This document shows, piece by piece, positions 1 to 64,000 of a stretch of 64,000 nt of DNA (positions are counted from its first letter, which is position 1; every line of letters starts with the position of its first letter). The DNA lies in NCBI GenBank assembly GCA_003155655.1, contig PMDS01000037.1:1-64000 (forward strand), written 5' to 3'. A program made the translations under genes and the position numbers. This DNA comes from Melioribacter sp. (GTDB lineage Bacteria > Bacteroidota > Ignavibacteria > Ignavibacteriales > Melioribacteraceae). The notes beneath the pieces were generated by a model. The model was not told where the DNA came from, did not search any database, and worked only from the letters and a program-made list of their open reading frames with translations.

Positions 1-193
1 CACTCTCTTCAGGACGTGGAGTCTAGCCAAGTAAAAAAAATCCGGGCTTTAGCCCAATTCTTTGTTTAATAGACACATAATTTCGTAATTAGCTTACATC
101 TTCATAATGAACTCGAAAATATGAATGCATGCTTTGCTATGAAGTCTTAAAATCAATTAATGTAAATACGTTTTTACATAACGTGAGTTAAGT
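1..193. mobile_element. MITE-like element, copy 1 (cut by window edge)
   Basis: This stretch matches the reverse complement of the element at 28857-29214 in two blocks: about 8-105 (palindromic GGGCTTTAGCCC and the GGACGTGG stretch) and about 139-193 (ending in a terminal repeat that reads TAACGTGAGTTAA). The copy at 28.9 kb carries roughly 200 extra bases between the blocks, where this one has about 35. Its other terminus would lie left of the window. No transposase is encoded. The rest of 1-623 holds only the sorting-domain fragment at 157-387; I see nothing else in it. Confidence 0.65.
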
Positions 194-387
194 AATACTA
201 TTTTTTTTATTTCTGTAAAACTTCCAGATTGCATCCGGCAAAAATAAATTCCGCACGAAAGATTTTTTGAATTCAATAATGTTTTGTAATAACCCTTATC
301 TAAATATTCTTTAAAAAATTCATCAACTTTTTCCCCTAAATATGGTAACCCATAATTTTCACAAACAGCTATAACCGGTAAATGCAC
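157..387 (-). pseudogene. Truncated type IX secretion C-terminal sorting-domain fragment
   Basis: The 76-residue frame contains NLSCGIYFCRMQSGSFTEIK followed by KIVLLN, which resembles the type A C-terminal sorting domain of T9SS cargo (usually a NLSSGIYFYR-like strand, then a KK-hydrophobic end). Nothing that looks like a secreted passenger domain or a signal peptide precedes it. Past KIVLLN the frame runs into the terminal repeat of the element at 1-193, so the last eight or nine residues are element-encoded. I read it as the 3' relic of a secreted-protein gene, not a working gene. Confidence 0.5.
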
Positions 388-623
388 TATGAATGCCGGA
401 TGTATTTAACTTTAACTCAAGATTCGCTTGATAGTTTGAATCAGAAGCAACATTTTATAAGTTTATTCGTCTAAATAAATGGTAAGGAACAATGCATTGC
501 ATTTAATTGTAAAATAATCAATACTTGAACAGCAGATTTGGTTTAATACCTAATTTTATTTATTGAAAAGACATTTTTACCTAAATAAACATTCAAAATA
601 AATGAAATTTCTAATCCTAATTA

Positions 624-3062
624 ATGGGGGTCTCCTTGAAACTCAGATCTGCCTTTATCATTTTATTTTTTCTTTTTTCTAGTTTATTAACAGCGCAAAA
701 AAATTCAGAAAATTATAGGCTGACCGGCTCGGTAAGCGACTTAATGACTAGCAAACCTTTAACTGGGGCATCCGTAATTGTCATTTCAAAATCTTCGGGT
801 AAGGAATTAAAAGGAATTGCCGCCGATGCAAAAGGAAATTTTATATTAGAAAATATTCCCGAAAGCATTGTTCGCATAAGATTATCAATGGTTGGTTATC
901 AAACCCAGGTAATTGATTCGGTAAATCTTGATAAGACTTCCCGGATTGGTCTGATAATGCTTCTGCCCACTACTGTTGAAATGCCGGAAGTTGTTGTCAA
1001 ATCAATAAAACCAATGATTGAATTTCATTCCGATAAGCAGGTTGTAAATGTAGACCGGGTTCCCGGAAATACGGGCTCTATAACTGAAACGCTGAAAAAT
1101 ACCGGACTTGTAGATGTTGACCCGCAGTCTAATGCAATTACAATACGAGGACAGGGTGTTAAACTTCAAATGGATGGTCACGAATATTCGATGCCAAACG
1201 ATATGCTTGCACAAATGCCGGCTTCTTTGCTGGACCAGGTTGAAGTAATTCTTGCACCCGGCGCCAAAGAAAGCGCAGAAGGCGGAACTTACATATTAAA
1301 TTTAATTACGAAAAAGAATTCAATTAGTAATACAAGCGGAATGGTAAATTTAAGCATCGGATCAAATAAACTCTATGGCGGCGGCTTGTATTTTAATTAT
1401 AAGACGGGTAAGCTTAATTGTTTTGCGCAGGTTTTTGGTAATTATGGCGAGGCAGGGTATAGATCTTTATCAGAAAGATACGTTTATACAAGTCCATCAA
1501 TGTATTACCAGCTGTCATCAAGCGAAGATAATTATTTGTACAGAGCAGGCTATTATAAAATAGGTCTGGATTACGATATAGATGATCATAATTCCTTAAC
1601 TTTTTATACAAATTTTAATGGGTATAATTATTTTGATAAAAGCAATGGGCTTTCATCTGTGGATAACCAGAGCAGTATTTTTCAGTATAGTTATTCAAAT
1701 AACAATAATGAAAATTATATTGAGAACAACCTTTCATTTTACGGATTTTATAAAAAGAAATTTGAAGCAAAAGGAAATGAACTTACATTTGATCTTATGT
1801 ATACAATTATCGGCAATCCGGATAATTCAGATATGAATCTTGGTTACAGCAATCTTCCAAATTCCCCCAAATTGCAGAACAGCGGCACAGATATAAACGC
1901 AAAAACGTTAATATTTAAGGCAGATTATACACTTCCATTTAAAGATGACCGGCTGGAAGCTGGCTACAGTTTTACCAGAAGAACAAGAAATAACAACTAT
2001 AACGTACAAAATTATTCTTATTTAAATTCAGCCTGGCTTGATAGTTTAAAACTCAGCAATCAGTTTGAATATACAGAAACAATTAACGCGCTTTATTCAA
2101 GTTATTCTTATAAGCTGGATAAACTGGAAACAAAGCTGGGAATTAGGGTAGAAAATCTTTCAACTCACGGCAATCAAATGACCACTGGGGCGCTGTTTGA
2201 TGAAAACTACTTGAGTTTATTTCCAAACTTTAATATGCTCTACAGGTTTAGCGATTTGTTTCAACTTGGATTTACTGCCTTTAGAAGAGTTAATTATCCC
2301 CAGATTTATTATTTGAATCCTTTCAGACAGAATCAGGCGCCAAATACATTCTACGCCGGCAACCCGGATTTGAAACCTAATTATATAAACTCTTATGCAA
2401 TCAATCTTTCACAATTTTTAAGTGTTTATTACACACATACTACCGGTGATTTTACAAGTGCGCGGTCGATTGAAGACGACAGTGTAATAGTATCCAGCTA
2501 TGTTAATTTAAACAGCCAGGATACATTTGGATTTAACCTGACTCTGCCTTATAATAATACACCAATGTCTCCTGTCCATCTGCCTGATTTCATTAATTCA
2601 TTCTACATGACCTTTAATTACAGATCTTTCAAACAGTCAGGTCAATATTTGAATCAGGATTTAACAATGACTGATAAGACTTACAATCTAAATGCAAATA
2701 TGAGTTTAAAATTAGGCTATGATATTAATGCAGGTATTTATTTTTATTATATGCCAAAAATCGAAAATAAATTGAGAATAAGCAGTGAGTATAAATATTT
2801 AAATTTTTATTTGAGCAAATCTTTTTTAGAACGTAAACTGAGGTTAAACCTATCTATTAGCAATCCGTTTACAAACCTGAAACAGTATTATGTAACATTA
2901 GGAGAGGGATATAATACCGGCGGCAGCTATGAACCGATCAACGGCAGGTCAGTTAGATTAAGTATTTCTTACTTTATAAACAACTATCAAAACAGGCAGG
3001 AAAGAAGTATCGACGACGGTAGAGATTCCGGGGGAAAAGGTGCAGGAGGCTCAACTCCTTAG
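624..3062 (+). CDS. TonB-dependent-receptor-like outer-membrane beta-barrel protein
   Basis: 812 residues. A signal peptide (hydrophobic FIILFFLFSSLLTAQ) is followed by a CarboxypepD_reg-like beta-sandwich at about residues 30-115, a plug-like region at about 125-235 (VRGQG/LDQVEVI-type motifs: ITIRGQGVKLQMDG, LDQVEVILAPGAKES), and a long beta-barrel rich in aromatic and Asn residues to the C terminus. This matches the OMP_b-brl_3 family of Bacteroidota outer-membrane proteins, which bind or import unknown ligands. No SusD partner lies nearby. The tail (about 20 residues, rich in Gly, Ser and Asp) extends past the barrel. The ATG at 624 sits only four codons before a TTG at 636 that would give the more typical start MKLRSAFI behind a G-rich stretch, so the true start may be 636. 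Confidence 0.85.
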   Translation: MGVSLKLRSAFIILFFLFSSLLTAQKNSENYRLTGSVSDLMTSKPLTGASVIVISKSSGKELKGIAADAKGNFILENIPESIVRIRLSMVGYQTQVIDSVNLDKTSRIGLIMLLPTTVEMPEVVVKSIKPMIEFHSDKQVVNVDRVPGNTGSITETLKNTGLVDVDPQSNAITIRGQGVKLQMDGHEYSMPNDMLAQMPASLLDQVEVILAPGAKESAEGGTYILNLITKKNSISNTSGMVNLSIGSNKLYGGGLYFNYKTGKLNCFAQVFGNYGEAGYRSLSERYVYTSPSMYYQLSSSEDNYLYRAGYYKIGLDYDIDDHNSLTFYTNFNGYNYFDKSNGLSSVDNQSSIFQYSYSNNNNENYIENNLSFYGFYKKKFEAKGNELTFDLMYTIIGNPDNSDMNLGYSNLPNSPKLQNSGTDINAKTLIFKADYTLPFKDDRLEAGYSFTRRTRNNNYNVQNYSYLNSAWLDSLKLSNQFEYTETINALYSSYSYKLDKLETKLGIRVENLSTHGNQMTTGALFDENYLSLFPNFNMLYRFSDLFQLGFTAFRRVNYPQIYYLNPFRQNQAPNTFYAGNPDLKPNYINSYAINLSQFLSVYYTHTTGDFTSARSIEDDSVIVSSYVNLNSQDTFGFNLTLPYNNTPMSPVHLPDFINSFYMTFNYRSFKQSGQYLNQDLTMTDKTYNLNANMSLKLGYDINAGIYFYYMPKIENKLRISSEYKYLNFYLSKSFLERKLRLNLSISNPFTNLKQYYVTLGEGYNTGGSYEPINGRSVRLSISYFINNYQNRQERSIDDGRDSGGKGAGGSTP

Positions 3063-3115
3063 TGGCTAGAGGTAAAAGGCTAGATGCGAGAAGTATGTCT
3101 GCGGCGGGATTATGG

Positions 3116-3158
3116 TAATCAAACCAACTGAATGCCACAAAGGCACAAGGACGCGAAG
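3116..3158. repeat. Dispersed intergenic repeat, copy 1
   Basis: Contains AACTGAATGCCACAAAGGCA followed by CAAGGACGCGAAGG. Near-identical cores recur at 7273-7305 and, with several changes, at 7356-7400. All copies are intergenic. Confidence 0.6.
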
Positions 3159-3206
3159 GTTAATATTTTTTACTCAATGCAATAATCAGCTATCTTGAAC
3201 TTCTTA

Positions 3207-4679
3207 TTATTGGCATATACATTTTTTTAATATCTCGGTAATTTTATCCTGCTCTTTAATATTTAAAGAAGCGAAACCTAACCGGGAAGAATTGTAATTT
3301 ACTTTATCCGTATTATAGAAACTCCCATCGCTCATTATTAAACCATAATTTAATGCCATTTGAGATATAGATTTTATTTCAATGTCATTAAATTTCACCC
3401 AAACTGACATACCGCCGTCGGGTATCTTAAAAGTAACTTTGTTTCCCAATTTTTCCTTTAATTGTTTACAAAAATAATCCCTTCTCTCATGATAAAGTTT
3501 TACTGTTTTTTTTATATGCCTTTCAATTGTTCCATCCTTATATAATTCACCAATAGCGGCTTCCATCATGCTGTCCCCCTGCCAATCAACAGCTCTTCTT
3601 AAATTTGAAACAGCTTTAATAAAATTTTCAGGCGCTATCATAAATCCCATACGTATGGAAGGTACCAAAGTTTTAGTCAGTGTCCCTATATAAATTACAC
3701 TCCCATAAGGATCAATACTGGCAATAGGAAGAACCGGACTGCTTTGATAATGAAAATCATAGTCATAATCATCTTCTATAATTGCAAATTTGTACCGGAA
3801 AGCCAGATCAAGCAGTTTTATTCTTCTCTCAGGTGTTAATGTTACTGTAGTCGGGTAATGATGATGCGGTATAACATAAAGTAATTTGATTTTTTTGGTT
3901 TTACATATTAATTCAACTGTATCTACATTTATCCCTGATTCATCTACAGGCACTTTATTTATTTTTACGCCCATCTGCATGAATGTAAGATTGGCATTCT
4001 TATAGCCCGGTTCGCCTACAATAATGTTATCGCCGGGTTTTAACAATAGTCTGATTGTTATATATATACCCATTTGCGCTCCCTTCGTTATAAGAATATT
4101 CTTACTTGAAATTTTCAGTCCCCTTGTTTCATATAAATAAGGGGCTAGTGCATTAACAAGATATGGAGCGCCGGATGGATTACCATAATTGAGATACTTT
4201 TTGAATGAACTTAATTTTAATAAGCTTCTATACGTTGTCAATAACTTATCAACAGGAGCCAATCTGACATCGGGAAGACCATCATCTAATACTAAATCTT
4301 TGGTGTTTGGTTGTTCTGAAAAAGGAAATATAACATTACTTTTTTCATCAACATTGAAATTTGTTCTTAAAGGATATTCTTTTATTTCTTTGAAGGACAA
4401 AAATTTTACCGGATTTATTTCCGGCAATTTTTTTGTTATGTAGGTGCCCTTTCTTGGAATAATTTCCAGCCATCCTTGTGCAACCAATTCATCTAATGCG
4501 TTTTGTAACGTTTTGCGGTGTATTTTCAATATGAAGGCCAATTCCCTTGTACCCGGCATTTTCATTCCGCGGCTTAACTGCCCTCTTCTTATATGGGTAA
4601 TTATTGAATTCATTATCTGGGAATAGATCGGCACATTGGAACTTTTGTCTATAATAATCAGGTCGTTAAATGAATTCAT
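3207..4679 (-). CDS. MocR/PdxR-type transcriptional regulator (GntR HTH + aminotransferase fold)
   Basis: About 490 residues. The N-terminal winged helix (about 10-75: NVPIYSQIMNSIITHIRRGQ, then the recognition region with KIHRKTLQNALDELVAQGW) is of the GntR family. The remainder (about 115-490) is a class I aminotransferase fold with the PLP-binding pattern ITKGAQMGIY, EDDYDYDF and IGTLTKTLVPSIRMGF, where the Lys of TLTKT is the expected Schiff-base residue. MocR proteins sense PLP-derived ligands and usually control the adjacent divergent gene. Here that is the operon starting at 4782, and a palindrome lies between (4703-4724). The longest frame opens with a TTG at 4691; I prefer the ATG at 4679, which begins MNSFNDLI. 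Which ligand it senses cannot be told. Confidence 0.88.
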   Translation of the reverse strand: MNSFNDLIIIDKSSNVPIYSQIMNSIITHIRRGQLSRGMKMPGTRELAFILKIHRKTLQNALDELVAQGWLEIIPRKGTYITKKLPEINPVKFLSFKEIKEYPLRTNFNVDEKSNVIFPFSEQPNTKDLVLDDGLPDVRLAPVDKLLTTYRSLLKLSSFKKYLNYGNPSGAPYLVNALAPYLYETRGLKISSKNILITKGAQMGIYITIRLLLKPGDNIIVGEPGYKNANLTFMQMGVKINKVPVDESGINVDTVELICKTKKIKLLYVIPHHHYPTTVTLTPERRIKLLDLAFRYKFAIIEDDYDYDFHYQSSPVLPIASIDPYGSVIYIGTLTKTLVPSIRMGFMIAPENFIKAVSNLRRAVDWQGDSMMEAAIGELYKDGTIERHIKKTVKLYHERRDYFCKQLKEKLGNKVTFKIPDGGMSVWVKFNDIEIKSISQMALNYGLIMSDGSFYNTDKVNYNSSRLGFASLNIKEQDKITEILKKCICQ

Positions 4680-4702
4680 CTGGTACACCAACTCTATTTA
4701 TT

Positions 4703-4724
4703 CTGGTATATAACTATATACCAG
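4703..4724. promoter_or_regulatory. Perfect inverted repeat, candidate MocR operator
   Basis: A 10-base arm CTGGTATATA (4703-4712), a 2-base spacer, then its exact reverse complement (4715-4724). Related half-sites lie at 4680 (CTGGTACACCA) and near 4741 (CGGTGTA). It sits in the roughly 100-bp divergent region between the MocR gene and 4782, and its TATATA core could overlap a -10 element. Assignment to the MocR protein is by position. Confidence 0.55.
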
Positions 4725-4781
4725 TAAAATTATATTTTTCCGGTGTAAAAAACATAATTAATAAATAAACGGAGTTGCATA

Positions 4782-5225
4782 ATGAAAACAAGAATGAGTA
4801 TTAAAAATGTTGAACCCGCCATATATAAAATAATGGAAAAAGCTGAAGAGCTTATGGATTCGTTCGATATTGAACCAAAGCTCAAAGAATTGGTCAAATT
4901 AAGAACGTCCCAGATCAATGGCTGCGGATACTGTGTTAATTATCATTCCAAAGAAGCAAAAAAATTGGGGGAAACTGAACAGAGGCTTTACTCAGTTTGT
5001 ACCTGGTGGGAAGTACCTTTTTTTTCTGAAACTGAACAGGCTGTATTAAAATTTACGGAAGAAGTAACCAATATTTTCAATGGCGGTGTTTCTGATGAGA
5101 CTTTCAATCTGGTAGTTAATAAATTAGGTGAACAAAAGACGGCTCAATTGATTTTTATTATTTCAACTATTAATACATGGAATAGGCTGGCAATTTCAAC
5201 CCATATGATAGCTGAGGACGATTAA
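4782..5225 (+). CDS. Carboxymuconolactone decarboxylase/AhpD-family protein
   Basis: 147 residues of the all-helical AhpD/CMD fold. The family signature is intact: Cys48 and Cys51 (GCGYC) followed by His55, the redox CxxC-x3-H motif of alkylhydroperoxidase D. QINGCGYCVNYHSKEA is typical of the small alkylhydroperoxidase-like proteins often placed beside MocR regulators. Start is supported by a GGAG motif eight bases upstream of the ATG. The next gene begins immediately after its stop, so the two are surely cotranscribed. The thiol pair suggests a peroxide-reducing or thiol-redox role; the real substrate is unknown. Confidence 0.85.
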   Translation: MKTRMSIKNVEPAIYKIMEKAEELMDSFDIEPKLKELVKLRTSQINGCGYCVNYHSKEAKKLGETEQRLYSVCTWWEVPFFSETEQAVLKFTEEVTNIFNGGVSDETFNLVVNKLGEQKTAQLIFIISTINTWNRLAISTHMIAEDD

Positions 5226-6686
5226 ATGAATAATGAAAAAGATTCTAAAGTTATTTTCGATAATTTATTATTTGAAATCCACGCTTTAGAGAATCACTCA
5301 AGAAAATTAGAATTTGATTCATCTGAAAGAAATAAAATTGCTGATGAGTCAAAAGAATATATCAATAAATATTTAGAAGTCCTGCCCGGTCTAAAAGCCT
5401 TCACAAAAAATGATTTGACCGAATTGAAGGCAATAAAAGTAGAAGATAATGGCAAACCATTTGAGCAGCTTCTATCTATTTTACAAAATGAAGTTGATCA
5501 AGCGGGGATTAATTCTGCATCGGGACGCCACCTGGGTTATATTCCCGGAGGAGGAATCTGGTCTAGCGCCATTGCAGATTTTCTTGCCGCGGCTGCTAAT
5601 CGTTATGCCGGTATTTCTTATTCAAGCCCGGGTGCTGTAATTATAGAAAATCAATTAATTAAGTGGCTTTGCTCAATTATCGGTTACCCGGCATCAGCCC
5701 ATGGCAATTTAACTTCAGGTGGATCAACAGCTAACCTGACTGCAATTCAGGTTGCAAGAGATTCTTTTGGAATTAATGCCGGCAACGTAAGAAGATCGAC
5801 CATATATTTTACCGCGCAAGCGCATCATTCCATTCAAAAAGCTTTTCATACAACAGGACTGCATGAAGCTATTCAACGGATAATTCCAATGAATTCAAAT
5901 TTCCAAATGGATGTATCTGCATTAAATGAAAAAATTACACAGGATAAAAATGAAGGCTTGAATCCGTTTCTTGTAATAGCATCTGCGGGAACTACCGATA
6001 TAGGTGCGATAGATCAATTGGATTTAATCGCAGATATATGTTCGAGATACAATCTGTGGTTCCATGTAGATGCCGCTTATGGAGGGTTTTTCATGCTTGT
6101 GGATGAACTAAAAGAAAAATTTAAAGGCATTGAAAGATCTGATTCAGTTGTGATGGATCCGCATAAAAGTTTATTTCTGCCATATGGTTCCGGTACGGTT
6201 TTGATTAGAGATAGGAATAAATTACTTGCTTCATATTCCCATAACGCGGCATATATGCAGGATTCTTTAGACTCTGATGAATTAAACCCCGCTGATTGCG
6301 GCATAGAATTATCAAAGCATTTCAGGGGATTAAGATTATGGCTTCCACTTCATTTACATGGTCTTGATGTATTCAGGGCAAATCTTCAGGAAAAGATTCT
6401 ACTGGCACAGTATTTTTACAGATCAATAAAAGAAATGGGTTTTGAGACTGGCCCCACCCCTGAGCTTTCGGTTGTCCTTTTTAGATTGCCTGCAGAAGAA
6501 AAAAATCAGTTAAATAAAAATTTGCTGAACGCTTTGCTTGAAGACGGGAGATGTTTTTTTTCTTCAACACTAATTAACAACGAGTTTTGGATTAGGTGCG
6601 CGATCTTAAGCTTCAGGACACATCTTGCAGAAATTGATTTGGCTTTACAAATGATTAAAGAAAATGTTGTAAAGATTAACAAATAA
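5226..6686 (+). CDS. PLP-dependent group II decarboxylase (aromatic amino acid decarboxylase-like)
   Basis: 486 residues, normal for group II decarboxylases (glutamate, tyrosine, tryptophan and DOPA decarboxylases). Visible landmarks: the substrate loop GRHLGYIPGGG (about 100-110), TSGGSTANLTA (163-173, phosphate binding), HVDAAYGG (280-287, with Asp282 contacting the pyridine nitrogen), and DPHKSLFLPYGSG (311-323), in which Lys314 is the PLP-binding lysine. The start codon directly abuts the stop of the AhpD-like gene. Substrate specificity cannot be settled by eye; an aromatic L-amino acid is likeliest from the overall pattern. Control by the divergent MocR regulator would fit a PLP-enzyme operon. 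Confidence 0.88.
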   Translation: MNNEKDSKVIFDNLLFEIHALENHSRKLEFDSSERNKIADESKEYINKYLEVLPGLKAFTKNDLTELKAIKVEDNGKPFEQLLSILQNEVDQAGINSASGRHLGYIPGGGIWSSAIADFLAAAANRYAGISYSSPGAVIIENQLIKWLCSIIGYPASAHGNLTSGGSTANLTAIQVARDSFGINAGNVRRSTIYFTAQAHHSIQKAFHTTGLHEAIQRIIPMNSNFQMDVSALNEKITQDKNEGLNPFLVIASAGTTDIGAIDQLDLIADICSRYNLWFHVDAAYGGFFMLVDELKEKFKGIERSDSVVMDPHKSLFLPYGSGTVLIRDRNKLLASYSHNAAYMQDSLDSDELNPADCGIELSKHFRGLRLWLPLHLHGLDVFRANLQEKILLAQYFYRSIKEMGFETGPTPELSVVLFRLPAEEKNQLNKNLLNALLEDGRCFFSSTLINNEFWIRCAILSFRTHLAEIDLALQMIKENVVKINK

Positions 6687-6737
6687 TTCATAGCATAAAG
6701 AATATAATTTATAAATAACTTAACAGGAGAGCCCGCA

Positions 6738-7145
6738 ATGCAAAAAATAATTGAAGAAACTAATGCTATAACCTGGTTTGAAATTCCGGTTACAGATATG
6801 AACCGTGCGGTAAAATTTTATGAGACCATTCTTGACATAAAGATGGATGTGAAATTTATGGAAGAAACAAATGAAGAAGTTTCGTTTTTTCCGTTTACCG
6901 GAGCTGAAATCAGGGCAACTTCGGGGCGTGTTTCAGGTGTGCTGGTAAGGAATAATAGAACCGAACCTTCCGGCAAAGGAATAACTGTCTATCTGAATGC
7001 GAACCCATCAATCCAGGAAGTAATTGCTAAAGTTGAGCCGGCAGGCGGAAAAATCATATTGGCAAAAACTAAAATTCAAGCCGGGTGTGTTGCCATGATC
7101 TTTGATACAGAAGGAAACAGAGTAGGATTGTTTGCAAACGCGTAA
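6738..7145 (+). CDS. VOC-superfamily (glyoxalase/bleomycin-resistance-like) protein
   Basis: 135 residues with the VOC fold opening WFEIPVTDMNRAVKFYETIL, and a second repeat at about 80-133 ending in FDTEGNRVGLFA. A clear AGGAG lies nine bases before the ATG. The gene follows the decarboxylase by 51 bases on the same strand and probably ends the operon. Many single-domain members of this subfamily have no known substrate; a metal-dependent lyase, isomerase or binding role is possible. Only part of the classical metal ligands are evident, so I do not call it glyoxalase I. Confidence 0.8.
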   Translation: MQKIIEETNAITWFEIPVTDMNRAVKFYETILDIKMDVKFMEETNEEVSFFPFTGAEIRATSGRVSGVLVRNNRTEPSGKGITVYLNANPSIQEVIAKVEPAGGKIILAKTKIQAGCVAMIFDTEGNRVGLFANA

Positions 7146-7584
7146 TTATGCAATTTTTTAAATGACTTTAACCAGATTTTCCACTCTACGCCAATTGTAA
7201 TACATAATTTAGAAGCCGGTATCCTGCTTAGCGTGAACAGTGAAGTCAATACGCCTTGGCAGATTGTAGCTATTAAACCAACTGAATGCCACAAAGGCAC
7301 AAGGATACTACTTCTTTTAATTCTTTGTGACATTGTGTCCTTGTCGCGGATTGTAATAATCAAACCTTCTGAATGCCGTAAAGGCACCAAGACACAATGA
7401 AGCTGTGTTTGCATTTCTCAGTGTCAAGAACTTCCTGTGGGAATTCCTTTGGGTGAAGTTATAAGGCTACGGAAAAAATAAAAATCTGAAACCTGAACTA
7501 GCCGTCTTAATAATGAATAATTCTATAGGGATTACAAAATTAATTAAAGTAATACATGTTTTGATTTAACAAATTATTCCTAAT
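7146..7584. repeat. Gene-free stretch with two further copies of the dispersed repeat
   Basis: No credible gene. Copies of the AACTGAATGCC...AAAGGCAC repeat lie at 7273-7305 and 7356-7400; between them a partly complementary stretch (CTTTGTGACATTGTGTCCTTG) would let the region fold back. No terminator with a clean U-tract is obvious although the operon ending at 7145 and the convergent operon ending at 7585 meet here. Confidence 0.45.
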
Positions 7585-10500
7585 TCATAATATCGTTTTT
7601 TTTGAGAAAAGTTTAAAAATCATCGGCATAAAGAAAACTACATATAATGCAGATATTACAATTCCACCAGCTATACTAAGACTTAGATTTTTCCAGAATG
7701 CTGATTCATTGCTAAGTATAAATGGAATTAATGCTGCAAATGTGGTAGTGGTAGTCGTCAAAATCGCACGCAGACGTGCTCGTGACAAAAAAATAATCTC
7801 ATCTTTCGAGAATGATTTACAGTTCGTAGAGAGATAATTTACAAGAACAATTGAATTGCTAACACATAAACCGAGCAGCAACAACATGCCTGCATAAGCT
7901 CCACGCTCAATATTATAATTAAAAATCCAGAATAATAATACCGATCCTACCAGTGCAAATGGAATTGCAGTAATGATGATTACTGGTTTCTTGAGGGATT
8001 CGAATAAACTCGAAGAAATCATAATGATTACCAGAATTGCTGCTCCAAAAACTTTCAAAATATCTGTCTCTTCTTTTTCTGAAAAAATAAAACTGAATTC
8101 AGCGGGTTTTATACTATATCCTTCTGGAACTTGCGTTGATGCAATTGAAGCCTCCAAAAACTTGTTCCCGTATTTATATGGACCCTTAAACTCAAAGCTT
8201 ATGTTTCGGACATATTGTTGATCTTCTCTATTGATAGAAGAGAGTACCTTTTGTTCTTCAAATGTAAGAACGTCTCTGATCTTGAGTTTTTCCTTTTCAT
8301 GCTCATTCACAATCATATTTTCTAGATCAGTTAGCTGTATCTCGTTATAGTTGGAAAATTTAATTCGATAATCTACTTCTTCATTGTTGATCCTGAATCT
8401 TCGATAATCAAGATTGCCACCAGTGTTTTTTGCAAGTATCGAAAATAATTGATCTATCGAAATATTGTATGCGGCCAATTTATCCCTGTTAATTTTTGCA
8501 ATAATCTCATATGTATCCTTAGACCAATAGAATGCTGACTTATCGATATCAACATTATCAATTCTCGAATATCTCTTTATTTTATCACGAAATTGTTCAG
8601 CAAGAGATTTTACCTTTTCGTAATTAAATCCTTTCACAATTACATTGAACATACTGCTCGAACTACTACCCGAATTAGAGAATCCCGGACCAAATCCATA
8701 AATATAAGAATCAACTCCTCCTAAACGTGTTATGTAGGCAGTAATATAATTTTTAAGAATATATGGAAATACTGAGTTTGATTGCTCAGAAGTAAATTCA
8801 ATCTTTAAAGTTGCTGTCTCTTCATCAACAACGTTTGCAATTAAGGTCTTTATATTTTTACGATAAGCAAGAATTTCATTCTCAAGATCTTTGCTGAGTT
8901 TATCAATTCTATCGATTCGATTCCCATTAGGCAGATCCAAACGAACATAAATGTAAGTTTCCTCACCATACTGCCAGAGTTCCCCATGTGAGACATGATT
9001 GAAAAATACATTCAAAGTACCGCCGAACAGGTAATTTACATACGGTTTTACATTTTGATAAGTTTCAGAATCAAAAATCGAATTGTAAGCTGCTCCTATT
9101 ATTGGTATGTCAAGTCTGTTAGGCATTAACCATACTGGTAATCCAACAATTAATATTAGAAATACAATACTGAGCTTTTTCCATTTAAAAATTTTATTTA
9201 GAATAAAAGAGTAAAATCTTATTCCAGGAACAGCTAATTGTATACAAGTAGTACCCTTGAGCACATTGTGATATGTATTTTTGAATAAAAGCGGGACTAC
9301 AGTAAATGAAACAATTAATGAGGCCAATAAAGTTGATCCAATTCCAAAAACAAATTGCTCAAAATATAATTTCAATTCGCCGGTTAGAAAAATCAAAGGA
9401 ATAAAAACGGATATTATTGAAAATGTAGAAAAAAATAATGGAGCAAATATTTCTTTTATATTAACAGCAAGTCTTTTCGTCCCTCTACCGTCGTAATGCT
9501 TATCAAGATAGTCTAGAACTACTATCGAATTATCAATTTTGAACCCGAAACCAATTATGAAACTAGCAATAGTAATAATGTTTAGTGAAAGATTAAACAC
9601 TAAGAATAGTATAAAAGAAAACAGAAATGAAAAAATTAATGATATTAGAATAATGAATGGATACCTGATATTTCTAAAAATAACTAGAATGACAAAGAAA
9701 ATGATAATGACCGAGAAAAGACCATCCCGGTATAGTTCATCAAGATCTTTAAAGATTTCTTTACTTTTATCAATCTCTTTAATAAAACTAAAATCAGGTG
9801 GAAATTTTTTAGCAAGATTCATAATTTCATTATCAACAGCTTTTGCTATGGCAAGTGTATTAGCACCGGGTGCTTTTGTTATGTTTATTGTAACTGTTTC
9901 TTTTCCATTTATTCTATAATAATTAGTTGGCCGTTCAAAATCATCAATAATTTTTGCTATATCTTTTATCCTGATAGCCTGACTATTTGGTAAAATTTTT
10001 ACAACCTGTTCTTTTATTTCTGTCGGATTGTTTACTTCGTTGTTGACTTTCAAAAACACTTGTTCATACCCCCTTTGAATTTTTCCTGACGGGACAATTA
10101 CTTCTGATTCACCAACCGCTTTACTGATTTCTTCATTGCTAATGTTAAATGCATGAATCTTAGAATAGTCAACTATTATTTCAATAAGCCGATCAGACCC
10201 ACCACTTATTTCAGCAGTAGAAACACCATCAATTGCCTTCAGAGGAACGAGAACATTTTCTTTAATATATTTTCTTACTTCATTTGCAGAATGGTTTGAT
10301 GAAAAAGAGTAAGATAGAAAGCCCTGCAAGTTCTGAAATTCTTTTGGTATATAAGGCGAGATTCGTAGAGTATATACTCCAGTTGGAAGAATTGACCTAA
10401 GTGAAGCTAACTTTTCATTAATTTCTATCCTGGCAAAATTTATATCTGTTTTAGGATGAAAGTCGATTGAGATAATAGATATACCTGAAGATGAGGTGGA

Positions 10501-10746
10501 TGATATTTTCCTTACACCAGTTACAGTTGCAAGTTCTGATTCGATTGGTGAAGTCAAATAAGCTTCTACTGCCTCTGGTGATACACCCGGCCATGCAACT
10601 GAAACAGATAAGCTGGGATATTCTATACGCGGCGTTAGTTCAATTGGAAGATTTATTAATGATACAACACCAATAATCAAAACACTGAAATAAAACATCA
10701 GTGTTGTAATAGGGCGTGAAAGAAAAATGTAAAATATCTTTTTCAT
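7585..10746 (-). CDS. RND-family efflux permease, second copy in operon
   Basis: 1053 residues with the full RND layout: cytoplasmic N-terminal amphipathic start, TM1 (about 10-30), periplasmic porter region, TM2-6, the second porter half, TM7, and a C-terminal TM8-12 block ending in a basic tail. Family marks include LPIELTPRIEYPSLSVSVAW near the N terminus, GFGFKIDNSIVVLDY in TM4 and ARLRAILTTTTTTFAALIP near TM11. Drug-type RND pumps carry an Asp-Asp pair in TM4 (AcrB Asp407/Asp408); here only one Asp is present, followed by Asn. RND pumps are proton-driven exporters acting from periplasm or inner-membrane leaflet. The gene is last in the minus-strand operon, 115 bases after the propeller lipoprotein. 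Its cargo is unknown. Confidence 0.85.
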   Translation of the reverse strand: MKKIFYIFLSRPITTLMFYFSVLIIGVVSLINLPIELTPRIEYPSLSVSVAWPGVSPEAVEAYLTSPIESELATVTGVRKISSTSSSGISIISIDFHPKTDINFARIEINEKLASLRSILPTGVYTLRISPYIPKEFQNLQGFLSYSFSSNHSANEVRKYIKENVLVPLKAIDGVSTAEISGGSDRLIEIIVDYSKIHAFNISNEEISKAVGESEVIVPSGKIQRGYEQVFLKVNNEVNNPTEIKEQVVKILPNSQAIRIKDIAKIIDDFERPTNYYRINGKETVTINITKAPGANTLAIAKAVDNEIMNLAKKFPPDFSFIKEIDKSKEIFKDLDELYRDGLFSVIIIFFVILVIFRNIRYPFIILISLIFSFLFSFILFLVFNLSLNIITIASFIIGFGFKIDNSIVVLDYLDKHYDGRGTKRLAVNIKEIFAPLFFSTFSIISVFIPLIFLTGELKLYFEQFVFGIGSTLLASLIVSFTVVPLLFKNTYHNVLKGTTCIQLAVPGIRFYSFILNKIFKWKKLSIVFLILIVGLPVWLMPNRLDIPIIGAAYNSIFDSETYQNVKPYVNYLFGGTLNVFFNHVSHGELWQYGEETYIYVRLDLPNGNRIDRIDKLSKDLENEILAYRKNIKTLIANVVDEETATLKIEFTSEQSNSVFPYILKNYITAYITRLGGVDSYIYGFGPGFSNSGSSSSSMFNVIVKGFNYEKVKSLAEQFRDKIKRYSRIDNVDIDKSAFYWSKDTYEIIAKINRDKLAAYNISIDQLFSILAKNTGGNLDYRRFRINNEEVDYRIKFSNYNEIQLTDLENMIVNEHEKEKLKIRDVLTFEEQKVLSSINREDQQYVRNISFEFKGPYKYGNKFLEASIASTQVPEGYSIKPAEFSFIFSEKEETDILKVFGAAILVIIMISSSLFESLKKPVIIITAIPFALVGSVLLFWIFNYNIERGAYAGMLLLLGLCVSNSIVLVNYLSTNCKSFSKDEIIFLSRARLRAILTTTTTTFAALIPFILSNESAFWKNLSLSIAGGIVISALYVVFFMPMIFKLFSKKTIL

Positions 10747-10861
10747 AAAAGAAAATACATTTACTCATGTAAATTACATCATAAAGTACTATGTATCTAT
10801 TATAAATATAAAATCATATGTTAATATATAAGGTGAGTCTTTAATAGGATCAGTCTAATAG

Positions 10862-12007
10862 CTAATTATAAATATCTTTCTCAACTTTAAATCTTTCAAT
10901 CCAGAATAATCGATTTTGATTTCCAACTATCAAATAAAATACAGTTCCCGTAGAATTGAAAATTACTTTAAAAGCGTTCAAACCCGGAAGGGCTGGAACT
11001 CCAACTCTTTTCTCAAAAATTCCGTTGAGTGAATATATATCAATATAATTTGTTATTGCATTTACACTAAATATAGGCACAACGATTTTATTGTTGATTA
11101 ATTGAGGTGTCATAACTTTAGCAGATGGCATCCATCCTGATTTTGCTACCTTATTTTTTTCATCAAATTCCAGAAGCATTTTATTTTCAACCGGAAACGG
11201 AAGTTTCGCATCAAATCTAATATAGGAATGATTTTCTATATTATATTTAAATAATTCATAAGGTTGTGATTGTGAATAAATGAATTCTTTTCTGTTTGGT
11301 AATAATAATAAATTTACCATGGACATATATGTGAAGAAGCCGATTTTTCCTCTAGTGAAAGAACTTGCATTTACTTTTTCCAACATTTTAGCTTGAGGCT
11401 CAATAATAAAGCCAAACTCGGAAGTAACATCCGTACTTTTGAGCGAGATTATTTTTATTGGTTTGTAGCCTGGTAATAACATAAAAGATCCAGTCAACGC
11501 TGTACTATCATCTAAAAAAATAAAATCACTTAAGGGAAATTTTAATTTAATTGTCTCTTTCAATTTACCATCATCTCCAAATAGAGATGCGCGTAATTGA
11601 TTATTATCTATTGCCAGTACTCCTTGATGTTCAATATATTTAAGAGCGGGTTGTGGTTCAAATTCACCTGGACCAGAACCACGCTTTCCGAAACTAAATA
11701 AGTCTTTACCAGTCTCTGCAGAAATTGCTTTTATTTTATAAAAATACGTATCAAGGTAAAATATCCTATCGGGCGGAACAAAACAAAAGCTTCCAATCCC
11801 GCTATAATTTCCATCTGAGGTTGAGGAAGTATCGGGTAATAATAGAGGGCTTATTTTTTTTATCTTATCTTCAACAATTTTAATACTATCACAACTTTTT
11901 GTGTTTATACTAATATCATTAATAGTATTTCGAGAACAACTTATAACTAGCAACACTATCAACGAATAATTAAACAAAAATGCTCTTTGAAGAAAAATAT
12001 TTATCAA
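10862..12007 (-). CDS. Six-bladed beta-propeller lipoprotein
   Basis: 381 residues. The N terminus has a lipoprotein signal with lipobox LVIS-Cys24, so the mature protein is a membrane-anchored envelope lipoprotein. The body repeats the strand patterns of Bacteroidota six-bladed propellers, with the diagnostic GKRGSGPGEF at about 104-113 and blades opening ISAETGKDLF, IDNNQLRASLF and IDIYSLNGIF. The start is a TTG preceded by GAGGG at six bases; no ATG fits the signal peptide. It lies between the cysteine peptide and the second RND permease. In Bacteroidota, such propellers often sit beside small exported peptides, so a peptide-binding role is a fair guess, not shown. Confidence 0.75.
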   Translation of the reverse strand: MINIFLQRAFLFNYSLIVLLVISCSRNTINDISINTKSCDSIKIVEDKIKKISPLLLPDTSSTSDGNYSGIGSFCFVPPDRIFYLDTYFYKIKAISAETGKDLFSFGKRGSGPGEFEPQPALKYIEHQGVLAIDNNQLRASLFGDDGKLKETIKLKFPLSDFIFLDDSTALTGSFMLLPGYKPIKIISLKSTDVTSEFGFIIEPQAKMLEKVNASSFTRGKIGFFTYMSMVNLLLLPNRKEFIYSQSQPYELFKYNIENHSYIRFDAKLPFPVENKMLLEFDEKNKVAKSGWMPSAKVMTPQLINNKIVVPIFSVNAITNYIDIYSLNGIFEKRVGVPALPGLNAFKVIFNSTGTVFYLIVGNQNRLFWIERFKVEKDIYN

Positions 12008-12037
12008 ATCAACCCTCTATTAGTAATTTTAGACATA

Positions 12038-12238
12038 TTAAGGATTAAATGCAAAACAATACTGGGAAGTAGTATAACATATCACATAACTACCAGTTGT
12101 ACACCATCCTGTTCCAACTTCCGGATAGTAACAATCTCGAGCGTTTACTTGATTTGCTTTTGAGACTGGTACTAAATCTGAGAAAAGTGCAAGACCTAAG
12201 GTAATTACGGTTGCGATTAGAAAAAAAAATTTCTTCAT
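12038..12238 (-). CDS. Small exported four-cysteine peptide precursor
   Basis: 66 residues from an ATG with an ideal AGGAGG six bases upstream (the longer frame from a TTG at 12244 is not needed). Residues 1-28 form a signal peptide (MKKFFFLIATVITLGLALF core, likely cleavage after SKA). The mature part of about 38 residues is aromatic and holds Cys36, Cys46, Cys54 and Cys61, enough for two disulfides. It looks like the NVEALA-type class of short Bacteroidota secreted peptides in size and setting, but I cannot see that motif. Directly upstream is a MauE-like membrane protein with a CxxC thioredoxin-like domain; downstream is a propeller lipoprotein. I propose it is the matured and exported product of this operon. 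Function unknown. Confidence 0.75.
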   Translation of the reverse strand: MKKFFFLIATVITLGLALFSDLVPVSKANQVNARDCYYPEVGTGWCTTGSYVICYTTSQYCFAFNP

Positions 12239-12255
12239 AGTCAACCTCCTTAATA

Positions 12256-13272
12256 TTAGTTAATATATTTATTACTTTCTTCTATTTTATGAAGAAAGTT
12301 GATTTTTTCGTTATAGGAATTAGTAGACGCATCCACTGTTAAAGTTGAGCCATTATTTGTCCAAAATATTCTATTGATCTCTGCAGGATATTTACCAATT
12401 ATATCGAAAAAGATATTCATAGGGATAATTTTAATTTTAAATGGGATATTTAATTTATGCTGATTAATTTTTTCTTTGTTCGGAATTTCCGGGAAAACAG
12501 TTGTCACATTAATTTCTTCACTAAATTTTATTTTTGCCCAAAATTCCAATTCATCAAGACAGCTTTTACATGACGACCCTCTTAAAAATATTAATAATGT
12601 ATTCCTGCGATCATTATCGATTAAATACTGATCCATAATAGAATTTAATCTCTCTCTTACATAAGGAAGATCAATGTGTGAGATTAGCCCAGAATTTAAT
12701 TCAGTCTCAATTCTTTGCCAACGGAGAAAAAATACAGAGCCTATTAAAACTATGATAATTATAACTAATGCATTATTTGCTTTTTTAAAAACTTCATTTT
12801 TATCATTTTTTATTTCTTCATAAACCTTTAACTCTACGAAGCGATAAGTAAATGATACTACTAATAAAGTAGAAGTGAAAATGATCATTGTTAAATCATC
12901 AATAACAAATAAATTGCCAAAACAATTACATGGTTTTTGTCCTATGTAAAAATAATTCCAGATATGAAAAAACAAAAAGCTTAAAAGAAGAAGACGGTAA
13001 ACAATTATCAATATTTTACGATATATATTGAATATTATTGAAGCCCCAAGTACTATTTCAATTCCTGGTAATAATATGGCAATAAGAATACACAACCATT
13101 CGGGAAAATTAAAATAATATTTTAGTGAAAAAGCAAAATCACTTGGATTGATTAATTTAATTAAACCTGCGATTAAAAATGGGATCCCTAGAATTAAATA
13201 AAATAATGAAGAGAAAAAGGACATTTTAAGATTTTTGTATATAAAGTCCTTTATATAATTAGTTCCCACCAT
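12256..13272 (-). CDS. MauE/DoxX-like membrane protein fused to a thioredoxin-like domain
   Basis: 338 residues from the ATG at 13272 (a GTG at 13284 is also open). Residues about 19-145 form four membrane segments of the MauE/DoxX type, with PGIEIVLG in the second helix and the family motif CNCFG at 115-119. A fifth hydrophobic segment (about 168-185) leads into a soluble domain with LLIFLRGSSCKSCLDELEFW, where Cys235 and Cys238 form a thioredoxin-like CxxC. MauE in methylamine dehydrogenase clusters helps make disulfides in the small subunit; by analogy this protein may oxidise or isomerise the four-cysteine peptide encoded 17 bases downstream. Fusion of the MauE module and the redox domain in one chain is notable. 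Confidence 0.78.
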   Translation of the reverse strand: MVGTNYIKDFIYKNLKMSFFSSLFYLILGIPFLIAGLIKLINPSDFAFSLKYYFNFPEWLCILIAILLPGIEIVLGASIIFNIYRKILIIVYRLLLLSFLFFHIWNYFYIGQKPCNCFGNLFVIDDLTMIIFTSTLLVVSFTYRFVELKVYEEIKNDKNEVFKKANNALVIIIIVLIGSVFFLRWQRIETELNSGLISHIDLPYVRERLNSIMDQYLIDNDRRNTLLIFLRGSSCKSCLDELEFWAKIKFSEEINVTTVFPEIPNKEKINQHKLNIPFKIKIIPMNIFFDIIGKYPAEINRIFWTNNGSTLTVDASTNSYNEKINFLHKIEESNKYIN

Positions 13273-13372
13273 TGTGAAACCCACTTACCATTTGTATGGG
13301 AAAAAAAATAGAAAAATAAAAACAAATTATCAACAAAAATTTTTAAAATAGTATTTTTTTCCAATATAATAA

Positions 13373-14587
13373 TTATTGCTTTATCACTCTCACCTTTGAT
13401 TCATGGGCTAAAGTATACTGCCCTTCAACTATTACATTTTCCCCTGGTTTAACACCTTCGGTTATTTCTATTAGTTCATCGTTTTGTTCCCCTATTTGGA
13501 CATACTTCCACTTAGCCTGATCTCCTTCGACCACAAATACTAATGGTCTTTTATCCCTCATAAGCAATGCTTCCTTAGGAATGAGAATCCGATTTACTAG
13601 TTTGTTGGATTCAATCAATACCTTAACAAACATTCCGGGTTTTAATCTGTCCGAATTATTCTTAATCTGTATTGACACCTTACTAGTTTTTGAATCCTTA
13701 TCAATATAGGGACTAATATTTACTACTTTTCCTTCAAATGTTTTTCCGGTCAGTGATGGTATCTCAATTTTGACGCTGTTTCCGGTTTTGATTTTTATAA
13801 CGTCACTTTCTAAAACGCCAACATCTACTTTAAGTGTGCTAGTATTAAATAGTTTGCAAAGTTTTTGCCCAATGTTTATTCGTTGTCCTTTCACTAGATC
13901 AAAATCCCCGACTACACCGCTAAATGGTGCCGATATTTTTGTATACTCATAATTAAGTTTTGCTCTTTTGTAGGCATTGATAGCAGTTGTTAATCCACTT
14001 TTATTTTGAATCACTTCTTCTCTTTTAGCCCCGGTAAAAATTAGTTTCATATCTAATTCGTCTTTTAGTCCAGTATATTTTGATTCATCAATCTTTCCAT
14101 CGTTAAAATCTTTTTCGAGTTTCTGCATTTGATCTTGTATCTCAATTACTTTAATTCCATTCAATGAGTCATGGGATGCTTCTTTCAATAAAAAACCATA
14201 TTCAATTTTAGCATCAGTAACTTTAACTTTTGTATCATTAACTGCTATCTCATATTCTCTGTCATCAAGACCCACCAGTGATTCGCCTTTATTAACAGGT
14301 TTCCCTTCGTAAATATTTAGAGTATTTATTACTCCACTTATATTGGAAGTTATCTCCAATTCCTCAGCAGCACGCACAATTCCGTTCGCATTGATATATA
14401 GACTAAGACCGCCTCTAAATACTGGTTTAGTTCTTACATCAAAAACAATCTCATCAAGTTTGTTATAATTTACAGAAGCCTCTTCTCCTGAAACCATCTG
14501 TTTTGAGGCGTTGAAAAGCAGAAAATATGCTATAACACAAATTACTAAAGCAACAAGAAGTACCGATAGCCAAAGTTTAATTCTCAT
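13373..14587 (-). CDS. RND periplasmic adaptor subunit (HlyD/MFP family)
   Basis: About 404 residues from the ATG at 14587 (GGTG six bases upstream; a TTG at 14611 is the longest opening). One N-terminal membrane anchor (about 5-22), then the adaptor domains in order: lipoyl/barrel-sandwich half (GIVRAAEELEITSNISGVI, with GLDDREYE), a helical hairpin (about 105-195), second lipoyl half (YTKISAPFSGVVGDF), beta-barrel (VKIEIPSLTGKTFEGKVV) and membrane-proximal domain (LIPKEALLMRDKRPLVFVV to the end). It bridges inner-membrane RND permeases to an outer-membrane channel. It is the only adaptor for two permeases here, and no TolC-like factor is encoded in the window. Confidence 0.85.
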   Translation of the reverse strand: MRIKLWLSVLLVALVICVIAYFLLFNASKQMVSGEEASVNYNKLDEIVFDVRTKPVFRGGLSLYINANGIVRAAEELEITSNISGVINTLNIYEGKPVNKGESLVGLDDREYEIAVNDTKVKVTDAKIEYGFLLKEASHDSLNGIKVIEIQDQMQKLEKDFNDGKIDESKYTGLKDELDMKLIFTGAKREEVIQNKSGLTTAINAYKRAKLNYEYTKISAPFSGVVGDFDLVKGQRINIGQKLCKLFNTSTLKVDVGVLESDVIKIKTGNSVKIEIPSLTGKTFEGKVVNISPYIDKDSKTSKVSIQIKNNSDRLKPGMFVKVLIESNKLVNRILIPKEALLMRDKRPLVFVVEGDQAKWKYVQIGEQNDELIEITEGVKPGENVIVEGQYTLAHESKVRVIKQ

Positions 14588-14651
14588 TTTATTCACCAAA
14601 GAATTGATCAAAAATTAATTGAATTATCTATTATTCTTTTTTTTCTAAAAT

Positions 14652-17600
14652 CTAATGGTTGGTTGTTTCTTTTTCAGGCTTCTTCCTCGAATATTTTTCC
14701 ATACATGCATATAATACCGGGATAATGGTTAATGTCAAAAATGTCGAAGATAGCAATCCGCCTACCACTGCTAGTGAAAGAGAAATACGAAGCTGAGTTC
14801 CCGCTCCTATTCCAATCATCATTGGTATCATTCCGAATACTACCGTGAATGTGTTCATAACAATTGGTCGGAAACGGTCATGCCCTGCTGCTACTATTGC
14901 ATCATGAACCGACAATCCTTCTTCTCTTTTTCGCATGATAAACTCAACTTTAACAACGGCATCGTTATCTGCTATACCAACTAATATTATCAATCCCAAT
15001 AATGAAATTATACTTATGCTTTCGCCAAAAACATATAGTGTCAATATACCTCCTATAAGTCCAAGAGGCACTGAAAATAAAATAATGAATGGAAAAAGTA
15101 AGGATTCGAACTCTGATGCCAATACCATGTACATTAACAAAACAGAAATCACTAGCGCAATATATAAAGCAGAAAATGCGTTTGTAATCTCTTCATTTAC
15201 TCCACCAACCAATATTGTTTCATCATGAGCTTTCGGTAAATCTGAAATTACCTTTTCTATCTTCATAACCACATCATCCAATTTTGCATCCTGAATAGAG
15301 GCATAAATGTACATTGTTCTCGATTGATCTTCCCTCCAAATTTCACTGAAGTTATTTCCGAATTTATAATCTACTAAGTCCTTTATCTTAACTTTTGTGT
15401 TTCCATTTTGAATATAGTTTTGCAGCACAATTTGAATATCGTTTCTGTCATTCTCCGGTGTTCTTAAATTAACCCCTATTTTCTTATCGAAATCTGAGAA
15501 ATATGTTGCTACGCTGCCTTGGACCATGTTCTTGATCTGCTCTGCAACAAAGCTGACGCTAATTCCGTAAGCCAGACACTTTTCGCGGTTTATTTTAATC
15601 GAAAATTCCGGGGCATCTTTCTCAAGACCGAGGCGAATATTCTTAATACCTTCTATTTTCCCTTCGTTCATTTTTTTCACAATTTGTTCTGCTTTGTTAA
15701 ATGCTATATCCAAATCTTTATTTTTTATCTTGATGACAATATCGTTGTCGGAAGGGCTGATTAACATAGTGTATGAATTTTTTACATCTTTGAAGTTGTA
15801 TTTTATGCCACTCAAATTGCTTAAAATTTTTCTCAAATTGTCTTGAACTTCATAGTAATTTTCATATGAATCCAGTTTAACATTAAAATTTGTTTTATTA
15901 ACTGTGATCTGTTCCTTATTTATAAAATCAAATTCATTCACCCGGCCAATATTTGATACCAAGGCTTTTACATGTGGAATCGAAAGAACTGAACTTTCAA
16001 TCTTGGAAGTTAATGCCGCATTTCCTCTTAACGATGTACCCACCGGAAACTCAAACTCAAGAATGAATTCTTCCTGGGCTCCTTTCGGTATAAATTCCTT
16101 CTTCATATTCATTGTCGCTAACACAGTTAGTGCACTTAAACCAAGTGTAATTGCTATCACGGTCTTTTTATTTTCAAGTGACCATTCTAATAATATTTCA
16201 TACTTTTCAAGTAAATATTTCATCATTCTGTCAACAATCTTAAAGAAAAATTCCAGTTTTTCATTTAGAAATTTTCCCGTCTTTATATAAAAAAGAACGA
16301 ATACAAAGAAAAATGATCTAAAGATTACTTTGAACGGCAATTTAACCCAAAAGAAAATTCTCTTAAATACATTTCTCTCCTCTGGATGATCAAAAACCAG
16401 AAATCCTTTATTATATTTTTCCGGATCTTTGAATATTTTAAAGCTTTCGCGTGAATCTAACATAGGTATTAAGGTAAGAGCTGTGATAATTGAGGCAGTT
16501 AGTGCGAATGCAATAGCAAGAGATTCATCTCTAAAAAGTTCACTTACAATCCCTCGGATGAATATTAATGGTAGAAAAACTGCAATGGTTGTTAATGTAG
16601 AAGCAACCACGGGCATTGTAACTTCTTTTGTTCCTTGAATCACTGCAACTCGGTTTGGTAATCCCTTATCTCTATATCGGGTATTATTCTCTATAACTAT
16701 AATTGCATTATCTAGCAGCATTCCAACTCCGGCGGCTAATCCTCCTAATGAAATAATATTAAAATTTATATTAAATAAATAGAGGAGTAAAATCGTTATT
16801 ACCAAAGATGCGGGAATTGTTATACCAATTATTAGAATGTGCCTAATATTCGCCAGGAAAAAAAATAGTACAATAACCGCCAGTATCCCGCCGTAATATA
16901 TTTCCTGCTTAACATTTGAAATCGCATTTTCAATAAATCCAGATTGATCGGATACAATTAGCAAATTATAATCCGGATACTCTTTACGTAAAGATTCTAG
17001 AGCTTTTCTAACTGCCTTTGCTATTGTAACAGTATTTGCGTCGGGTTGTTTATAAATTAATATCCCTACTGCTTCGCTTCCATTGAAGCGTGTTAGTCCC
17101 TCTCTCTCTTTAAAATTTTCTTTTGTGGTTGCAACATCTTCAACAAGTATTGAACTACCGTCTCTATTTTTTTTAATAATAGTTTTTTCAATATCCCTTA
17201 CATTTTTGTATTCCCCGAGTGTTCTTAAGGAATACCTGAACAATCCTTTCATTATTGTTCCGGCTGGTAAGTTTAGATTTGATGATTTAAGTGCATTAGC
17301 GATATCTGCGTAAGTAAGACTTAATGAATACAATTTTGCCGGATCAACATGTATTAATATTTCCCTTTCCAATCCACCCGTAATAATTGCCTGCGCAACT
17401 CCTTCAATTTGTTCAAGACGTCTCTTAAAGACAACTCTTCCAGCCTCCTTCAAATCTATTAATCTTTGAATATTTTCCTGTGGGGAATCGTGATCGATGT
17501 ACTCACTTCTTGATTCTTGATATTTTATGCTTGAACTAGCTTCCCCCTTTGTGGGACTAGAAAGGGCAAGAACCAATGTCATTATTGGCGATGAGGATGG

Positions 17601-17996
17601 ATCTGATCGAATGATCGTCGGTCTACCAGCTTCGCGGGGTAACGCAAAACTCATATTGTCAAGTTTTTCTCTTAACGAAAGCAGCGCAAACTTCATATCT
17701 GTACCCCATACAAAATCTAAAGATATAACGGATATCCCTTCTTTGGAGACAGAAGTTATTTTTTTTACACCGGCAACAGCAATTACTGCAGATTCAAGAG
17801 GTTCTGTAATTTGTTTCTCAACTTCTTCAGGAGTAGCATTGGGAAAAGTTGTCTGAACCATTAAGTGCGGAATGTTTACGTTTGGTAATAGATCGACACC
17901 CAGTTTTGTGAACACGAAAGCACAAAGTAATGCAATAGCACAAAAGAAAACTGTTATTGTAATTGGACGCCGTATGCTTAATGAGCTTATAGACAC
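14652..17996 (-). CDS. RND-family efflux permease, first gene of operon
   Basis: 1114 residues. GTG start at 17996 (MSISSLSIRRPITITVFF) with AGGGGA about ten bases upstream. RND architecture is complete: TM1, porter region with the phrase LGVDLLPNVNIPHLMVQTTF, TM4 with GMLLDNAIIVIENNTRYRDK, a cytoplasmic loop that is unusually long (about 500-600, with basic and aromatic stretches) before TM7, the second porter half, and TM10 with LVGIADNDAVVKVEF. TM4 again has Asp-Asn in place of Asp-Asp. The neighbouring adaptor follows by 40 bases. Paired permeases can form mixed trimers, as in MdtB/MdtC; whether these two do is unknown. Confidence 0.87.
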   Translation of the reverse strand: MSISSLSIRRPITITVFFCAIALLCAFVFTKLGVDLLPNVNIPHLMVQTTFPNATPEEVEKQITEPLESAVIAVAGVKKITSVSKEGISVISLDFVWGTDMKFALLSLREKLDNMSFALPREAGRPTIIRSDPSSSPIMTLVLALSSPTKGEASSSIKYQESRSEYIDHDSPQENIQRLIDLKEAGRVVFKRRLEQIEGVAQAIITGGLEREILIHVDPAKLYSLSLTYADIANALKSSNLNLPAGTIMKGLFRYSLRTLGEYKNVRDIEKTIIKKNRDGSSILVEDVATTKENFKEREGLTRFNGSEAVGILIYKQPDANTVTIAKAVRKALESLRKEYPDYNLLIVSDQSGFIENAISNVKQEIYYGGILAVIVLFFFLANIRHILIIGITIPASLVITILLLYLFNINFNIISLGGLAAGVGMLLDNAIIVIENNTRYRDKGLPNRVAVIQGTKEVTMPVVASTLTTIAVFLPLIFIRGIVSELFRDESLAIAFALTASIITALTLIPMLDSRESFKIFKDPEKYNKGFLVFDHPEERNVFKRIFFWVKLPFKVIFRSFFFVFVLFYIKTGKFLNEKLEFFFKIVDRMMKYLLEKYEILLEWSLENKKTVIAITLGLSALTVLATMNMKKEFIPKGAQEEFILEFEFPVGTSLRGNAALTSKIESSVLSIPHVKALVSNIGRVNEFDFINKEQITVNKTNFNVKLDSYENYYEVQDNLRKILSNLSGIKYNFKDVKNSYTMLISPSDNDIVIKIKNKDLDIAFNKAEQIVKKMNEGKIEGIKNIRLGLEKDAPEFSIKINREKCLAYGISVSFVAEQIKNMVQGSVATYFSDFDKKIGVNLRTPENDRNDIQIVLQNYIQNGNTKVKIKDLVDYKFGNNFSEIWREDQSRTMYIYASIQDAKLDDVVMKIEKVISDLPKAHDETILVGGVNEEITNAFSALYIALVISVLLMYMVLASEFESLLFPFIILFSVPLGLIGGILTLYVFGESISIISLLGLIILVGIADNDAVVKVEFIMRKREEGLSVHDAIVAAGHDRFRPIVMNTFTVVFGMIPMMIGIGAGTQLRISLSLAVVGGLLSSTFLTLTIIPVLYACMEKYSRKKPEKETTNH

Positions 17997-18320
17997 AGAA
18001 ATACATTCCCCTGTGCAATAAATAATGAATTAATTAAAATAATATTAATATTTTGAATAAGACTTTGCAAGTGTTACGTTAAAGAATTCGATTGTTGTAT
18101 TGACTTTTCGGTAGTCATGTTCCATAAATCTGTCCTTGACACCTATTTCTATATTGCATGAAAATAACATACAACGAACATATAGCCCACGTGTTCTATA
18201 GAGCAGAGTTTGGGTAAGGAGTATTCGCGGGGTTATTGTGAATTTAAAATAATGAAAATCGTTCTAAAAAGATATGCCTTGCTTGAAGCTAGAGGCTTGG
18301 AGCTAAAAGCTTGAAGCTAG
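17997..18320. other. Intergenic region upstream of RND operon
   Basis: No gene seen. The end next to the esterase gene (about 18280-18318) is a run of AGCTAGAGGC/AGCTTGAAGCTAG-like direct repeats that also occur near 3065, 44005 and 44785. The promoter of the RND operon must lie in 17997-18200; a TTGCAA and a TAATAT about 18 bases apart near 18070-18040 on the minus strand are possible, but weakly supported. Confidence 0.35.
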
Positions 18321-19331
18321 TTACTTCACTTTAAACACTCTATCCAAAAATCTTAGTATATAATTTGATGCTTCATCGAACCAGGGGTGAAACAGCCAGA
18401 ATGGGTGCGGCGTGTTTTGAATTGTATGTACTTCTGAATAAATATTATGCGTGTTCATCTTTCTAATCATTTCATCGCGTCCGGCATGAAAGCGGGGAAT
18501 TGAACTGTTAATAAAAAGTATTGGCGCAGTTTTTTCATTTACATAATTTATTGCAGATGCTTCAGTCCAGAGGTCTGGTCTTTCTTTATATGTTGCACCA
18601 AACCACATTGCACCCGCAGACGGTTTGCCCGGGATTGTATCTTTTCCGCTTTCGTCAGGGTCTGCCATATTCAACACTCCGTCAACATCAATTACAGCCT
18701 GTACATTGCTAGAGTGTTTAAAATACATACTGTAGGTCTCAAATTGCTCAAGACCGTTTGTTGTTCCAAGCAGCGCGGCTAACTGCCCGCCCGATGAACA
18801 TCCATACACAGCTATTTTGTTTGAATCAATATTGTACTTAGCAGCGTTTGCCCTCATCCATTTTACAGCGGTCTTTAAATCATTTACCGCCGCCGGGTAT
18901 AATGCCTCTATCGAAAGTCTGTACTCGACTGTTGCAGTAACATAACCATGCGAAGCTAAAAATTGAGCCATGGGAATTTCCATCTGCCTGTTGCCGGAAC
19001 GCCATCCTCCTCCGTGAACCAGGATTACGCCTGGATAACGTTTTCCTTTCTGCATTGGCGAAAATATATCCATGTGAAGTCCGCGGTCACCGTAAGATGT
19101 GTATATAATATCTTTTTGTTCAGCTACTCCATCCGGCAGTTTTGGAATTACAAGTTTTGCGAACGGAAATTGTTTGTAAACTTTTGAGGCTATGCTGCCT
19201 ATTGAAAAAGAAGTGTCTCTAGGAATTTCATTTTTTTGTTGAGCGAAAGTTCCTGCGCCAAGAACCAAAAGCAGTAAAAATATCTTTTTCAATTTAGTCT
19301 CAACATAATTATTCGCCGTCCGGCTCTTCAT
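18321..19331 (-). CDS. Secreted alpha/beta-hydrolase (BD-FAE/esterase-lipase family)
   Basis: 336 residues as drawn. A hydrophobic segment ending GAGTFAQ predicts a signal peptide, and the natural start may be the TTG at 19292 (MKKIFLLLLVLG), which would also remove a 23-base overlap with the upstream CDF gene. Catalytic features: oxyanion-hole HGGGW at 106-110, nucleophile elbow G-C-S-S-G with Ser179, and a late PHPFW (about His308) as likely catalytic histidine. This is the COG0657-like esterase group acting on acyl or feruloyl esters; substrate unknown. It is transcribed behind the CDF gene. Confidence 0.82.
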   Translation of the reverse strand: MKSRTANNYVETKLKKIFLLLLVLGAGTFAQQKNEIPRDTSFSIGSIASKVYKQFPFAKLVIPKLPDGVAEQKDIIYTSYGDRGLHMDIFSPMQKGKRYPGVILVHGGGWRSGNRQMEIPMAQFLASHGYVTATVEYRLSIEALYPAAVNDLKTAVKWMRANAAKYNIDSNKIAVYGCSSGGQLAALLGTTNGLEQFETYSMYFKHSSNVQAVIDVDGVLNMADPDESGKDTIPGKPSAGAMWFGATYKERPDLWTEASAINYVNEKTAPILFINSSIPRFHAGRDEMIRKMNTHNIYSEVHTIQNTPHPFWLFHPWFDEASNYILRFLDRVFKVK

Positions 19332-20184
19332 GCACCATCACTTTAACATTCTTAATCTTTGCAGTGATTGCTTCTTCGACCTTGTGAGAGATTGAATGAG
19401 CCTGATCAATTGTCATATTCTTATCAACATGAATATTCAATTCAACAAATTTATAGGGTCCGGATTCGCGCACTTTAATATCATGAAATTTTTTCACTTC
19501 AGATATTTCACTTACAATTCCAGAAATTTCATCATTTAAACCCAGGGGCGCCCTATCAACAAGAGCATTGAAAGATCTTTTACCCAGCCTGTAACTAACT
19601 GTTAATACTATTAAAGCAACTACAAGTGCGGCTACCGGATCGGCGTAATAAAAATGGAATGCAGCCCCGGCTAATCCAATCAATACAACAGATGAGCTCC
19701 ATACATCCGTTGAAAAATGAATTGCGTCGGCTTCCAGCGCCTGGCTGTCATGTTTTTTTGCAACTTTTAATAATGCCCGGGAACGGGTTACATCTATAAT
19801 TATTGAAATAATGATTACAGCAAAGCTCCATAAAGTAACCTCAATTTCGGTTCTTCCGGTGATCAAACGCTTAACTGCTTCATAAATGATCCATACACAG
19901 GTTACTACTAAAAGAAATGTCTCAACAAAAGCTGAATAATTTTCAATTTTACCATGACCAAATTGGTGTTCCTGATCGGCAGGTTTATCCGAATGTTTTA
20001 CCGCATACAAAGTAATAATAGCAGCAACCATATCAAGCGCTGAATGAAGCGCTTCTGAAAGTATTCCCAGGCTCCCGGTAAGTATTCCTATAACAAGTTT
20101 GAATGAAGTGAGGAATACCGCTGCAATCACTGATGTTATTGCAATATTTTCTTTCTCTTTTGTTGCTATTGCAGGAAGACTCAT
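19309..20184 (-). CDS. Cation diffusion facilitator (CDF) metal exporter
   Basis: 291 residues. Six membrane helices, with the zinc/cobalt/iron site visible in TM2 (SEALHSALDMVAA, HxxxD) and TM5 (EADAIHFSTDVWSS, HxxxD), the HGKIENY motif in the TM2-TM3 loop, and a cytoplasmic C-terminal domain from about 205 to 291 carrying HDIKVRESGPYKFVELNIHV. CDF proteins exchange divalent metal for protons across the inner membrane. The H/D pattern suits Zn or Fe/Co transport; the exact metal cannot be told. It overlaps the following esterase by 23 bases if that gene's ATG is used. Confidence 0.9.
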   Translation of the reverse strand: MSLPAIATKEKENIAITSVIAAVFLTSFKLVIGILTGSLGILSEALHSALDMVAAIITLYAVKHSDKPADQEHQFGHGKIENYSAFVETFLLVVTCVWIIYEAVKRLITGRTEIEVTLWSFAVIIISIIIDVTRSRALLKVAKKHDSQALEADAIHFSTDVWSSSVVLIGLAGAAFHFYYADPVAALVVALIVLTVSYRLGKRSFNALVDRAPLGLNDEISGIVSEISEVKKFHDIKVRESGPYKFVELNIHVDKNMTIDQAHSISHKVEEAITAKIKNVKVMVHEEPDGE

Positions 20185-20341
20185 ATTTAAATACCAAAAT
20201 AGGGTTATCTATGAGTAAAATTAAGGATTTTTATCTTAAAAGCGATATTGTTTCCAGCATACTTTGGGTCACTTTTTAGATAATAATTGTTGATTTATTC
20301 AATTCAACAATATATTGTTGAATAGCTAAATTTTTAGAAAT

Positions 20342-20863
20342 ATGCCTACTAATGGAATAAATAGTGATCCTTCTTTTGTTGAGTCAATTCGTTTAGGTTC
20401 CGGAGCCGGAAGTATCAGCAAAATAAATGCATCCAGGCTTCAGCAGGATGAAAAAGTATTCCAGAAATCCCTGTCTCAAGAACAAAAAAATACAATTGTA
20501 TCTGAAAAGTTAGAGCAAAATCAAACTGTTCAGTCTTATAATTTACGATTACAGCAGAACACACCGGCTGCTCAAATTCTTGAAACAATTACTCCTTACA
20601 ACGACGTTCAGAAATTCAAGGGTTTTAAAAGCAATTCCGACAGTTTTAATAATTCCACTAAACGTAAAAAAACTATCTGCGAAGAACAATTGGATGATTC
20701 TTCCATAGAGAACGGGTTCTACATGGTTGTTAATGACAACGGTTCAAATAAATCATTAAAACAATTGAAAGACAACGTTGATCTCTGGAGAGAAAAAATA
20801 AATAATAAATATCATACAGGATTTTTCAAAGAACCGGGAACATTAGTTAATACATTAGCCTAA
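20342..20863 (+). CDS. Uncharacterised Asn/Gln/Ser-rich protein
   Basis: 173 residues, no signal peptide or membrane segment. Polar and low in aromatic residues, with Q-rich stretches (SLSQEQKNTIVSEKLEQNQT). I do not recognise a family. Its 3' end meets the convergent small gene at 20868 with four bases between. It lies near two small paralogous genes that share a similar style, so it may belong to the same unknown function. Coding is supported by an uninterrupted frame with normal composition, without homology I can name. Confidence 0.5.
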   Translation: MPTNGINSDPSFVESIRLGSGAGSISKINASRLQQDEKVFQKSLSQEQKNTIVSEKLEQNQTVQSYNLRLQQNTPAAQILETITPYNDVQKFKGFKSNSDSFNNSTKRKKTICEEQLDDSSIENGFYMVVNDNGSNKSLKQLKDNVDLWREKINNKYHTGFFKEPGTLVNTLA

Positions 20864-20867
20864 CTTT

Positions 20868-21206
20868 TTATATCCCTTCAGTCCAATCATCTACAAGTTC
20901 ATTAACCAAATATAGCTTTTCGCTTGTTCCTTCTTTCTCAACAGACTCACATTCAACAACTCCATAATTAAGCAGTTCGTAAAGCATTCCTAAAAATTCA
21001 TCTTTCTCGCTATCATTAAGATCGCTAAGATCAAAATTAGCGCACTGACCTGAATTTAAAAATAATTCAAATTTTTTAAATGCCTTTGCCGAATGAGGAG
21101 TTTCTATAGGTTCTTCTTCCGGAGAAATAAACTCCGGGTGATCAGCTTTGCCGGAGTGATCAATAAGAACGTACTGAAAAAAATCTATGCTTTTAACCAA
21201 ATTCAT
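20868..21206 (-). CDS. Uncharacterised small acidic protein, paralogue of 21274-21654
   Basis: 112 residues. From SAKAFKKFELFLNSGQ onward it aligns with the neighbour's TSKAFSNVDKFLNLGSSD, then LSDLNDSEKDEFLGMLYELL with LSKMNKSEKEEFIKMVASLA, and both close with a conserved acidic/aromatic tail. The two genes are a tandem duplication, diverged in the first 35 residues. No known domain recognised; no signal peptide. Confidence 0.55.
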   Translation of the reverse strand: MNLVKSIDFFQYVLIDHSGKADHPEFISPEEEPIETPHSAKAFKKFELFLNSGQCANFDLSDLNDSEKDEFLGMLYELLNYGVVECESVEKEGTSEKLYLVNELVDDWTEGI

Positions 21207-21273
21207 TTTTATAACTCTTTTAATTTTATTATCGAAGATTCCGGCAAATTTTTGAATTAAAACGGCTTATTTA

Positions 21274-21654
21274 TCAATTTGTTTCTTTGCTTTTAATTTC
21301 CCTATCCTTATAAAGTTTTGCCCCTTTAATTCTTTCATCGCCAATTTCAGTTTCAATAAAATGTTTTTCCCTCTGATTATTCACTTCAAGTTCTTCGTAT
21401 CCTACAATTCCCTTTTTTGCTAAGGATGCTACCATTTTTATAAATTCTTCTTTCTCGCTCTTGTTCATCTTGCTAAGATCAAGCCTGTCGCTGCTGCCAA
21501 GATTAAGAAATTTATCCACGTTTGAAAAGGCTTTGGAAGTGTTTGAAATTTTTATTGAATCTTTTGGACCCGGTTCGTTTTTAACTTTTTTTGCCTGGTC
21601 TTGTTCAGCAGAAAATAAATTTGAAATGCCGTTTACCCGGTCTATAGAGTTCAT
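21274..21654 (-). CDS. Uncharacterised small protein, paralogue of 20868-21206
   Basis: 126 residues, charged, cytosolic-looking. N-terminal MNSIDRVNGISNLFS and a KDSIKIS stretch are faintly like FlgM-type anti-sigma proteins, but I do not rely on this. The middle (about 38-75) and the C-terminal EIGDERIKGAKLYKDRE region are shared or related with the gene at 20868. The order on the minus strand is this gene first, then 20868 after 67 bases, so cotranscription is likely. Confidence 0.55.
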   Translation of the reverse strand: MNSIDRVNGISNLFSAEQDQAKKVKNEPGPKDSIKISNTSKAFSNVDKFLNLGSSDRLDLSKMNKSEKEEFIKMVASLAKKGIVGYEELEVNNQREKHFIETEIGDERIKGAKLYKDREIKSKETN

Positions 21655-21771
21655 AAAGAATATTTTTCTTTATTATCGAAAAGTTGAGAAAAAAATTAAT
21701 CTACATGAATTGTTTAAGATCACAATACCTGGAGTTGATGTTCGGTTTTAATTGGGGAAGTTTGTTAACAA

Positions 21772-21808
21772 AAAAGCCGTTCCGAAAATAAAATCCGGGA
21801 CGGCTTTT
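21772..21808 (-). terminator. Rho-independent terminator of the hdr/flx operon
   Basis: Read on the minus strand, GCCGTCCC and GGAACGGC arms flank a loop of about 13 bases and are followed by a run of six T. It begins 18 bases after the flxA stop codon, so it should end transcription of the seven-gene operon. Confidence 0.8.
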
Positions 21809-21826
21809 ACTTAATAGTTTGTGCGA

Positions 21827-22666
21827 TCAATATTCCTGCGGCAGCTCCTTCATTTGAGCATAAGTAAAAACCGGACCGTCTTTACAAACGTAAACATTGC
21901 CAACATTACAGCGACCGCATTTACCCAGCCCGCATTTCATCCTATTCTCAAGAGTTGTAATAATATTTTCTTCTGCAAAGCCAAGTTTTTGCAAAACAGG
22001 TATCGTAAATTTTATCATAATTGGAGGACCGCAAACAATAGCAACAGTATTTTCAGCTTTAGGTGCAACTTTTTCAACTATTGCAGGGACAAAACCAATT
22101 TCACCATCCCAATCCGGTACTTCTCCGCCTGGATCCACTGTAACAACAGTTTTAATGTCTTTCCTTTCTTTCCATTCTTTCAATTCACGTTTGTAAACCA
22201 AATCATTAAAAGAACGTGCACCGTAAATAATTGTGACGTCTTTAAAATCATTTCTTAGATCAAGTGTATTCCAGATAACGCAGCGCACAGGCGCCAGGCC
22301 AATTCCGCCGGCAATGAAAACAACATTTTTGCCTTTCATTTCTTCAACCGGGAAATAATTTCCGTATGGACCGCGGAAGCCAACTGAATCGCCTACTCTT
22401 AATCTTGTTAACGCGGTTGTTACTTTTCCAATCTGCTTGAAAGAACATTCAATATATTCTGAACGGGTAGGCGATGAGGCAATACAAAAGGTGGATTCAC
22501 CTTCTCCAAATACGCCATATTCACCAAACTGTCCCGCTTTAAAAGAAAAACTCTTTGCAGTGCTTTCATTTTTGAATTTTAAACGAAACGTTTTAGTATC
22601 CGAAGTTTCCTGAACAATGTCGGTTATTTCCATCATTTCAGGTTTGTAAATATTTGATCCGCTCAT
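21827..22666 (-). CDS. flxA: FlxA-like NAD(P)/FAD oxidoreductase subunit with C-terminal [2Fe-2S] site
   Basis: 279 residues from the ATG at 22666 (AGGA upstream; a TTG at 22684 is the longer opening). Ferredoxin-NADP-reductase fold: FAD domain (KAGQFGEYGVFG, about 46-58), NAD domain (VVFIAGGIGLAPVRCVI at about 108-124, VAIVCGPPIMIK at about 211-222), and a C-terminal iron-sulfur motif C-x4-C-x2-C-x7-C (CGLGKCGRC, then a fourth Cys). This subunit oxidises NADH in the FlxABCD-HdrABC complex. It resembles PyrK, sulfhydrogenase gamma and AsrB proteins too, but its place behind flxBCD and hdrABC decides the call. It ends the operon ahead of the terminator at 21772. Confidence 0.85.
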   Translation of the reverse strand: MSGSNIYKPEMMEITDIVQETSDTKTFRLKFKNESTAKSFSFKAGQFGEYGVFGEGESTFCIASSPTRSEYIECSFKQIGKVTTALTRLRVGDSVGFRGPYGNYFPVEEMKGKNVVFIAGGIGLAPVRCVIWNTLDLRNDFKDVTIIYGARSFNDLVYKRELKEWKERKDIKTVVTVDPGGEVPDWDGEIGFVPAIVEKVAPKAENTVAIVCGPPIMIKFTIPVLQKLGFAEENIITTLENRMKCGLGKCGRCNVGNVYVCKDGPVFTYAQMKELPQEY

Positions 22667-22702
22667 ATTAATTTCCTGTTTCAAAAACTTTTAGATTAAC
22701 TT

Positions 22703-23725
22703 TTATGCCAACGAATTTATTTCAGCAACAACTTCTGCAATGTCAATACCAACCGGGCAGCCGCGTGAACATCTTCCGCAGCCTGTACAGAGTACCTCAT
22801 CAAATTTATCCTGGTAATATTTAAACTTGTGTGCAATGCGCTGGCGGTATCTTTTACCCTGCGTCTCTCGCGGATTATGACCGGATCCATGAAGAGTAAA
22901 CAATCCAAACTGGCATGCATCCCAGTTTTTCATTCTTCTTCCGCTGGAATAATCACATTCTTCATCAACAATATCAAAGCAATGGCATACCGGGCAAGCA
23001 AATGCACACTGCCCGCAGCCTACACAAATATCGCCGACGTTATCAAAAATTTTATGCTCAAAATTATTTGTCAGCCATTCACTGACTTTGCTTGTTTCAA
23101 ATCTTTTTTCCGGGTTTTTAATCTTCGAAAGAATTTCTTTGGATTTTGCCTGATTACCATCACTTAAATACTTTTGATATGGCTGAATAAATTCCTTTCC
23201 CCTTTCAGTAACAATCTGTAAGGCAAAATTCTTTTCATCAAGCGGAACAAGGAAAAGATCAGAACCTTTTTCTGTTACCGGACTTAGCCCTACGGAAGTG
23301 CAGAAGCAAAATTTATCCTGGTAATTGCACGCAACACCAATTACTATTGAACCCTCTGCCCGCTCATTAAAAAATTTATCTTTATAATCCCAATTGAAAA
23401 CTTTACTCATAATTTCAATCGAGCGCGCATCGCACGGCTTTGCGCCAAGAAAAACTAATTTTTGTCGGGGTAAAGCAGGTTCAACAATATCAAATTCATC
23501 TTTCTTATTCTTGTAATAAATAATTGGTTCTGTCTTTGCAAAAACAAATTCCTTATAAGAAATATTTGAGGGAATATTTTTACTATTAACAACTATATCT
23601 TTTGCACCGGTAATTCTTTTCCAGTTTATCTCTTTGCTATCCTGTCCAATTACAATGTGATTATCTTTTATCAAATCATTTACAAAGAAACTCAAATTAT
23701 CCAGGCTGATTATTTTTTCTTCCAT
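22703..23725 (-). CDS. flxB: FlxB-like 4Fe-4S electron-transfer subunit
   Basis: 340 residues from the ATG at 23725, which has GAGG five bases upstream (a TTG at 23755 is the longest frame). The N-terminal two thirds resemble AsrA and hydrogenase beta-type subunits (GAKPCDARSI at about 95-103). Two ferredoxin motifs follow: Cys234/237/240/244 (CVGCGQCAFAC) and Cys313/316/319/323 (CTGCGRCSRGC). It should pass electrons between the flavin subunit FlxA and FlxC/FlxD. The gap to flxC (139 bases) holds a perfect palindrome at 23759-23774. Confidence 0.82.
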   Translation of the reverse strand: MEEKIISLDNLSFFVNDLIKDNHIVIGQDSKEINWKRITGAKDIVVNSKNIPSNISYKEFVFAKTEPIIYYKNKKDEFDIVEPALPRQKLVFLGAKPCDARSIEIMSKVFNWDYKDKFFNERAEGSIVIGVACNYQDKFCFCTSVGLSPVTEKGSDLFLVPLDEKNFALQIVTERGKEFIQPYQKYLSDGNQAKSKEILSKIKNPEKRFETSKVSEWLTNNFEHKIFDNVGDICVGCGQCAFACPVCHCFDIVDEECDYSSGRRMKNWDACQFGLFTLHGSGHNPRETQGKRYRQRIAHKFKYYQDKFDEVLCTGCGRCSRGCPVGIDIAEVVAEINSLA

Positions 23726-23758
23726 TTTTTCCTCTTTAAATTCTGAGTCCCGCAAACT

Positions 23759-23774
23759 TGCCTACCGGTAGGCA
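23759..23774. repeat. 16-bp perfect palindrome in the flxC-flxB gap
   Basis: TGCCTACCGGTAGGCA. A relative with one changed base pair occurs at about 45311-45326 (TGCCTACCGGCAGGCA), and looser versions at 42755, 43113 and 44050. It is part of a dispersed G+C-rich palindrome family in an AT-rich genome. Confidence 0.6.
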
Positions 23775-23864
23775 GGGCGGGATGAAGAATCTCAACTTTT
23801 ATTTAATCATCCAGAACTGCGTCCGGGATAACCCGCTAGCCTTAGCATCGCTAAAGTCAGCTCG

Positions 23865-24731
23865 TCATTTTATGAAATCCTCATTATCATTCAAATTATA
23901 CGTTCCAACCAAAGTTGGCGTATCCAGACCCATGCCTGCTACGAAATCAAATTCTTTCTTAGCAACCATTCCCATTTTTCTATTAAGCAGTGAAAGCGGA
24001 ATTTCGGCAGGGCAGGCTCTTTCACATTCATTGCAGCCAATACATCTGCCGGCAAGGTGAAATGCTCTAATTATATTCCATGAAAAATTTCCACGCGTGT
24101 GGGCGCTGCTTTCAATCCACCGTGGAACAGTTTTATCTGCAATGCATCTTTCACAATAACAAAGCGGGCAAGCCTGACGGCATGCATAACATTTAACGCA
24201 TCTTTCAAATTCATCTTCCCAAAAATCCCAGCGTTCTCCGGCAGACATTGCATCAAGTTTCTGCATTAAAACAAAATTCTTATCTTCTCTTTTTGGCAAA
24301 TCTTCAAGCGTTCCAAGCAAAGTATGATAAAGCAGCGGAGTACGAACGCTGCAGTTAAGGCACTTTGTTGCTATAGTTTCTGCACTGAAATCCTGTCCTA
24401 ATTCCGAAACAACACCGTTGCAATTCATCCCAATTATATATACATCATCTTTATTGACCTGATTTTCCTGAATCAACTGGACAATTGCCTTTACATCACA
24501 TCCTTTTGCAACAATACCAACAACGCCAGTACGTCTAAATTCTTTGCGCGTTAAGTACAGTGCAAGATTGTTAACACAATATTTATTGAATACAAGTTTC
24601 TCAGCATCTTCTGCAGTACGAGCGATGAAAGGTTTTGTTCTATCTGGGGTTGTGCTTTCTATATAGCCAATTACAACTTTAACAGTTCCATTCGTCAAGA
24701 GTTCTTTTGCTTTTGCTCTAAGCTCATTCAT
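23865..24731 (-). CDS. flxC: FlxC-like 4Fe-4S subunit (F420 hydrogenase beta-like)
   Basis: 288 residues. The first 150 residues resemble the N-terminal half of coenzyme F420 hydrogenase/dehydrogenase beta proteins (VVGIVAKGCDVKAIVQLI, about 70-87). Then come two cluster motifs: Cys178/181/184/188 (CVKCYACRQAC), extra cysteines at 191/193/196, and Cys230/233/236/240 (CIGCNECERAC). The start overlaps the end of flxD by eight bases, indicating translational coupling. Role: electron relay within the bifurcating complex. No F420-specific residues can be claimed. Confidence 0.82.
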   Translation of the reverse strand: MNELRAKAKELLTNGTVKVVIGYIESTTPDRTKPFIARTAEDAEKLVFNKYCVNNLALYLTRKEFRRTGVVGIVAKGCDVKAIVQLIQENQVNKDDVYIIGMNCNGVVSELGQDFSAETIATKCLNCSVRTPLLYHTLLGTLEDLPKREDKNFVLMQKLDAMSAGERWDFWEDEFERCVKCYACRQACPLCYCERCIADKTVPRWIESSAHTRGNFSWNIIRAFHLAGRCIGCNECERACPAEIPLSLLNRKMGMVAKKEFDFVAGMGLDTPTLVGTYNLNDNEDFIK

Positions 24732-25173
24732 GAATTACAAACTCCTTATTTATTTTTGCGTACCTGGTGAATGGACCTTTCTCTTTAACTTTGTTTACGA
24801 CTTCAGTAACTACATCAACGAATTTTTTCCCTTCGGAAGCGGATACCCAGGAAAAATGCACTCTAGATGAATCAATCCCTACAAAATCCAGCAGCTGCCT
24901 GAACAAGATCCATCTTCTGCGTGCATGAAAATTTCCTGTATTGTAATGGCAGTCGTTTGGGTGGCATCCGGAAATTAAAACTCCATCAGCGCCCTTCTCA
25001 AATGCTTTGATAAGGAATACCGGGTCAATTCTTCCCGTGCACGGCACTCTTATCATTTTGATATCGGCAGAGTATTTTAGTCTTGAAGTTCCAGCAAGAT
25101 CTGCACCTGTATACGTACACCAGTTACAAACAAAAGCCGCTATTTTAGGTTCAAATTGTTTTTCTTCTTCCAT
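24724..25173 (-). CDS. flxD: FlxD/MvhD-family [2Fe-2S] electron-transfer subunit
   Basis: 149 residues, the size of MvhD. Cysteines at 16/19 (VCNWCTYTGAD), 45 (VPCTGRID) and 70/75 (SGCHPNDCHYNTGN) match the MvhD signature and give the [2Fe-2S] cluster that links the electron-input module to HdrA. GGA lies seven bases before the ATG. It follows hdrA by 72 bases and overlaps flxC, so it joins the two halves of the operon physically as the protein does functionally. Confidence 0.9.
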   Translation of the reverse strand: MEEEKQFEPKIAAFVCNWCTYTGADLAGTSRLKYSADIKMIRVPCTGRIDPVFLIKAFEKGADGVLISGCHPNDCHYNTGNFHARRRWILFRQLLDFVGIDSSRVHFSWVSASEGKKFVDVVTEVVNKVKEKGPFTRYAKINKEFVIHE

Positions 25174-25245
25174 GTTCTTTCCTTATTAACGCTTTCTTCA
25201 ATTCCTCTATCTATAAAAGGAGAAATATTGAAGAAGTGCTATATA

Positions 25246-27243
25246 TTAAAGAGCGTTTATCTCCGCATAAATTTCTTCGTCGTTGAAACCAATTAATTCA
25301 ACCGACTTGGAAGGACAAACAGCATTGCATGTCCCGCAGCCCTGGCATAACCCGGCATTAGCATATGCAACTACTTTTATTAAATTGCCCTTTCTATCTC
25401 TAATTTCTTTTCTTTCAATTGCATTATAAGCGCAGACTTTCTGACAGTAGAAACAGCCTGCACAAACTGATTCATTAACCCGCGCAACAGTAGGCTCGCG
25501 TTCAAGAAAATCTGAGCCAAAAAGTACCAATGATTTGCTTGCCGCTGCCGAAGCCATTGACACTGATTCGGGAATATCTTTTGGTGACTGACATGCACCT
25601 GCTAAAAATATTCCCGCGGTACTTACTTCAACAGGTCTTAATTTGGGATGTGCTTCATTGTAAAAACCATATTTGTCGTAAGATATTCCTAATGTCTGGG
25701 CTAACTTTTTAGCATTTGGCTGGGCGATCATTGCAGTTGCAAGAACAACCATGTCGGCATCAATTGTCATCGCTTTTCCGGAAAGAGTGTCTTCACCTTT
25801 CACGATATATTTCCCGTTCTCTTCATAGATACGCGATACTCTTCCGCGGATGTATTTTACATGATCTTCTTCAATTGCACGGCGGACAAATTCATCATAA
25901 CCTTTACCGCCTGCCCGGATATCCATATAGAAAACGAATGCTTCGCCGTCGTGTACTTTGTGTTTGTAAAGCATTGCATGTTTTGCAGTATACATACAGC
26001 AGATTTTGCTGCAATAAGAAAATCCTTTCGATTCATCACGCGAACCGACACACTGGATGAAAACAATTTTCTTCGGAATCTTTTTATCGGATGGACGGAG
26101 GATTTCTCCCGAAGTTGGTCCTGATGCGCTGGCAATTCTTTCAAACTGTAAACCATCGATTACATCTTTATATTTTCCGTAACCGTATTCACCGTATCCT
26201 TTTATTTCACTTTCATCCGGCTTTTTATCTATTGTATATAATTTATATCCGGTAGCAACAACTATCGATCCTACATCTTCAGTTAAAAATGTATCTTCCT
26301 GCTCAAATGCTATTGCACCTCTTCCGCAGACTTTTACACACATCTGGCATTTTCCAGTTTGGTAGTATGTGCAAACAGCTCTATCTATTACAGGAATATT
26401 TGGAACTGCTTGCGGGAAAGGGACATAAATAGCCGGACGGAATGCCAGGTTTTCTTCAAATTCGTTAAAAGCTTTTTTCTTGATAGGACATTTTTGCGCG
26501 CAGTCACCGCAGCCTGTACACTTTGTTTCATCTATTGAGCGCGCTTTTTTCCTGATTGTAACTTTGAAATTACCAATGAAACCTTCAACTTTTTCAACTT
26601 CGGAATAAGAAAGCAATTTAATTTTTGGATGCTGATAAACTTCCACCATGCGTGGAGTCAGAATACATTGAGAGCAATCGAGAGTTGGAAATGTTTCCGA
26701 TAACTGGCTCATGTGCCCGCCAATGGATGGTTCTTTTTCAACCAGAACACATTCAAAACCGGCATTAGCAATATCAAGTGCCGCCTGGATACCGGAAATA
26801 CCGCCGCCAATAACAAGCGCGCGCTTTGTTACCGGAACCCTGATTGGTTCGAGGGGCACATTGCGTTTAACTTTTTCAACTGCAATACGCGTTAAATCAA
26901 TTGCCTTTTTTGTAGCTTCAATTTTATCTTCATGAACCCATGAACAATGTTCGCGCAGGTTAGCCATCTCAAAAAGAAAGGGGTTTAAACCGGCGTCTGA
27001 ACATGCTTTGCGGAAAGTTTTTTCATGCATGTGCGGCGAACATGAACCTACAACAACGCCATCAAGATTTTTTTCTTTGATAGCATTTTTTATCAGATTC
27101 TGTCCGGGATCAGAACACATATATTTATAATCGACTGATACTGTAACACCGGGAAATCTTCCCGCTGCTTCTGCAACGGTTGCACAGTCAACTGTTCTTC
27201 CTATATTTTCCCCGCAATAACAAATAAATACTCCAATTCTCAT
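25246..27243 (-). CDS. hdrA: HdrA, FAD-containing electron-bifurcating subunit
   Basis: 665 residues, the normal length. N-terminal HdrA domain with Cys residues (FICYCGENIG, CSDPGQN), FAD-binding Rossmann motif ALVIGGGISGIQAALDIANA at 142-161, the characteristic HMSQLSETFPTLDCSQC (177-193), and four cysteine sets: 242/245/248/252, about 291-306, 594/597/600/604 and 633/636/639/643. HdrA splits electron pairs, sending one to ferredoxin and one to HdrB/C. No internal UGA codon, so no selenocysteine. It sits five bases after hdrB in the same operon. Confidence 0.93.
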   Translation of the reverse strand: MRIGVFICYCGENIGRTVDCATVAEAAGRFPGVTVSVDYKYMCSDPGQNLIKNAIKEKNLDGVVVGSCSPHMHEKTFRKACSDAGLNPFLFEMANLREHCSWVHEDKIEATKKAIDLTRIAVEKVKRNVPLEPIRVPVTKRALVIGGGISGIQAALDIANAGFECVLVEKEPSIGGHMSQLSETFPTLDCSQCILTPRMVEVYQHPKIKLLSYSEVEKVEGFIGNFKVTIRKKARSIDETKCTGCGDCAQKCPIKKKAFNEFEENLAFRPAIYVPFPQAVPNIPVIDRAVCTYYQTGKCQMCVKVCGRGAIAFEQEDTFLTEDVGSIVVATGYKLYTIDKKPDESEIKGYGEYGYGKYKDVIDGLQFERIASASGPTSGEILRPSDKKIPKKIVFIQCVGSRDESKGFSYCSKICCMYTAKHAMLYKHKVHDGEAFVFYMDIRAGGKGYDEFVRRAIEEDHVKYIRGRVSRIYEENGKYIVKGEDTLSGKAMTIDADMVVLATAMIAQPNAKKLAQTLGISYDKYGFYNEAHPKLRPVEVSTAGIFLAGACQSPKDIPESVSMASAAASKSLVLFGSDFLEREPTVARVNESVCAGCFYCQKVCAYNAIERKEIRDRKGNLIKVVAYANAGLCQGCGTCNAVCPSKSVELIGFNDEEIYAEINAL

Positions 27244-27247
27244 TATC

Positions 27248-28108
27248 TCACTCCTTAACTGCTACTTTTTCGAGTAATGAATCAGCAGAAATAAAATGTA
27301 AATCTATTCCAAGTTCTTTGGGCTTAACTCCAAGAGATAAACCAATAAATTCAGAAAGATAAAGCACGGGCATATCCTGATGATTCTTCATAGCGCGCTG
27401 GCGCATATCAAGATTTGAATGACACATAGGGCATGCAACAACGACAACATCCGCCCCATGAAGCTTAGCATCATCCAATATTTTTCTAGACAGATCAACT
27501 ACAATTTCTTTATGAGCAAATGAATGCGCACCGCCGCAACATTCAATTTTATAATTCCAATCAACCGGTTCGGCTCCTGTTGCCAAAATAATATCTTCCA
27601 TAGAATGCGGCTGTTCAGGATCATCAAAATGGGTAATATTAAAAGGACGAACCAATAAGCAGCCATAATAACAAGCAACTTTGATACCTTTCAAGTCATT
27701 TTTCTTTTTCTCTTTGATTCTATCCCTGCCGACTTTATCAAACAGTTCTATAATATTTATGATGGAAAGATTGCTTCTTGCACTTTCACCAAGCAGTTCG
27801 GCAGTCTGTTTTTCAAGCGCCGGATTAGCTGCAAGTTCGTGCTGGGTTACAATTAGCCTGTTATAGCATGCTGCGCATGGGGCAAATAGTTCAGAAATTT
27901 TTTGATGTTTAGCAATAATCAGATTACGCGCAGGCAATGCAACTGAAAGCAGATGATTTGTAGCATGGGCTGAAGTAGCGCCGCAGCAGGACCAATCAAC
28001 AGGTTCTTCAAGTTCAACTTCTAGAATTCCAAGAACCTTTCTTAATGAGACATCGTACTCTTTTCCTGTGCCGGCAGAAGAGCATCCGGGATAATAACCA
28101 ACCTTCAC
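27248..28108 (-). CDS. hdrB: HdrB, CCG-domain heterodisulfide-reductase-like subunit
   Basis: 286 residues, GTG start behind AGAGG. Two CCG domains with the C-x(31-38)-CCG-x(33-38)-C-x-x-C pattern: Cys9, Cys41/42, Cys78/81 and, in the second half, CYYGC, ECCGG and CPMC. In methanogens these bind noncubane 4Fe-4S clusters that reduce CoM-S-S-CoB. Bacteria lack that substrate; DsrC-type or other disulfide proteins are the usual proposed partners. No DsrC gene lies in this window. Ten bases separate it from hdrC. Confidence 0.92.
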   Translation of the reverse strand: MKVGYYPGCSSAGTGKEYDVSLRKVLGILEVELEEPVDWSCCGATSAHATNHLLSVALPARNLIIAKHQKISELFAPCAACYNRLIVTQHELAANPALEKQTAELLGESARSNLSIINIIELFDKVGRDRIKEKKKNDLKGIKVACYYGCLLVRPFNITHFDDPEQPHSMEDIILATGAEPVDWNYKIECCGGAHSFAHKEIVVDLSRKILDDAKLHGADVVVVACPMCHSNLDMRQRAMKNHQDMPVLYLSEFIGLSLGVKPKELGIDLHFISADSLLEKVAVKE

Positions 28109-28118
28109 TTGTTACCTC

Positions 28119-28664
28119 TTATTCTGTTCGATCAAAGATTTTTTTTATTTCCTCACCCTTTTTAATTTTATGAGGAAACAAACTAATTTTTCCTTTGAAA
28201 AACATTTCGGGGGCAACATCAACATCCTGGAAAAAATCCAGAGTTTTGAGCTTATAATCTAAAGTTAAGCCTAACTCAAAGGTTTTGCCGTTCTTTTTAA
28301 TTTGATTTAAGAATGCTTTGTGAAATTTAACAGTATCCTTCTCAGAAATTTCAATACCTTCACGCAAAGCGGTTTCTCTCATTGCATCCATGAATTTAGC
28401 GATATCAAAATTTTGAGGACATCTTGAACTGCAAGTTAAACAACTTGCGCAGAGCCAAACGGTTGAAGATTTTAAGGCTTCATCATCAAATCCTAATTGA
28501 ACTAACCTTACAACCTGATTTGGAGAATCTTCCATATAATCCCTGATGGGACATCCAGCCGAACATTTTCCGCACTGATAGCACAGCATAGGAGATTCAG
28601 ACGTAATATTTTCAATTTTCTCTGAAAGAGTTAAGACGTGATCCTGATTCTGATGGTGTTGCAT
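28119..28664 (-). CDS. hdrC: HdrC, ferredoxin-like subunit
   Basis: 181 residues with two 4Fe-4S motifs: Cys28/31/34/38 (CYQCGKCSAGC) and Cys72/75/78/82 (CASCLTCSSRC), then a helical tail. This is the subunit that carries electrons from HdrA to HdrB. It is the first gene of the operon on the minus strand; the promoter should lie in 28665-28850, which is AT-rich and shows no factor site I can name. The His/Gln-rich start MQHHQNQDH is normal for the protein's end and not a tag. Confidence 0.92.
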   Translation of the reverse strand: MQHHQNQDHVLTLSEKIENITSESPMLCYQCGKCSAGCPIRDYMEDSPNQVVRLVQLGFDDEALKSSTVWLCASCLTCSSRCPQNFDIAKFMDAMRETALREGIEISEKDTVKFHKAFLNQIKKNGKTFELGLTLDYKLKTLDFFQDVDVAPEMFFKGKISLFPHKIKKGEEIKKIFDRTE

Positions 28665-28856
28665 TGTATTTACCCGAATAAGAAAAAATTTCCTTATGCA
28701 ACTTAGATAGGTTAGTCTTTTTTTGCAACAAATCAGGAATAATAAATTTTTTATTTTAATGACTTTATGACCATCTAATGTCTAAACATTTGCATAATTG
28801 TCTCGATAACTGTATAATATCATCAAAACCGGCTTTTCTGCAAAAATATTTTACTA

Positions 28857-29214
28857 ACTCACGTTACGCAAAAAGGGTATTTACGCCAATTGATTTTAAA
28901 ACTTCATAACTCCACCGTTTAGAGGCTGTGTGAAAATAGGGTGTCAAGCACATTTTGGGTTCGTTTTTAGAATGAAATCAAAACATTTTTCTAAAAAAAC
29001 CGAATTATCACACAGCCTCTTTACGGTGGAGACAAAAGACAACAAAAAAAGAAAAGGGCTTTAGCCCAAATAAAATAGATGAAAATTCAAGCTAATAACG
29101 AAATTATGTTTCTATAAAACAAAGAGTTGGGCTAAAGCCCGGATTTTTTTGCTTGGTTTCACTCCACGTCCTGAAGGACATGGTTATAAATTAAATTATG
29201 CGTAAGGTGAGTTA
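28857..29214. mobile_element. MITE-like element, copy 2, with 16-bp terminal inverted repeats
   Basis: The ends are TAACTCACGTTACGCA (28857-28872) and TGCGTAAGGTGAGTTA (29199-29214), inverted repeats with one mismatch. Inside lies an inverted-repeat hairpin (28910-29031: arms starting CTCCACCG with GAGGCTGTGTGAAAA, mirrored at 29005-29031) plus two GGGCTTTAGCCC-type palindromes (29056-29068, 29128-29140). The right end supplies the bases of the ybjQ-like gene's stop codon at 29212-29214. No transposase. The rest of the 28665-29211 gap is upstream AT-rich sequence without a gene. Confidence 0.7.
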
Positions 29215-29547
29215 ATGATTAATTTTTTCTACAACCACTGCTGTACCGTAACACAATACTTCTGTAACTCCGCTCATAACTTCTGTTGCATCATAACGAA
29301 CACCCAGTAGCGCATTTGCACCAATTGCCTGCCCGTGTGCCACCATTAGCTCAAATGCATCTGAACGGGTCTTCTCACAAAGTTCTGTAAATAAGGTAAT
29401 GTTGCCGCCAAAAATAGTTTGTATGCCAGCCCCCACTGTACCAAAAACGGAACGTGAACGGACAACTATTCCCTTTACTACTCCAAGGTTTTTAACAACC
29501 TTATAACCATCCAACGTAAATGTTGTTGTAATGAGCGAATGATCCAT
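29212..29547 (-). CDS. YbjQ/UPF0145-family protein
   Basis: 111 residues, matching YbjQ length and motifs: [34 protein letters not shown] and a closing YGTAVVVEK. The fold is a small pentamer-forming domain sometimes called heavy-metal-binding; the role is unproven. The stop codon falls inside the terminal repeat of the element at 28857, but the protein is complete. It is followed, on the same strand, by no other gene before the hdr operon. Confidence 0.85.
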
Positions 29548-29575
29548 CTGTCTCTCCGGAATTATTTTATATTTA

Positions 29576-30010
29576 TTAATAGGTCTTCCAATTAGAAATC
29601 CATTTTTTTAAGAGCGCTTTTTGTGTAAACTCTATTACCGACTGCGGGTGCATATAGGTATATGACTTTGGCGGCATTTCATCGGCATTAATATCCTCCC
29701 AAATATCTTTCATCTTTTTTTCTTTATTAGCATTACTGTATTTATTCCATTCAGAAAAATTAACTTTTTTTCTCCCTGAATTAACATCATCGGTAATAAT
29801 CCAGGAGACCGGTGCAACTTTACTGTATAAGGGCCAGACGGTTTCGTTTGAATGGCAGTCATAACAGGATGTCTTTAAAATTGTTTTTATCTCAACTGGT
29901 ACTTCAATTTCTCCAGTTACAGGCGGATTTGTACGTGGCGAGTCAATAAACTGGATTAAAATGAATGCAATTACAAGCAATACCATTATAGATTTGTATA
30001 TTTTTCCCAT
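29576..30010 (-). CDS. Haem-binding domain protein with CxxCH motif
   Basis: 144 residues. Membrane anchor or signal at 6-22, then the Haem_bd domain with Cys49-Tyr-Asp-Cys52-His53 ([13 protein letters not shown]), [19 protein letters not shown] and [14 protein letters not shown]. This family resembles a monohaem cytochrome c; one covalently bound haem is expected, exposed to the periplasm. Role in electron transfer is plausible but not defined. It is 15 bases behind the CNNM/CBS gene, probably in one transcript. Confidence 0.85.
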
Positions 30011-30025
30011 TACAATTCTCCATGG

Positions 30026-31303
30026 TTACTCTTTGATTTTTTGGATTAAAACTTTGTCAACCCTGGCACCATCCATATCCACAACTTCAAATTTGTAATT
30101 GCCGTCAAGAAAATGATCTCCCGTTTGAGGAATTCCATTTAACCTGTACATTACAAAACCCCCTAGCGATGTATAATGCTCTTCGCCTTCAAATTCAATT
30201 TCCAATTTATCTTTGATCTCGTCAATTTGAATTGAACCGTCTACTAAAAGAGATCCATCTTCTCTTTTAAAAATTGCAGAATGCCAATCGGGAGATTGAT
30301 CGGGCAGTTCGCCAAAAATATCTTCAACAAGATCATGCAAAGTGCTTAATCCTTGAACGGAACCAAATTCATCAACAATAATTGCAACATAAGTTTTAGT
30401 TTCTCTAAATTTTTCAAGCACTTTAAATGCCGAAATATTTTCCGGCAGAATTAAAGGTTTAGATATAATATCCCGCAGATCAAATTTTTCGTCTTCAGCA
30501 TACTTTTTCAGGAAGTCCTTTACAAGCATAATTCCAATAACATCATCAAGATTTTCATTACACACCGGGTATTTAGAAAAGCTGTTTGAATAAATAAATT
30601 TGCGGGTTGTTTCAATGTCATCATTAATATCAATCCAAACAATATCCTGCCTGTTTGTCATAACAGCATAAGCTCTTTTATCGCCAAAGCGGAAAACACT
30701 TTTCATCATTTCAGATTCTTTCAACTCCAACACACCATATTTTCTACCCTGCTCAATCATCATTTTCAATTCTTCTTCGGTAACCGGGGGATTATCCGGA
30801 TTTTTAATTCCAAATAATTTTAGAATAACTCTAGTAGAAATTGTCAGCAACCAAATCAAAGGCTTTGCAATAAACGAAAATAACCAGACCAACCTGGAAA
30901 GAACTGTAGCAATAGCTTCCGGATTATTAAGTGCAATAGTCTTTGGCACCAACTCACCAATCACAAGTGACAGGTAAGTAATAGCAGAAATAATCAACAC
31001 TAAAGAAAGGCTTTGTGAAAATTTTGCAGAAGCACCCAGGTCCTCAATAACCGGTGCAAGATGAGATTGAAGAGTAAGTCCGCCGTAAACACCGGAAATT
31101 ATACCAATAAAAGTAATACCCACTTGAATAGTTGAAAGAAATTTTTCGGGATCGTTTAAAAGATTTAGCGCAACCTTTGCCCCATTGTTCCCTTTCCTGG
31201 CCATTTCTTCTAATCTAATCTTTTTTGAAGAGATCAGAGATATTTCCGACATTGCAAAAAGCCCGTTCAAAATTATCAAAAATGATATTACTATAATTTC
31301 CAT
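30026..31303 (-). CDS. CNNM/CBS-domain membrane protein (hemolysin C/CorC family)
   Basis: 425 residues. DUF21/CNNM membrane domain at about 1-175 (FAMSEISLISSKKIRLEEMA, GELVPKTIALNNPE), two CBS domains at about 195-315 and a CorC_HlyC domain at about 335-420 (HYTSLGGFVMYRLNGIPQTGD). These proteins move or sense divalent cations such as Mg2+ or Co2+ at the inner membrane. It follows mfd by four bases, so it is translated from the mfd transcript. Confidence 0.9.
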   Translation of the reverse strand: MEIIVISFLIILNGLFAMSEISLISSKKIRLEEMARKGNNGAKVALNLLNDPEKFLSTIQVGITFIGIISGVYGGLTLQSHLAPVIEDLGASAKFSQSLSLVLIISAITYLSLVIGELVPKTIALNNPEAIATVLSRLVWLFSFIAKPLIWLLTISTRVILKLFGIKNPDNPPVTEEELKMMIEQGRKYGVLELKESEMMKSVFRFGDKRAYAVMTNRQDIVWIDINDDIETTRKFIYSNSFSKYPVCNENLDDVIGIMLVKDFLKKYAEDEKFDLRDIISKPLILPENISAFKVLEKFRETKTYVAIIVDEFGSVQGLSTLHDLVEDIFGELPDQSPDWHSAIFKREDGSLLVDGSIQIDEIKDKLEIEFEGEEHYTSLGGFVMYRLNGIPQTGDHFLDGNYKFEVVDMDGARVDKVLIQKIKE

Positions 31304-31307
31304 GACT

Positions 31308-34300
31308 TTATTTATTAATCTCCAAAATCTCTTTAGAGAATTTAATCAAAAAATTCATAACTGATTCAGGGGAATTAAATTTATTAGCCATTTCCAGCTT
31401 CATTGTATCGTTTACCTGAAGAAATTTAATATCTTTAGAATAATTTGAATTGATGTGAGTCAAAAGCGGCACAAATTTATTCTTGTAAAAATCCTCTTTT
31501 TCGCTTCTTGGAAGGACAATAGTAACCTTATTAATTTGAACAACAATTCTTTCCAACAAAGCAAAGGAAGCATAAAACCGCAAAACTGCGGCTAAAATCA
31601 ACCTTTCTACATTAGAAGGAATTCTACCAAAACGGTCAATCATCTCTTCTTTTATTTCATCAAGCTCTTCAATTTTAATCATTGAAAACAGCGCCGTATA
31701 AAATCCCAACCTGTCTGCCTGATCCGGCATATAAGATTTTGGAATTCCAATTTCAAAGAAAGTATCAATAGTTGGTTCAGATCTTTCATGCTGGCGGGGT
31801 AAATCCTTAAATACTTCTTTAAACTCATCCTGCTTTAACTCCTCCACGGCTTCATCAAGAAGTTTTAAATACAAATCGAACCCTATCGTATCAATAAATC
31901 CGCTTTGTTCTGTGCCTAATAGATTCCCGGCACCGCGGATTTCAAGATCGCGCATGGATAAATTAAAACCTTCACCAACATCTGCATATTCTTCAATTGC
32001 CTGCAAACGTTTTATAGCTTTTTTTGTAATTGTATGTAAAGATGGAACAAGAAAGTATGCATACGCCTGCCGGTCGCTGCGCCCAACTCTTCCCCGTAAT
32101 TGATGGAGTTCGGCAAGACCAAAACGGTCTGCACGGTTTATAATAATTGTATTTACATTCGGAATATCAAGACCGGATTCAATGATTTTTGTAGAGATAA
32201 GCATATTGTAGTCTTTGTTAAGAAATGAGTGAATAACTTTTTCCAAATCGGTAGACTTCATCTGCCCATGGGCAATGCCAATTTTAATTTCGGGTACATA
32301 TTTTTGCACATAATTTGCAATTTTTTCTATTGACTGAACGCGGTCGTGAACAAAATAAATTTGTCCATTGCGTTTAATTTCATTTAATATCCATTCCCGG
32401 ACTTTGTGTATATCAAATTTATCTACCTTTGTGTAAATGGATTGCCTGTTAGGAGGAGGAGTTGCAATAATAGAAAGATCACGGGCGCCAAGCAGGGAAA
32501 GGTTTAATGTTCGCGGAATAGGCGTTGCAGTGAGTGCAAGTGTATCTACGTTTGCTTTTAACGAACGCAATTTTTCTTTTGCCATGACTCCAAACCGGTG
32601 CTCTTCGTCAATAATCAACAAACCTAAATCCTTAAATTCTATATCTTTTGAAAGTAGTCTGTGAGTTGCAATAACCAAATCAACTTCACCTTTAGAGATT
32701 TTTTTAACAATTTCTTTTTGAGATGCTTTTGTCTGAAACCTTGAAAGCATCTCAACTTTTACCGGAAATTGTGCAAGCCTGTCTTTAAATGTATTGTAAT
32801 GCTGCTCTGCAAGAATTGTAGTTGGCACAAGCAGAGCAACCTGCTTTCCATCATTTATTGATTTAAACGCTGCCCGTACTGCAATTTCAGTTTTTCCAAA
32901 ACCCACATCACCGCAAACAAGCCGGTCCATCGGGTTTTGGTTTTCCATATCAAGCTTTACCTGCTCTGTTACTTTTGTTTGATCCGGAGTGTCTTCATAG
33001 AAGAAAGAGGCTTCAAGTTCCTTCTGCCAAATTGAATCAGGACTGAATGAAAATCCCTGTGCCGATTTTCTTCTTGCATATAGTGTAATTAAATCCCTTG
33101 CAGCATCTTTAATTTTTGCTTTTACTTTTTTCTTTGTTGACTTCCACTCGCCGCCACCTAATACGGAAAGTTTAGGCGGAGCGTTTTCCTGTGATGAAAA
33201 TTTTTTAACCAGCGAGAGATAATTAAGGTTAACATAAACCACCCCGCCTTCAGCGTACAATATTTTTATCGATTCCTGTTCAACATCTCCAATCCTTATT
33301 GTTTCCAAACCAACATATTGACCGATTCCAAAATTTTCATGAACTACAAAATCATTTTTTTTGATTGAAGCAAAATCTTTAACACGCGACTTTTTATATT
33401 TTGTTTTAGTAGAAAGTTTTGTTCTATAAGGTTTATTAAAGATCTGGTAATCCGTAAGAAAAACCAGCTTATTTATTTTTGAAATAAATCCGCTTTTAAC
33501 TGCAAGCGTAATAAATTTTATTTTTCCCAATTCAAATAATTCGGATAACTCTTTTCCGCCGACGGAACGTACCGGTTTGAAATCCGAAAGCAGATCATAA
33601 AGCCTGCTGCTTTGAAATTCGTTCTCAGCTGCAATTATAATTTGAAAATCTTTTGCAGCATAATCCTGAAGCATATTTGCCAGAACTTCAAAATTAGAAT
33701 TGATTTGCGGTGGCTCGGTAAAATGAAGCTGGATGCACCCCGGATGCCCGCTTAAAGAATCTTCAATTACCCAGCGTGAGTTTTTTTTAAAAATGTTTTC
33801 TAATGAAGTAAACCCATCGTTCTCTTCTTGCCCGCCAATGCGGGTAAACTCTTGTTCTTGTTTACCCGCCGTGGCGGGCTCTTCGTCGTATAATTCTTCT
33901 TTCAATTCTTCGTCAATATCTTCTTCAAAAGTTTGAGAAGTTGATTCTGCCTTTGGGGTAAATAAATTTTGCAGTTCATAATCTGCGGCAAACACAATTG
34001 GATTATCCAGGTAATCGAAGATGTCTGTCCCCTCATTTTCAAGATTTATTGGCGCGGCTACTGTTACGGAAATAATTTTATCAAGCGAACGCTGGCTGTC
34101 GGGATCAAAATGGCGGATCGATTCAATAAAATCCCCGTCAAATTCCAAACGGCAGGGCTGCTTTTCACTGAAAGACCAAAAATCTATAATAGAGCCTCGT
34201 ACAGCAAAATCACCCGGGTCACTAACAAATTTCTCGCGGTTATAGTCAATACCGTTTAAGTACTCAGTTAACTCATCATAGGAAATACTGCCGCCTATTT

Positions 34301-34694
34301 CAATCTTTGTAGTGTTTTTATTAATTGAATTTTTCGATGGCAATTTTAGTTTGAGCAGTTCGTATGTAGAAACCAGGATAAAATGTTTGCGCGTATTTAA
34401 ATCTGTAAGTTTTTCCTGTAGTGATTCGGGCGTTAAATCATCAACTATGATTATTCTCTCTTCAAGTCCAAGAATGCTAAGTTCAACTTTCGCCTCGTTG
34501 ACCAGCTGCGTTGATGTTAAAAAAAGAACAATTTCTTTTTCCTTTTCTGAAATAACCTGTATAAAAAAAGATTTTGATGAACCTGCAAACGGTGAAACGT
34601 AAATTTTTTCTTTCGGCGCAGATAAAAAAACTTTTTCTTTTAATTCAGAAAAAGTTTTTAGGGAATGCATGAGAATATCAGCAGAAGTTTCCAT
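31308..34694 (-). CDS. mfd: Transcription-repair coupling factor Mfd
   Basis: 1128 residues. UvrB-like N-terminal region, RNA-polymerase-interacting CarD-like domain (FVVHENFGIGQYVGLETI), superfamily 2 helicase with Walker A GDVGFGKTEIAVRAAF, the DEEH box (LLIIDEEHRFGV), motif VI LHQLRGRVGRSDRQAYAYF and a C-terminal TRCF domain. It removes stalled RNA polymerase and recruits UvrA. Odd feature: codons covering about 272-289 (PATAGKQEQEFTRIGGQE) are made of a palindromic element at 33830-33879 in frame, in the linker between N-terminal domains. The gene starts its operon and is followed by the CNNM/CBS gene. Confidence 0.96.
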   Translation of the reverse strand: METSADILMHSLKTFSELKEKVFLSAPKEKIYVSPFAGSSKSFFIQVISEKEKEIVLFLTSTQLVNEAKVELSILGLEERIIIVDDLTPESLQEKLTDLNTRKHFILVSTYELLKLKLPSKNSINKNTTKIEIGGSISYDELTEYLNGIDYNREKFVSDPGDFAVRGSIIDFWSFSEKQPCRLEFDGDFIESIRHFDPDSQRSLDKIISVTVAAPINLENEGTDIFDYLDNPIVFAADYELQNLFTPKAESTSQTFEEDIDEELKEELYDEEPATAGKQEQEFTRIGGQEENDGFTSLENIFKKNSRWVIEDSLSGHPGCIQLHFTEPPQINSNFEVLANMLQDYAAKDFQIIIAAENEFQSSRLYDLLSDFKPVRSVGGKELSELFELGKIKFITLAVKSGFISKINKLVFLTDYQIFNKPYRTKLSTKTKYKKSRVKDFASIKKNDFVVHENFGIGQYVGLETIRIGDVEQESIKILYAEGGVVYVNLNYLSLVKKFSSQENAPPKLSVLGGGEWKSTKKKVKAKIKDAARDLITLYARRKSAQGFSFSPDSIWQKELEASFFYEDTPDQTKVTEQVKLDMENQNPMDRLVCGDVGFGKTEIAVRAAFKSINDGKQVALLVPTTILAEQHYNTFKDRLAQFPVKVEMLSRFQTKASQKEIVKKISKGEVDLVIATHRLLSKDIEFKDLGLLIIDEEHRFGVMAKEKLRSLKANVDTLALTATPIPRTLNLSLLGARDLSIIATPPPNRQSIYTKVDKFDIHKVREWILNEIKRNGQIYFVHDRVQSIEKIANYVQKYVPEIKIGIAHGQMKSTDLEKVIHSFLNKDYNMLISTKIIESGLDIPNVNTIIINRADRFGLAELHQLRGRVGRSDRQAYAYFLVPSLHTITKKAIKRLQAIEEYADVGEGFNLSMRDLEIRGAGNLLGTEQSGFIDTIGFDLYLKLLDEAVEELKQDEFKEVFKDLPRQHERSEPTIDTFFEIGIPKSYMPDQADRLGFYTALFSMIKIEELDEIKEEMIDRFGRIPSNVERLILAAVLRFYASFALLERIVVQINKVTIVLPRSEKEDFYKNKFVPLLTHINSNYSKDIKFLQVNDTMKLEMANKFNSPESVMNFLIKFSKEILEINK
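33830..33879. repeat. Palindromic element inside the mfd reading frame
   Basis: Arm GCCCGCCAATGCGGGTAAAC (33830-33849), a 10-base loop, and an inverted arm at 33860-33879 matching 18 of 20 bases. It is far richer in G+C than its surroundings and stays in frame without a stop. It resembles the GCCCGCC-type intergenic palindromes at 44048-44080 and 45306. Confidence 0.7.
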
Positions 34695-34885
34695 CTTTAT
34701 TTTAACTAAAATTAATTCTCTTTTTTAAGGAAAAGAATTTATTGTGTTTAAAATACAATACACCCTACTCCGGCAGTATGCGGAGAGGTGTTTAATTAAT
34801 AATAACAAATTTAACATCTTTTAGTTCAACAAAACGATAGGCAGAAAAAAATTCAAACCTTCTTTTAATGTATCTGCAAATGAAA

Positions 34886-34909
34886 AAGAGGCGGCACCTG
34901 CCGCCTCTT
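34886..34909. terminator. Strong hairpin, bidirectional terminator shape
   Basis: AAGAGGCGGCA, two-base loop, TGCCGCCTCTT, with A5 before and T5 after. It lies in the 34695-35080 gap between mfd (leaving leftwards) and hsdM (starting rightwards), so it would block read-through into hsdM or from upstream. The rest of the gap is AT-rich with AATTGAGAATT-type simple repeats at about 34933-34962; no gene. Confidence 0.65.
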
Positions 34910-35080
34910 CTTTTTATTTAGCCGACAAAATAAAATTGAGAATTTAGAATTGAGAATTGCGAATGCTCATCACAGTGTACCGTTGCGTGCTAGAAATTTG
35001 TTGGGTTACAAGTTCTTTTTAGGTAAAGATTTCAATATGTTTTAAATTATTCTTCTGATAATTGTGGGAGTTGTTAACTT

Positions 35081-36538
35081 ATGTTTGAACAAACCTTTAA
35101 AAACATTGACGATATACTGTTCAAAGATGCTGGGTGCTCCAACGAACTTGATTATGTTGAACAAACTTCATGGATTTTATTTTTAAAATATTTAAATGAT
35201 TTAGAGCAAGAAAGAAAAACAAAAGCTGAGCTTGTAGGAAAGGATTACGAGTATTTAATTGATAGGCAATACAGATGGGATGTTTGGGCTGCGCCAAGAA
35301 CTAAAGATGGAAAGATAGATCAGAACAAAGCACTAACTGGAGACGACCTAAAAGACTTTGTCGATCTAAAACTAATTCCCTACCTAAAGAAATTTAAAGC
35401 GTCTGCATCCTCTCCAAATACAATTGAATATAAAATTGGTGAAATATTCAATGAACTGAAAAATAAAATACAAAGCGGTTATACTTTAAGAGGAGTCATT
35501 GACTTAGTCGATCAATTGCGTTTTCAGAGCCATGCTGAAAAACATGAGATGAGTCACCTTTATGAAGATAAAATTAAAAACATGGGTAATGCTGGTCGAA
35601 ACGGTGGTGAATATTATACTCCCAGACCATTAATTAAAACTATTGTAAAAGTTGTAGCGCCTAAATTAGGTGAAACTATTTACGATGGTGCTGTCGGTTC
35701 TGCCGGATTTTTATGCGAATCCTTTGAATATCTTAAAGAGCATAATAAAAATCGGTCTACCTCGCAGGATAAAATACTACAAACCAAAACTTTTTACGGC
35801 AAAGAGAAGAAATCGCTGGCTTATATTATCGGTACTATGAATATGATTCTGCATGGAGTTGAGGCTCCAAATATTTTGCACACAAATACCTTAAGCGAAA
35901 ACCTTGCAGATATACAAGAGAAAGACCGTTACGATATTGTATTAGCCAATCCACCGTTTGGAGGCAAGGAACGAAGCGAAGTTCAGCAAAACTTTCCAAT
36001 TAAGACTGGTGAAACCGCTTTTCTATTTTTACAGCATTTTATTAAGATTATGAGAGCGGGAGGTAGAGGAGGCGTCATAATTAAAAATACTTTCTTGAGT
36101 AATTCAGACAATGCCTCTGTCAGTCTGCGTAAACTACTGCTCGAGAACTGTAATTTGCATACTGTACTGGATCTACCAGGCGGAACGTTCCAAGGCGCTG
36201 GAGTAAAGACAGTCATATTGTTTTTTGAGAAAGGAAGACCTACAAGTAAGATTTGGTATTACCAGTTGAATCTGGATAGAAACTTAGGAAAAACTAACCC
36301 GCTTAATGAAAATGATCTGGCAGAGTTTGTAAAACTCCAAGCTTCAAAAGTTGATAGTGAAAACAGTTGGACTGTTAAAATTGCTGACATTGATAAAACT
36401 ACTTTTGATCTAGGTGTTAAGAATCCAAATAAAAAAGAAGAAATAAAACTTCGTGAACCGAATAAAATTATTGAAGAAATGAAAGCATTGGATGAAGAGA
36501 GTGTGAAAATTCTGAATTCAATTATGGAAATCTTATGA
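35081..36538 (+). CDS. hsdM: Type I restriction-modification methyltransferase subunit HsdM
   Basis: 485 residues. N-terminal HsdM helical domain (about 1-145), then an adenine-N6 methyltransferase: AdoMet site DGAVGSAGFL at about 206-215, catalytic NPPF in LANPPFGGKE at about 289-298, and a GGEYYTPRPLIK stretch just before. It methylates the recognition site and, with HsdS and HsdR, restricts foreign DNA. GGGAG lies upstream of the ATG. The stop overlaps the hsdS start by four bases (ATGA). Confidence 0.96.
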   Translation: MFEQTFKNIDDILFKDAGCSNELDYVEQTSWILFLKYLNDLEQERKTKAELVGKDYEYLIDRQYRWDVWAAPRTKDGKIDQNKALTGDDLKDFVDLKLIPYLKKFKASASSPNTIEYKIGEIFNELKNKIQSGYTLRGVIDLVDQLRFQSHAEKHEMSHLYEDKIKNMGNAGRNGGEYYTPRPLIKTIVKVVAPKLGETIYDGAVGSAGFLCESFEYLKEHNKNRSTSQDKILQTKTFYGKEKKSLAYIIGTMNMILHGVEAPNILHTNTLSENLADIQEKDRYDIVLANPPFGGKERSEVQQNFPIKTGETAFLFLQHFIKIMRAGGRGGVIIKNTFLSNSDNASVSLRKLLLENCNLHTVLDLPGGTFQGAGVKTVILFFEKGRPTSKIWYYQLNLDRNLGKTNPLNENDLAEFVKLQASKVDSENSWTVKIADIDKTTFDLGVKNPNKKEEIKLREPNKIIEEMKALDEESVKILNSIMEIL

Positions 36539-37770
36539 AACTTGGGTGGGAAATAAAAAAGTTGGGGGAAGTCTGTAGAGTCGAAAGAGGAAGTTCTCCA
36601 AGACCGATTGAAAAATATGTAACTAATTCCGAAGATGGTGTAAACTGGATTAAGATTGGTGATACTAAAAATGTAGATAAATATATTTATACTACAAAAG
36701 AAAAAATAACTAAAGAGGGTGCATTAAAATCAAGATTTGTTACCGAAGGCGACTTTATTTTATCTAATTCAATGTCATTTGGTAGACCATATATCATGAA
36801 AACATCTGGGTACATACATGATGGTTGGCACTTATTAAAACTTCAAGAAAATATAGACAATAATTTTTTCTTTTATTTATTAAGCTCCCCCATAGTCCAA
36901 GAACAATTTACGACACTGGCAAGTGGAGCTATTGTTAAAAATATAAGTAGTGATCTTGTAAAAAAAGCTATTTTACCCATTCCGCCATTAGCCGTGCAAA
37001 AACGAATTGTCACCGTATTAGATGAAGCATTTAAGGCAATCGATAAAGTTAAAAACTATACTGAAAAGAATTTGCAGAATGCAAAAGAACTATTTGAAAG
37101 TTATCTACAATCGGTGTTTACTAATCGTGGTGACGGTTGGGAAGAAAAGAAATTAATAGATATTTGTGTATTCAAACCACAGAAAAAAGAAGCAAGAGAT
37201 AAATTAAGAGAAACAGATAATGTTACCTTTTTGCCAATGCAAGATTTAGGAATTTTGAATAAAACAATAGTTGGAGTTAAAGAAAAAAAAATGAAAGTTG
37301 TTATTAGTAGTTATACATATTTTGCTAATGAAGATGTTTTATTAGCAAAAATTACTCCTTGTTTCGAAAATGGTAAAATTGGAATTGCACGTAATCTTAA
37401 AAATGGAATTGGTTTTGGTTCAAGCGAATTCATCGTTTTACGATCACTAGGGAATGTAATATCTGATTATTTGTATTATTTCCTTTCGCGTAATCAATTT
37501 CGAGAAGAAGGAAAGAAGTTAATGAGCGGAGCTGTAGGTCACAAAAGGGTATCAAAGGAATGGATTGAAAATTATAGTATTCCATTTCCTAATTCAACAA
37601 AAACGCAACAAATTTTTGTTCAAAAACTTGATGCTCTCTCAGATGAAACGATAAAACTCGAATCAATTTATCTACAAAAACTAAAAGATCTAGAAGAATT
37701 AAAGAAAAGTATTTTACAAAAGGCATTTAATGGTGAATTTAATATTTCTAAAGAGATGGAAAAAGTATGA
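36535..37770 (+). CDS. hsdS: Type I restriction specificity subunit HsdS
   Basis: 411 residues with two target-recognition domains (about 1-145 and 200-345), each followed by a conserved coiled-coil helix: IPIPPLAVQKRIVTVLDEAF at about 148-167, and IPFPNSTKTQQIFVQKLDAL at about 347-366. This two-TRD layout reads a bipartite DNA site. It overlaps hsdM by four bases and the next gene by four bases. The target sequence cannot be predicted. AT content is higher than in hsdM, as usual for fast-changing TRDs. Confidence 0.95.
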   Translation: MKLGWEIKKLGEVCRVERGSSPRPIEKYVTNSEDGVNWIKIGDTKNVDKYIYTTKEKITKEGALKSRFVTEGDFILSNSMSFGRPYIMKTSGYIHDGWHLLKLQENIDNNFFFYLLSSPIVQEQFTTLASGAIVKNISSDLVKKAILPIPPLAVQKRIVTVLDEAFKAIDKVKNYTEKNLQNAKELFESYLQSVFTNRGDGWEEKKLIDICVFKPQKKEARDKLRETDNVTFLPMQDLGILNKTIVGVKEKKMKVVISSYTYFANEDVLLAKITPCFENGKIGIARNLKNGIGFGSSEFIVLRSLGNVISDYLYYFLSRNQFREEGKKLMSGAVGHKRVSKEWIENYSIPFPNSTKTQQIFVQKLDALSDETIKLESIYLQKLKDLEELKKSILQKAFNGEFNISKEMEKV

Positions 37771-38252
37771 ATGGTGAATTAGATTACAAAAACTTCAGAC
37801 ATTCAGCAGCTTTTGGAAAGCGCATTGAATATTATGTAATTGGATTAATGTTAAAAGAAGGGTTAGATGTTTTTCTGCCAATGGTGGATGATGATGCAAT
37901 AGATGCGGTTATTAAAAAACCAGATGGTTCTTTTGTAGAGGTACAGATTAAAGCACGTTCTAAGTATGTAAAATTTGGATCAGCTGCATTATTTGCCGCT
38001 ATTCCGCATGAGTACAGAAAAAATTATTGGTTTGTATTTTATTCTGAACGGATGGATAAGATGTGGATACTTTCATCAAGAGAATTTATTGAAAAATCAG
38101 TTCAAAACAAGACTGGGGAACATAAAGGGATACATTCCATATGGTTCAACGGCAAAAATACTAGGGAAAAAACTGAACATGTTAAACCACAATTTGAAAA
38201 ATATTTAGTAAAAAATTTTAACAGAATACTTAATGAGAATCCAGATAAATAA
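37767..38252 (+). CDS. PD-(D/E)XK-like accessory protein inside the type I RM operon
   Basis: 161 residues. Start overlaps hsdS by four bases; hsdR follows eight bases later, so it is a member of the operon. It looks like a DUF4365-type nuclease fold: conserved Glu/Lys helix near the N terminus (GKRIEYYVIGLML), DDDAIDAVI with Asp46, and VEVQIKAR with Gln60 and Lys62, the D...QxK version of the PD-(D/E)XK active site. Later WFVFYSERMDKMWILSS also suits that family. HsdR has its own nuclease domain, so this would be a second one. Whether it is active is unknown. Confidence 0.7.
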   Translation: MNGELDYKNFRHSAAFGKRIEYYVIGLMLKEGLDVFLPMVDDDAIDAVIKKPDGSFVEVQIKARSKYVKFGSAALFAAIPHEYRKNYWFVFYSERMDKMWILSSREFIEKSVQNKTGEHKGIHSIWFNGKNTREKTEHVKPQFEKYLVKNFNRILNENPDK

Positions 38253-38260
38253 GAATAAAT

Positions 38261-40642
38261 ATGAATGAAGCTGAAACCAGGGCAGAATTAATTGATCCCA
38301 AATTAGCAGATAACGGTTGGGACAGCAAAAAAAATCCCGAAATAAAAATTCATAGGGAATTTCCAATTACTGATGGTAAAATAAAAACCAGCGGCGGCAG
38401 AGAAAAAGCTCTTAAGGCTGATTATGTGCTGGCATATAAGAACCGTAAGCTTGCAGTTGTGGAAGCTAAAAGTAATGAGCAGGAAGTTGCGGAAGGTGTA
38501 GCTCAGGCAAAAGATTATGCTACCAGGCTGAAGCTCGATCATACTTATGCTGCTAATGGAATAGAGATTTACTATATCAATATGGATAAAGCCACTGAAG
38601 GGCTGGTAAATGATTTCCATACCCCTGATAATTTATGGGAACAATCTCTTAAACAATTAAATGAATGGCAAAGCAAATTTGATACCGTTCCGTTTGAAAC
38701 TAAAGGCGGTTCAATGGGTGGAAGATTTTACCAGGATATTGCGGTTGAAAAAGCAATGGATGCTATTGCCAATAAAAAGAATAGAATTCTTTTAACATTG
38801 GCAACCGGTACTGGTAAAACCTTTATAGCATTTCAAATTGTATGGAAGCTTTTCCATGCAAGATGGAATCTAAATTACGATGGTAAGAGAAGGCCGCGCA
38901 TTTTATTCCTGGCAGATAGAAATATACTGGCGGATCAGGCATTTAATGTTTTTTCATCTTTCCCGGAAGATGCGCTGGTTAGAATTAAACCCAATGAAAT
39001 CCGCAAAAAAGGTTCGGTTCCGACAAACGGTTCTATTTTCTTTACAATCTTTCAGACATTTATGTGTGGTCCAAATGATACACCATATTTCGGCCAATAT
39101 TCAAAAGACTTCTTTGATTTTATCATAATTGATGAATGTCATCGTGGCGGTGCAAATGATGAAAGTACCTGGCGGAGTATTTTAGAATATTTTTCACCCG
39201 CAGTACAAATAGGTTTAACAGCCACGCCAAAGAGAACTGAAAACGTAGATACATACAGATATTTTGGAGAGCCGGTTTATATTTATTCTCTCAAGGAAGG
39301 AATAAATGACGGCTTCCTTACGCCATTTAAGGTAAAGAGAATTAAAACTACTCTTGATCAATATAAATACGAATCAGATGATAAAATTATTGAAGGAGAA
39401 ATAGAAGTCGGTAAGATTTATGTAGAAAGTGACTTCAATAAAATAATTCAAATAAAAGTCAGAGAAGAAAAACGTATAAAAGTCCTGATGGAAATGATAA
39501 GCCCCAATGAGAAGACTCTAGTCTTCTGTGCTACTCAAGATCATGCCGCTGCAATAAGGGATTTAATTAACCAGAATAAAAAGAGCAATGACCCAAATTA
39601 TTGTCATAGAGTAACGGCAAATGACGGTGAGTTGGGAGAGCAACATTTAAGGGAATTTCAAGACAATGAAAAAATGATACCCACCGTATTAACCACCTCA
39701 CAAAAGTTATCTACGGGTGTTGATGCCAGAAATATAAGGAACATAGTTTTATTGCGCCCTATTAATAGCATGGTAGAATTTAAACAAATAATAGGAAGAG
39801 GTACCAGGTTATTTGACGGTAAAAACTATTTTACAATTTATGATTTTGTTAATGCGAGCGCTAAATTTAAAGATCCTGAGTGGGATGGAGAACCGGAAGA
39901 ACCAGAGCCATGTGACAGATGCGATAAATATCCGTGTGAGTGTTTAATTGAACCGCCAAAACCTTGTCCGGTATGCGGAAAAATTCCTTGCGAATGTGTA
40001 AAAGAACCTCCTGGACTATGCCCTAAATGCGGGAAATGGCCATGTGTTTGTAAAAAGATGGTAAAAGTAAAATTACGTGATGGGAAAGAATTGGAAATTG
40101 TGCATACTGTTGACTCCACATTTTGGGGCCCAAATGGTGAACAATTAACGGCTCAGGAATTCTTAAATCATTTATACGGAAAACTTCCGGAATTCTTTAA
40201 AAACGAAGCTGAGCTAAGGTCTATTTGGGCTAATCCAATTACTAGAAAAACATTATTAGATAAATTAGAAGATGCTGGCTTCGGAAAGGATATACTCTTA
40301 CAGTTACAGAAGCTTATCGACGCCGAGAATAGTGATTTATTTGATGTACTTGAATTCATTTCCTATTCAATTCCGCCAATTAGTAGAGAAGCTAGAGTTG
40401 CTGCAGCACAGAAAAACATCTTTGCCCCTTTAAGTAATGAACAAAAAGAATTTCTTGATTTCGTTCTCTCAAGATATATTGAAACTGGTGTAGAAGAACT
40501 TGAGCAGGATAAATTGCCCAACTTACTTGAGTTAAAATATCATTCCATTAGTGATGCTACCGAAAAACTAGGTGCGGCAATTGGAATCAAAGAATTATTT
40601 ATTGGATTTCAGGAATATCTTTATAGATTAAATATAGCTTAG
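38261..40642 (+). CDS. hsdR: Type I restriction endonuclease subunit HsdR (EcoEI/EcoR124-like)
   Basis: 793 residues. N-terminal nuclease domain with Asp54 (KADYVLAY) and Glu68-Ala-Lys70 (VVEAKS). Superfamily 2 translocase with Walker A ATGTGKT (about 182-188), DECH box (IIIDECHRGG, about 289-298), motif III GLTATPKRT and motif VI QIIGRGTRLF. Residues about 550-597 form three tandem cysteine clusters (PCDRCDKYPCEC, PCPVCGKIPCEC, LCPKCGKWPCVC), likely zinc sites. The C-terminal domain (EcoEI_R_C) runs from about 625 to 793. Last gene of the RM operon; a MITE-like hairpin begins 26 bases after its stop. Confidence 0.95.
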   Translation: MNEAETRAELIDPKLADNGWDSKKNPEIKIHREFPITDGKIKTSGGREKALKADYVLAYKNRKLAVVEAKSNEQEVAEGVAQAKDYATRLKLDHTYAANGIEIYYINMDKATEGLVNDFHTPDNLWEQSLKQLNEWQSKFDTVPFETKGGSMGGRFYQDIAVEKAMDAIANKKNRILLTLATGTGKTFIAFQIVWKLFHARWNLNYDGKRRPRILFLADRNILADQAFNVFSSFPEDALVRIKPNEIRKKGSVPTNGSIFFTIFQTFMCGPNDTPYFGQYSKDFFDFIIIDECHRGGANDESTWRSILEYFSPAVQIGLTATPKRTENVDTYRYFGEPVYIYSLKEGINDGFLTPFKVKRIKTTLDQYKYESDDKIIEGEIEVGKIYVESDFNKIIQIKVREEKRIKVLMEMISPNEKTLVFCATQDHAAAIRDLINQNKKSNDPNYCHRVTANDGELGEQHLREFQDNEKMIPTVLTTSQKLSTGVDARNIRNIVLLRPINSMVEFKQIIGRGTRLFDGKNYFTIYDFVNASAKFKDPEWDGEPEEPEPCDRCDKYPCECLIEPPKPCPVCGKIPCECVKEPPGLCPKCGKWPCVCKKMVKVKLRDGKELEIVHTVDSTFWGPNGEQLTAQEFLNHLYGKLPEFFKNEAELRSIWANPITRKTLLDKLEDAGFGKDILLQLQKLIDAENSDLFDVLEFISYSIPPISREARVAAAQKNIFAPLSNEQKEFLDFVLSRYIETGVEELEQDKLPNLLELKYHSISDATEKLGAAIGIKELFIGFQEYLYRLNIA

Positions 40643-40667
40643 AAGGATATTTTCTTGGTGTAAAGGA

Positions 40668-40794
40668 CCATGAGTCTGTCCGAATACTAGCTTTTTGAAA
40701 AATTCGGTTTCGTTTTTGAAGTAAAATCAAAACTTTTTTTGAAAAAATTGCTCAAAATCGAAGTTCTCTGACAGAATCCCACTCCTTGGCAGAA
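40668..40794. mobile_element. MITE-like hairpin, family B copy 1
   Basis: About 127 bases beginning CCATGAGTCTGTCCGAATAC and ending CCTTGGCAGAA. Inverted halves pair TCTGTCCGA... with ...TCTGACAGA around a TTCGTTTTT/AAAATCAAAAC core shared with the hairpin at 28910-29031. A nearly identical copy in the same orientation is at 42607-42731. Confidence 0.65.
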
Positions 40795-40859
40795 CACTTT
40801 ATCACAATCAAGGCTTGGTTTTAACAGCCGTTTAATTACTCCGCATTTTAAACTCGTTA

Positions 40860-41432
40860 CTACTCTAATTCATCAAAATTATCGTTGAAATATTTTTCAT
40901 AATCTTTTTTGCAATTACTAGGGAGGTCATTTTCCTTTTTCCATCTGCAAATAATATTCTTAACATCTTCAATCCCTATATCTCTGTTTAAATGAAGTTT
41001 CTTTAATAATTGAATAGTATTATACTTTTTAATTTTAAATATATTCGCAAGGTGTAACATATCTTTGTCATCGGTCACTATCCCAATTTCAAAAACATGA
41101 GCAATTGCTAAACTATGTATATCATAATACTGTGTAGAAAAATTTTTCTCTTTTTTTACCGAATGAATAATATCATAAGCAATTTTTATATCTTCTTTCT
41201 TTTTCTTTGGAATGGTAATTATTCCAACTTTTCTGTTTTCAACAAACTGTTCTTCATAAACCCAGTCAAATTTTACCATTAATCTTTTACTTTTCCTGTA
41301 TTCATCTTCCAGTTCCTTGACAATGTATAGCCTGTAAGTATTACTAAAAATGGGTTTATTTAAAAATGGATGGATGTATCTGGCAAGTCTAAAATAACTG
41401 TTGCTATCAATTAATATTGGTTTCTGTGGCAA
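40860..41432 (-). CDS. PIN-like (DUF4411-type) protein, putative toxin
   Basis: 190 residues opening with an ILIDSNSYFRLARY strand, where Asp9 matches the first acidic residue of PIN ribonucleases; further candidates are the glutamates in VKELEDEYRK and the aspartates of VTDDKDM. DUF4411 proteins typically follow an XRE/ImmA-IrrE gene, as here. The TTG start lies 26 bases inside the end of the upstream gene and directly after a stop in its own frame; no ATG is available. Probable toxin of a two-gene stability or defence module. Confidence 0.72.
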   Translation of the reverse strand: MPQKPILIDSNSYFRLARYIHPFLNKPIFSNTYRLYIVKELEDEYRKSKRLMVKFDWVYEEQFVENRKVGIITIPKKKKEDIKIAYDIIHSVKKEKNFSTQYYDIHSLAIAHVFEIGIVTDDKDMLHLANIFKIKKYNTIQLLKKLHLNRDIGIEDVKNIICRWKKENDLPSNCKKDYEKYFNDNFDELE

Positions 41433-42540
41433 TTAGGTACTCATAAATACTTCGTGCTTCTAATATCTGTATATCTAGTATTCTTTTCAAGTAATCTGGT
41501 GTAACTATTATTTCGTTTTTTGCTTTTTTTAATAATTCAAAAAATGGTGTGTTAAACACTTCTTCAACTTTATCAATATATTGTTTTGCCGTTGGGTTAT
41601 TATTAAGTGATATTGATTCAGCAAAAGTTTGCTGTTGCTTATTATAACTGCCTAGAATAGGCCCAATTTCAATGCCGCTAATTAATTTATTACTAGTGTT
41701 CTTCTTTAATTTAGAATGTATTGTATAGGGAGAAATCTGTCTTTCATTTGCAATCGATAATATTTTCTCTATTATTAGTCCCTCTTTATTATAATCTTTT
41801 ATTTCGTCAACAACTTTTATAGCTTCTTCATTTCCAAACAAAAATTCTTCCGCAAATGAATCAGCAAAACGTTCTGCGGTAGTTTCTACCAAAGTAGGAG
41901 CAATTATATGTCCTAATTCATGAATCATCCAGAATTTAAAATCATGAACTTTAGTATTTAAGTTTACATACACCCATGTGGTAGAACTCTTCGGTAAAAA
42001 GATGTGCAGTGCATTCTTATGTTTATTTTTTTCTCCCCACAATATCGGGATTAATATTGCCTTATAAGAATCAAAGATTTTTACAATATCACTAATGCTG
42101 ATGTTTTTCACATTGTTATCAATACTACTTTTAATTTCTTTCGTTACGCTACTTATATAATTCTCATCAATTTTAGGTTCAATTAAATATGGTGGGGATT
42201 TGAATTTTTCAAAAGGTAAATATTGAACAAGCTTTTCTAATCCTGTTCCAGTTATTTTTGCGGTTTCGATATGTTCTGGTTTAGTTATTGAGTGCGCTTT
42301 TACTCTAAATGCAACTCTGGGTTCTAATTTATTTTTTGGTTCTATAATAAGCTCATTATACTTTAATTTTAGCAGGGTAGCTAGCCTGAGCAACTTATCT
42401 GGTCTAGGAAATATTTCGTTTTTATACCATTGTGAAACACTTTCACGTGATACTTTAAGCTTTTTAGAAAGGTCGGCTTGGCTTAAACCAAGTTTTTCGG
42501 CTTGTCGTTTTATTTGAGAAATGTTTAATTTCTTTTTCAT
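41407..42540 (-). CDS. XRE-HTH plus ImmA/IrrE metallopeptidase protein, putative antitoxin/regulator
   Basis: 377 residues. Helix-turn-helix of the XRE type at about 8-60 (LGLSQADLSKKLKVSRESVS), then an ImmA/IrrE peptidase-like domain with HELGH at about 208-212 and ERFADSFAEEFLF following, the expected zinc-binding pattern HExxH...E. The C-terminal part (about 275-377) is helical. Such proteins often partner a PIN/DUF4411 protein, which is encoded next with a 26-base overlap. Likely negative regulator of its own operon: a duplicated 10-bp box overlaps its promoter (42549-42590). Confidence 0.85.
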   Translation of the reverse strand: MKKKLNISQIKRQAEKLGLSQADLSKKLKVSRESVSQWYKNEIFPRPDKLLRLATLLKLKYNELIIEPKNKLEPRVAFRVKAHSITKPEHIETAKITGTGLEKLVQYLPFEKFKSPPYLIEPKIDENYISSVTKEIKSSIDNNVKNISISDIVKIFDSYKAILIPILWGEKNKHKNALHIFLPKSSTTWVYVNLNTKVHDFKFWMIHELGHIIAPTLVETTAERFADSFAEEFLFGNEEAIKVVDEIKDYNKEGLIIEKILSIANERQISPYTIHSKLKKNTSNKLISGIEIGPILGSYNKQQQTFAESISLNNNPTAKQYIDKVEEVFNTPFFELLKKAKNEIIVTPDYLKRILDIQILEARSIYEYLIATETNIN

Positions 42541-42548
42541 TCAATACA

Positions 42549-42590
42549 AATATATATTCCGGAATTGTCTTTGTCAAGTTTTGTCAAGTT
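42549..42590 (-). promoter_or_regulatory. Promoter with tandem operator-like boxes for the XRE/PIN pair
   Basis: On the minus strand: TTGACA (42577-42572), a 17-base spacer and TATATT (42554-42549), an almost ideal sigma-70 type promoter, ending so near the ATG at 42540 that the transcript would be nearly leaderless. The 10-mer TTGTCAAGTT (plus strand) is repeated exactly in tandem at 42571-42580 and 42581-42590, so the second -35-like box is one helical turn upstream. A good place for XRE-protein autoregulation. Confidence 0.55.
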
Positions 42591-42606
42591 TGTGGGCAGT
42601 CAAAAA

Positions 42607-42731
42607 CCATGAATCTGTCCGAATACTAGCTTTTTGAAAAATTCGGTTTCGTTTTTAAAAGAAAATCAAAACTTTTTTAAAAAATTCCTCGAAATCGAAG
42701 TTCTCGGACAGACTCCCATTCCTTGACAGAA
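42607..42731. mobile_element. MITE-like hairpin, family B copy 2
   Basis: Same family and orientation as 40668-40794: begins CCATGAATCTGTCCGAATAC and ends CCTTGACAGAA. The two copies bracket the XRE/PIN pair (40860-42540). Confidence 0.65.
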
Positions 42732-42886
42732 TAAATTTTTTCAGTGCATGTTAAGCCTGCCTGCCGCAATTATAAACATTGGCAAGGTTGATCCGGTGAC
42801 TTTTACGGGATTCTTTTGCTACCTTTTCCCCGCCGAAGCGGGACAAGCTTAACGTAAGAAAAGGACAATTAACAATTTAATTTTTT

Positions 42887-43050
42887 AAAACTGATAAATC
42901 GGTTTGCGGAGTTTTGATTTGGTGCGTTTACCAACTGATAAATCAGTTGGTTAATGATAAAATATTTTTGATGGATGGTGAAATCTATCGCTCATCTCTC
43001 CACGCATAAAAAGAATTGCTTGTCCCGACGTCTTTTGTCGGGGCGCTTGC
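42887..43050. repeat. 165-bp hairpin-rich repeat, copy 1
   Basis: Contains three small palindromes: GATAAATCGG (with a degenerate left arm), CCAACTGATAAATCAGTTGG, and CCCGACGTCTTTTGTCGGG. It is almost identical, in the same orientation, to 44528-44691. It looks like a REP/RAYT-type or non-autonomous element; no transposase nearby. Confidence 0.65.
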
Positions 43051-43264
43051 CCGGCAATGTCTTTATGACGGGTTAAGAAATTTCGTGAAGAGAAGCGTGG
43101 TCATCGAGTTTACCTGCCGTAGGCATGGCAGAACGGATTTAAGTTCGGCTTCATTCGAATAATAAATTTTCTTGATAATGATGCAAAGGAAATATACTTT
43201 ACTTATAAGTTTTAGTCCTTTATGATAATAATCGGCGTCGAGCCGTGCTTCCTTAGGGAACTAG

Positions 43265-44002
43265 TCATAAAGGGCTAATTTTTTTTATATCAAATGTGTT
43301 CCTTTTATTGTAATAATTGTTAGGGTATTTATCGAAATCGTAAATATCCACAATCAAAGAAATTTTCTCTTTTACGAAATTAACATACCTCATATCGTTC
43401 TGGTTGTAAGCTCTTTGAACGGCCCAGAGCATATAATCAACAACCTGCAAACATGGTTCACCAACAGGCCGTTGAGGAAAAATTTTAATTTCCGTATCTA
43501 TTTTAATCTTCTTTTTTTCTTCGAATGAAAAGACAGCCGTCCGGATAGCTTCTTCAAAAGGTTGTTGTCTAACACGGTTACCGCGAACTGCAAAATAAAT
43601 TAAATTTTCATAAGCTGTATGAAGTTGATTTTGAAATAGTTTGGTAACAAGATCGTCATAAAACATATTAGGACGTTTATTATGGCGTTTTTTGAAAATA
43701 GACTCGTTTTTACGTGCTACAATAAATTCGGATTAAAATGGTAATTCTTTTATCAACTTAAATACTTTTTCGCGGACTTCAGCGCAATCATCCGTTCCAT
43801 GAAAAGCTATGAGAGATTTTTTAATAGATGGAATTGAAGCAAGATATTCATCCTTAGATAATTCAGACTGAAGATGCAGAATCCCTTTCCTTATAAGTTC
43901 CGGTGAATCTGTTTTGATAAAACCAAGTATTAGAATTTTAGAGCATCCTTCTTTACCAATAATATAATCACCATCTCGATTATAGAAATATGGATCGCCT
44001 GA
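43265..44002 (-). pseudogene. DUF3800-family gene, 5'-truncated and interrupted by a stop codon
   Basis: Reading on the minus strand from 44002: SGDPYFYNRDGDYIIGKEG... ends at a TAA (43737-43735), then continues in the same frame as SEFIVARKNESIFKKRH, MFYDDLVTKLFQN and the family ending GEPCLQVVDYMLWAVQRAY. DUF3800 proteins start with a conserved DESGDP; here the Asp-Glu part is lost where the frame joins repeat sequence (AGCTTCAAGCTATTAGC). So the gene carries two lesions: a lost N terminus and one nonsense codon. Often found in mobile or defence contexts; no function now. Confidence 0.75.
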
Positions 44003-44527
44003 TAGCTTCAAGCTATTAGCTATAAGATGCAAGAAAGAAAATGAAAGCCCGCCTGCGTTTGCACTTCGACGGGCAGGCACCGCGCCTAAAAAGAATTGCG
44101 TTTAAAAAATTTAGATGATATCAGGAATAAACCTTACGGAGAATGGTATAGTGCATCGAATAAATTATCTTTAAAAAAACTAAAGCCCAATTAAGGCTAG
44201 GTAAAAAGAGGCAAGCTCAATTTACACCCGGCACTGGGCCGACTTTTACCTTAACGAGCTGGTACAAAGATAATAGAGAACACCACATAAATCAATGAAA
44301 ATTTCCTGGCCATTAAAAGACCATTCTTTGACTATGTTTCCGTCTCCCCTAATTACATTTTCCGTGCTCCTCGTTGGTAAATCTCTTCAATATCATTAAC
44401 CAATTGCGTTTGCCCGCCTCCGTCAGCTGACGGATTGCTGGGTGGGTTTATCCATTGGCAATAGAGCTAATAAATAACCACGGCAACGGTTTCAACCGTT
44501 TATAATATTAAACAAATTAAAGCTTGT

Positions 44528-44691
44528 TAAAACCGATAAATCGGTTTGCGGAGTTTTGATTTGGTGCGTTGACCAACTGATAAATCAGTTGGTTAATGAT
44601 AAAATATTTTTGATGGACGGTGAAATCTATCGCTCATCTCTCCGCGCATAAAAATAATTGCTTGTCCCGACGTCTTTTGTCGGGGCGCTTG
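44528..44691. repeat. 165-bp hairpin-rich repeat, copy 2
   Basis: Matches 42887-43050 with only a few base changes over its length. This copy keeps the first palindrome intact (ACCGATAAATCGGT). The two copies lie in direct orientation and flank the DUF3800 remnant. Confidence 0.65.
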
Positions 44692-45000
44692 GAAATTTCA
44701 GGAAGTGAAGCGTTAAGCGGGGAAACCGCGCCAGAGGCGGGCGGCAATTGCCGGATCATTTATTAATCTTTAATCTTGTTGCAAACAACTTGTAGCTTGA
44801 AGCTCATTGCTTGCTGCTAATAGCTAATTTTCCGTTTCACGATTTGAGACTCCTTACTTCTTCCGCCTATGTCAGAGACTCCGGCGGACAGGTTCTCCTT
44901 ACTCCTTTTAAACATTATACTTTATTCTGACTTTTTTTGAACCGTTCAAAATTATTTTTAAAAGAAGTTTTGCATATTCGTGAAGAACCTCACCCTCGGT

Positions 45001-45025
45001 CCCTCTCCTTAAAAAAAGGAGAGGG
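45001..45025. repeat. Perfect CCCTCTCCTT hairpin
   Basis: Arm CCCTCTCCTT, five-base A loop, AAGGAGAGGG. It stands alone between genes; it lacks a T-tract after either arm, so it is a palindrome of the dispersed type and not a typical terminator. Confidence 0.5.
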
Positions 45026-45161
45026 AGGAAATGTGAAAATGTTTCGTCCTGAAGAAAGTTCTTTGACATACTGACGATTCCATAGATGCCTAACGGTGAA
45101 AAACCCCCGACAAAAAACGTCTCCCGACATAAGACGTCGGGACAAGCTCCGCAAAAGGCGC

Positions 45162-45281
45162 GGGACAGGCGGGACAAGCGGGATAAAAATGGGATGGAAA
45201 TGGGATGAAAACCGGGATAAAAACGGGACAAAAATGGGATGAAAACGGGGTAAAAACGGGATGAAAACGGGATGAAAATGG
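45162..45281. repeat. 11-bp tandem repeat (GGGATGAAAAC type), about 11 units
   Basis: Units such as GGGATGAAAAC, GGGATAAAAAC and GGGACAAAAAT follow one another with period 11 (first two units 9 bp), varying at one to three positions. The A-tracts recur close to one helical turn, which should bend the DNA. No gene reads through it convincingly. It sits 200-300 bases upstream of the Lon-family gene. Confidence 0.7.
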
Positions 45282-45487
45282 AAGCCGGGTAGAAGGGCTC
45301 AATTCTCCATCCTGCCTACCGGCAGGCAAGTTCTCCATTTTCAATTCTCAATTAAAAACGATTTCCTTCGTCCTGAACGCCAGCGAAAGGATTATGAAAT
45401 TTCATCAGTAACATTTTTATATTATTTTTAAAGTTACGTTGAAGCAGAAAGAATGAATTTCCATTCACTAAATGAGAGAAATTTAAT

Positions 45488-47947
45488 ATGGCACTTCTTA
45501 AAGCATCCAAGCCAAAAGAATTAAAGCCGGATGAATTGAAATGGACATGTGATACTAAAGTATTCGATTTTGAAAGTACCGAAAAGGTTAAACCTATAGA
45601 AGGAATTATCGGGCAGGAACGGGCATTGAAAGCAATCAGGCTTGGGGTCGATTTAAAAAGTCCCGGGTATAATATTTTTATAACCGGTCTCTCCGGTACC
45701 GGAAAATTTACTGCTATAAAACAAATGCTTGAATCTATTAGTCCGGATTGCACATCACTTAACGACTATGCATATGTCAATAATTTTGAAGATGATGACC
45801 GCCCGCTGCTGCTTCAATTTCCTGCAGGACAGGCGGAAAAATTCAAGAAGAATTTAACCCGGGCAATAAAATTTCTTCAGGAGAAAATTCCACAGCTCCT
45901 TTCAACAGAACCGTTTATAAAAAAGAAAGGTCAACTTCTTGCTGAATATGGCAAGCATCAGCAGACATTGATGAATGTATTTGAAGAAAAACTTAAAAAA
46001 GACAATTTTACATTAGGGCAGGTAAAAATCGGCGAGATTATGCGTCCGGAAATTCTTGCCGTTATAGATGACCAGCCGGTGTTTATCCAGCAGCTTGAAG
46101 AACTTATACGCACTGAGAAAATTACAAAGGAAAAAGCACACGAAATAATTACAAAGTACTCTGAATACCAGGACGAACTTCAAAGGGTTTTTAAGGAAAG
46201 CTTAAAACTCACTCAAGGCTTCCAGGAAAAAGTCTCCAAACTTGAGAGTGAATTTGTAACCGAGTTTATTTCTATTTCGCTTGAGGAATTAAAAAAGAAA
46301 TATAAAATTCATGCAGTAAAGGAATATCTTGACCATGTTCATGAAAGTATTTTAACAAACCTTGATATATTCAAAGGACAGAAACCTGCCCGCGAGGAAT
46401 CTGACGGCGGGATAATAATTGATTATTTAAAAGAATATGAACTCAACATAATTTTAGATAACTCACGAACAAAAAGCTGCCCGGTTATTGTTGAAACATC
46501 TCCAACATATAACAACCTATTCGGAACAATTGAAAAATATTCGGATGGCAGGGGAGGCTGGTATGCAGATTTCACAAAAATAAAAGCCGGTTCACTTCTG
46601 CGCGCAAATGGCGGTTATATTATCATCAATGCAATGGATGCTTTTAGCGAGCCCGGTGTTTGGAAGACATTAAAACGCGTATTATTATTCGGACAGCTGG
46701 AAATTCAGGACGTAGCAAACCTATACCAATTTTCACCAAGTGTTCTTAAACCGCAGCCGATTAACATTGATGCAAAAATAATTTTGATCGGCAACAATTA
46801 TATCTACTCAATTTTATCAAATTATGAGGATGACTTTAATAAAATTTTCAAGGTTAAAGCCGATTTCGATTATGAAATAAAACGTACAGACCAAACAATT
46901 ACCGAATACACAAAGGTCCTCAAGAAATTAATTCAATCTGAAAAACTTTTAGAGTTTGATAAATCTGCGATTGCAAAAATATTTGAATACAGCGCACGCT
47001 ATGCCGGTGAAAAAAATAAGCTTACAACACGCTTTGCGTATATAGCAGACGTAGTAAGAGAAGCCTGTTTCTGGGCCAGGGCAAACGGCAGTAAACTTGT
47101 AACAAGCAATCACGTGAAACAGGCATATAACGCCTCAAAAGAAAGACACGGACTTTATGAATCCAAAGTTACAGAAATGATAAACGACGGAACTATATTA
47201 ATAGATACCGGCGGGACGCGGGTTGGCACAATAAACGGACTGGCTGTTTATGAAAGCGGTAAATTTTCATTTGGAAAACCTACCCGCATAACGGCTTCAG
47301 TTTCTCTTGGAACAGGTAATATAATTAACGTAGAGCGTGAAGCAGGACTAAGCGGAAATACTCATAATAAAGGAGTCCTGATTATTTCAGGTTACTTTAG
47401 AGAAATGTTTGGTTCACGAATACCGTTATCATTTACTGCAAGTTTAGTTTTTGAACAAGGATACGGAATGATTGACGGCGATAGTGCTTCAATTACAGAA
47501 ATATGCGCGCTCCTTTCAGCATTAACAAACATTCCGATTAAGCAATCCTTTGCAATAACCGGATCAGTAAATCAGAAGGGGGAAATACAACCAATAGGAG
47601 GGGTTAATGAAAAGATTGAGGGATTTTTTGAAGTTTGCAATATGAAAGGACTGACCGGCAACCAGGGAGTAATAATTCCGCAGCAAAATGTAAAAGACCT
47701 GATGTTGAATGACGATGTTGTTGATGCAGTGAAGAAAAAGAAATTTAATATCTATCCGGTTACAAAAGTAGAAGAAGCAATTGAAATACTAACGGGATTA
47801 CGTGCGGGCAAAAAAATGAAAGCCGGCAGGTATGAACAAAATACAATATTCGGCGAAGTGGAAAAAGAGCTAACCTCTATGAGAAAAAAATTACTACCTC
47901 CGCCAAAGAAAAATGATATTAAGTCCCAAAGGATGAAGAAAAAATGA
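45488..47947 (+). CDS. Lon-family ATP-dependent protease (AAA_32/COG1067 type)
   Basis: 819 residues. AAA ATPase with Walker A GLSGTGKF at 67-74, a long helical insertion (about 120-290), the sensor region GGWYADFTKIKAGSLLRANGG around 355-375, and a C-terminal Lon serine protease domain with catalytic Ser666 (DGDSAS) and Lys709 (GGVNEKIEGF), 43 residues apart as in Lon. The classic Lon N-terminal substrate domain is absent, so this is the COG1067 variant, not the housekeeping Lon. It overlaps pyk by four bases. Confidence 0.9.
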   Translation: MALLKASKPKELKPDELKWTCDTKVFDFESTEKVKPIEGIIGQERALKAIRLGVDLKSPGYNIFITGLSGTGKFTAIKQMLESISPDCTSLNDYAYVNNFEDDDRPLLLQFPAGQAEKFKKNLTRAIKFLQEKIPQLLSTEPFIKKKGQLLAEYGKHQQTLMNVFEEKLKKDNFTLGQVKIGEIMRPEILAVIDDQPVFIQQLEELIRTEKITKEKAHEIITKYSEYQDELQRVFKESLKLTQGFQEKVSKLESEFVTEFISISLEELKKKYKIHAVKEYLDHVHESILTNLDIFKGQKPAREESDGGIIIDYLKEYELNIILDNSRTKSCPVIVETSPTYNNLFGTIEKYSDGRGGWYADFTKIKAGSLLRANGGYIIINAMDAFSEPGVWKTLKRVLLFGQLEIQDVANLYQFSPSVLKPQPINIDAKIILIGNNYIYSILSNYEDDFNKIFKVKADFDYEIKRTDQTITEYTKVLKKLIQSEKLLEFDKSAIAKIFEYSARYAGEKNKLTTRFAYIADVVREACFWARANGSKLVTSNHVKQAYNASKERHGLYESKVTEMINDGTILIDTGGTRVGTINGLAVYESGKFSFGKPTRITASVSLGTGNIINVEREAGLSGNTHNKGVLIISGYFREMFGSRIPLSFTASLVFEQGYGMIDGDSASITEICALLSALTNIPIKQSFAITGSVNQKGEIQPIGGVNEKIEGFFEVCNMKGLTGNQGVIIPQQNVKDLMLNDDVVDAVKKKKFNIYPVTKVEEAIEILTGLRAGKKMKAGRYEQNTIFGEVEKELTSMRKKLLPPPKKNDIKSQRMKKK

Positions 47948-49374
47948 GCGCTAAATTTGCCAAGACAAAAATTCTTGCAACTGTTGGACCAGCCTGCGAC
48001 ACAACCGAAAAACTAGAAGCTTTGATTGATGCAGGATGTGACGCATTCCGTTTAAATTTTTCTCATGGTTCATTCGACTTCTTTGAAAATATTTTTAACA
48101 TGATTAACGAGTTGTGCGTTAGAAAATCCCTTCCAATTCCTATTCTTATCGACTTACAGGGGCCCAAGATAAGAATTGGGGAGTTGAGCCAGCCCGAAAT
48201 TGAAATTAAAACCGGTGATGAAATAGAATTATGTATTAATGATTTACCGGGAACCAGGGATAAAATTTCTGTCAGTTATAAAAATCTTGCAAAAGATGCC
48301 CATGTTGGTGAAGCAATTTTAATTAATGATGGATTGATACGGCTTGAAGTAAAATCGAAAAGCGCGTCATCAGTTATATGCAAAATTATTGAGGGAGGTA
48401 TTCTTAAACCAAGAAAAGGCATGAATCTACCCGGGATGAAATTAAGCACACCTTCTGTTACTGAAACGGATTTTAACAATCTTGAATTTGCCCTTAAACA
48501 CAGGGCCGATTTTATTGCACTCTCATTTGTACGCAGCGCAGAAGATATTCATCATTTAAAAAAATGGCTTTATATACGGGGAATAGAAAAACCAATAATT
48601 GCAAAAATTGAAAAGCCTGAAGCAATACAAAATTTTGATTCTATTCTTGATGCAGCTGATGGAATTATGGTTGCCCGTGGAGATTTGGGGGTTGAACTTG
48701 CACCTCAGCTGGTACCTGTCTTTCAGAAAAATATAATTAGAAAATGTAATTCTGTAGGTAAACTTGTAATTACAGCAACTCAAATGCTGGAAACAATGAT
48801 TGAGAATCCGGTGCCGACACGCGCTGAAGCTTCTGATATAGCAAACGCAGTTTGGGATGGCACCGATGTTGTGATGTTGAGCGGAGAAACTTCAGTCGGT
48901 AAATTTCCGCTTGAGGCAGTAAAAATGATGAATGACATTCTTCTAACTACTGAAAGTCAGCCTCTTTTTAGGAGTGAGATCAAATACGAAATTCCAAAGG
49001 ATTTAACAGCTAATTTATTTGACTCAATGGCGCACGCACACAAAAGTATTGCAGAACAAATAAACGCTGCTGCAATTATTATTTTTACTCATTTTGGCCG
49101 TAAAGCAATAAGCACCGCAAAATTCCGGCCGGGAGCTACAATTTTTGCTTTTTCAGATTCGTTTGATACTTGTAACACATTAAGTCTTCATTGGGGAATC
49201 AAGCCCCTATACCTGGAAAATGTTGATGATGAAGATTCGGCAGTTCAAAATTCAATGAAACTGTTATTAGAGAAAAATTTCATCAATAAAGGCGATCTTT
49301 TAATTTTTGCTGCCGGAAGACCTCATATAGATTTAGAAAGAAGAAGCTGGATGAGATTTGCAATTGCGGAATAA
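47944..49374 (+). CDS. pyk: Pyruvate kinase
   Basis: 476 residues. N-terminal ATILATVGPA-like opening (KTKILATVGPACDTTEKLEA), FRLNFSHGSF, the active-site IIAKIEKPEAIQNF (about 218-231), MVARGDLGVELAPQLVP, the TATQMLETMI...PTRAEASDIANAVWDGTDVVMLSGET signature in two parts, and a C-terminal allosteric domain from about 345. It makes ATP from phosphoenolpyruvate in glycolysis. Start overlaps the preceding protease stop (ATGA). Length is normal. Confidence 0.97.
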   Translation: MSAKFAKTKILATVGPACDTTEKLEALIDAGCDAFRLNFSHGSFDFFENIFNMINELCVRKSLPIPILIDLQGPKIRIGELSQPEIEIKTGDEIELCINDLPGTRDKISVSYKNLAKDAHVGEAILINDGLIRLEVKSKSASSVICKIIEGGILKPRKGMNLPGMKLSTPSVTETDFNNLEFALKHRADFIALSFVRSAEDIHHLKKWLYIRGIEKPIIAKIEKPEAIQNFDSILDAADGIMVARGDLGVELAPQLVPVFQKNIIRKCNSVGKLVITATQMLETMIENPVPTRAEASDIANAVWDGTDVVMLSGETSVGKFPLEAVKMMNDILLTTESQPLFRSEIKYEIPKDLTANLFDSMAHAHKSIAEQINAAAIIIFTHFGRKAISTAKFRPGATIFAFSDSFDTCNTLSLHWGIKPLYLENVDDEDSAVQNSMKLLLEKNFINKGDLLIFAAGRPHIDLERRSWMRFAIAE

Positions 49375-49429
49375 TTGAGCACCTGTTTTCCGAATGGCAA
49401 GTTGAGATTGAAGTTTTAAAAAATCAAAA

Positions 49430-49457
49430 TTCTCCATTCTCAATTCTCCATTCTCAA
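49430..49457. repeat. Exact 14-bp tandem duplication in gap before amrS
   Basis: TTCTCCATTCTCAA twice in a row, followed by TTA. Relatives are at about 45331-45357 and, on the opposite strand, 34933-34962. Simple dispersed repeats of this type fill several intergenic gaps. Confidence 0.55.
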
Positions 49458-49471
49458 TTAAAGAGAGAATT

Positions 49472-50494
49472 ATGAATTCAAAATCATATCATATAGCTAA
49501 ATGGTGGGAAGCAGCAGAAAATGGAAAACTGCTTTGCACACTTTGCCCGCGCTATTGCACTATAGGAGACGGACAGGCTGGATTCTGTTACATACGTCAA
49601 AATATAAATGGAACATTATATTCCACAGGATATGGGAGACCTACCGGATTTGCAATTGATCCAATCGAAAAGAAACCATTAAATCATTTTTTTCCGGGTA
49701 CCGATGTTTTAAGTTTTGGAACCGCCGGCTGTAATCTTGGATGTAAGTTTTGCCAGAACTGGTCTATAAGCAAAGCAAGACTTGATGATGTTCAATCAAC
49801 CAACGCTTCTCCGGAAGACGTTATTAAACTCGCAAAAAAATATAATACTCCCTCTATAGCATTCACTTATAACGACCCGGTTATATTCGGCGAATATGTA
49901 ATTGATATTTCGAAAATTGCCCGGCAGGAAAAAATTAATTCTGTAATGGTTACAGCAGGTTACATAGACAAAAACGCCCGCAAGGATGTATTTAAATACA
50001 TTGATGCAGCTAATGTGGATCTTAAAGCGTTTACAGAAAGGTTTTATAATAAACTTGCTTTTGCACATCTTAATGATGTTCTTGAAACGCTTATATGGCT
50101 GAAAAAAGAAACGGATATATGGTTTGAAATTACTACGTTATTAATACCGGATGAAAATGACTCTGAAGAAGAGATAAAAAATATGTGTGAATGGATTTTG
50201 CAAAATCTAGGAGATGAAATACCGCTTCATTTCACGGCATTTCAACCTCATTTTAAAATGTCTCACAAACAGCCAACACCAGCTTCGACAGTTAAAAAAG
50301 CATGTAATATTGCCAAAAATCTTGGGATTAAATACTGTTATGTAGGAAATATTCATGATCATGAAATGCAAAACACATATTGTCCTAAATGCAATTCAAT
50401 TTTAATAGAAAGGGACTGGCATACAATTAAGGTAAATAACCTGGTAAAAAGCAAATGTGCCAATTGTGATGTACAGTTGCCAGGCAGATTTTAA
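49472..50494 (+). CDS. amrS: AmmeMemoRadiSam-system radical SAM enzyme AmrS
   Basis: 340 residues. Opening C-x2-C-x3-C zinc-like motif (CTLCPRYC at about 22-29), radical SAM cluster motif CNLGCKFCQNW (Cys-x3-Cys-x2-Cys, about 91-101), NVDLKAFTERFY, and a C-terminal rubredoxin-like pair CPKCNS...CANCD. The family usually occurs with MEMO1 and AMMECR1 genes, which are not in this window. Start: AGAGAG-rich leader (AGAGAGAATTATG) before the ATG. The substrate is not known. Confidence 0.93.
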   Translation: MNSKSYHIAKWWEAAENGKLLCTLCPRYCTIGDGQAGFCYIRQNINGTLYSTGYGRPTGFAIDPIEKKPLNHFFPGTDVLSFGTAGCNLGCKFCQNWSISKARLDDVQSTNASPEDVIKLAKKYNTPSIAFTYNDPVIFGEYVIDISKIARQEKINSVMVTAGYIDKNARKDVFKYIDAANVDLKAFTERFYNKLAFAHLNDVLETLIWLKKETDIWFEITTLLIPDENDSEEEIKNMCEWILQNLGDEIPLHFTAFQPHFKMSHKQPTPASTVKKACNIAKNLGIKYCYVGNIHDHEMQNTYCPKCNSILIERDWHTIKVNNLVKSKCANCDVQLPGRF

Positions 50495-50589
50495 TAAAAT
50501 TTAACTTGTTTATAGGAATGAATTCTATATATTATAAGGAATCTATAATTTATTATAGGCACAATTCACTAAATAACCTGGAGGGTTGT

Positions 50590-51087
50590 ATGAAAAGATT
50601 ATTTCCATTTATCGGCTCAGTAGTTGTTCTGATATTAATTTCCATTTCAGTTTCTAATGCTCAAGGCACGCATGGTGTCGTAGGTAAAATTTTCAGCAAG
50701 CAGGAAGCAAAAACTTTATTTGGTAAGGTTATTGGCTCAATTTCAGTTGACACAAAAGAGTTACAAAATTCACTTTCAAAAGCAGGAGATTATGTTCTCT
50801 TAGCAGTTAAAAATAACCGCTTAGTTGTTTGCAACGTGAAAAGACAGCCGGTAAGTAGCACAATGGATATTCTCGATAAAGATCAAACTATGTATGTTTT
50901 TAGTACAAGTATGGTTCAAAGACTACTTCAACCAACTGCTGCTACAACTCAAGATGTAAGTGCATTGAAAGTTGCAGCGCCTTCAGCAATTACAGTAGAA
51001 GTTCGTTCAGGAGTATTAACATTATCAAGTAACACTGAAACATTGGAAATGTCCCTGATTTGTCCACCAATTTGTTGGCAAGATTGA
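50590..51087 (+). CDS. Uncharacterised secreted protein
   Basis: 165 residues from the ATG at 50590 with GGAGGG just upstream (a longer frame opening at 50506 is not needed). Signal peptide MKRLFPFIGSVVVLILISIS ending SNAQ. The mature part has no family I recognise; it ends with two cysteines in SLICPPICWQD. The following membrane-protein gene overlaps its 3' end, which suggests coexpression with the kinase pair downstream. Confidence 0.65.
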   Translation: MKRLFPFIGSVVVLILISISVSNAQGTHGVVGKIFSKQEAKTLFGKVIGSISVDTKELQNSLSKAGDYVLLAVKNNRLVVCNVKRQPVSSTMDILDKDQTMYVFSTSMVQRLLQPTAATTQDVSALKVAAPSAITVEVRSGVLTLSSNTETLEMSLICPPICWQD

Positions 51088-51725
51088 CATTAACTGACTT
51101 ATTTAAATTTTTATTTTTCTCAAGTGTTGTAATATGGTTAATTCCTCCATTTAAGCAATACAAAGGGAAATATTTTTGGTATTTCGTTCTCCTGGCTGTG
51201 GAAGATCCTTTGTCTTTTGCTATGCGGATTTTCGTTCTCGAAGATCTTATAACATTATATTACCTAATAATATGCTTTTTGTTGCTTATGGCAGTATTCA
51301 GCAAAGAGCAGATTATTAAGTATAAATTTGTATGGATGGAAGCTTTTATTATTCTTATATCGCCTATTTTATATAATGTTTTCAAATATGTTATTATTTA
51401 CAAAGGTAATTTTTTACAGATCATTTTACTGCACCAGCTAAATATGAATGGTGTATTATCATATTTTTCAATAATATCTTTACATCTTGGTATCTTTCTT
51501 GTTTTTTTAAAAGAGTTTATAGTTAAATATGTCTCGGAAAAGAAATTCAGCCTATTTCTTTTATTTCTTTTTGTATATGAATTAACAGTAGTACTTAAAT
51601 TGTTTAACATACTTGTGGGTTATGCTGACGCAACTGCTTTTTTTATTATTACAAGTATCGCGCAAATCATCTTTGGACTCTTCTTTTCGATCCATAGAGA
51701 AGATAAAATCGGACTCACTGTTTAG
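51060..51725 (+). CDS. Multi-spanning membrane protein, possible sensor partner of the next kinase
   Basis: 221 residues with about seven hydrophobic segments (about 10-27, 35-55, 62-82, 93-113, 122-150, 165-185, 195-212). TTG start at 51060 is the longest opening; another TTG at 51084 is possible, right at the stop of the previous gene. No known domain. Its 3' end is followed in the +1 frame by the kinase, whose first ATG (51754) lies just downstream, so the two may form a split sensor kinase or a frameshifted fusion. Confidence 0.55.
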   Translation: MSTNLLARLTLTDLFKFLFFSSVVIWLIPPFKQYKGKYFWYFVLLAVEDPLSFAMRIFVLEDLITLYYLIICFLLLMAVFSKEQIIKYKFVWMEAFIILISPILYNVFKYVIIYKGNFLQIILLHQLNMNGVLSYFSIISLHLGIFLVFLKEFIVKYVSEKKFSLFLLFLFVYELTVVLKLFNILVGYADATAFFIITSIAQIIFGLFFSIHREDKIGLTV

Positions 51726-51753
51726 TGTTGAAAATCCTCTTTTATTTTCTCTT

Positions 51754-52941
51754 ATGTTGTTCGTTGTGATAATTGCGGTAACTTTAATCTACTACCGCTT
51801 TGTTATAATACCAATGAGAAAAAGGCATCTGGAGTCTGAAAAAAATTTGCGGCTTGAGCAGGCAGAATTAATGGCTCTTTTTGCTTCCTTATCGCCAGAC
51901 CCGATTTTTAGATTTGATGAAAACGGTGTAATTATTCTTGCAAATAATTCTGCACATAAAATTTTTCCTGATAAAATTTTAATCGGAGAAAATGCCCAGA
52001 ATATTCTGCCTTTTCTTGGCAATTATGATTTTAAGGAATTCATTATGAATAATGAATCCAGCAGTAATACTGCATTATTAGGCGAGAATTATTTTCAATT
52101 TATTACTGAAGGAATAAATAAATTTAAGGTTTGCCAGGTTTACGGACGCGATATTACAGAACTTAAAGCGACCGAACGCGATTTAAAAGATGCGCTTGTC
52201 AAAGCAGAAGAATCCAAGCGTTTGAAAGAATTTTTCTTAGCCCAGATTTCTCATGAGATTCGTTCTCCTCTAAATGTAATTGTTGGTTATTCAGATTTCC
52301 TGATGGAGGAGTTACGTGAAGAAAAAAGAGCAGAGCTTGCACCAATACTGCGTTCAGTTAAAAACAATAGTAAACGCCTCTATAGAACATTCGACTTACT
52401 TCTTAACATGTCACAAATTCAGACAGGAAAATATAGCCCCAGGTTTGAAAGAATAAATATTTTTGCCTTGCTTAAAACAATATATTCAGATTTCAATTCA
52501 ATCGCTGAAGAAAAGAACATAAGCTTAACACTAGCAAATACTGTTTCTGAAGATACTAATGTTTTTGTTGATCATTATGCATTATCGCAGGTTTTTATAA
52601 ATCTAATTGATAATGCTATTAAATATACAAACAACGGAAGCGTTGATATTAAAATTTATGGTAACGATACGGAAGTGCTTATTGATATTACTGATACGGG
52701 CAAGGGTATGTCTAAAGAGTTTATAGAAAAAATATTTACACCTTTTACACAGGAAGAGATGGGTTATACCCGCAGATATGAGGGAACCGGATTAGGGTTA
52801 GCAATTGTAAAAAGTTTTGCTGATCTAAATAATACAAAAATAAAAATAACCAGCGAGCCAAATAAAGGCTCTAAATTCACAGTGATTTTAAACGGAGAAA
52901 AAAAATGGGGCATCCCACAGAGCAAAAGCCAAAACTCCTGA
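51754..52941 (+). CDS. PAS-domain sensor histidine kinase
   Basis: About 395 residues from the ATG at 51754, the first one after the preceding gene's stop (the frame is open back to 51613). One membrane helix at the start (MLFVVIIAVTLIYYRFV), a PAS-like domain with FASLSPDPIFRFDENGVII, then HisKA with phospho-accepting His in FFLAQISHEIRSPLNVIVGY and the ATPase boxes NLIDNAIKYT, DTGKGMSKEF and GTGLGLAIVKSF. The receiver gene downstream overlaps it by 37 bases, so they are a two-component pair. Confidence 0.88.
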   Translation: MLFVVIIAVTLIYYRFVIIPMRKRHLESEKNLRLEQAELMALFASLSPDPIFRFDENGVIILANNSAHKIFPDKILIGENAQNILPFLGNYDFKEFIMNNESSSNTALLGENYFQFITEGINKFKVCQVYGRDITELKATERDLKDALVKAEESKRLKEFFLAQISHEIRSPLNVIVGYSDFLMEELREEKRAELAPILRSVKNNSKRLYRTFDLLLNMSQIQTGKYSPRFERINIFALLKTIYSDFNSIAEEKNISLTLANTVSEDTNVFVDHYALSQVFINLIDNAIKYTNNGSVDIKIYGNDTEVLIDITDTGKGMSKEFIEKIFTPFTQEEMGYTRRYEGTGLGLAIVKSFADLNNTKIKITSEPNKGSKFTVILNGEKKWGIPQSKSQNS

Positions 52942-53342
52942 TCATTGAGGACGATTTTGAAAATCAAAAATTTCTCAGTTTCTTTCTAAAGAAGTACTTC
53001 AGAGTTGATGTTTGTGATTCTTCAGATACATTCTACGAATTATTAAATAAGGAAAAAACCGACATTATATTAATGGATATTTCCATAAGAGGTCCTAAAA
53101 ACGGGCTGCAATTAACACAGGAATTGAAAAAAAATCCCGGTTTCTCTTCAATACCGGTTGTTTGTTATACTGCACATGCATTCAATAAAGACCGGCTTAA
53201 TGCTTTAGATGCCGGGTGCGATGCTTATATAAGCAAACCTTCTGATATTCATACACTGCTTAACTCGCTTTTTGACTTGCTGAGTGGAAAAGGTAATTTT
53301 TTCCCTGGGAATGATTCTAATCAGAATTTTGCGACAATATAA
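52905..53342 (+). CDS. Stand-alone response-regulator receiver protein
   Basis: 145 residues, receiver domain only: acidic pair in LLIIEDDFENQ, phospho-acceptor Asp in IILMDISIRG, Thr in VCYTAHAF and Lys in YISKPSD. No output domain, so it acts by protein contact or in a phosphorelay, like CheY-type or SpoIIA-like relays. Translationally coupled to the kinase by the overlap. Ends just before a hairpin element at 53347. Confidence 0.88.
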   Translation: MGHPTEQKPKLLIIEDDFENQKFLSFFLKKYFRVDVCDSSDTFYELLNKEKTDIILMDISIRGPKNGLQLTQELKKNPGFSSIPVVCYTAHAFNKDRLNALDAGCDAYISKPSDIHTLLNSLFDLLSGKGNFFPGNDSNQNFATI

Positions 53343-53346
53343 AAAA

Positions 53347-53459
53347 AAGAGGTTGTCTCAGAAGTAATAATTTAATTAAAAATAACCAGCAGATGGCGCA
53401 GATTTAACTGATTTTAGCAGATTTATTTTATGAAATATTACTTTTGAGACAACCTCTTA
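53347..53459. repeat. MITE-like hairpin between convergent genes
   Basis: Inverted arms AAGAGGTTGTCTCAGAAGTA (53347-53366) and a matching TACTTTTGAGACAACCTCTT (one mismatch, 53439-53458). Length, TIR style (GAGG-TGTCTCA) and place resemble IS-derived MITEs in Bacteroidota. It may also act as a terminator for the receiver gene and for clpX, which converge here. Confidence 0.6.
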
Positions 53460-53510
53460 AACTGTTTAAAAATTAGTTAAACGAGAATAACCCGGGGAGA
53501 GTAAGTTAAA

Positions 53511-54764
53511 TCAAGCTGTTTTCCTGTCACTTTCAATATAAACAGGTTTTTCTCCCTTTGTAACAGTATCCCGTGTTACAAGGCATTTATCAATATTTTC
53601 TTTGGTAGGAAGCTCATACATAATATCAAGAAGAATACCTTCAATAATTGAACGTAGGGCACGTGCGCCCGTTTTTCTTTCAATTGCCTTTTTAACAATC
53701 TCTTCTAAAGCAAACTGATCAAAATTCAATTCAACGCCTTCCATCATAAATAGTTTTTGGTATTGCTTAATGATTGCATTTTTAGGATCAGTCAGAATAT
53801 TCTTAAGTGCCTTGGAATTCAAAGATGAAAGCGGCGCAATAATTGGTAACCTTCCAACAAGCTCAGGAATTAACCCATATTTTACCAAATCTTCAGGCTG
53901 AACATTTTGAATCAGGTTATCCCTTTCCGTTTCAGACGGATTCAGGATGTTTGTATCAAATCCGATTGTATTTTTATTTATTCGCGAAGCAATAATCGAC
54001 TCAACACCATCAAAAGCACCGCCGCAAATAAATAGAATATTTTTTGTGTTAACATTGATTAAACTTTGTTCGGGATGTTTTCTGCCGCCTCTTGGCGGAA
54101 CCCCTGCAATAGTTCCTTCCAAAATTTTTAGAAGAGCCTGCTGAACACCTTCACCCGATACATCGCGGGTAATTGAAACACTTTCACTCTTACGCGCAAT
54201 TTTATCTATTTCATCAATGTATACAATTCCTTTTTGCGCTTTATCAAGATTGTAATCGGCTGCCTGCAGTAATCTTACTAGAACAGTTTCAACATCATCA
54301 CCAACATACCCGGCTTCAGTTAATGTAGTAGCATCTGCAATTGCAAACGGAACGTCGAGAATTCTAGCAAGAGTTTGAGCAAGAAGAGTTTTACCAACTC
54401 CCGTAGGTCCAATAAGAAGTATATTACTTTTTTCTATTTCTACTTCGTCCATATCAAAATGAGAATTTGCAGCATTGACTCTTTTATAATGATTATAAAC
54501 AGCAACAGCCAGAATTTTTTTCGCTAATTCCTGATCAATTACATACTCTTCCAAACTTTTTTTGATTAGATCAGGAGTGAGTGATGAGTGGTAAGTTTCT
54601 TTTTTAGAAATTGTTGAAAGATTATTTTTTAATATATCAACACTGGTTTTGATACAAATATCACAAATATATACATCAGGTCCGGCAACCATAGATGTTA
54701 CTTCACTTCCGTCCCTTCCGCAAAAAGAACATTTTACTGTTCTTGGTTCTCTTGGATCACTCAT
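53511..54764 (-). CDS. clpX: ATP-dependent Clp protease ATP-binding subunit ClpX
   Basis: 417 residues. N-terminal zinc-binding domain with [11 protein letters not shown] and CDICI, AAA+ core with Walker [15 protein letters not shown] (about 116-129), Walker [11 protein letters not shown] (about 177-186), and the C-terminal small domain starting about 315. It unfolds tagged proteins for ClpP. clpP is not in the window. The start overlaps the upstream TPR gene stop by four bases. Confidence 0.97.
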
Positions 54765-56620
54765 TTTCGTTCACTTTGTTGTTGAATACTATTTAATTCT
54801 CCACGTACACGGTCAAAATAGAGTGAGTTTGGGAAAGTTTCAAGTAATTTTTGATAGATTTCTACTGCTTTATTAAGATCACCTGTCCCATATTGATAGC
54901 ACTGAGCGAGCAAAAAAGTTGATTTTTCAGCAAAAATCGCAATTTTTCTATCATTCATCAATTCACCAAGAATTTTGAATGCTTCAGAATAATTATTTTC
55001 TGCAATTAAAATTTCGGCAAAATTAATTTTTGCGAAATTATTTATTAGAAACAAGTTACTGTCATCACTTAGAGTTTTAAATTCAATGCCAGCCTCTTTA
55101 TACTTATTTTGTAATGCGAATAGATCTGCTTTTGCGAATTTAAATAAATTAAGTGAATCTTTTTTTGTTGCCGTTATAATGGATGATAATTCCAGGGCGT
55201 CATTTGTAAAATCAACACTCAAATTTTTGGAGCAGCTGTTAAGAAGAGTTATTGAACCTGTAAAATCACCTTTCCAAAATTGTATGCAGGCAATGTAATA
55301 AGCTGCCTCAGATAGATCGTTAGGTTCAACCTGGGGAAAATTTTTAGCTTTTTCAAAATAAAGCGAAGCTCTATCGAGATCATTTTTTTGAATGTAAATT
55401 TTACCAAGCTCTATATTGGATTTAATAGTATAACTGCTTGTTTGTGATATATTGATAATTCGTTCATAAAAATTTATAGCATTAGTATAATCAAAAATTC
55501 TATCACCAAAAATTTTAGCAATTCTGTATAAAGCCTCAACATTAGCCGCGTCATTTGGGTATTGTTTTAGAAACTCTTCATAAGCGTTAATAATATTCTT
55601 ATACTCATTGGTAAAAAGAGGTGCGGGAGTAGAATAAGGCTTCCATGAATTGTTCTGCCGAAAAAATTTTTTATCAAGCGCTGCCTCAAGAGACCTGGCA
55701 TTACCAATTTTTGCTATTTGAATAAATTGTGAATTGGAGGAATTGTTAAAAATATATTCGAATGCTTTTGCAGCCCATTCATATTGTTGATTTCTAAAAG
55801 CTTCCTGGGCAAAAGTAAAAATATAGGACCCATTGCTTTTAAATTTTTCTTCCAAAGAAACAACAGTATGAAAGGCATTTTCATAATCACCAATTCCCAT
55901 GTAGACAGAAGCAAGCAAATCATATAATTCAGCAAGAGGCTTTGAATCAATTAGTTCATTAATTGCCTGTACAGTTTGAACCCCTGCATCCGGTTTATTT
56001 AAATAACTTACAATTCTTGATTTTATTATTTGTGTCTGTTCCGGGTGAAGAATAATTATAGCGCAAAATTCATTAACAGCTTCTTTGAACTTCATATTAA
56101 CCGCATAAAGGTTAGCCAGATCATACGAGAATATGGTTGGGTCCGGTGTAAATTTTTCTCCACGTTTTAAATATTCAATAGCTTTAGGGTAATCGCGGTT
56201 CTCAATAGCGTAATTTGCCGCTATACGAAATGATATATAAGAAGAAGGACTGGCTGCAATTGCTTTTTCCCAACAATCATATGCGTTTTGCAGCTGCCCC
56301 AGCATATAATATGTTGAGCCAAGTAATCCATATAAATTAAGATCGGTAGGCACTTGCTTAATTCTATTGGTAAGAAGCTCAATTGATTCCGAATACTTCT
56401 TTTGAGAAATGTAAACACGATTTAGAAGTTCTGTTAATTGACCATTCCACTGCTGGATATTGCAAAGCTGTTTGTATATTTCTTCTGCTTTGGAAAGTTG
56501 ACCAGCCTGCTCGTAACCCTGCGCAAGGCGAATCTGGTCTTCTATATTTACCTGTGAATAAAAAGCCGGGGCTGATAAGAAAAATAATACAGCAATAATT
56601 TTATAAATATTTTTCTTCAA
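54761..56620 (-). CDS. Secreted tetratricopeptide-repeat protein
   Basis: About 619 residues with signal peptide [21 protein letters not shown] (TTG start at 56620, or at 56632). At least ten TPR-type helical pairs cover most of the chain, for example [18 protein letters not shown] near the start and [20 protein letters not shown] at the end. TPR proteins in the periplasm scaffold envelope complexes; no specific partner can be inferred. It overlaps the preceding oxidase and the clpX start, forming a tight three-gene unit. Confidence 0.82.
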
Positions 56621-58067
56621 AGATATTACCAATATTCAAAATTTTATTTGGATCAAAAACTAATTTAAGCGCAGCCATTTTTTTAATTGTCTCTTCGCCA
56701 TACATCATAATTAAAAAGTCGCGTTTTGCTTTACCAACGCCATGTTCAGCAGAAAAAGTTCCCTTTAATTTAATTGCTTCAAAACAGATGTCCTTATACA
56801 GTTCCCGGGCGGTTTTATACTCACTCTCGTTTGTCGGAAGCATATTTAAATGTATGTGCGAATTACCCAGATGCCCATAAACCACGTACTTAATATTTCT
56901 TTTTTCTATCATCTCTTTTACCTGGTAATAATATTTTCTAAATGCATAATGTGGAACGGCAACATCGGTTCCAACTTTTTTCAGCCCATGCTTCGAGATA
57001 AACTCATTTACTTTCCATGCAATTGCGTGACGAAAATCCTTAAATTTCTCCTGTTCCTTTTTATCAACAGCAAGCCATGATTCCTCTTCAAAACCATTAA
57101 ACTTTGTTATTAATTCCACCCATTCGGAAAGCATTTCATCTTCATTATTATTTAATTCCTGTTCAAACCAAACACCAGCAATGGCTTTAGCAGGAATATT
57201 AGGATAATCCTGGGACATAAACCTTAACGAGTAATTGTCAAAATATTCAAGACCGCGCGCAGAGAACTGTGTATCATCCTTTGATTGAGATTTCTCACGG
57301 GCTTCATCTATAAAATTCAGTGCATCATCTTCTGATGGGAAAAATGCCACGCATGATAATAAATCCTTAGGCAGATCAATTAATTTCAACTTGATCTCCG
57401 TAACAATTCCAAGAGTTCCCTCCGAGCCTATGAAAATATCGATCAAGTCCATATTTTCCTTGCAGAAGTAACCGGCAGAATTTTTTGTATTCGGCATTTC
57501 ATATGCCGGCACCGTGAAGAAAATTATTTTTCCGCTTTCACATTTAAGAGAAGCATTGTATCCGTTGGATTTATATTGACCTCTTTCAATTTTCAGAATT
57601 TCTCCATCCCCCAGAACAATTGTCATTGCCATAACATAATCCCTTGTTGGCCCGTATTTAAACGTTCTGGCTCCGGAAGAATTTGTAATTACCGTTGCAC
57701 CTATAAAGCAATCCCTTTCGGTCGGATCCGGGGGATAAAATAAATTTTTACTTTCAACAATATTTTGAAGGTCTCTTAAAAAAAGTCCGGGCTCAACCCT
57801 GACGTATTTTTCTTTTTCATTTATTTCCAAAATTTTATTAAGCTTTTCAATAGAAAGAACTATACCGCCCTCCGGAACGCGCCCGCTTGTTAAACCGGTT
57901 CCGGCTCCCGCTATTGTTACTTTTGTTTTTGTTTTATTGCATTCAATTAATATTTCTTCAACTTCCTTTTCGTTTTCAGGAAAATAAACTGCATCACAAT
58001 ATCCTTTGTAGCTGGATTCATCTGTAAGATATTTTTGTATCTCGTCCTGGTCTTTTTTAATTAGCAT
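56601..58067 (-). CDS. FAD-linked oxidase (GlcD/D-lactate dehydrogenase family)
   Basis: 488 residues. N-terminal PCMH FAD-binding domain with VTIAGAGTGLTSGRVPEGG (about 51-69), ATVITNSSGARTFKYGPTRD, and FIGSEGTLGIVTEI, then the FAD-oxidase C-terminal domain with HLGNSHIHLNMLP and closing FSAEHGVGKAKRDFL. This group oxidises D-lactate, glycolate or other 2-hydroxyacids and passes electrons to quinones or partner Fe-S proteins. The usual GlcF-type Fe-S partner is not next to it. It leads the unit with the TPR gene and clpX. Confidence 0.9.
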   Translation of the reverse strand: MLIKKDQDEIQKYLTDESSYKGYCDAVYFPENEKEVEEILIECNKTKTKVTIAGAGTGLTSGRVPEGGIVLSIEKLNKILEINEKEKYVRVEPGLFLRDLQNIVESKNLFYPPDPTERDCFIGATVITNSSGARTFKYGPTRDYVMAMTIVLGDGEILKIERGQYKSNGYNASLKCESGKIIFFTVPAYEMPNTKNSAGYFCKENMDLIDIFIGSEGTLGIVTEIKLKLIDLPKDLLSCVAFFPSEDDALNFIDEAREKSQSKDDTQFSARGLEYFDNYSLRFMSQDYPNIPAKAIAGVWFEQELNNNEDEMLSEWVELITKFNGFEEESWLAVDKKEQEKFKDFRHAIAWKVNEFISKHGLKKVGTDVAVPHYAFRKYYYQVKEMIEKRNIKYVVYGHLGNSHIHLNMLPTNESEYKTARELYKDICFEAIKLKGTFSAEHGVGKAKRDFLIMMYGEETIKKMAALKLVFDPNKILNIGNIFEEKYL

Positions 58068-58106
58068 AGAGTATTAATTTTGTTGGGAAAATGTGGAAAA
58101 GAATGA

Positions 58107-58319
58107 TTAACTAATTTTATTGTGACGTTTCATAATTTCTTCCCATGCTGCCATATCCAATTGTTCGGATTCATCAATCAACATAATTGGAATATCATCT
58201 TCAATTCTGTAACGCCGGCGTGTATCTCTGTCAGTTGAGACTAAAAAATTACCGTCAAGAACTAAATCTGCTTTGGTTTCAGGACAACAAAGTATATCCA
58301 AAAGCTCTTTTGAAATCAT
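58107..58319 (-). CDS. Trm112-family small protein
   Basis: 70 residues from an ATG with GAGG seven bases before it (a TTG at 58325 precedes it). LLDILCCPETKADLVLD then RYRIEDDIPIMLIDES are the family pattern. One of the usual zinc-site cysteines seems missing, as in many bacterial members. These proteins act as methyltransferase chaperones in eukaryotes and archaea; the bacterial role is unclear. Confidence 0.85.
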   Translation of the reverse strand: MISKELLDILCCPETKADLVLDGNFLVSTDRDTRRRYRIEDDIPIMLIDESEQLDMAAWEEIMKRHNKIS

Positions 58320-58416
58320 TTTCAACCTCTTAATGCTTATAAGTTTATTTGTAAATTAATTTCATAATTTTCTTTGATAAATCTAACTATTTTTCAGTTA
58401 AATTTTTGGATGATTT

Positions 58417-58986
58417 ATGAATAGGGATCATATTCTCAATGTGTTTCCGCAAATTGAGACTGAACGGCTAATACTGCGTAAATTAACCGGCAAGGATATC
58501 GAAGACATTTTTGAGTATGCTAACGGGCAAGATGTTACTGAATTTTTAACCTGGTATCCGCACAAAAACATACAGGACTCGGCTGATTTTGTAAAATTTA
58601 CGTGGAAACAGTTTCAGAAAGAAATTTCAATTGTTTGGGGAATTGAAATTAAAGAAGACAAAAAAATGATCGGTACAATTGATCTAAGGAATTGGAATAC
58701 AGATGACCGGTGCGGAGAAATTGGTTATGTAATTGCGCCAAAATATTGGAAAAGAGGAATCACAAGTGAAGCAATGAAAGCTGTTATTAATTTCGGTTTT
58801 TAAAAATTACAGCTTAACAGGATAGAAGCCCATTGTGAAGAAGAAAATATAGGCTCGTGGAAGGTAATGGAAAAATGCGGACTGAAGTTTGAAGGAATAT
58901 TGAGGGAAAAAGTTTTTATTAAAGATAGATTCCGCTCTATGAAGATGTACTCAATTTTAAGGAAAGAATGGAATGACAAGAATTAA
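58417..58986 (+). pseudogene. GNAT (RimJ-type) acetyltransferase interrupted by an in-frame TAA
   Basis: The first 128 codons read a normal RimJ/RimL-like acetyltransferase (TERLILRKLTGKDIEDIFEY; WGIEIKEDKKMIGTIDLRNW; EIGYVIAPKYWKRGITSEAM). At 58801-58803 a TAA occurs in VINFGF*KLQ, and the same frame continues KLQLNRIEAHCEEENIGSW and GLKFEGILREKVFIKDRF down to a TAA at 58984. One A-to-T change (AAA to TAA) explains it. The truncated product lacks the CoA-binding C-terminal strands. Could be a strain-specific loss or an assembly error. Confidence 0.82.
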
Positions 58987-59635
58987 AATCTGCTGTATAG
59001 CCAGCATTGAAGAAGCAAAGATGGCTATTAATTGCGGCGCATCAGCACTTGGGCTGGTTTCAAAAATGCCAAGCGGTCCCGGTGTTATCTCAGAAGAATT
59101 AATTTCTAATATTGCTGAATCAATTCCGCCCGGTATTTCATCTTTTTTATTAACAAGCCTGCAAAACGTTGATGAAATTATTCAGCAGCAGAAATATTGT
59201 AAAACAAATACAATTCAATTATGCGACCGGCTTATCGAGGGGACACATCTTGAGCTTAAAAATACTTTACCCGGAATTAAAATAGTGCAGGTAATTCATG
59301 TTAATGATGAAGATTCAATACTAGAAGCAATAGATGTTTCGAACTATGTGGATGCGATTCTGCTTGATTCGGGCAATCAAAAATTAGATGTAAAAGTGCT
59401 TGGCGGAACCGGCAAGACTCATGATTGGACCATAAGCAAAAAAATAGTGGAATCAGTTAACGTTCCGGTTTTTCTTGCTGGTGGTCTAAATTCTGAGAAC
59501 GTTCTGGATGCAATTCAGCAAGTAAGACCTTTTGGCGTGGATATATGTTCAGGAGTTAGGACAAATGGAAAATTAGATAAGAGTAAGCTAAAACAGTTTG
59601 TAGTTAACGTAAATTCTTTTCAGCGATATGCATAA
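58973..59635 (+). CDS. Phosphoribosylanthranilate isomerase (TrpF)-like protein
   Basis: 220 residues with TrpF fold marks: KICCIASIEEAKMAINCGAS at the start, LLDSGNQKLDVKVLGGTGKT (about 123-142), and the closing FLAGGLNSENVLDAI with FGVDICSGVRT. The canonical KICG Cys is kept, and an acidic residue (LLDSG) is where the catalytic Asp stands. But the SPR loop that holds the substrate phosphate's neighbourhood reads KMPSGPG. It overlaps the broken acetyltransferase by 14 bases and no other trp gene is near, so a changed substrate is possible. Confidence 0.72.
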   Translation: MTRIKICCIASIEEAKMAINCGASALGLVSKMPSGPGVISEELISNIAESIPPGISSFLLTSLQNVDEIIQQQKYCKTNTIQLCDRLIEGTHLELKNTLPGIKIVQVIHVNDEDSILEAIDVSNYVDAILLDSGNQKLDVKVLGGTGKTHDWTISKKIVESVNVPVFLAGGLNSENVLDAIQQVRPFGVDICSGVRTNGKLDKSKLKQFVVNVNSFQRYA

Positions 59636-59664
59636 GACCGTATTGGATTACATTTACAAAATAA

Positions 59665-60357
59665 TTATTTTACAAAAAGTTTATAACCCGTCCCATGGAC
59701 ATTAACTAACTCGATGGATTCGTCCTGCTTTAGGTAACCGCGCAGTTTTGTGATGTAAACATCCATACTGCGCGAATTGAAATAATTATCATCTTTCCAA
59801 ATTCTTGTTAATGCTTCGGATCTTTCCAGCACCTTGTTTTTATTAATGCAAAGTAAGTTGAGTAATTCATTTTCCTTTTGCGTCAGTTTCTGCTCTTTAT
59901 TTCCTGCAGCTAAAATTCTTTTTTCATAATTGAATGTATAACAGCCAATTTCAAAAGTCCCCTGGTAGTTTTCCTCTTCCATTTTTTTTGTGCGCTTAAC
60001 TATTGCGTTCACGCGTAAAATCAGTTCTTCCATACTGAACGGCTTTGTTACATAATCATCTGCGCCTAGTTTAAAGCCCTCAATTTTATCATCCAGCATA
60101 GATTTTGCGGTAAGGAATAAAAAAGGAGTTCCTTTATCAATTGTCCTTATTTTTTTAGCAAGAGTAAACCCGTCCATCTTGGGCATCATAACATCAATCA
60201 GGCAGATATCAAATTTCTTCTTAGAAAATTGTTCAAATCCTTCAGCGCCGTTAAATGCCTGGTCAACAGAAAACCCTTTAACGGACAGGAATTCACAGAG
60301 CAGTGATCCAAGGTTAATGTCATCTTCTACAAGCAATACTGCAATTTTAGTATTCAT
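59665..60357 (-). CDS. OmpR-family response regulator
   Basis: 230 residues. Receiver domain with LLVEDDINLG, phospho-acceptor Asp in ICLIDVMMPKMDG, Thr-Ala-Lys in LFLTAKSM and KPFSMEEL; then an OmpR/PhoB winged helix (about 130-228: KLTQKENELLNLLCINKNKV, SMDVYITKLRGYLKQD, VHGTGYKLFV). It is coupled to the kinase upstream by an ATGA overlap. A tandem 10-bp repeat at 61971-61990 is a likely target. Confidence 0.93.
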   Translation of the reverse strand: MNTKIAVLLVEDDINLGSLLCEFLSVKGFSVDQAFNGAEGFEQFSKKKFDICLIDVMMPKMDGFTLAKKIRTIDKGTPFLFLTAKSMLDDKIEGFKLGADDYVTKPFSMEELILRVNAIVKRTKKMEEENYQGTFEIGCYTFNYEKRILAAGNKEQKLTQKENELLNLLCINKNKVLERSEALTRIWKDDNYFNSRSMDVYITKLRGYLKQDESIELVNVHGTGYKLFVK

Positions 60358-61928
60358 GACTGCCCTGCAACCGGTAAAATAATTTTAAACTCACTGCCCA
60401 ACCCGGGTTCACTTTCAACTGAAATATCTCCATTATGAGCTTCAACAATTTTTTTAGCATAGCTCAAACCAATTCCATTTCCCCGGATATCCTGAATGTT
60501 GCCTTTAGAAACCCTATAAAAAGTATCGAATATTTTATTTATATGTTCTTTAGAAATTCCTATTCCATTATCATTAACATTTATGTGTACAAATCTCCCT
60601 TCATTAAATGTAGATATCGAAATTTCCGGACTGCGCTGGTTATACTTGATTGCATTATCGATAAGATTTCCAAATATATTTGTTAGATGAAATTTATCAG
60701 CCATAATCATAAATGAACCGGCTTTAAGGTCATAATTAATTGTTCCATTTTGCTGAGAAATTAAATCCTTATACTTTGATGTTGATGAAAGAATCAGCTC
60801 ATGCAGATCAAGCAATTCCTTGTTGAGGTTAACATCATCTCTTTCCATTGCGGCAGTATTTAGTATAGCATCCACCATAACTTTCAAGCGTTCATTTTCT
60901 TCTTTAATAATTTTTGAAAAACGCTGAACAGAATTTTTTTCGGTTAAAAGTCCGGGCTCATTCAATGCCTCGCAAGCCAATGATATTGTTGCAATCGGGG
61001 TTTTAAATTCATGAGTAATGTTATTTATCAAATCATTTTTCACTTCAGTAATTTTCTTTTGTTTTAAAAACATTCCAACTGTTTTGTAAAACACAGCAAC
61101 AATTACAAAAATTAATCCAACAGAAAGACCAAGCATGCCTGCAATTGAACTAACCAGGTATCTTTTCTGATGCGGAAAATATACTACCAGCTGGTTTGGC
61201 TCACCGCGTATTATCTCCCCGGCGAAAAGCGGTACTCTAAAATTCGAATTCCTCAATTCGGGAATATCTGTTCCGGGTTTAACTAATGTCAGGCTGTCTT
61301 TATCAACTTTGTTTACTCCAAAATAGAAATCGAGATTAATCCCTCTATTAGTCAATTGTTCTGTAAGTAATTTTTGAAGCTGATCCTGAGTTACCCGCTC
61401 TTCGATTTTTTTCTTTGATCCGGCTTCAATTATTTCAGTAAATACACTTTGAATTGTTTTCCTGCCGTTTCTCCCTGAAGTGTCACTTCTGGTAGTTACA
61501 ATTAAATGTGGCGGCGGAATGGGAAAAGGATGTCTTTGTTTTTCAAGAGAGACAGCATTTTGACGGATAGAATCATTTTTATCAAAATATTTTACTTCAT
61601 ACTTGAAAGAATTAGAATTTGATTCAACTCTTACAAACTGAGTTCTTTTAGTTGAATCCGGCCTATGCACCTTAAATGAAGGATCACCGTCCTGAACAAT
61701 AAAGACCACATCCTTTTTGCCGTTCGACATTTTTGTTATAAGATTACTTGCCATTTCATTCTTTTCCAGCTTTTCGGAAGTGCCAAACAATGCATCATTT
61801 ACTGTCCGCTGGAACCGTTCTTCCTCAACACGTACCAGGTTGGAAATCCAGTAGATCTGCAGGGCAATTAAACCAATTACAGCAGCAGCCATTGAAGCAA
61901 CAATTATTTTAAGCCTTCGCTCTTTCAT
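60354..61928 (-). CDS. Sensor histidine kinase
   Basis: 524 residues. Two membrane helices (about 8-29 and 258-285) enclose a periplasmic sensor region of about 225 residues, then HisKA with the phospho-accepting His in NNITHEFKTPIATISLACEA and the ATPase domain (NLIDNAIKYN, DNGIGISKEHI, GNGIGLSYAKKIV). Periplasmic ligand unknown. The gene starts 135 bases from a divergent secreted-protein gene (62064), and it overlaps the OmpR-type regulator by four bases. Confidence 0.92.
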   Translation of the reverse strand: MKERRLKIIVASMAAAVIGLIALQIYWISNLVRVEEERFQRTVNDALFGTSEKLEKNEMASNLITKMSNGKKDVVFIVQDGDPSFKVHRPDSTKRTQFVRVESNSNSFKYEVKYFDKNDSIRQNAVSLEKQRHPFPIPPPHLIVTTRSDTSGRNGRKTIQSVFTEIIEAGSKKKIEERVTQDQLQKLLTEQLTNRGINLDFYFGVNKVDKDSLTLVKPGTDIPELRNSNFRVPLFAGEIIRGEPNQLVVYFPHQKRYLVSSIAGMLGLSVGLIFVIVAVFYKTVGMFLKQKKITEVKNDLINNITHEFKTPIATISLACEALNEPGLLTEKNSVQRFSKIIKEENERLKVMVDAILNTAAMERDDVNLNKELLDLHELILSSTSKYKDLISQQNGTINYDLKAGSFMIMADKFHLTNIFGNLIDNAIKYNQRSPEISISTFNEGRFVHINVNDNGIGISKEHINKIFDTFYRVSKGNIQDIRGNGIGLSYAKKIVEAHNGDISVESEPGLGSEFKIILPVAGQS

Positions 61929-61970
61929 AAATGCAAATTTACCTTAATCAAAAGGAGAAATCATCTTTTT

Positions 61971-61990
61971 AACATTATTTAACATTATTT
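61971..61990. promoter_or_regulatory. Tandem 10-bp direct repeat, candidate OmpR-family binding site
   Basis: AACATTATTT occurs twice back to back (61971-61980 and 61981-61990), followed by a weaker CACGGCACTT third unit. OmpR/PhoB-type regulators bind direct repeats with about one helical turn spacing. It lies between the kinase gene start (61928) and the divergent gene at 62064. Confidence 0.5.
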
Positions 61991-62063
61991 CACGGCACTT
62001 TAATTTTCTAACAATGTATAAACAGATATCTTTCAACCAATAAATAACAGCAGGAGAATCAGT

Positions 62064-62765
62064 ATGAAAATATTACAAACCAACAAATCAAAATTTATTG
62101 CAATGTTAACAATTATACTACTCGCTTTGTTCTCAATAGCAATATCAGCGCAGGATAAAGAGAAGCCTAAATCCAAAATGGACCAGTTAAAAGGCAAAGT
62201 TGAAAAAATTACAGTCAAGGTTGACGGTAAAGATGTAGTTTTTGAGGGCAAAGAAGCTGAAAAACTTGCCAAACAATTAAGAGGACAAAGAAGAATAGAA
62301 GTAGTAACCGATGATGATGGGGAAATGATGAGTGAGGGTGAAGGCGATGTTGTAATGTTTAATTCAAGACATAGAGATAAAGACTATAACTTTTCATTAA
62401 ATAAGGGAGACGAAAACAAGAATATAAATGTTGAAGATAAAGACGGTCAAAAAACTGTTACTGTAACTACTAAAAAAGACGGCAAGGAAGAAACCAAAAT
62501 ATATAAAGGTGAAGACGCGGAGAAATTTTTAAAAGAAGAAAAAGGTAAAGAACATTTCAAATTCTTCATAGGCGATGATGAAGATATGCCGCGCGGCAGA
62601 TCTATGTATTTTAACCATAAGGGTGATGATGAAGGCTGTTGCTGCTGCGGATGTGGAAACAGAATGATGATGCGCAAACCAATGCCCGGAAAAATGAAAC
62701 ACATGATCATCAAAGATTTTGACGATGATGATAAGCCAAAAGAAGAAAAACCTGAGAAAAAATAG
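62064..62765 (+). CDS. Secreted acidic protein with a CCCCGC cluster
   Basis: 233 residues. Signal peptide with hydrophobic core LTIILLALFSIAISAQ, then a Lys/Asp/Glu-rich chain with two similar VEKITVKVDGKDVVFEGKEA / VTVTTKKDGKEETKIYKGED stretches, and near the C terminus GDDEGCCCCGCGNRMMMRKP, five cysteines in six residues. The end is Asp/Lys rich (FDDDDKPKEEKPEKK). I recognise no family. Metal binding or redox buffering in the periplasm is a guess from the cysteine cluster. GGAG lies upstream of the ATG, and the divergent two-component system probably controls it. Confidence 0.7.
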   Translation: MKILQTNKSKFIAMLTIILLALFSIAISAQDKEKPKSKMDQLKGKVEKITVKVDGKDVVFEGKEAEKLAKQLRGQRRIEVVTDDDGEMMSEGEGDVVMFNSRHRDKDYNFSLNKGDENKNINVEDKDGQKTVTVTTKKDGKEETKIYKGEDAEKFLKEEKGKEHFKFFIGDDEDMPRGRSMYFNHKGDDEGCCCCGCGNRMMMRKPMPGKMKHMIIKDFDDDDKPKEEKPEKK

Positions 62766-62796
62766 GCAGTCTTCTCTATTTATTAATACAAGTATA

Positions 62797-62823
62797 AAAG
62801 GGAATCCAAAAGATTCCCTTTTT
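62797..62823 (+). terminator. Rho-independent terminator of the poly-Cys protein gene
   Basis: AAGGGAATC, five-base loop, GATTCCCTT, followed by TTT on the plus strand. It lies 32 bases after the stop at 62765. The rest of the gap to 63040 is AT-rich without a gene. Confidence 0.75.
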
Positions 62824-63039
62824 CAATTATAAAGAGTTCCCAACCATAATCTTTCCTGAATTTTTTTGTTGCAACATCGTGATATTAAAATTATCTTCAA
62901 ATCAGAATTATTACACTGAAATTCAAACTACACTTTATTAATAATAAGCATGATCAATTTAGATATAGATAATTCCAAACTGCTGCGTAACAAATTATTG
63001 AGTTGGAAACTTTGATCATAATAGCATGGAGAGTAAAAG

Positions 63040-64000
63040 ATGGAATCTTCTCCTGATGCTGAAAAGATTAGTCAGATAATTTCTTATCTGAAAAATATAG
63101 ATTCACGAATTACAAGACTTGAGACCCTCCTGAATCTTACCGGGGAATACCCGGAGGGCGATTTCAAGCCGCCCGCAATTTTACCTGAAAACATTTCAGA
63201 TCGTGCAGATTTGCTTGAAAACCAAATTGGTCAATTCTGGTTTGCAAAAGCGGGAATTATTCTTCTCTCAATAGGAATAATTTTTTTACTCACATTTCCA
63301 TACCAAAATCTGCCTCCCGTATTTCCGGGAATAATAGGATTTATACTTACCGGCGTTTTATTCTGGTTATCACGCTACTTAAAAGATTCATTTACATTTC
63401 TTTCCCGGTACATATTCGGCGGGGCATTGCTGCTTCTTTATTTTACAACTTTGCGGCTTCATTTTTTTGGTTTAACACCGGCAATTACAAGCATACTGAT
63501 AGAAAGTATTTTGCTTACTGCTGTTTCCGTTGTTCATCTTTCTATTTCAGTAAAAAGGCAATCTGTTTATTTAAGTTCTATTGGAATTGTGCTTGGATGC
63601 ATAACTTCCTTAATTATAAATAATTCATATTCCATTATTTTATTCTCTATTGCCCTATCGAGCCTAATTGTGTATTTGAAATTAAAATATGATTGGAAAT
63701 ACTTTTGGGTTTTGGGAATTATAATTGTTTATCTGACCAACTTTGTCTGGATAATAAATAATCCGCTTCTTGGAAATAATTTAGCATTACAAAACATACC
63801 TTATATATCAGCTGTTTCTTTGTTGATATATGCTGTTATTTTCTCTGCCGGAAATTTTTTGTCGTCAAAAGAAAACTCTGAAAACGCAAATGTTATAATC
63901 AGCACAATTGCTAATTGTTTCTGGTGCTACAGCTTATTCTTATTAGTAACTATCACAAAATATAAAGACTCAATTGCAATCTCTCATTTAATCACGTCTC
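63040..64000 (+). CDS. DUF2339-like multi-spanning membrane protein (incomplete at window edge)
   Basis: Frame open from the ATG at 63040 (GGAG eight bases upstream) to the end of the window, 320 codons without a stop. The first 60 residues are hydrophilic and helical with a coiled-coil-like stretch (AEKISQIISYLKNIDSRITR); hydrophobic helices then recur every 20-30 residues (FAKAGIILLSIGIIFLL, PGIIGFILTGVLFWLSRY and others). This looks like DUF2339, large predicted membrane proteins of unknown function. The C-terminal part lies outside the window. Confidence 0.7.
   Translation, partial: MESSPDAEKISQIISYLKNIDSRITRLETLLNLTGEYPEGDFKPPAILPENISDRADLLENQIGQFWFAKAGIILLSIGIIFLLTFPYQNLPPVFPGIIGFILTGVLFWLSRYLKDSFTFLSRYIFGGALLLLYFTTLRLHFFGLTPAITSILIESILLTAVSVVHLSISVKRQSVYLSSIGIVLGCITSLIINNSYSIILFSIALSSLIVYLKLKYDWKYFWVLGIIIVYLTNFVWIINNPLLGNNLALQNIPYISAVSLLIYAVIFSAGNFLSSKENSENANVIISTIANCFWCYSLFLLVTITKYKDSIAISHLITS

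Follow-up and report, generated by a model that had tools for sequence, protein, structure and literature searches.

A conserved gene cluster of Melioribacter sp. that links paired RND permeases to a cysteine peptide, and its probable role in the maturation and export of disulfide-bonded peptides

Gene content and layout of the locus

The window, by which we mean the whole 64,000-nucleotide stretch of Melioribacter sp. DNA that was analysed, carries six neighbouring genes on its minus strand (Table 1). An earlier note on this DNA had proposed these genes and their order, and both are borne out by the ORFs and the profile matches, though the spacing needed adjustment: from RND1 to the RND2 end the intergenic gaps measure 40, 88, 17, 30, and 115 bases, three of which fall within the 40 to 115 bases previously given, whereas two (17 and 30) are shorter. 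The six genes are predicted to form one operon. None of the five gaps holds a terminator-like site, and the one such site on the operon strand lies within RND2.

Table 1. Genes of the predicted operon, in order of transcription
Feature	Position	Strand	Basis
RND1 permease of 1114 aa with a listed GTG start, gene 1	14652..17996	-	ORF; PF00873 ACR_tran 713 bits; cassette RND1 clade
412-residue periplasmic adaptor of the membrane fusion protein type, TTG start	13373..14611	-	ORF; HlyD_D23 108 bits; RND_mfp TIGR01730 192 bits
MauE-thioredoxin fusion, 342 aa	12256..13284	-	PF07291 61 bits, residues 21-144; CxxC near residue 239
66-residue putatively secreted peptide	12038..12238	-	Sequence; BLASTP match to L050 cassette peptide
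Putative beta-propeller lipoprotein, 381 aa, TTG start	10862..12007	-	AF2 model and NHL-propeller matches; lipobox-like VISC
RND2 permease, 1053 aa, final gene	7585..10746	-	ORF; PF00873 ACR_tran 488 bits; cassette RND2 clade

Both permeases score above the Pfam cut-off of 28 for ACR_tran, and the adaptor is of the HlyD type found in HAE-type RND tripartite exporters; an in-frame ATG at 14587 is available to the adaptor gene besides its TTG start. The best PDB match of RND2 is MdtB, and that of RND1 is ZneA, with MdtB second. No outer-membrane channel gene is present among the six genes; the rest of the genome has 17 OEP matches. In a permease tree of 58 rows, in which MdtB and MdtC are absent, RND1 and RND2 each fall in a clade of 18 rows with an SH-aLRT of 100. 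Both clades also hold permeases of Bacteroidota loci with peptides and propellers, some of them with NVEALA peptides. The remaining RND rows come from four genomes and lie outside the two.

The peptide gene begins with an ATG behind AAGGAGG, a strong ribosome binding site, and its product has a signal-like hydrophobic N terminus followed by four Cys in the mature part, and a single Trp. Signal segments were judged by hydropathy and the lipobox-like VISC of the propeller by eye. Neither the peptide nor the propeller has a Pfam or NCBIfam match over the cut-off. In one pairwise BLASTP comparison, whose alignment takes in the signal segment, the peptide is 41% identical over 54 aa (E 1e-07) to a peptide of a cassette from the same family (L050:13516-13680).

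Conservation of the cassette in the order

Close relatives of RND2 (E<=1e-100) are found in 12 of the 59 genomes of the order, at 13 places, and a propeller lies in the same cluster at 12 of these, the thirteenth being a contig end. Cysteine peptides adjoin the loci of the RND2 relatives as well, and relatives have the pump next to arrays of multiple peptides. Among the carriers of the system is an isolate, Stygiobacter electus 09-Me (L158). Close homologues of RND1 occur in 11 of the 59 genomes so that, at the cut-offs used, 10 genomes have both permeases, two have RND2 alone, one has RND1 alone, and 46 have neither. One genome (G051) was considered as a case of RND1 without RND2 and set aside, as its 5.5 kb contig stops after RND1 and the adaptor. 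At one locus (L177), the 4.7 kb upstream of RND1 contain no propeller. Judged by these neighbourhood counts among relatives, the six-gene set is more than a chance neighbourhood, and at the level of gene content the comparison shows an association of the RND pair with peptides and propellers.

One might object that an unrelated peptide-propeller cassette has simply entered an ordinary multidrug RND operon. The cassette does sit between the adaptor and RND2 in the window, and in three other genomes (G267, G074, and G031) it precedes an uninterrupted RND1-adaptor-RND2 trio. Set against this, RND2-clade genes lie in cassette loci at 12/12 places of the order with sufficient DNA, and the two clades turn up again in Bacteroidota at loci that have peptides and propellers. 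When 26 RND loci from four genomes were compared, only that of the window's RND2 had a propeller no farther than 1.5 kb away, and the 22 other RND loci have neither a propeller nor a cassette MauE within that distance, a control that is weak because three other cassette-type loci (L221, L223, and L228) also have no propeller within 1.5 kb. We consider insertion very improbable.

MauE and thioredoxin-like genes

The MauE part of the fusion, well above its Pfam cut-off of 27, contains the motif CNCFG, and the CxxC of the thioredoxin-like part reads CKSC. A model of the protein (mean pLDDT 62.8) has no PDB match under 1e-3, a thioredoxin (3hdc) coming at E 0.32. MauE and thioredoxin-like genes often adjoin the RND2 relatives; they are separate in most relatives and fused in the window, and a second cassette fusion occurs in genome G315 (L148, on the same contig as L167). 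Two genes first taken for signal peptidases (L171 and L148) turned out to encode M23 peptidases.

A search with the MauE family returns 259 of the 296 genomes of the phylum, mostly with other MauE lineages, and as a marker only the cassette subclade is informative. This subclade tracks the RND2 gene across genomes: within the family, it was found in 7/8 RND2-bearing genomes versus 0/19 others (p 9e-6, uncorrected for kinship), and since five of the seven supplied rows of the profile, the weight rests on the 0/19 and on the two independent genomes, G324 and G314. The earlier note had named as counter-evidence MauE homologues that never neighbour RND genes; this describes MauE at large, but not the cassette subclade. 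Of 39 loci centred on a match of the MauE family search, three contain a propeller (L102, L108, and L111) and three an RND match within the stretch examined (L102, L111, and L135). A further MauE fusion from the same family, L110 with 328 aa, adjoins a cysteine peptide, and 16 kb of sequence there show neither a propeller nor an RND match.

Six cassettes contain no MauE in the stretch examined (L160, L161, L166, L170, L171, and L176), and another (L141) has a MauE fragment only, beside masked bases. The window's own genome possesses a second MauE-thioredoxin gene (C65:74262, L004), which stands by itself and was rejected as a second copy of the system, no peptide or propeller having been found there.

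The cysteine peptides

The number of Cys is even in 42 of 46 peptides, which suggests that they carry disulfides. One class consists of a conserved leader and a hypervariable end: in within-genome pairs, the leaders are 93, 85, and 81% identical versus 21, 43 (over 7 columns), and 18% for the cores, with the exception of one pair (L047) whose leaders are 30% identical. This RiPP-like arrangement was found in the long-leader relatives; the window holds a single peptide. A cysteine-peptide ORF lies immediately upstream of 24/47 propellers versus 3/130 other long ORFs, and two of those three are MauE genes that passed the filter.

The mau cluster combines MauE, the thioredoxin-like MauD, a Cys-rich small protein, and a propeller, and the window cassette recalls this set. 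It is worth asking whether the cassette is a module resembling methylamine dehydrogenase, with the peptide as small subunit and the propeller as large subunit of a periplasmic enzyme or sensor, MauE and a MauD-like protein for maturation, and the RND pump serving another product of the complex. The placing of a peptide directly upstream of about half of the propellers would fit such a module. The small subunit of methylamine dehydrogenase is Cys-rich and has two Trp for its cofactor, and the MauB propeller is seven-bladed; the window peptide, with four Cys, lacks the second Trp. Hypervariable cores under a conserved leader are unlike an enzyme subunit, and mau products make one conserved enzyme, whereas in the cassette loci nothing is as constant as the RND pair. 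The propeller matches, moreover, are NHL and Bacteroidota surface-lipoprotein propellers; MauB is not among the structure matches given, which excludes nothing. We regard this module as unlikely.

The arrays of divergent peptides with propellers form a pattern familiar from competition loci, and the peptides could be antibacterial, neutralised in the producer by the propellers and released by the pump, which would leave the export step as proposed below and give it another purpose. No toxin or bacteriocin family exceeded the cut-off for the window peptide and ten relatives in Pfam, or for seven relatives in NCBIfam, and the propellers would seem larger and more alike than the usual immunity proteins. 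Such a toxin and immunity system is, in our view, quite unlikely.

The propeller lipoprotein

The AF2 model of the window lipoprotein (mean pLDDT 65.3) has NHL propellers as its best matches (Foldseek 3.9e-9, Z 18.9), the NHL matches ranging from Z 15.6 to 18.9, and the DUF4221 structure 3s9j reaches Z 16.1. These matches, which concern the core of the model only, support a beta-propeller fold for the predicted protein. The 6-bladed beta-propeller family PF17170 (DUF5128) is over its cut-off in relatives (L047, L036, L050, L178, and L193); the window protein itself has no match to it at E<=1. The propeller alone was discarded as a marker of the system, since a single-sequence search gives 27/296 genomes of the phylum, with many of the hits in other settings (e.g., L044 and L054).

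Solved surface lipoproteins of Bacteroides that bind B12 (BT1954, BT2095, and BtuG2) have a similar fold. Together with the propeller-peptide pairing, this could point to signalling, with a pheromone-like peptide, the propeller as its surface receptor, and the RND pair as exporter, again a different purpose for the same export step. Read by eye, the loci have no constant regulator, transducer, or TonB-dependent partner, and hypervariable cores would require a matching change of the receptor. Signalling of this kind appears rather unlikely.

Related loci in Bacteroidota

Members of the two permease clades in Bacteroidota lie in loci with NVEALA or other cysteine peptides, propellers, an adaptor, and a TolC-type gene; an outer-membrane channel gene is present in L178 and L204. 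The NVEALA loci of Bacteroidales (PF14055, with the lipoproteins PF17170, PF15869, and PF13970) resemble the cassette in that short, signal-bearing, Cys-ended peptides lie beside propellers. Two of them (G238 and G588) also possess an adaptor and two RND permeases, with a Wzy_C ligase in addition, and the permeases of G238 fall into the same two clades as those of the window. There are differences too: the operon of G238 includes a TolC-type gene and that of the window does not, no cassette MauE was found by profile in the NVEALA loci, and NVEALA peptides are not detectably homologous to cassette peptides. The window peptide has no match to the NVEALA profile (PF14055) at E<=1, and an hhalign comparison of 17 long-leader relatives with seven NVEALA-type peptides gave a probability of 9%, so that no homology is demonstrated.

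Ten of the 20 Bacteroidales RND2-type loci inspected are without a propeller in the stretch examined, as judged by a lenient profile (two HMMs, E 1e-3), and ample DNA was available for three or more of the ten, namely G557, G595, and C1 of G589. One locus without a profile hit (G500), the sole such locus checked against Pfam, proved to contain DUF4221. A seemingly undescribed pathway common to Ignavibacteria and Bacteroidota, NVEALA peptides included, is plausible though somewhat less likely than not, and we put it forward tentatively: for genetically encoded, hypervariable Cys-rich peptides it would comprise periplasmic oxidation and trimming, perhaps glycosylation by the Wzy_C-type ligase, release by a dedicated RND pair, and propeller partners specific to the peptides.

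Proposed pathway

We conclude that the six genes probably constitute a dedicated system for the maturation and export of small disulfide-bonded peptides. The earlier note had suggested export or maturation of such a peptide, and this idea has gained comparative support: the RND1 and RND2 orthologues with cysteine peptides and propellers, the MauE subclade, and the even Cys numbers. The peptide, made with a signal segment, would cross the inner membrane by Sec, and in the periplasm the MauE and thioredoxin parts would set its disulfides, as their family and the even Cys counts imply. RND1, RND2, and the adaptor may then form a heteromeric pump that takes the folded peptide from the periplasm and releases it, probably completed by a TolC-type channel encoded elsewhere in the genome. 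The propeller would specifically partner either the peptide or the pump, as a periplasmic or surface carrier or as a receptor. The earlier note also suggested that the peptide might be sensed at the outer surface; the propeller could equally be a carrier or an immunity partner. Because relatives have leader-sharing arrays with hypervariable cores, the peptides resemble a secreted repertoire in the course of diversifying which, more speculatively, might serve competition or signalling between bacteria.

Comparison with known systems

One of the closest precedents is enterotoxin STII, a ribosomal peptide that is exported by Sec, acquires its disulfides in the periplasm, and is released by MacAB-TolC, which takes up periplasmic substrate (PMC5985334). 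As far as that account goes, the likeness lies in Sec, periplasmic disulfides, and a tripartite pump with periplasmic uptake, the route we infer for the window peptide. It differs in using the ABC-type MacB and general Dsb proteins, whereas the window has two RND permeases, a MauE-thioredoxin gene beside the peptide, and a propeller, and relatives have peptide arrays.

The earlier note knew of no described system with this gene set, and we likewise found none in the open-licence PMC literature, though part of it has a parallel: in the portion of the source available to us, candidate RiPP clusters of Streptomyces have mauE, in one case together with mauD, next to short precursors that contain at least eight Cys (PMC7794033). 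The same text describes the role of MauE and MauD in the maturation of methylamine dehydrogenase. MauE beside small Cys-rich precursors is the feature in common; the Streptomyces clusters are Gram-positive, and that portion of the text makes no mention of an RND pump or propeller (PMC7794033). Within the open-licence PMC literature, no paper was found on NVEALA or DUF5128, nothing on RND peptide export in Bacteroides, and, by title, no paper on such a system for DUF4221, DUF4934, TolB-like 6-blade, DUF6520, BF3164, or PF14055, though one (PMC1887533) names BF3164. Nor was a relevant paper found there on MauE with thioredoxin and a propeller, on six-bladed propellers of Bacteroides as judged by title and opening of the abstract, on Cys-rich proteins with MauE in Bacteroidetes among the titles listed, or on Stygiobacter electus.

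If the proposed pathway is correct, it would give a function to unexplained Bacteroidota families (NVEALA, DUF5128, TolB_like, and DUF4221) and to MauE outside methylamine use, define RND pumps whose task is peptide secretion, and reveal that environmental and gut-type bacteria possess many diversifying, disulfide-rich peptides, open to tests of signalling or antibacterial activity. RND permeases are known above all for small-molecule transport, and under the pathway shared with Bacteroidota these would be, to our knowledge, the first RND pump family with the producer's own ribosomal peptides as natural substrates. Pumps of the MdtABC type likewise have two distinct RND permeases; the window shares with them two different permeases with one adaptor, as well as the MdtB match of RND2, and differs in that its permeases belong to clades tied to peptide loci.

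The operon and its genes

The six genes and the gene order claimed by the earlier note are borne out by ORFs on the minus strand, with Pfam matches for the permeases, the adaptor and MauE (see table). The second half of the MauE-thioredoxin fusion carries a CKSC motif, and the preferred start of the small peptide, an ATG behind AAGGAGG, gives 66 residues with four cysteines past the hydrophobic start. Neither peptide nor propeller has a profile match at or above the curated cut-off in Pfam or NCBIfam. Intergenic gaps measure 40, 88, 17, 30 and 115 bases; the single terminator-like site on the operon strand lies within RND2, the last permease gene (RND1 being the first), and sigma-70-like sites at the operon are not enriched (48 versus 56.5 in shuffles). 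The operon is without a channel gene; 17 OEP matches lie elsewhere in the genome (G000), and these genes could supply the pump's channel.

Features of the operon in the window and accessory genes of related loci (L numbers denote DNA stretches around matches)
Feature	Location	Strand	Basis
RND1	14652-17996	minus	ORF; Pfam ACR_tran, 713 bits
Adaptor	13373-14611	minus	ORF; Pfam HlyD_D23, 108 bits
MauE-thioredoxin fusion	12256-13284	minus	Pfam MauE, 61 bits at residues 21-144
Small peptide	12038-12238	minus	ORF
Propeller	10862-12007	minus	ORF
RND2	7585-10746	minus	ORF; Pfam ACR_tran, 488 bits
Wzy_C + TPR	L047:6264-8078		
Wzy_C + TPR	L108:5872-7773		
Wzy_C + TPR	L144:15034-16857		
Wzy_C + TPR	L145:5728-7551		
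Wzy_C + TPR	L148:128-1711		
Wzy_C + TPR	L193:2905-4548		
Wzy_C + TPR	L232:14425-16251		
Peptidoglycan hydrolase near RND1, M23	L148:6518-7033		
Peptidoglycan hydrolase near RND1, M23	L171:1749-2426		
Peptidoglycan hydrolase near RND1, Amidase_2	L144:10063-10710		

The genome has another MauE-thioredoxin gene 10 kb beyond the window (291 residues; contig C65:74262-74648, L004:10256-11131); it stands alone, with neither peptide nor propeller found nearby. On the plus strand of the window, at 35081-40642, translations read by eye suggest a type I restriction-modification-like set of methylase-, specificity- and helicase-like ORFs.

Cassettes and paired permeases

Repeated cassettes of MauE, cysteine peptides, propellers and thioredoxin-like proteins occur in the window's family and order (L047, L050, L053 and L108). 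MauE is about 150-180 residues long there and the peptides about 55-110; the thioredoxin-like proteins, of about 200 residues with an N-terminal membrane segment and a CxxC motif, have at best weak hits to Pfam redoxin families and are so named for their size, their motif and those weak hits. MauE and thioredoxin-like genes are separate in these four loci and fused in the window; one further fusion inside a cassette is found in G315 (L148, same contig as L167).

Close relatives of RND2 (E<=1e-100) occupy 13 places in 12 of the 59 genomes of the order, and when all 13 neighbourhoods were read, propeller genes were in the cluster at 12; in the thirteenth (G306), the contig ends at RND2. Co-occurrence of the set with RND genes, proposed as a check in the earlier note, is found around RND2 and for the cassette subclade of MauE, not for MauE at large. 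Seven of the 12 have the cassette followed by RND1, adaptor and RND2 (G324, G074, G267, G318, G116, contig 23 of G315, and G031), some with an extra ORF in between. In the window and G314, RND2 is separated from the adaptor by the cassette or by its peptide and propeller; in G322, RND1 and the adaptor flank a propeller; G311 and the second G315 locus have the order RND1-RND2-adaptor. For G314 (L141), the automatic count gives no peptide; one was found by a separate filter and one by eye.

Close relatives of RND1 (E<=1e-150) are present in 11 of the 59 genomes, ten have both permeases and 46 have neither (p 1e-8, kinship ignored). RND2 is alone in G306 and G311, the latter with an RND1-type gene under the cut-off (L152), and RND1 is alone in G051, on a 5.5 kb contig.

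A quick-method tree of 58 RND rows contains two clades of 18 rows each. One (SH-aLRT 100) unites the window's RND2, counted twice, with its orthologues and RND2-like permeases of G238 (Bacteroidales), Chitinophaga and two Bacteroidales contigs; the other (support 100) unites RND1, counted three times, with its orthologues and the corresponding permeases from G238, Chitinophaga and L179. The remaining rows (G000, G082, G124, G238), which are matches at E<=1e-60 with at least one RND gene missed (the RND2-type gene of G238), fall outside both clades, with several long branches among them and composition flags on several rows of the tree, including Chitinophaga and G238. Among 26 RND loci of four genomes, with 1.5 kb flanks, a propeller is seen at the window's RND2 locus only and a cassette MauE at none, a weak control because three other cassette-type loci (L221, L223, L228) also show no propeller or cassette MauE.

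A single profile scan of GTDB contigs with RND2 gave 26 loci, 22 of them (L156-L177) 45-71% identical. Six of these (L162, L163, L165, L167, L168, L172) correspond, by length, to contigs already counted. Eight of the 16 others have a propeller match (L158, which is from Stygiobacter electus strain 09-Me of the Melioribacteraceae, recorded as an isolate, L160, L161, L166, L170, L171, L173 and L176), that of L166 being weak, partial and at the contig start. Six others are truncated close to or right at the permeases (L156, L157, L159, L164, L174, L175). The upstream DNA of L169 (1.1 kb) and L177 (4.7 kb) shows no propeller match but, in both, a thioredoxin-sized gene.

MauE as the starting point

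The Pfam MauE family is found in 259 of 296 genomes, so a MauE match as such says little. Of 39 MauE-centred loci, three have a propeller (L102, L108, L111), and RND matches lie in the stretches of L102, L111 and L135. L110, from the window's family, combines a 328-residue MauE fusion and a 127-residue cysteine-rich neighbour, with no propeller or RND match.

A profile of the cassette MauE subclade, built from 13 sequences that all share CGCFG, has hits at E<=1e-20 in 13 of the class's 245 genomes. Within the window's family such hits occur in seven of eight RND2-bearing genomes versus none of 19 others (p 9e-6, kinship ignored); sequences from five of the seven (G031, G074, G116, G318, G322) went into the profile, G324 and G314 being the only independent positives, and the count of none in 19 is unaffected by this overlap. 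The sole RND2-bearing genome missed is the window's own, in which the fused MauE is divergent.

For MauE proteins of other lineages, a filter with short flanks placed small cysteine-bearing secreted peptides beside MauE at seven of 30 loci, L071-L100 (L075, L081, L082, L086, L089, L090, L092); the sole peptide tested, that of L086, matches DUF6520 (PF20130, 32.8 bits). MauE may serve cysteine peptides well past the RND system.

Peptides

In 25 cassette loci, a mechanical filter looked for cysteine-peptide ORFs in the 700 bases upstream of propellers and of other ORFs with 300 residues or more. It found one for 24 of 47 propellers and for three of the 130 other ORFs; two of these three are MauE genes that pass the filter. 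Cysteine counts were made on 46 distinct Ignavibacteria peptides, 41 from the filter (at least three cysteines) and five by eye, Bacteroidota peptides being left out. The number after the hydrophobic segment is even in 42 (binomial p 2.6e-9, which is too small because some peptides are related). Some NVEALA peptides (L194:969, L195:7915) have three cysteines by eye.

Over 153 pairs of the 18 long-leader peptides, mean identity is 37% for leaders and 22% for cores. Three within-genome pairs have leaders of 93, 85 and 81% versus cores of 21, 43 (7 columns only) and 18%; in the L047 pair the values are 30 and 20%. The window peptide falls in a short-leader class; it is similar to a peptide from L050 (41% over 54 residues). 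Profile comparison gave no demonstrable homology between Ignavibacteria long-leader and NVEALA-type peptides (hhalign probability 9%); their likeness is one of architecture.

Propeller

The propeller model, built from 19 sequences (mean pLDDT 65.3), has NHL propellers as best structural neighbours (Foldseek 3.9e-9; Z 18.9), followed at lower rank by the Bacteroides surface lipoproteins BT1954, BT2095 and BtuG2 and the DUF4221 protein 3s9j (Z 16.1). Such likeness of a predicted fold is no proof of function. Searched for by itself, the propeller gave matches in 27 of the phylum's 296 genomes, many of them in a different gene context; in L044, of the window's genus, relatives at 1612-2643 and 5123-6190 adjoin proteins with CxxCH haem-type motifs, where this propeller family is put to an unrelated use.

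Bacteroidota

The four distant loci of the RND2 scan are 24-27% identical. L178 (Chitinophaga ginsengisoli) has, in order, a 142-residue peptide, a DUF5128 propeller, a small membrane protein, a second DUF5128 propeller, adaptor, two RND genes and an OEP channel; L181 (a Prevotellaceae contig) has RND, peptide (weak NVEALA match, 20 bits against a cut-off of 27), TolB_like propeller and RND. Only RND genes are seen in the available stretches of L179 and L180. Of the six NVEALA matches above cut-off in G238, five form an array with propellers, directly next to a run of adaptor, RND, OEP channel and RND; the cluster also includes genes for an S26 signal peptidase and a Wzy_C ligase.

RND2-type permeases occur at 21 loci in 20 of 119 Bacteroidales genomes. 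Ten of the 20 loci inspected (G514 left out) have a propeller-type lipoprotein (G238, G588, G507, G522, G500, G497, G506, G513, G591, C5 of G589). The E-values are weak (1e-6 to 1e-3) for G522, G591 and C5 of G589, and the G500 assignment is by DUF4221. The other ten inspected show none; several of them lie on short contigs or where a stretch ends, which is not so for G557, G595 and C1 of G589. NVEALA matches (E<=1e-3) were found in seven of the 119 genomes, five with an RND2-type gene versus 15 of the 112 others (p 0.0014); the match in G537, in a 568-residue frame, is probably false. NVEALA above cut-off lies on the RND contig and close to RND in G238 and G588 only, and a weak match (20 bits, under cut-off) adjoins the pump in G591. 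C39-peptidase-like sequences, recognized by eye, lie near RND2-type pairs at L237:11194-11643 and L251:4371-6563; a link of double-glycine leader export to the RND pump is possible.

Proposed route and accessory genes

The model builds on the gene set and its conservation, the permease clades tied to such loci, the peptide-propeller pairing and the even cysteines, together with the leader and core pattern observed in relatives. The peptide would enter the periplasm by Sec and be oxidised by MauE and thioredoxin, and the RND pair would take it up from the periplasm and then release it. The closest working precedent is STII, which uses Sec, acquires its disulfide bonds in the periplasm and is then exported through MacAB-TolC (PMC5985334). 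MauE/MauD adjoining cysteine-rich precursors were noted in Streptomyces (PMC7794033).

Seven of seven proteins picked inside peptide clusters of Ignavibacteria and Bacteroidales match Wzy_C ligase with TPR, and S26 signal peptidases occur in L176, L193, L232 and L249. From family knowledge, our guess is that S26 cleaves leaders and Wzy_C transfers glycan to the peptides. The peptidoglycan hydrolases near RND1 may make room in the wall for a pump that spans the envelope.
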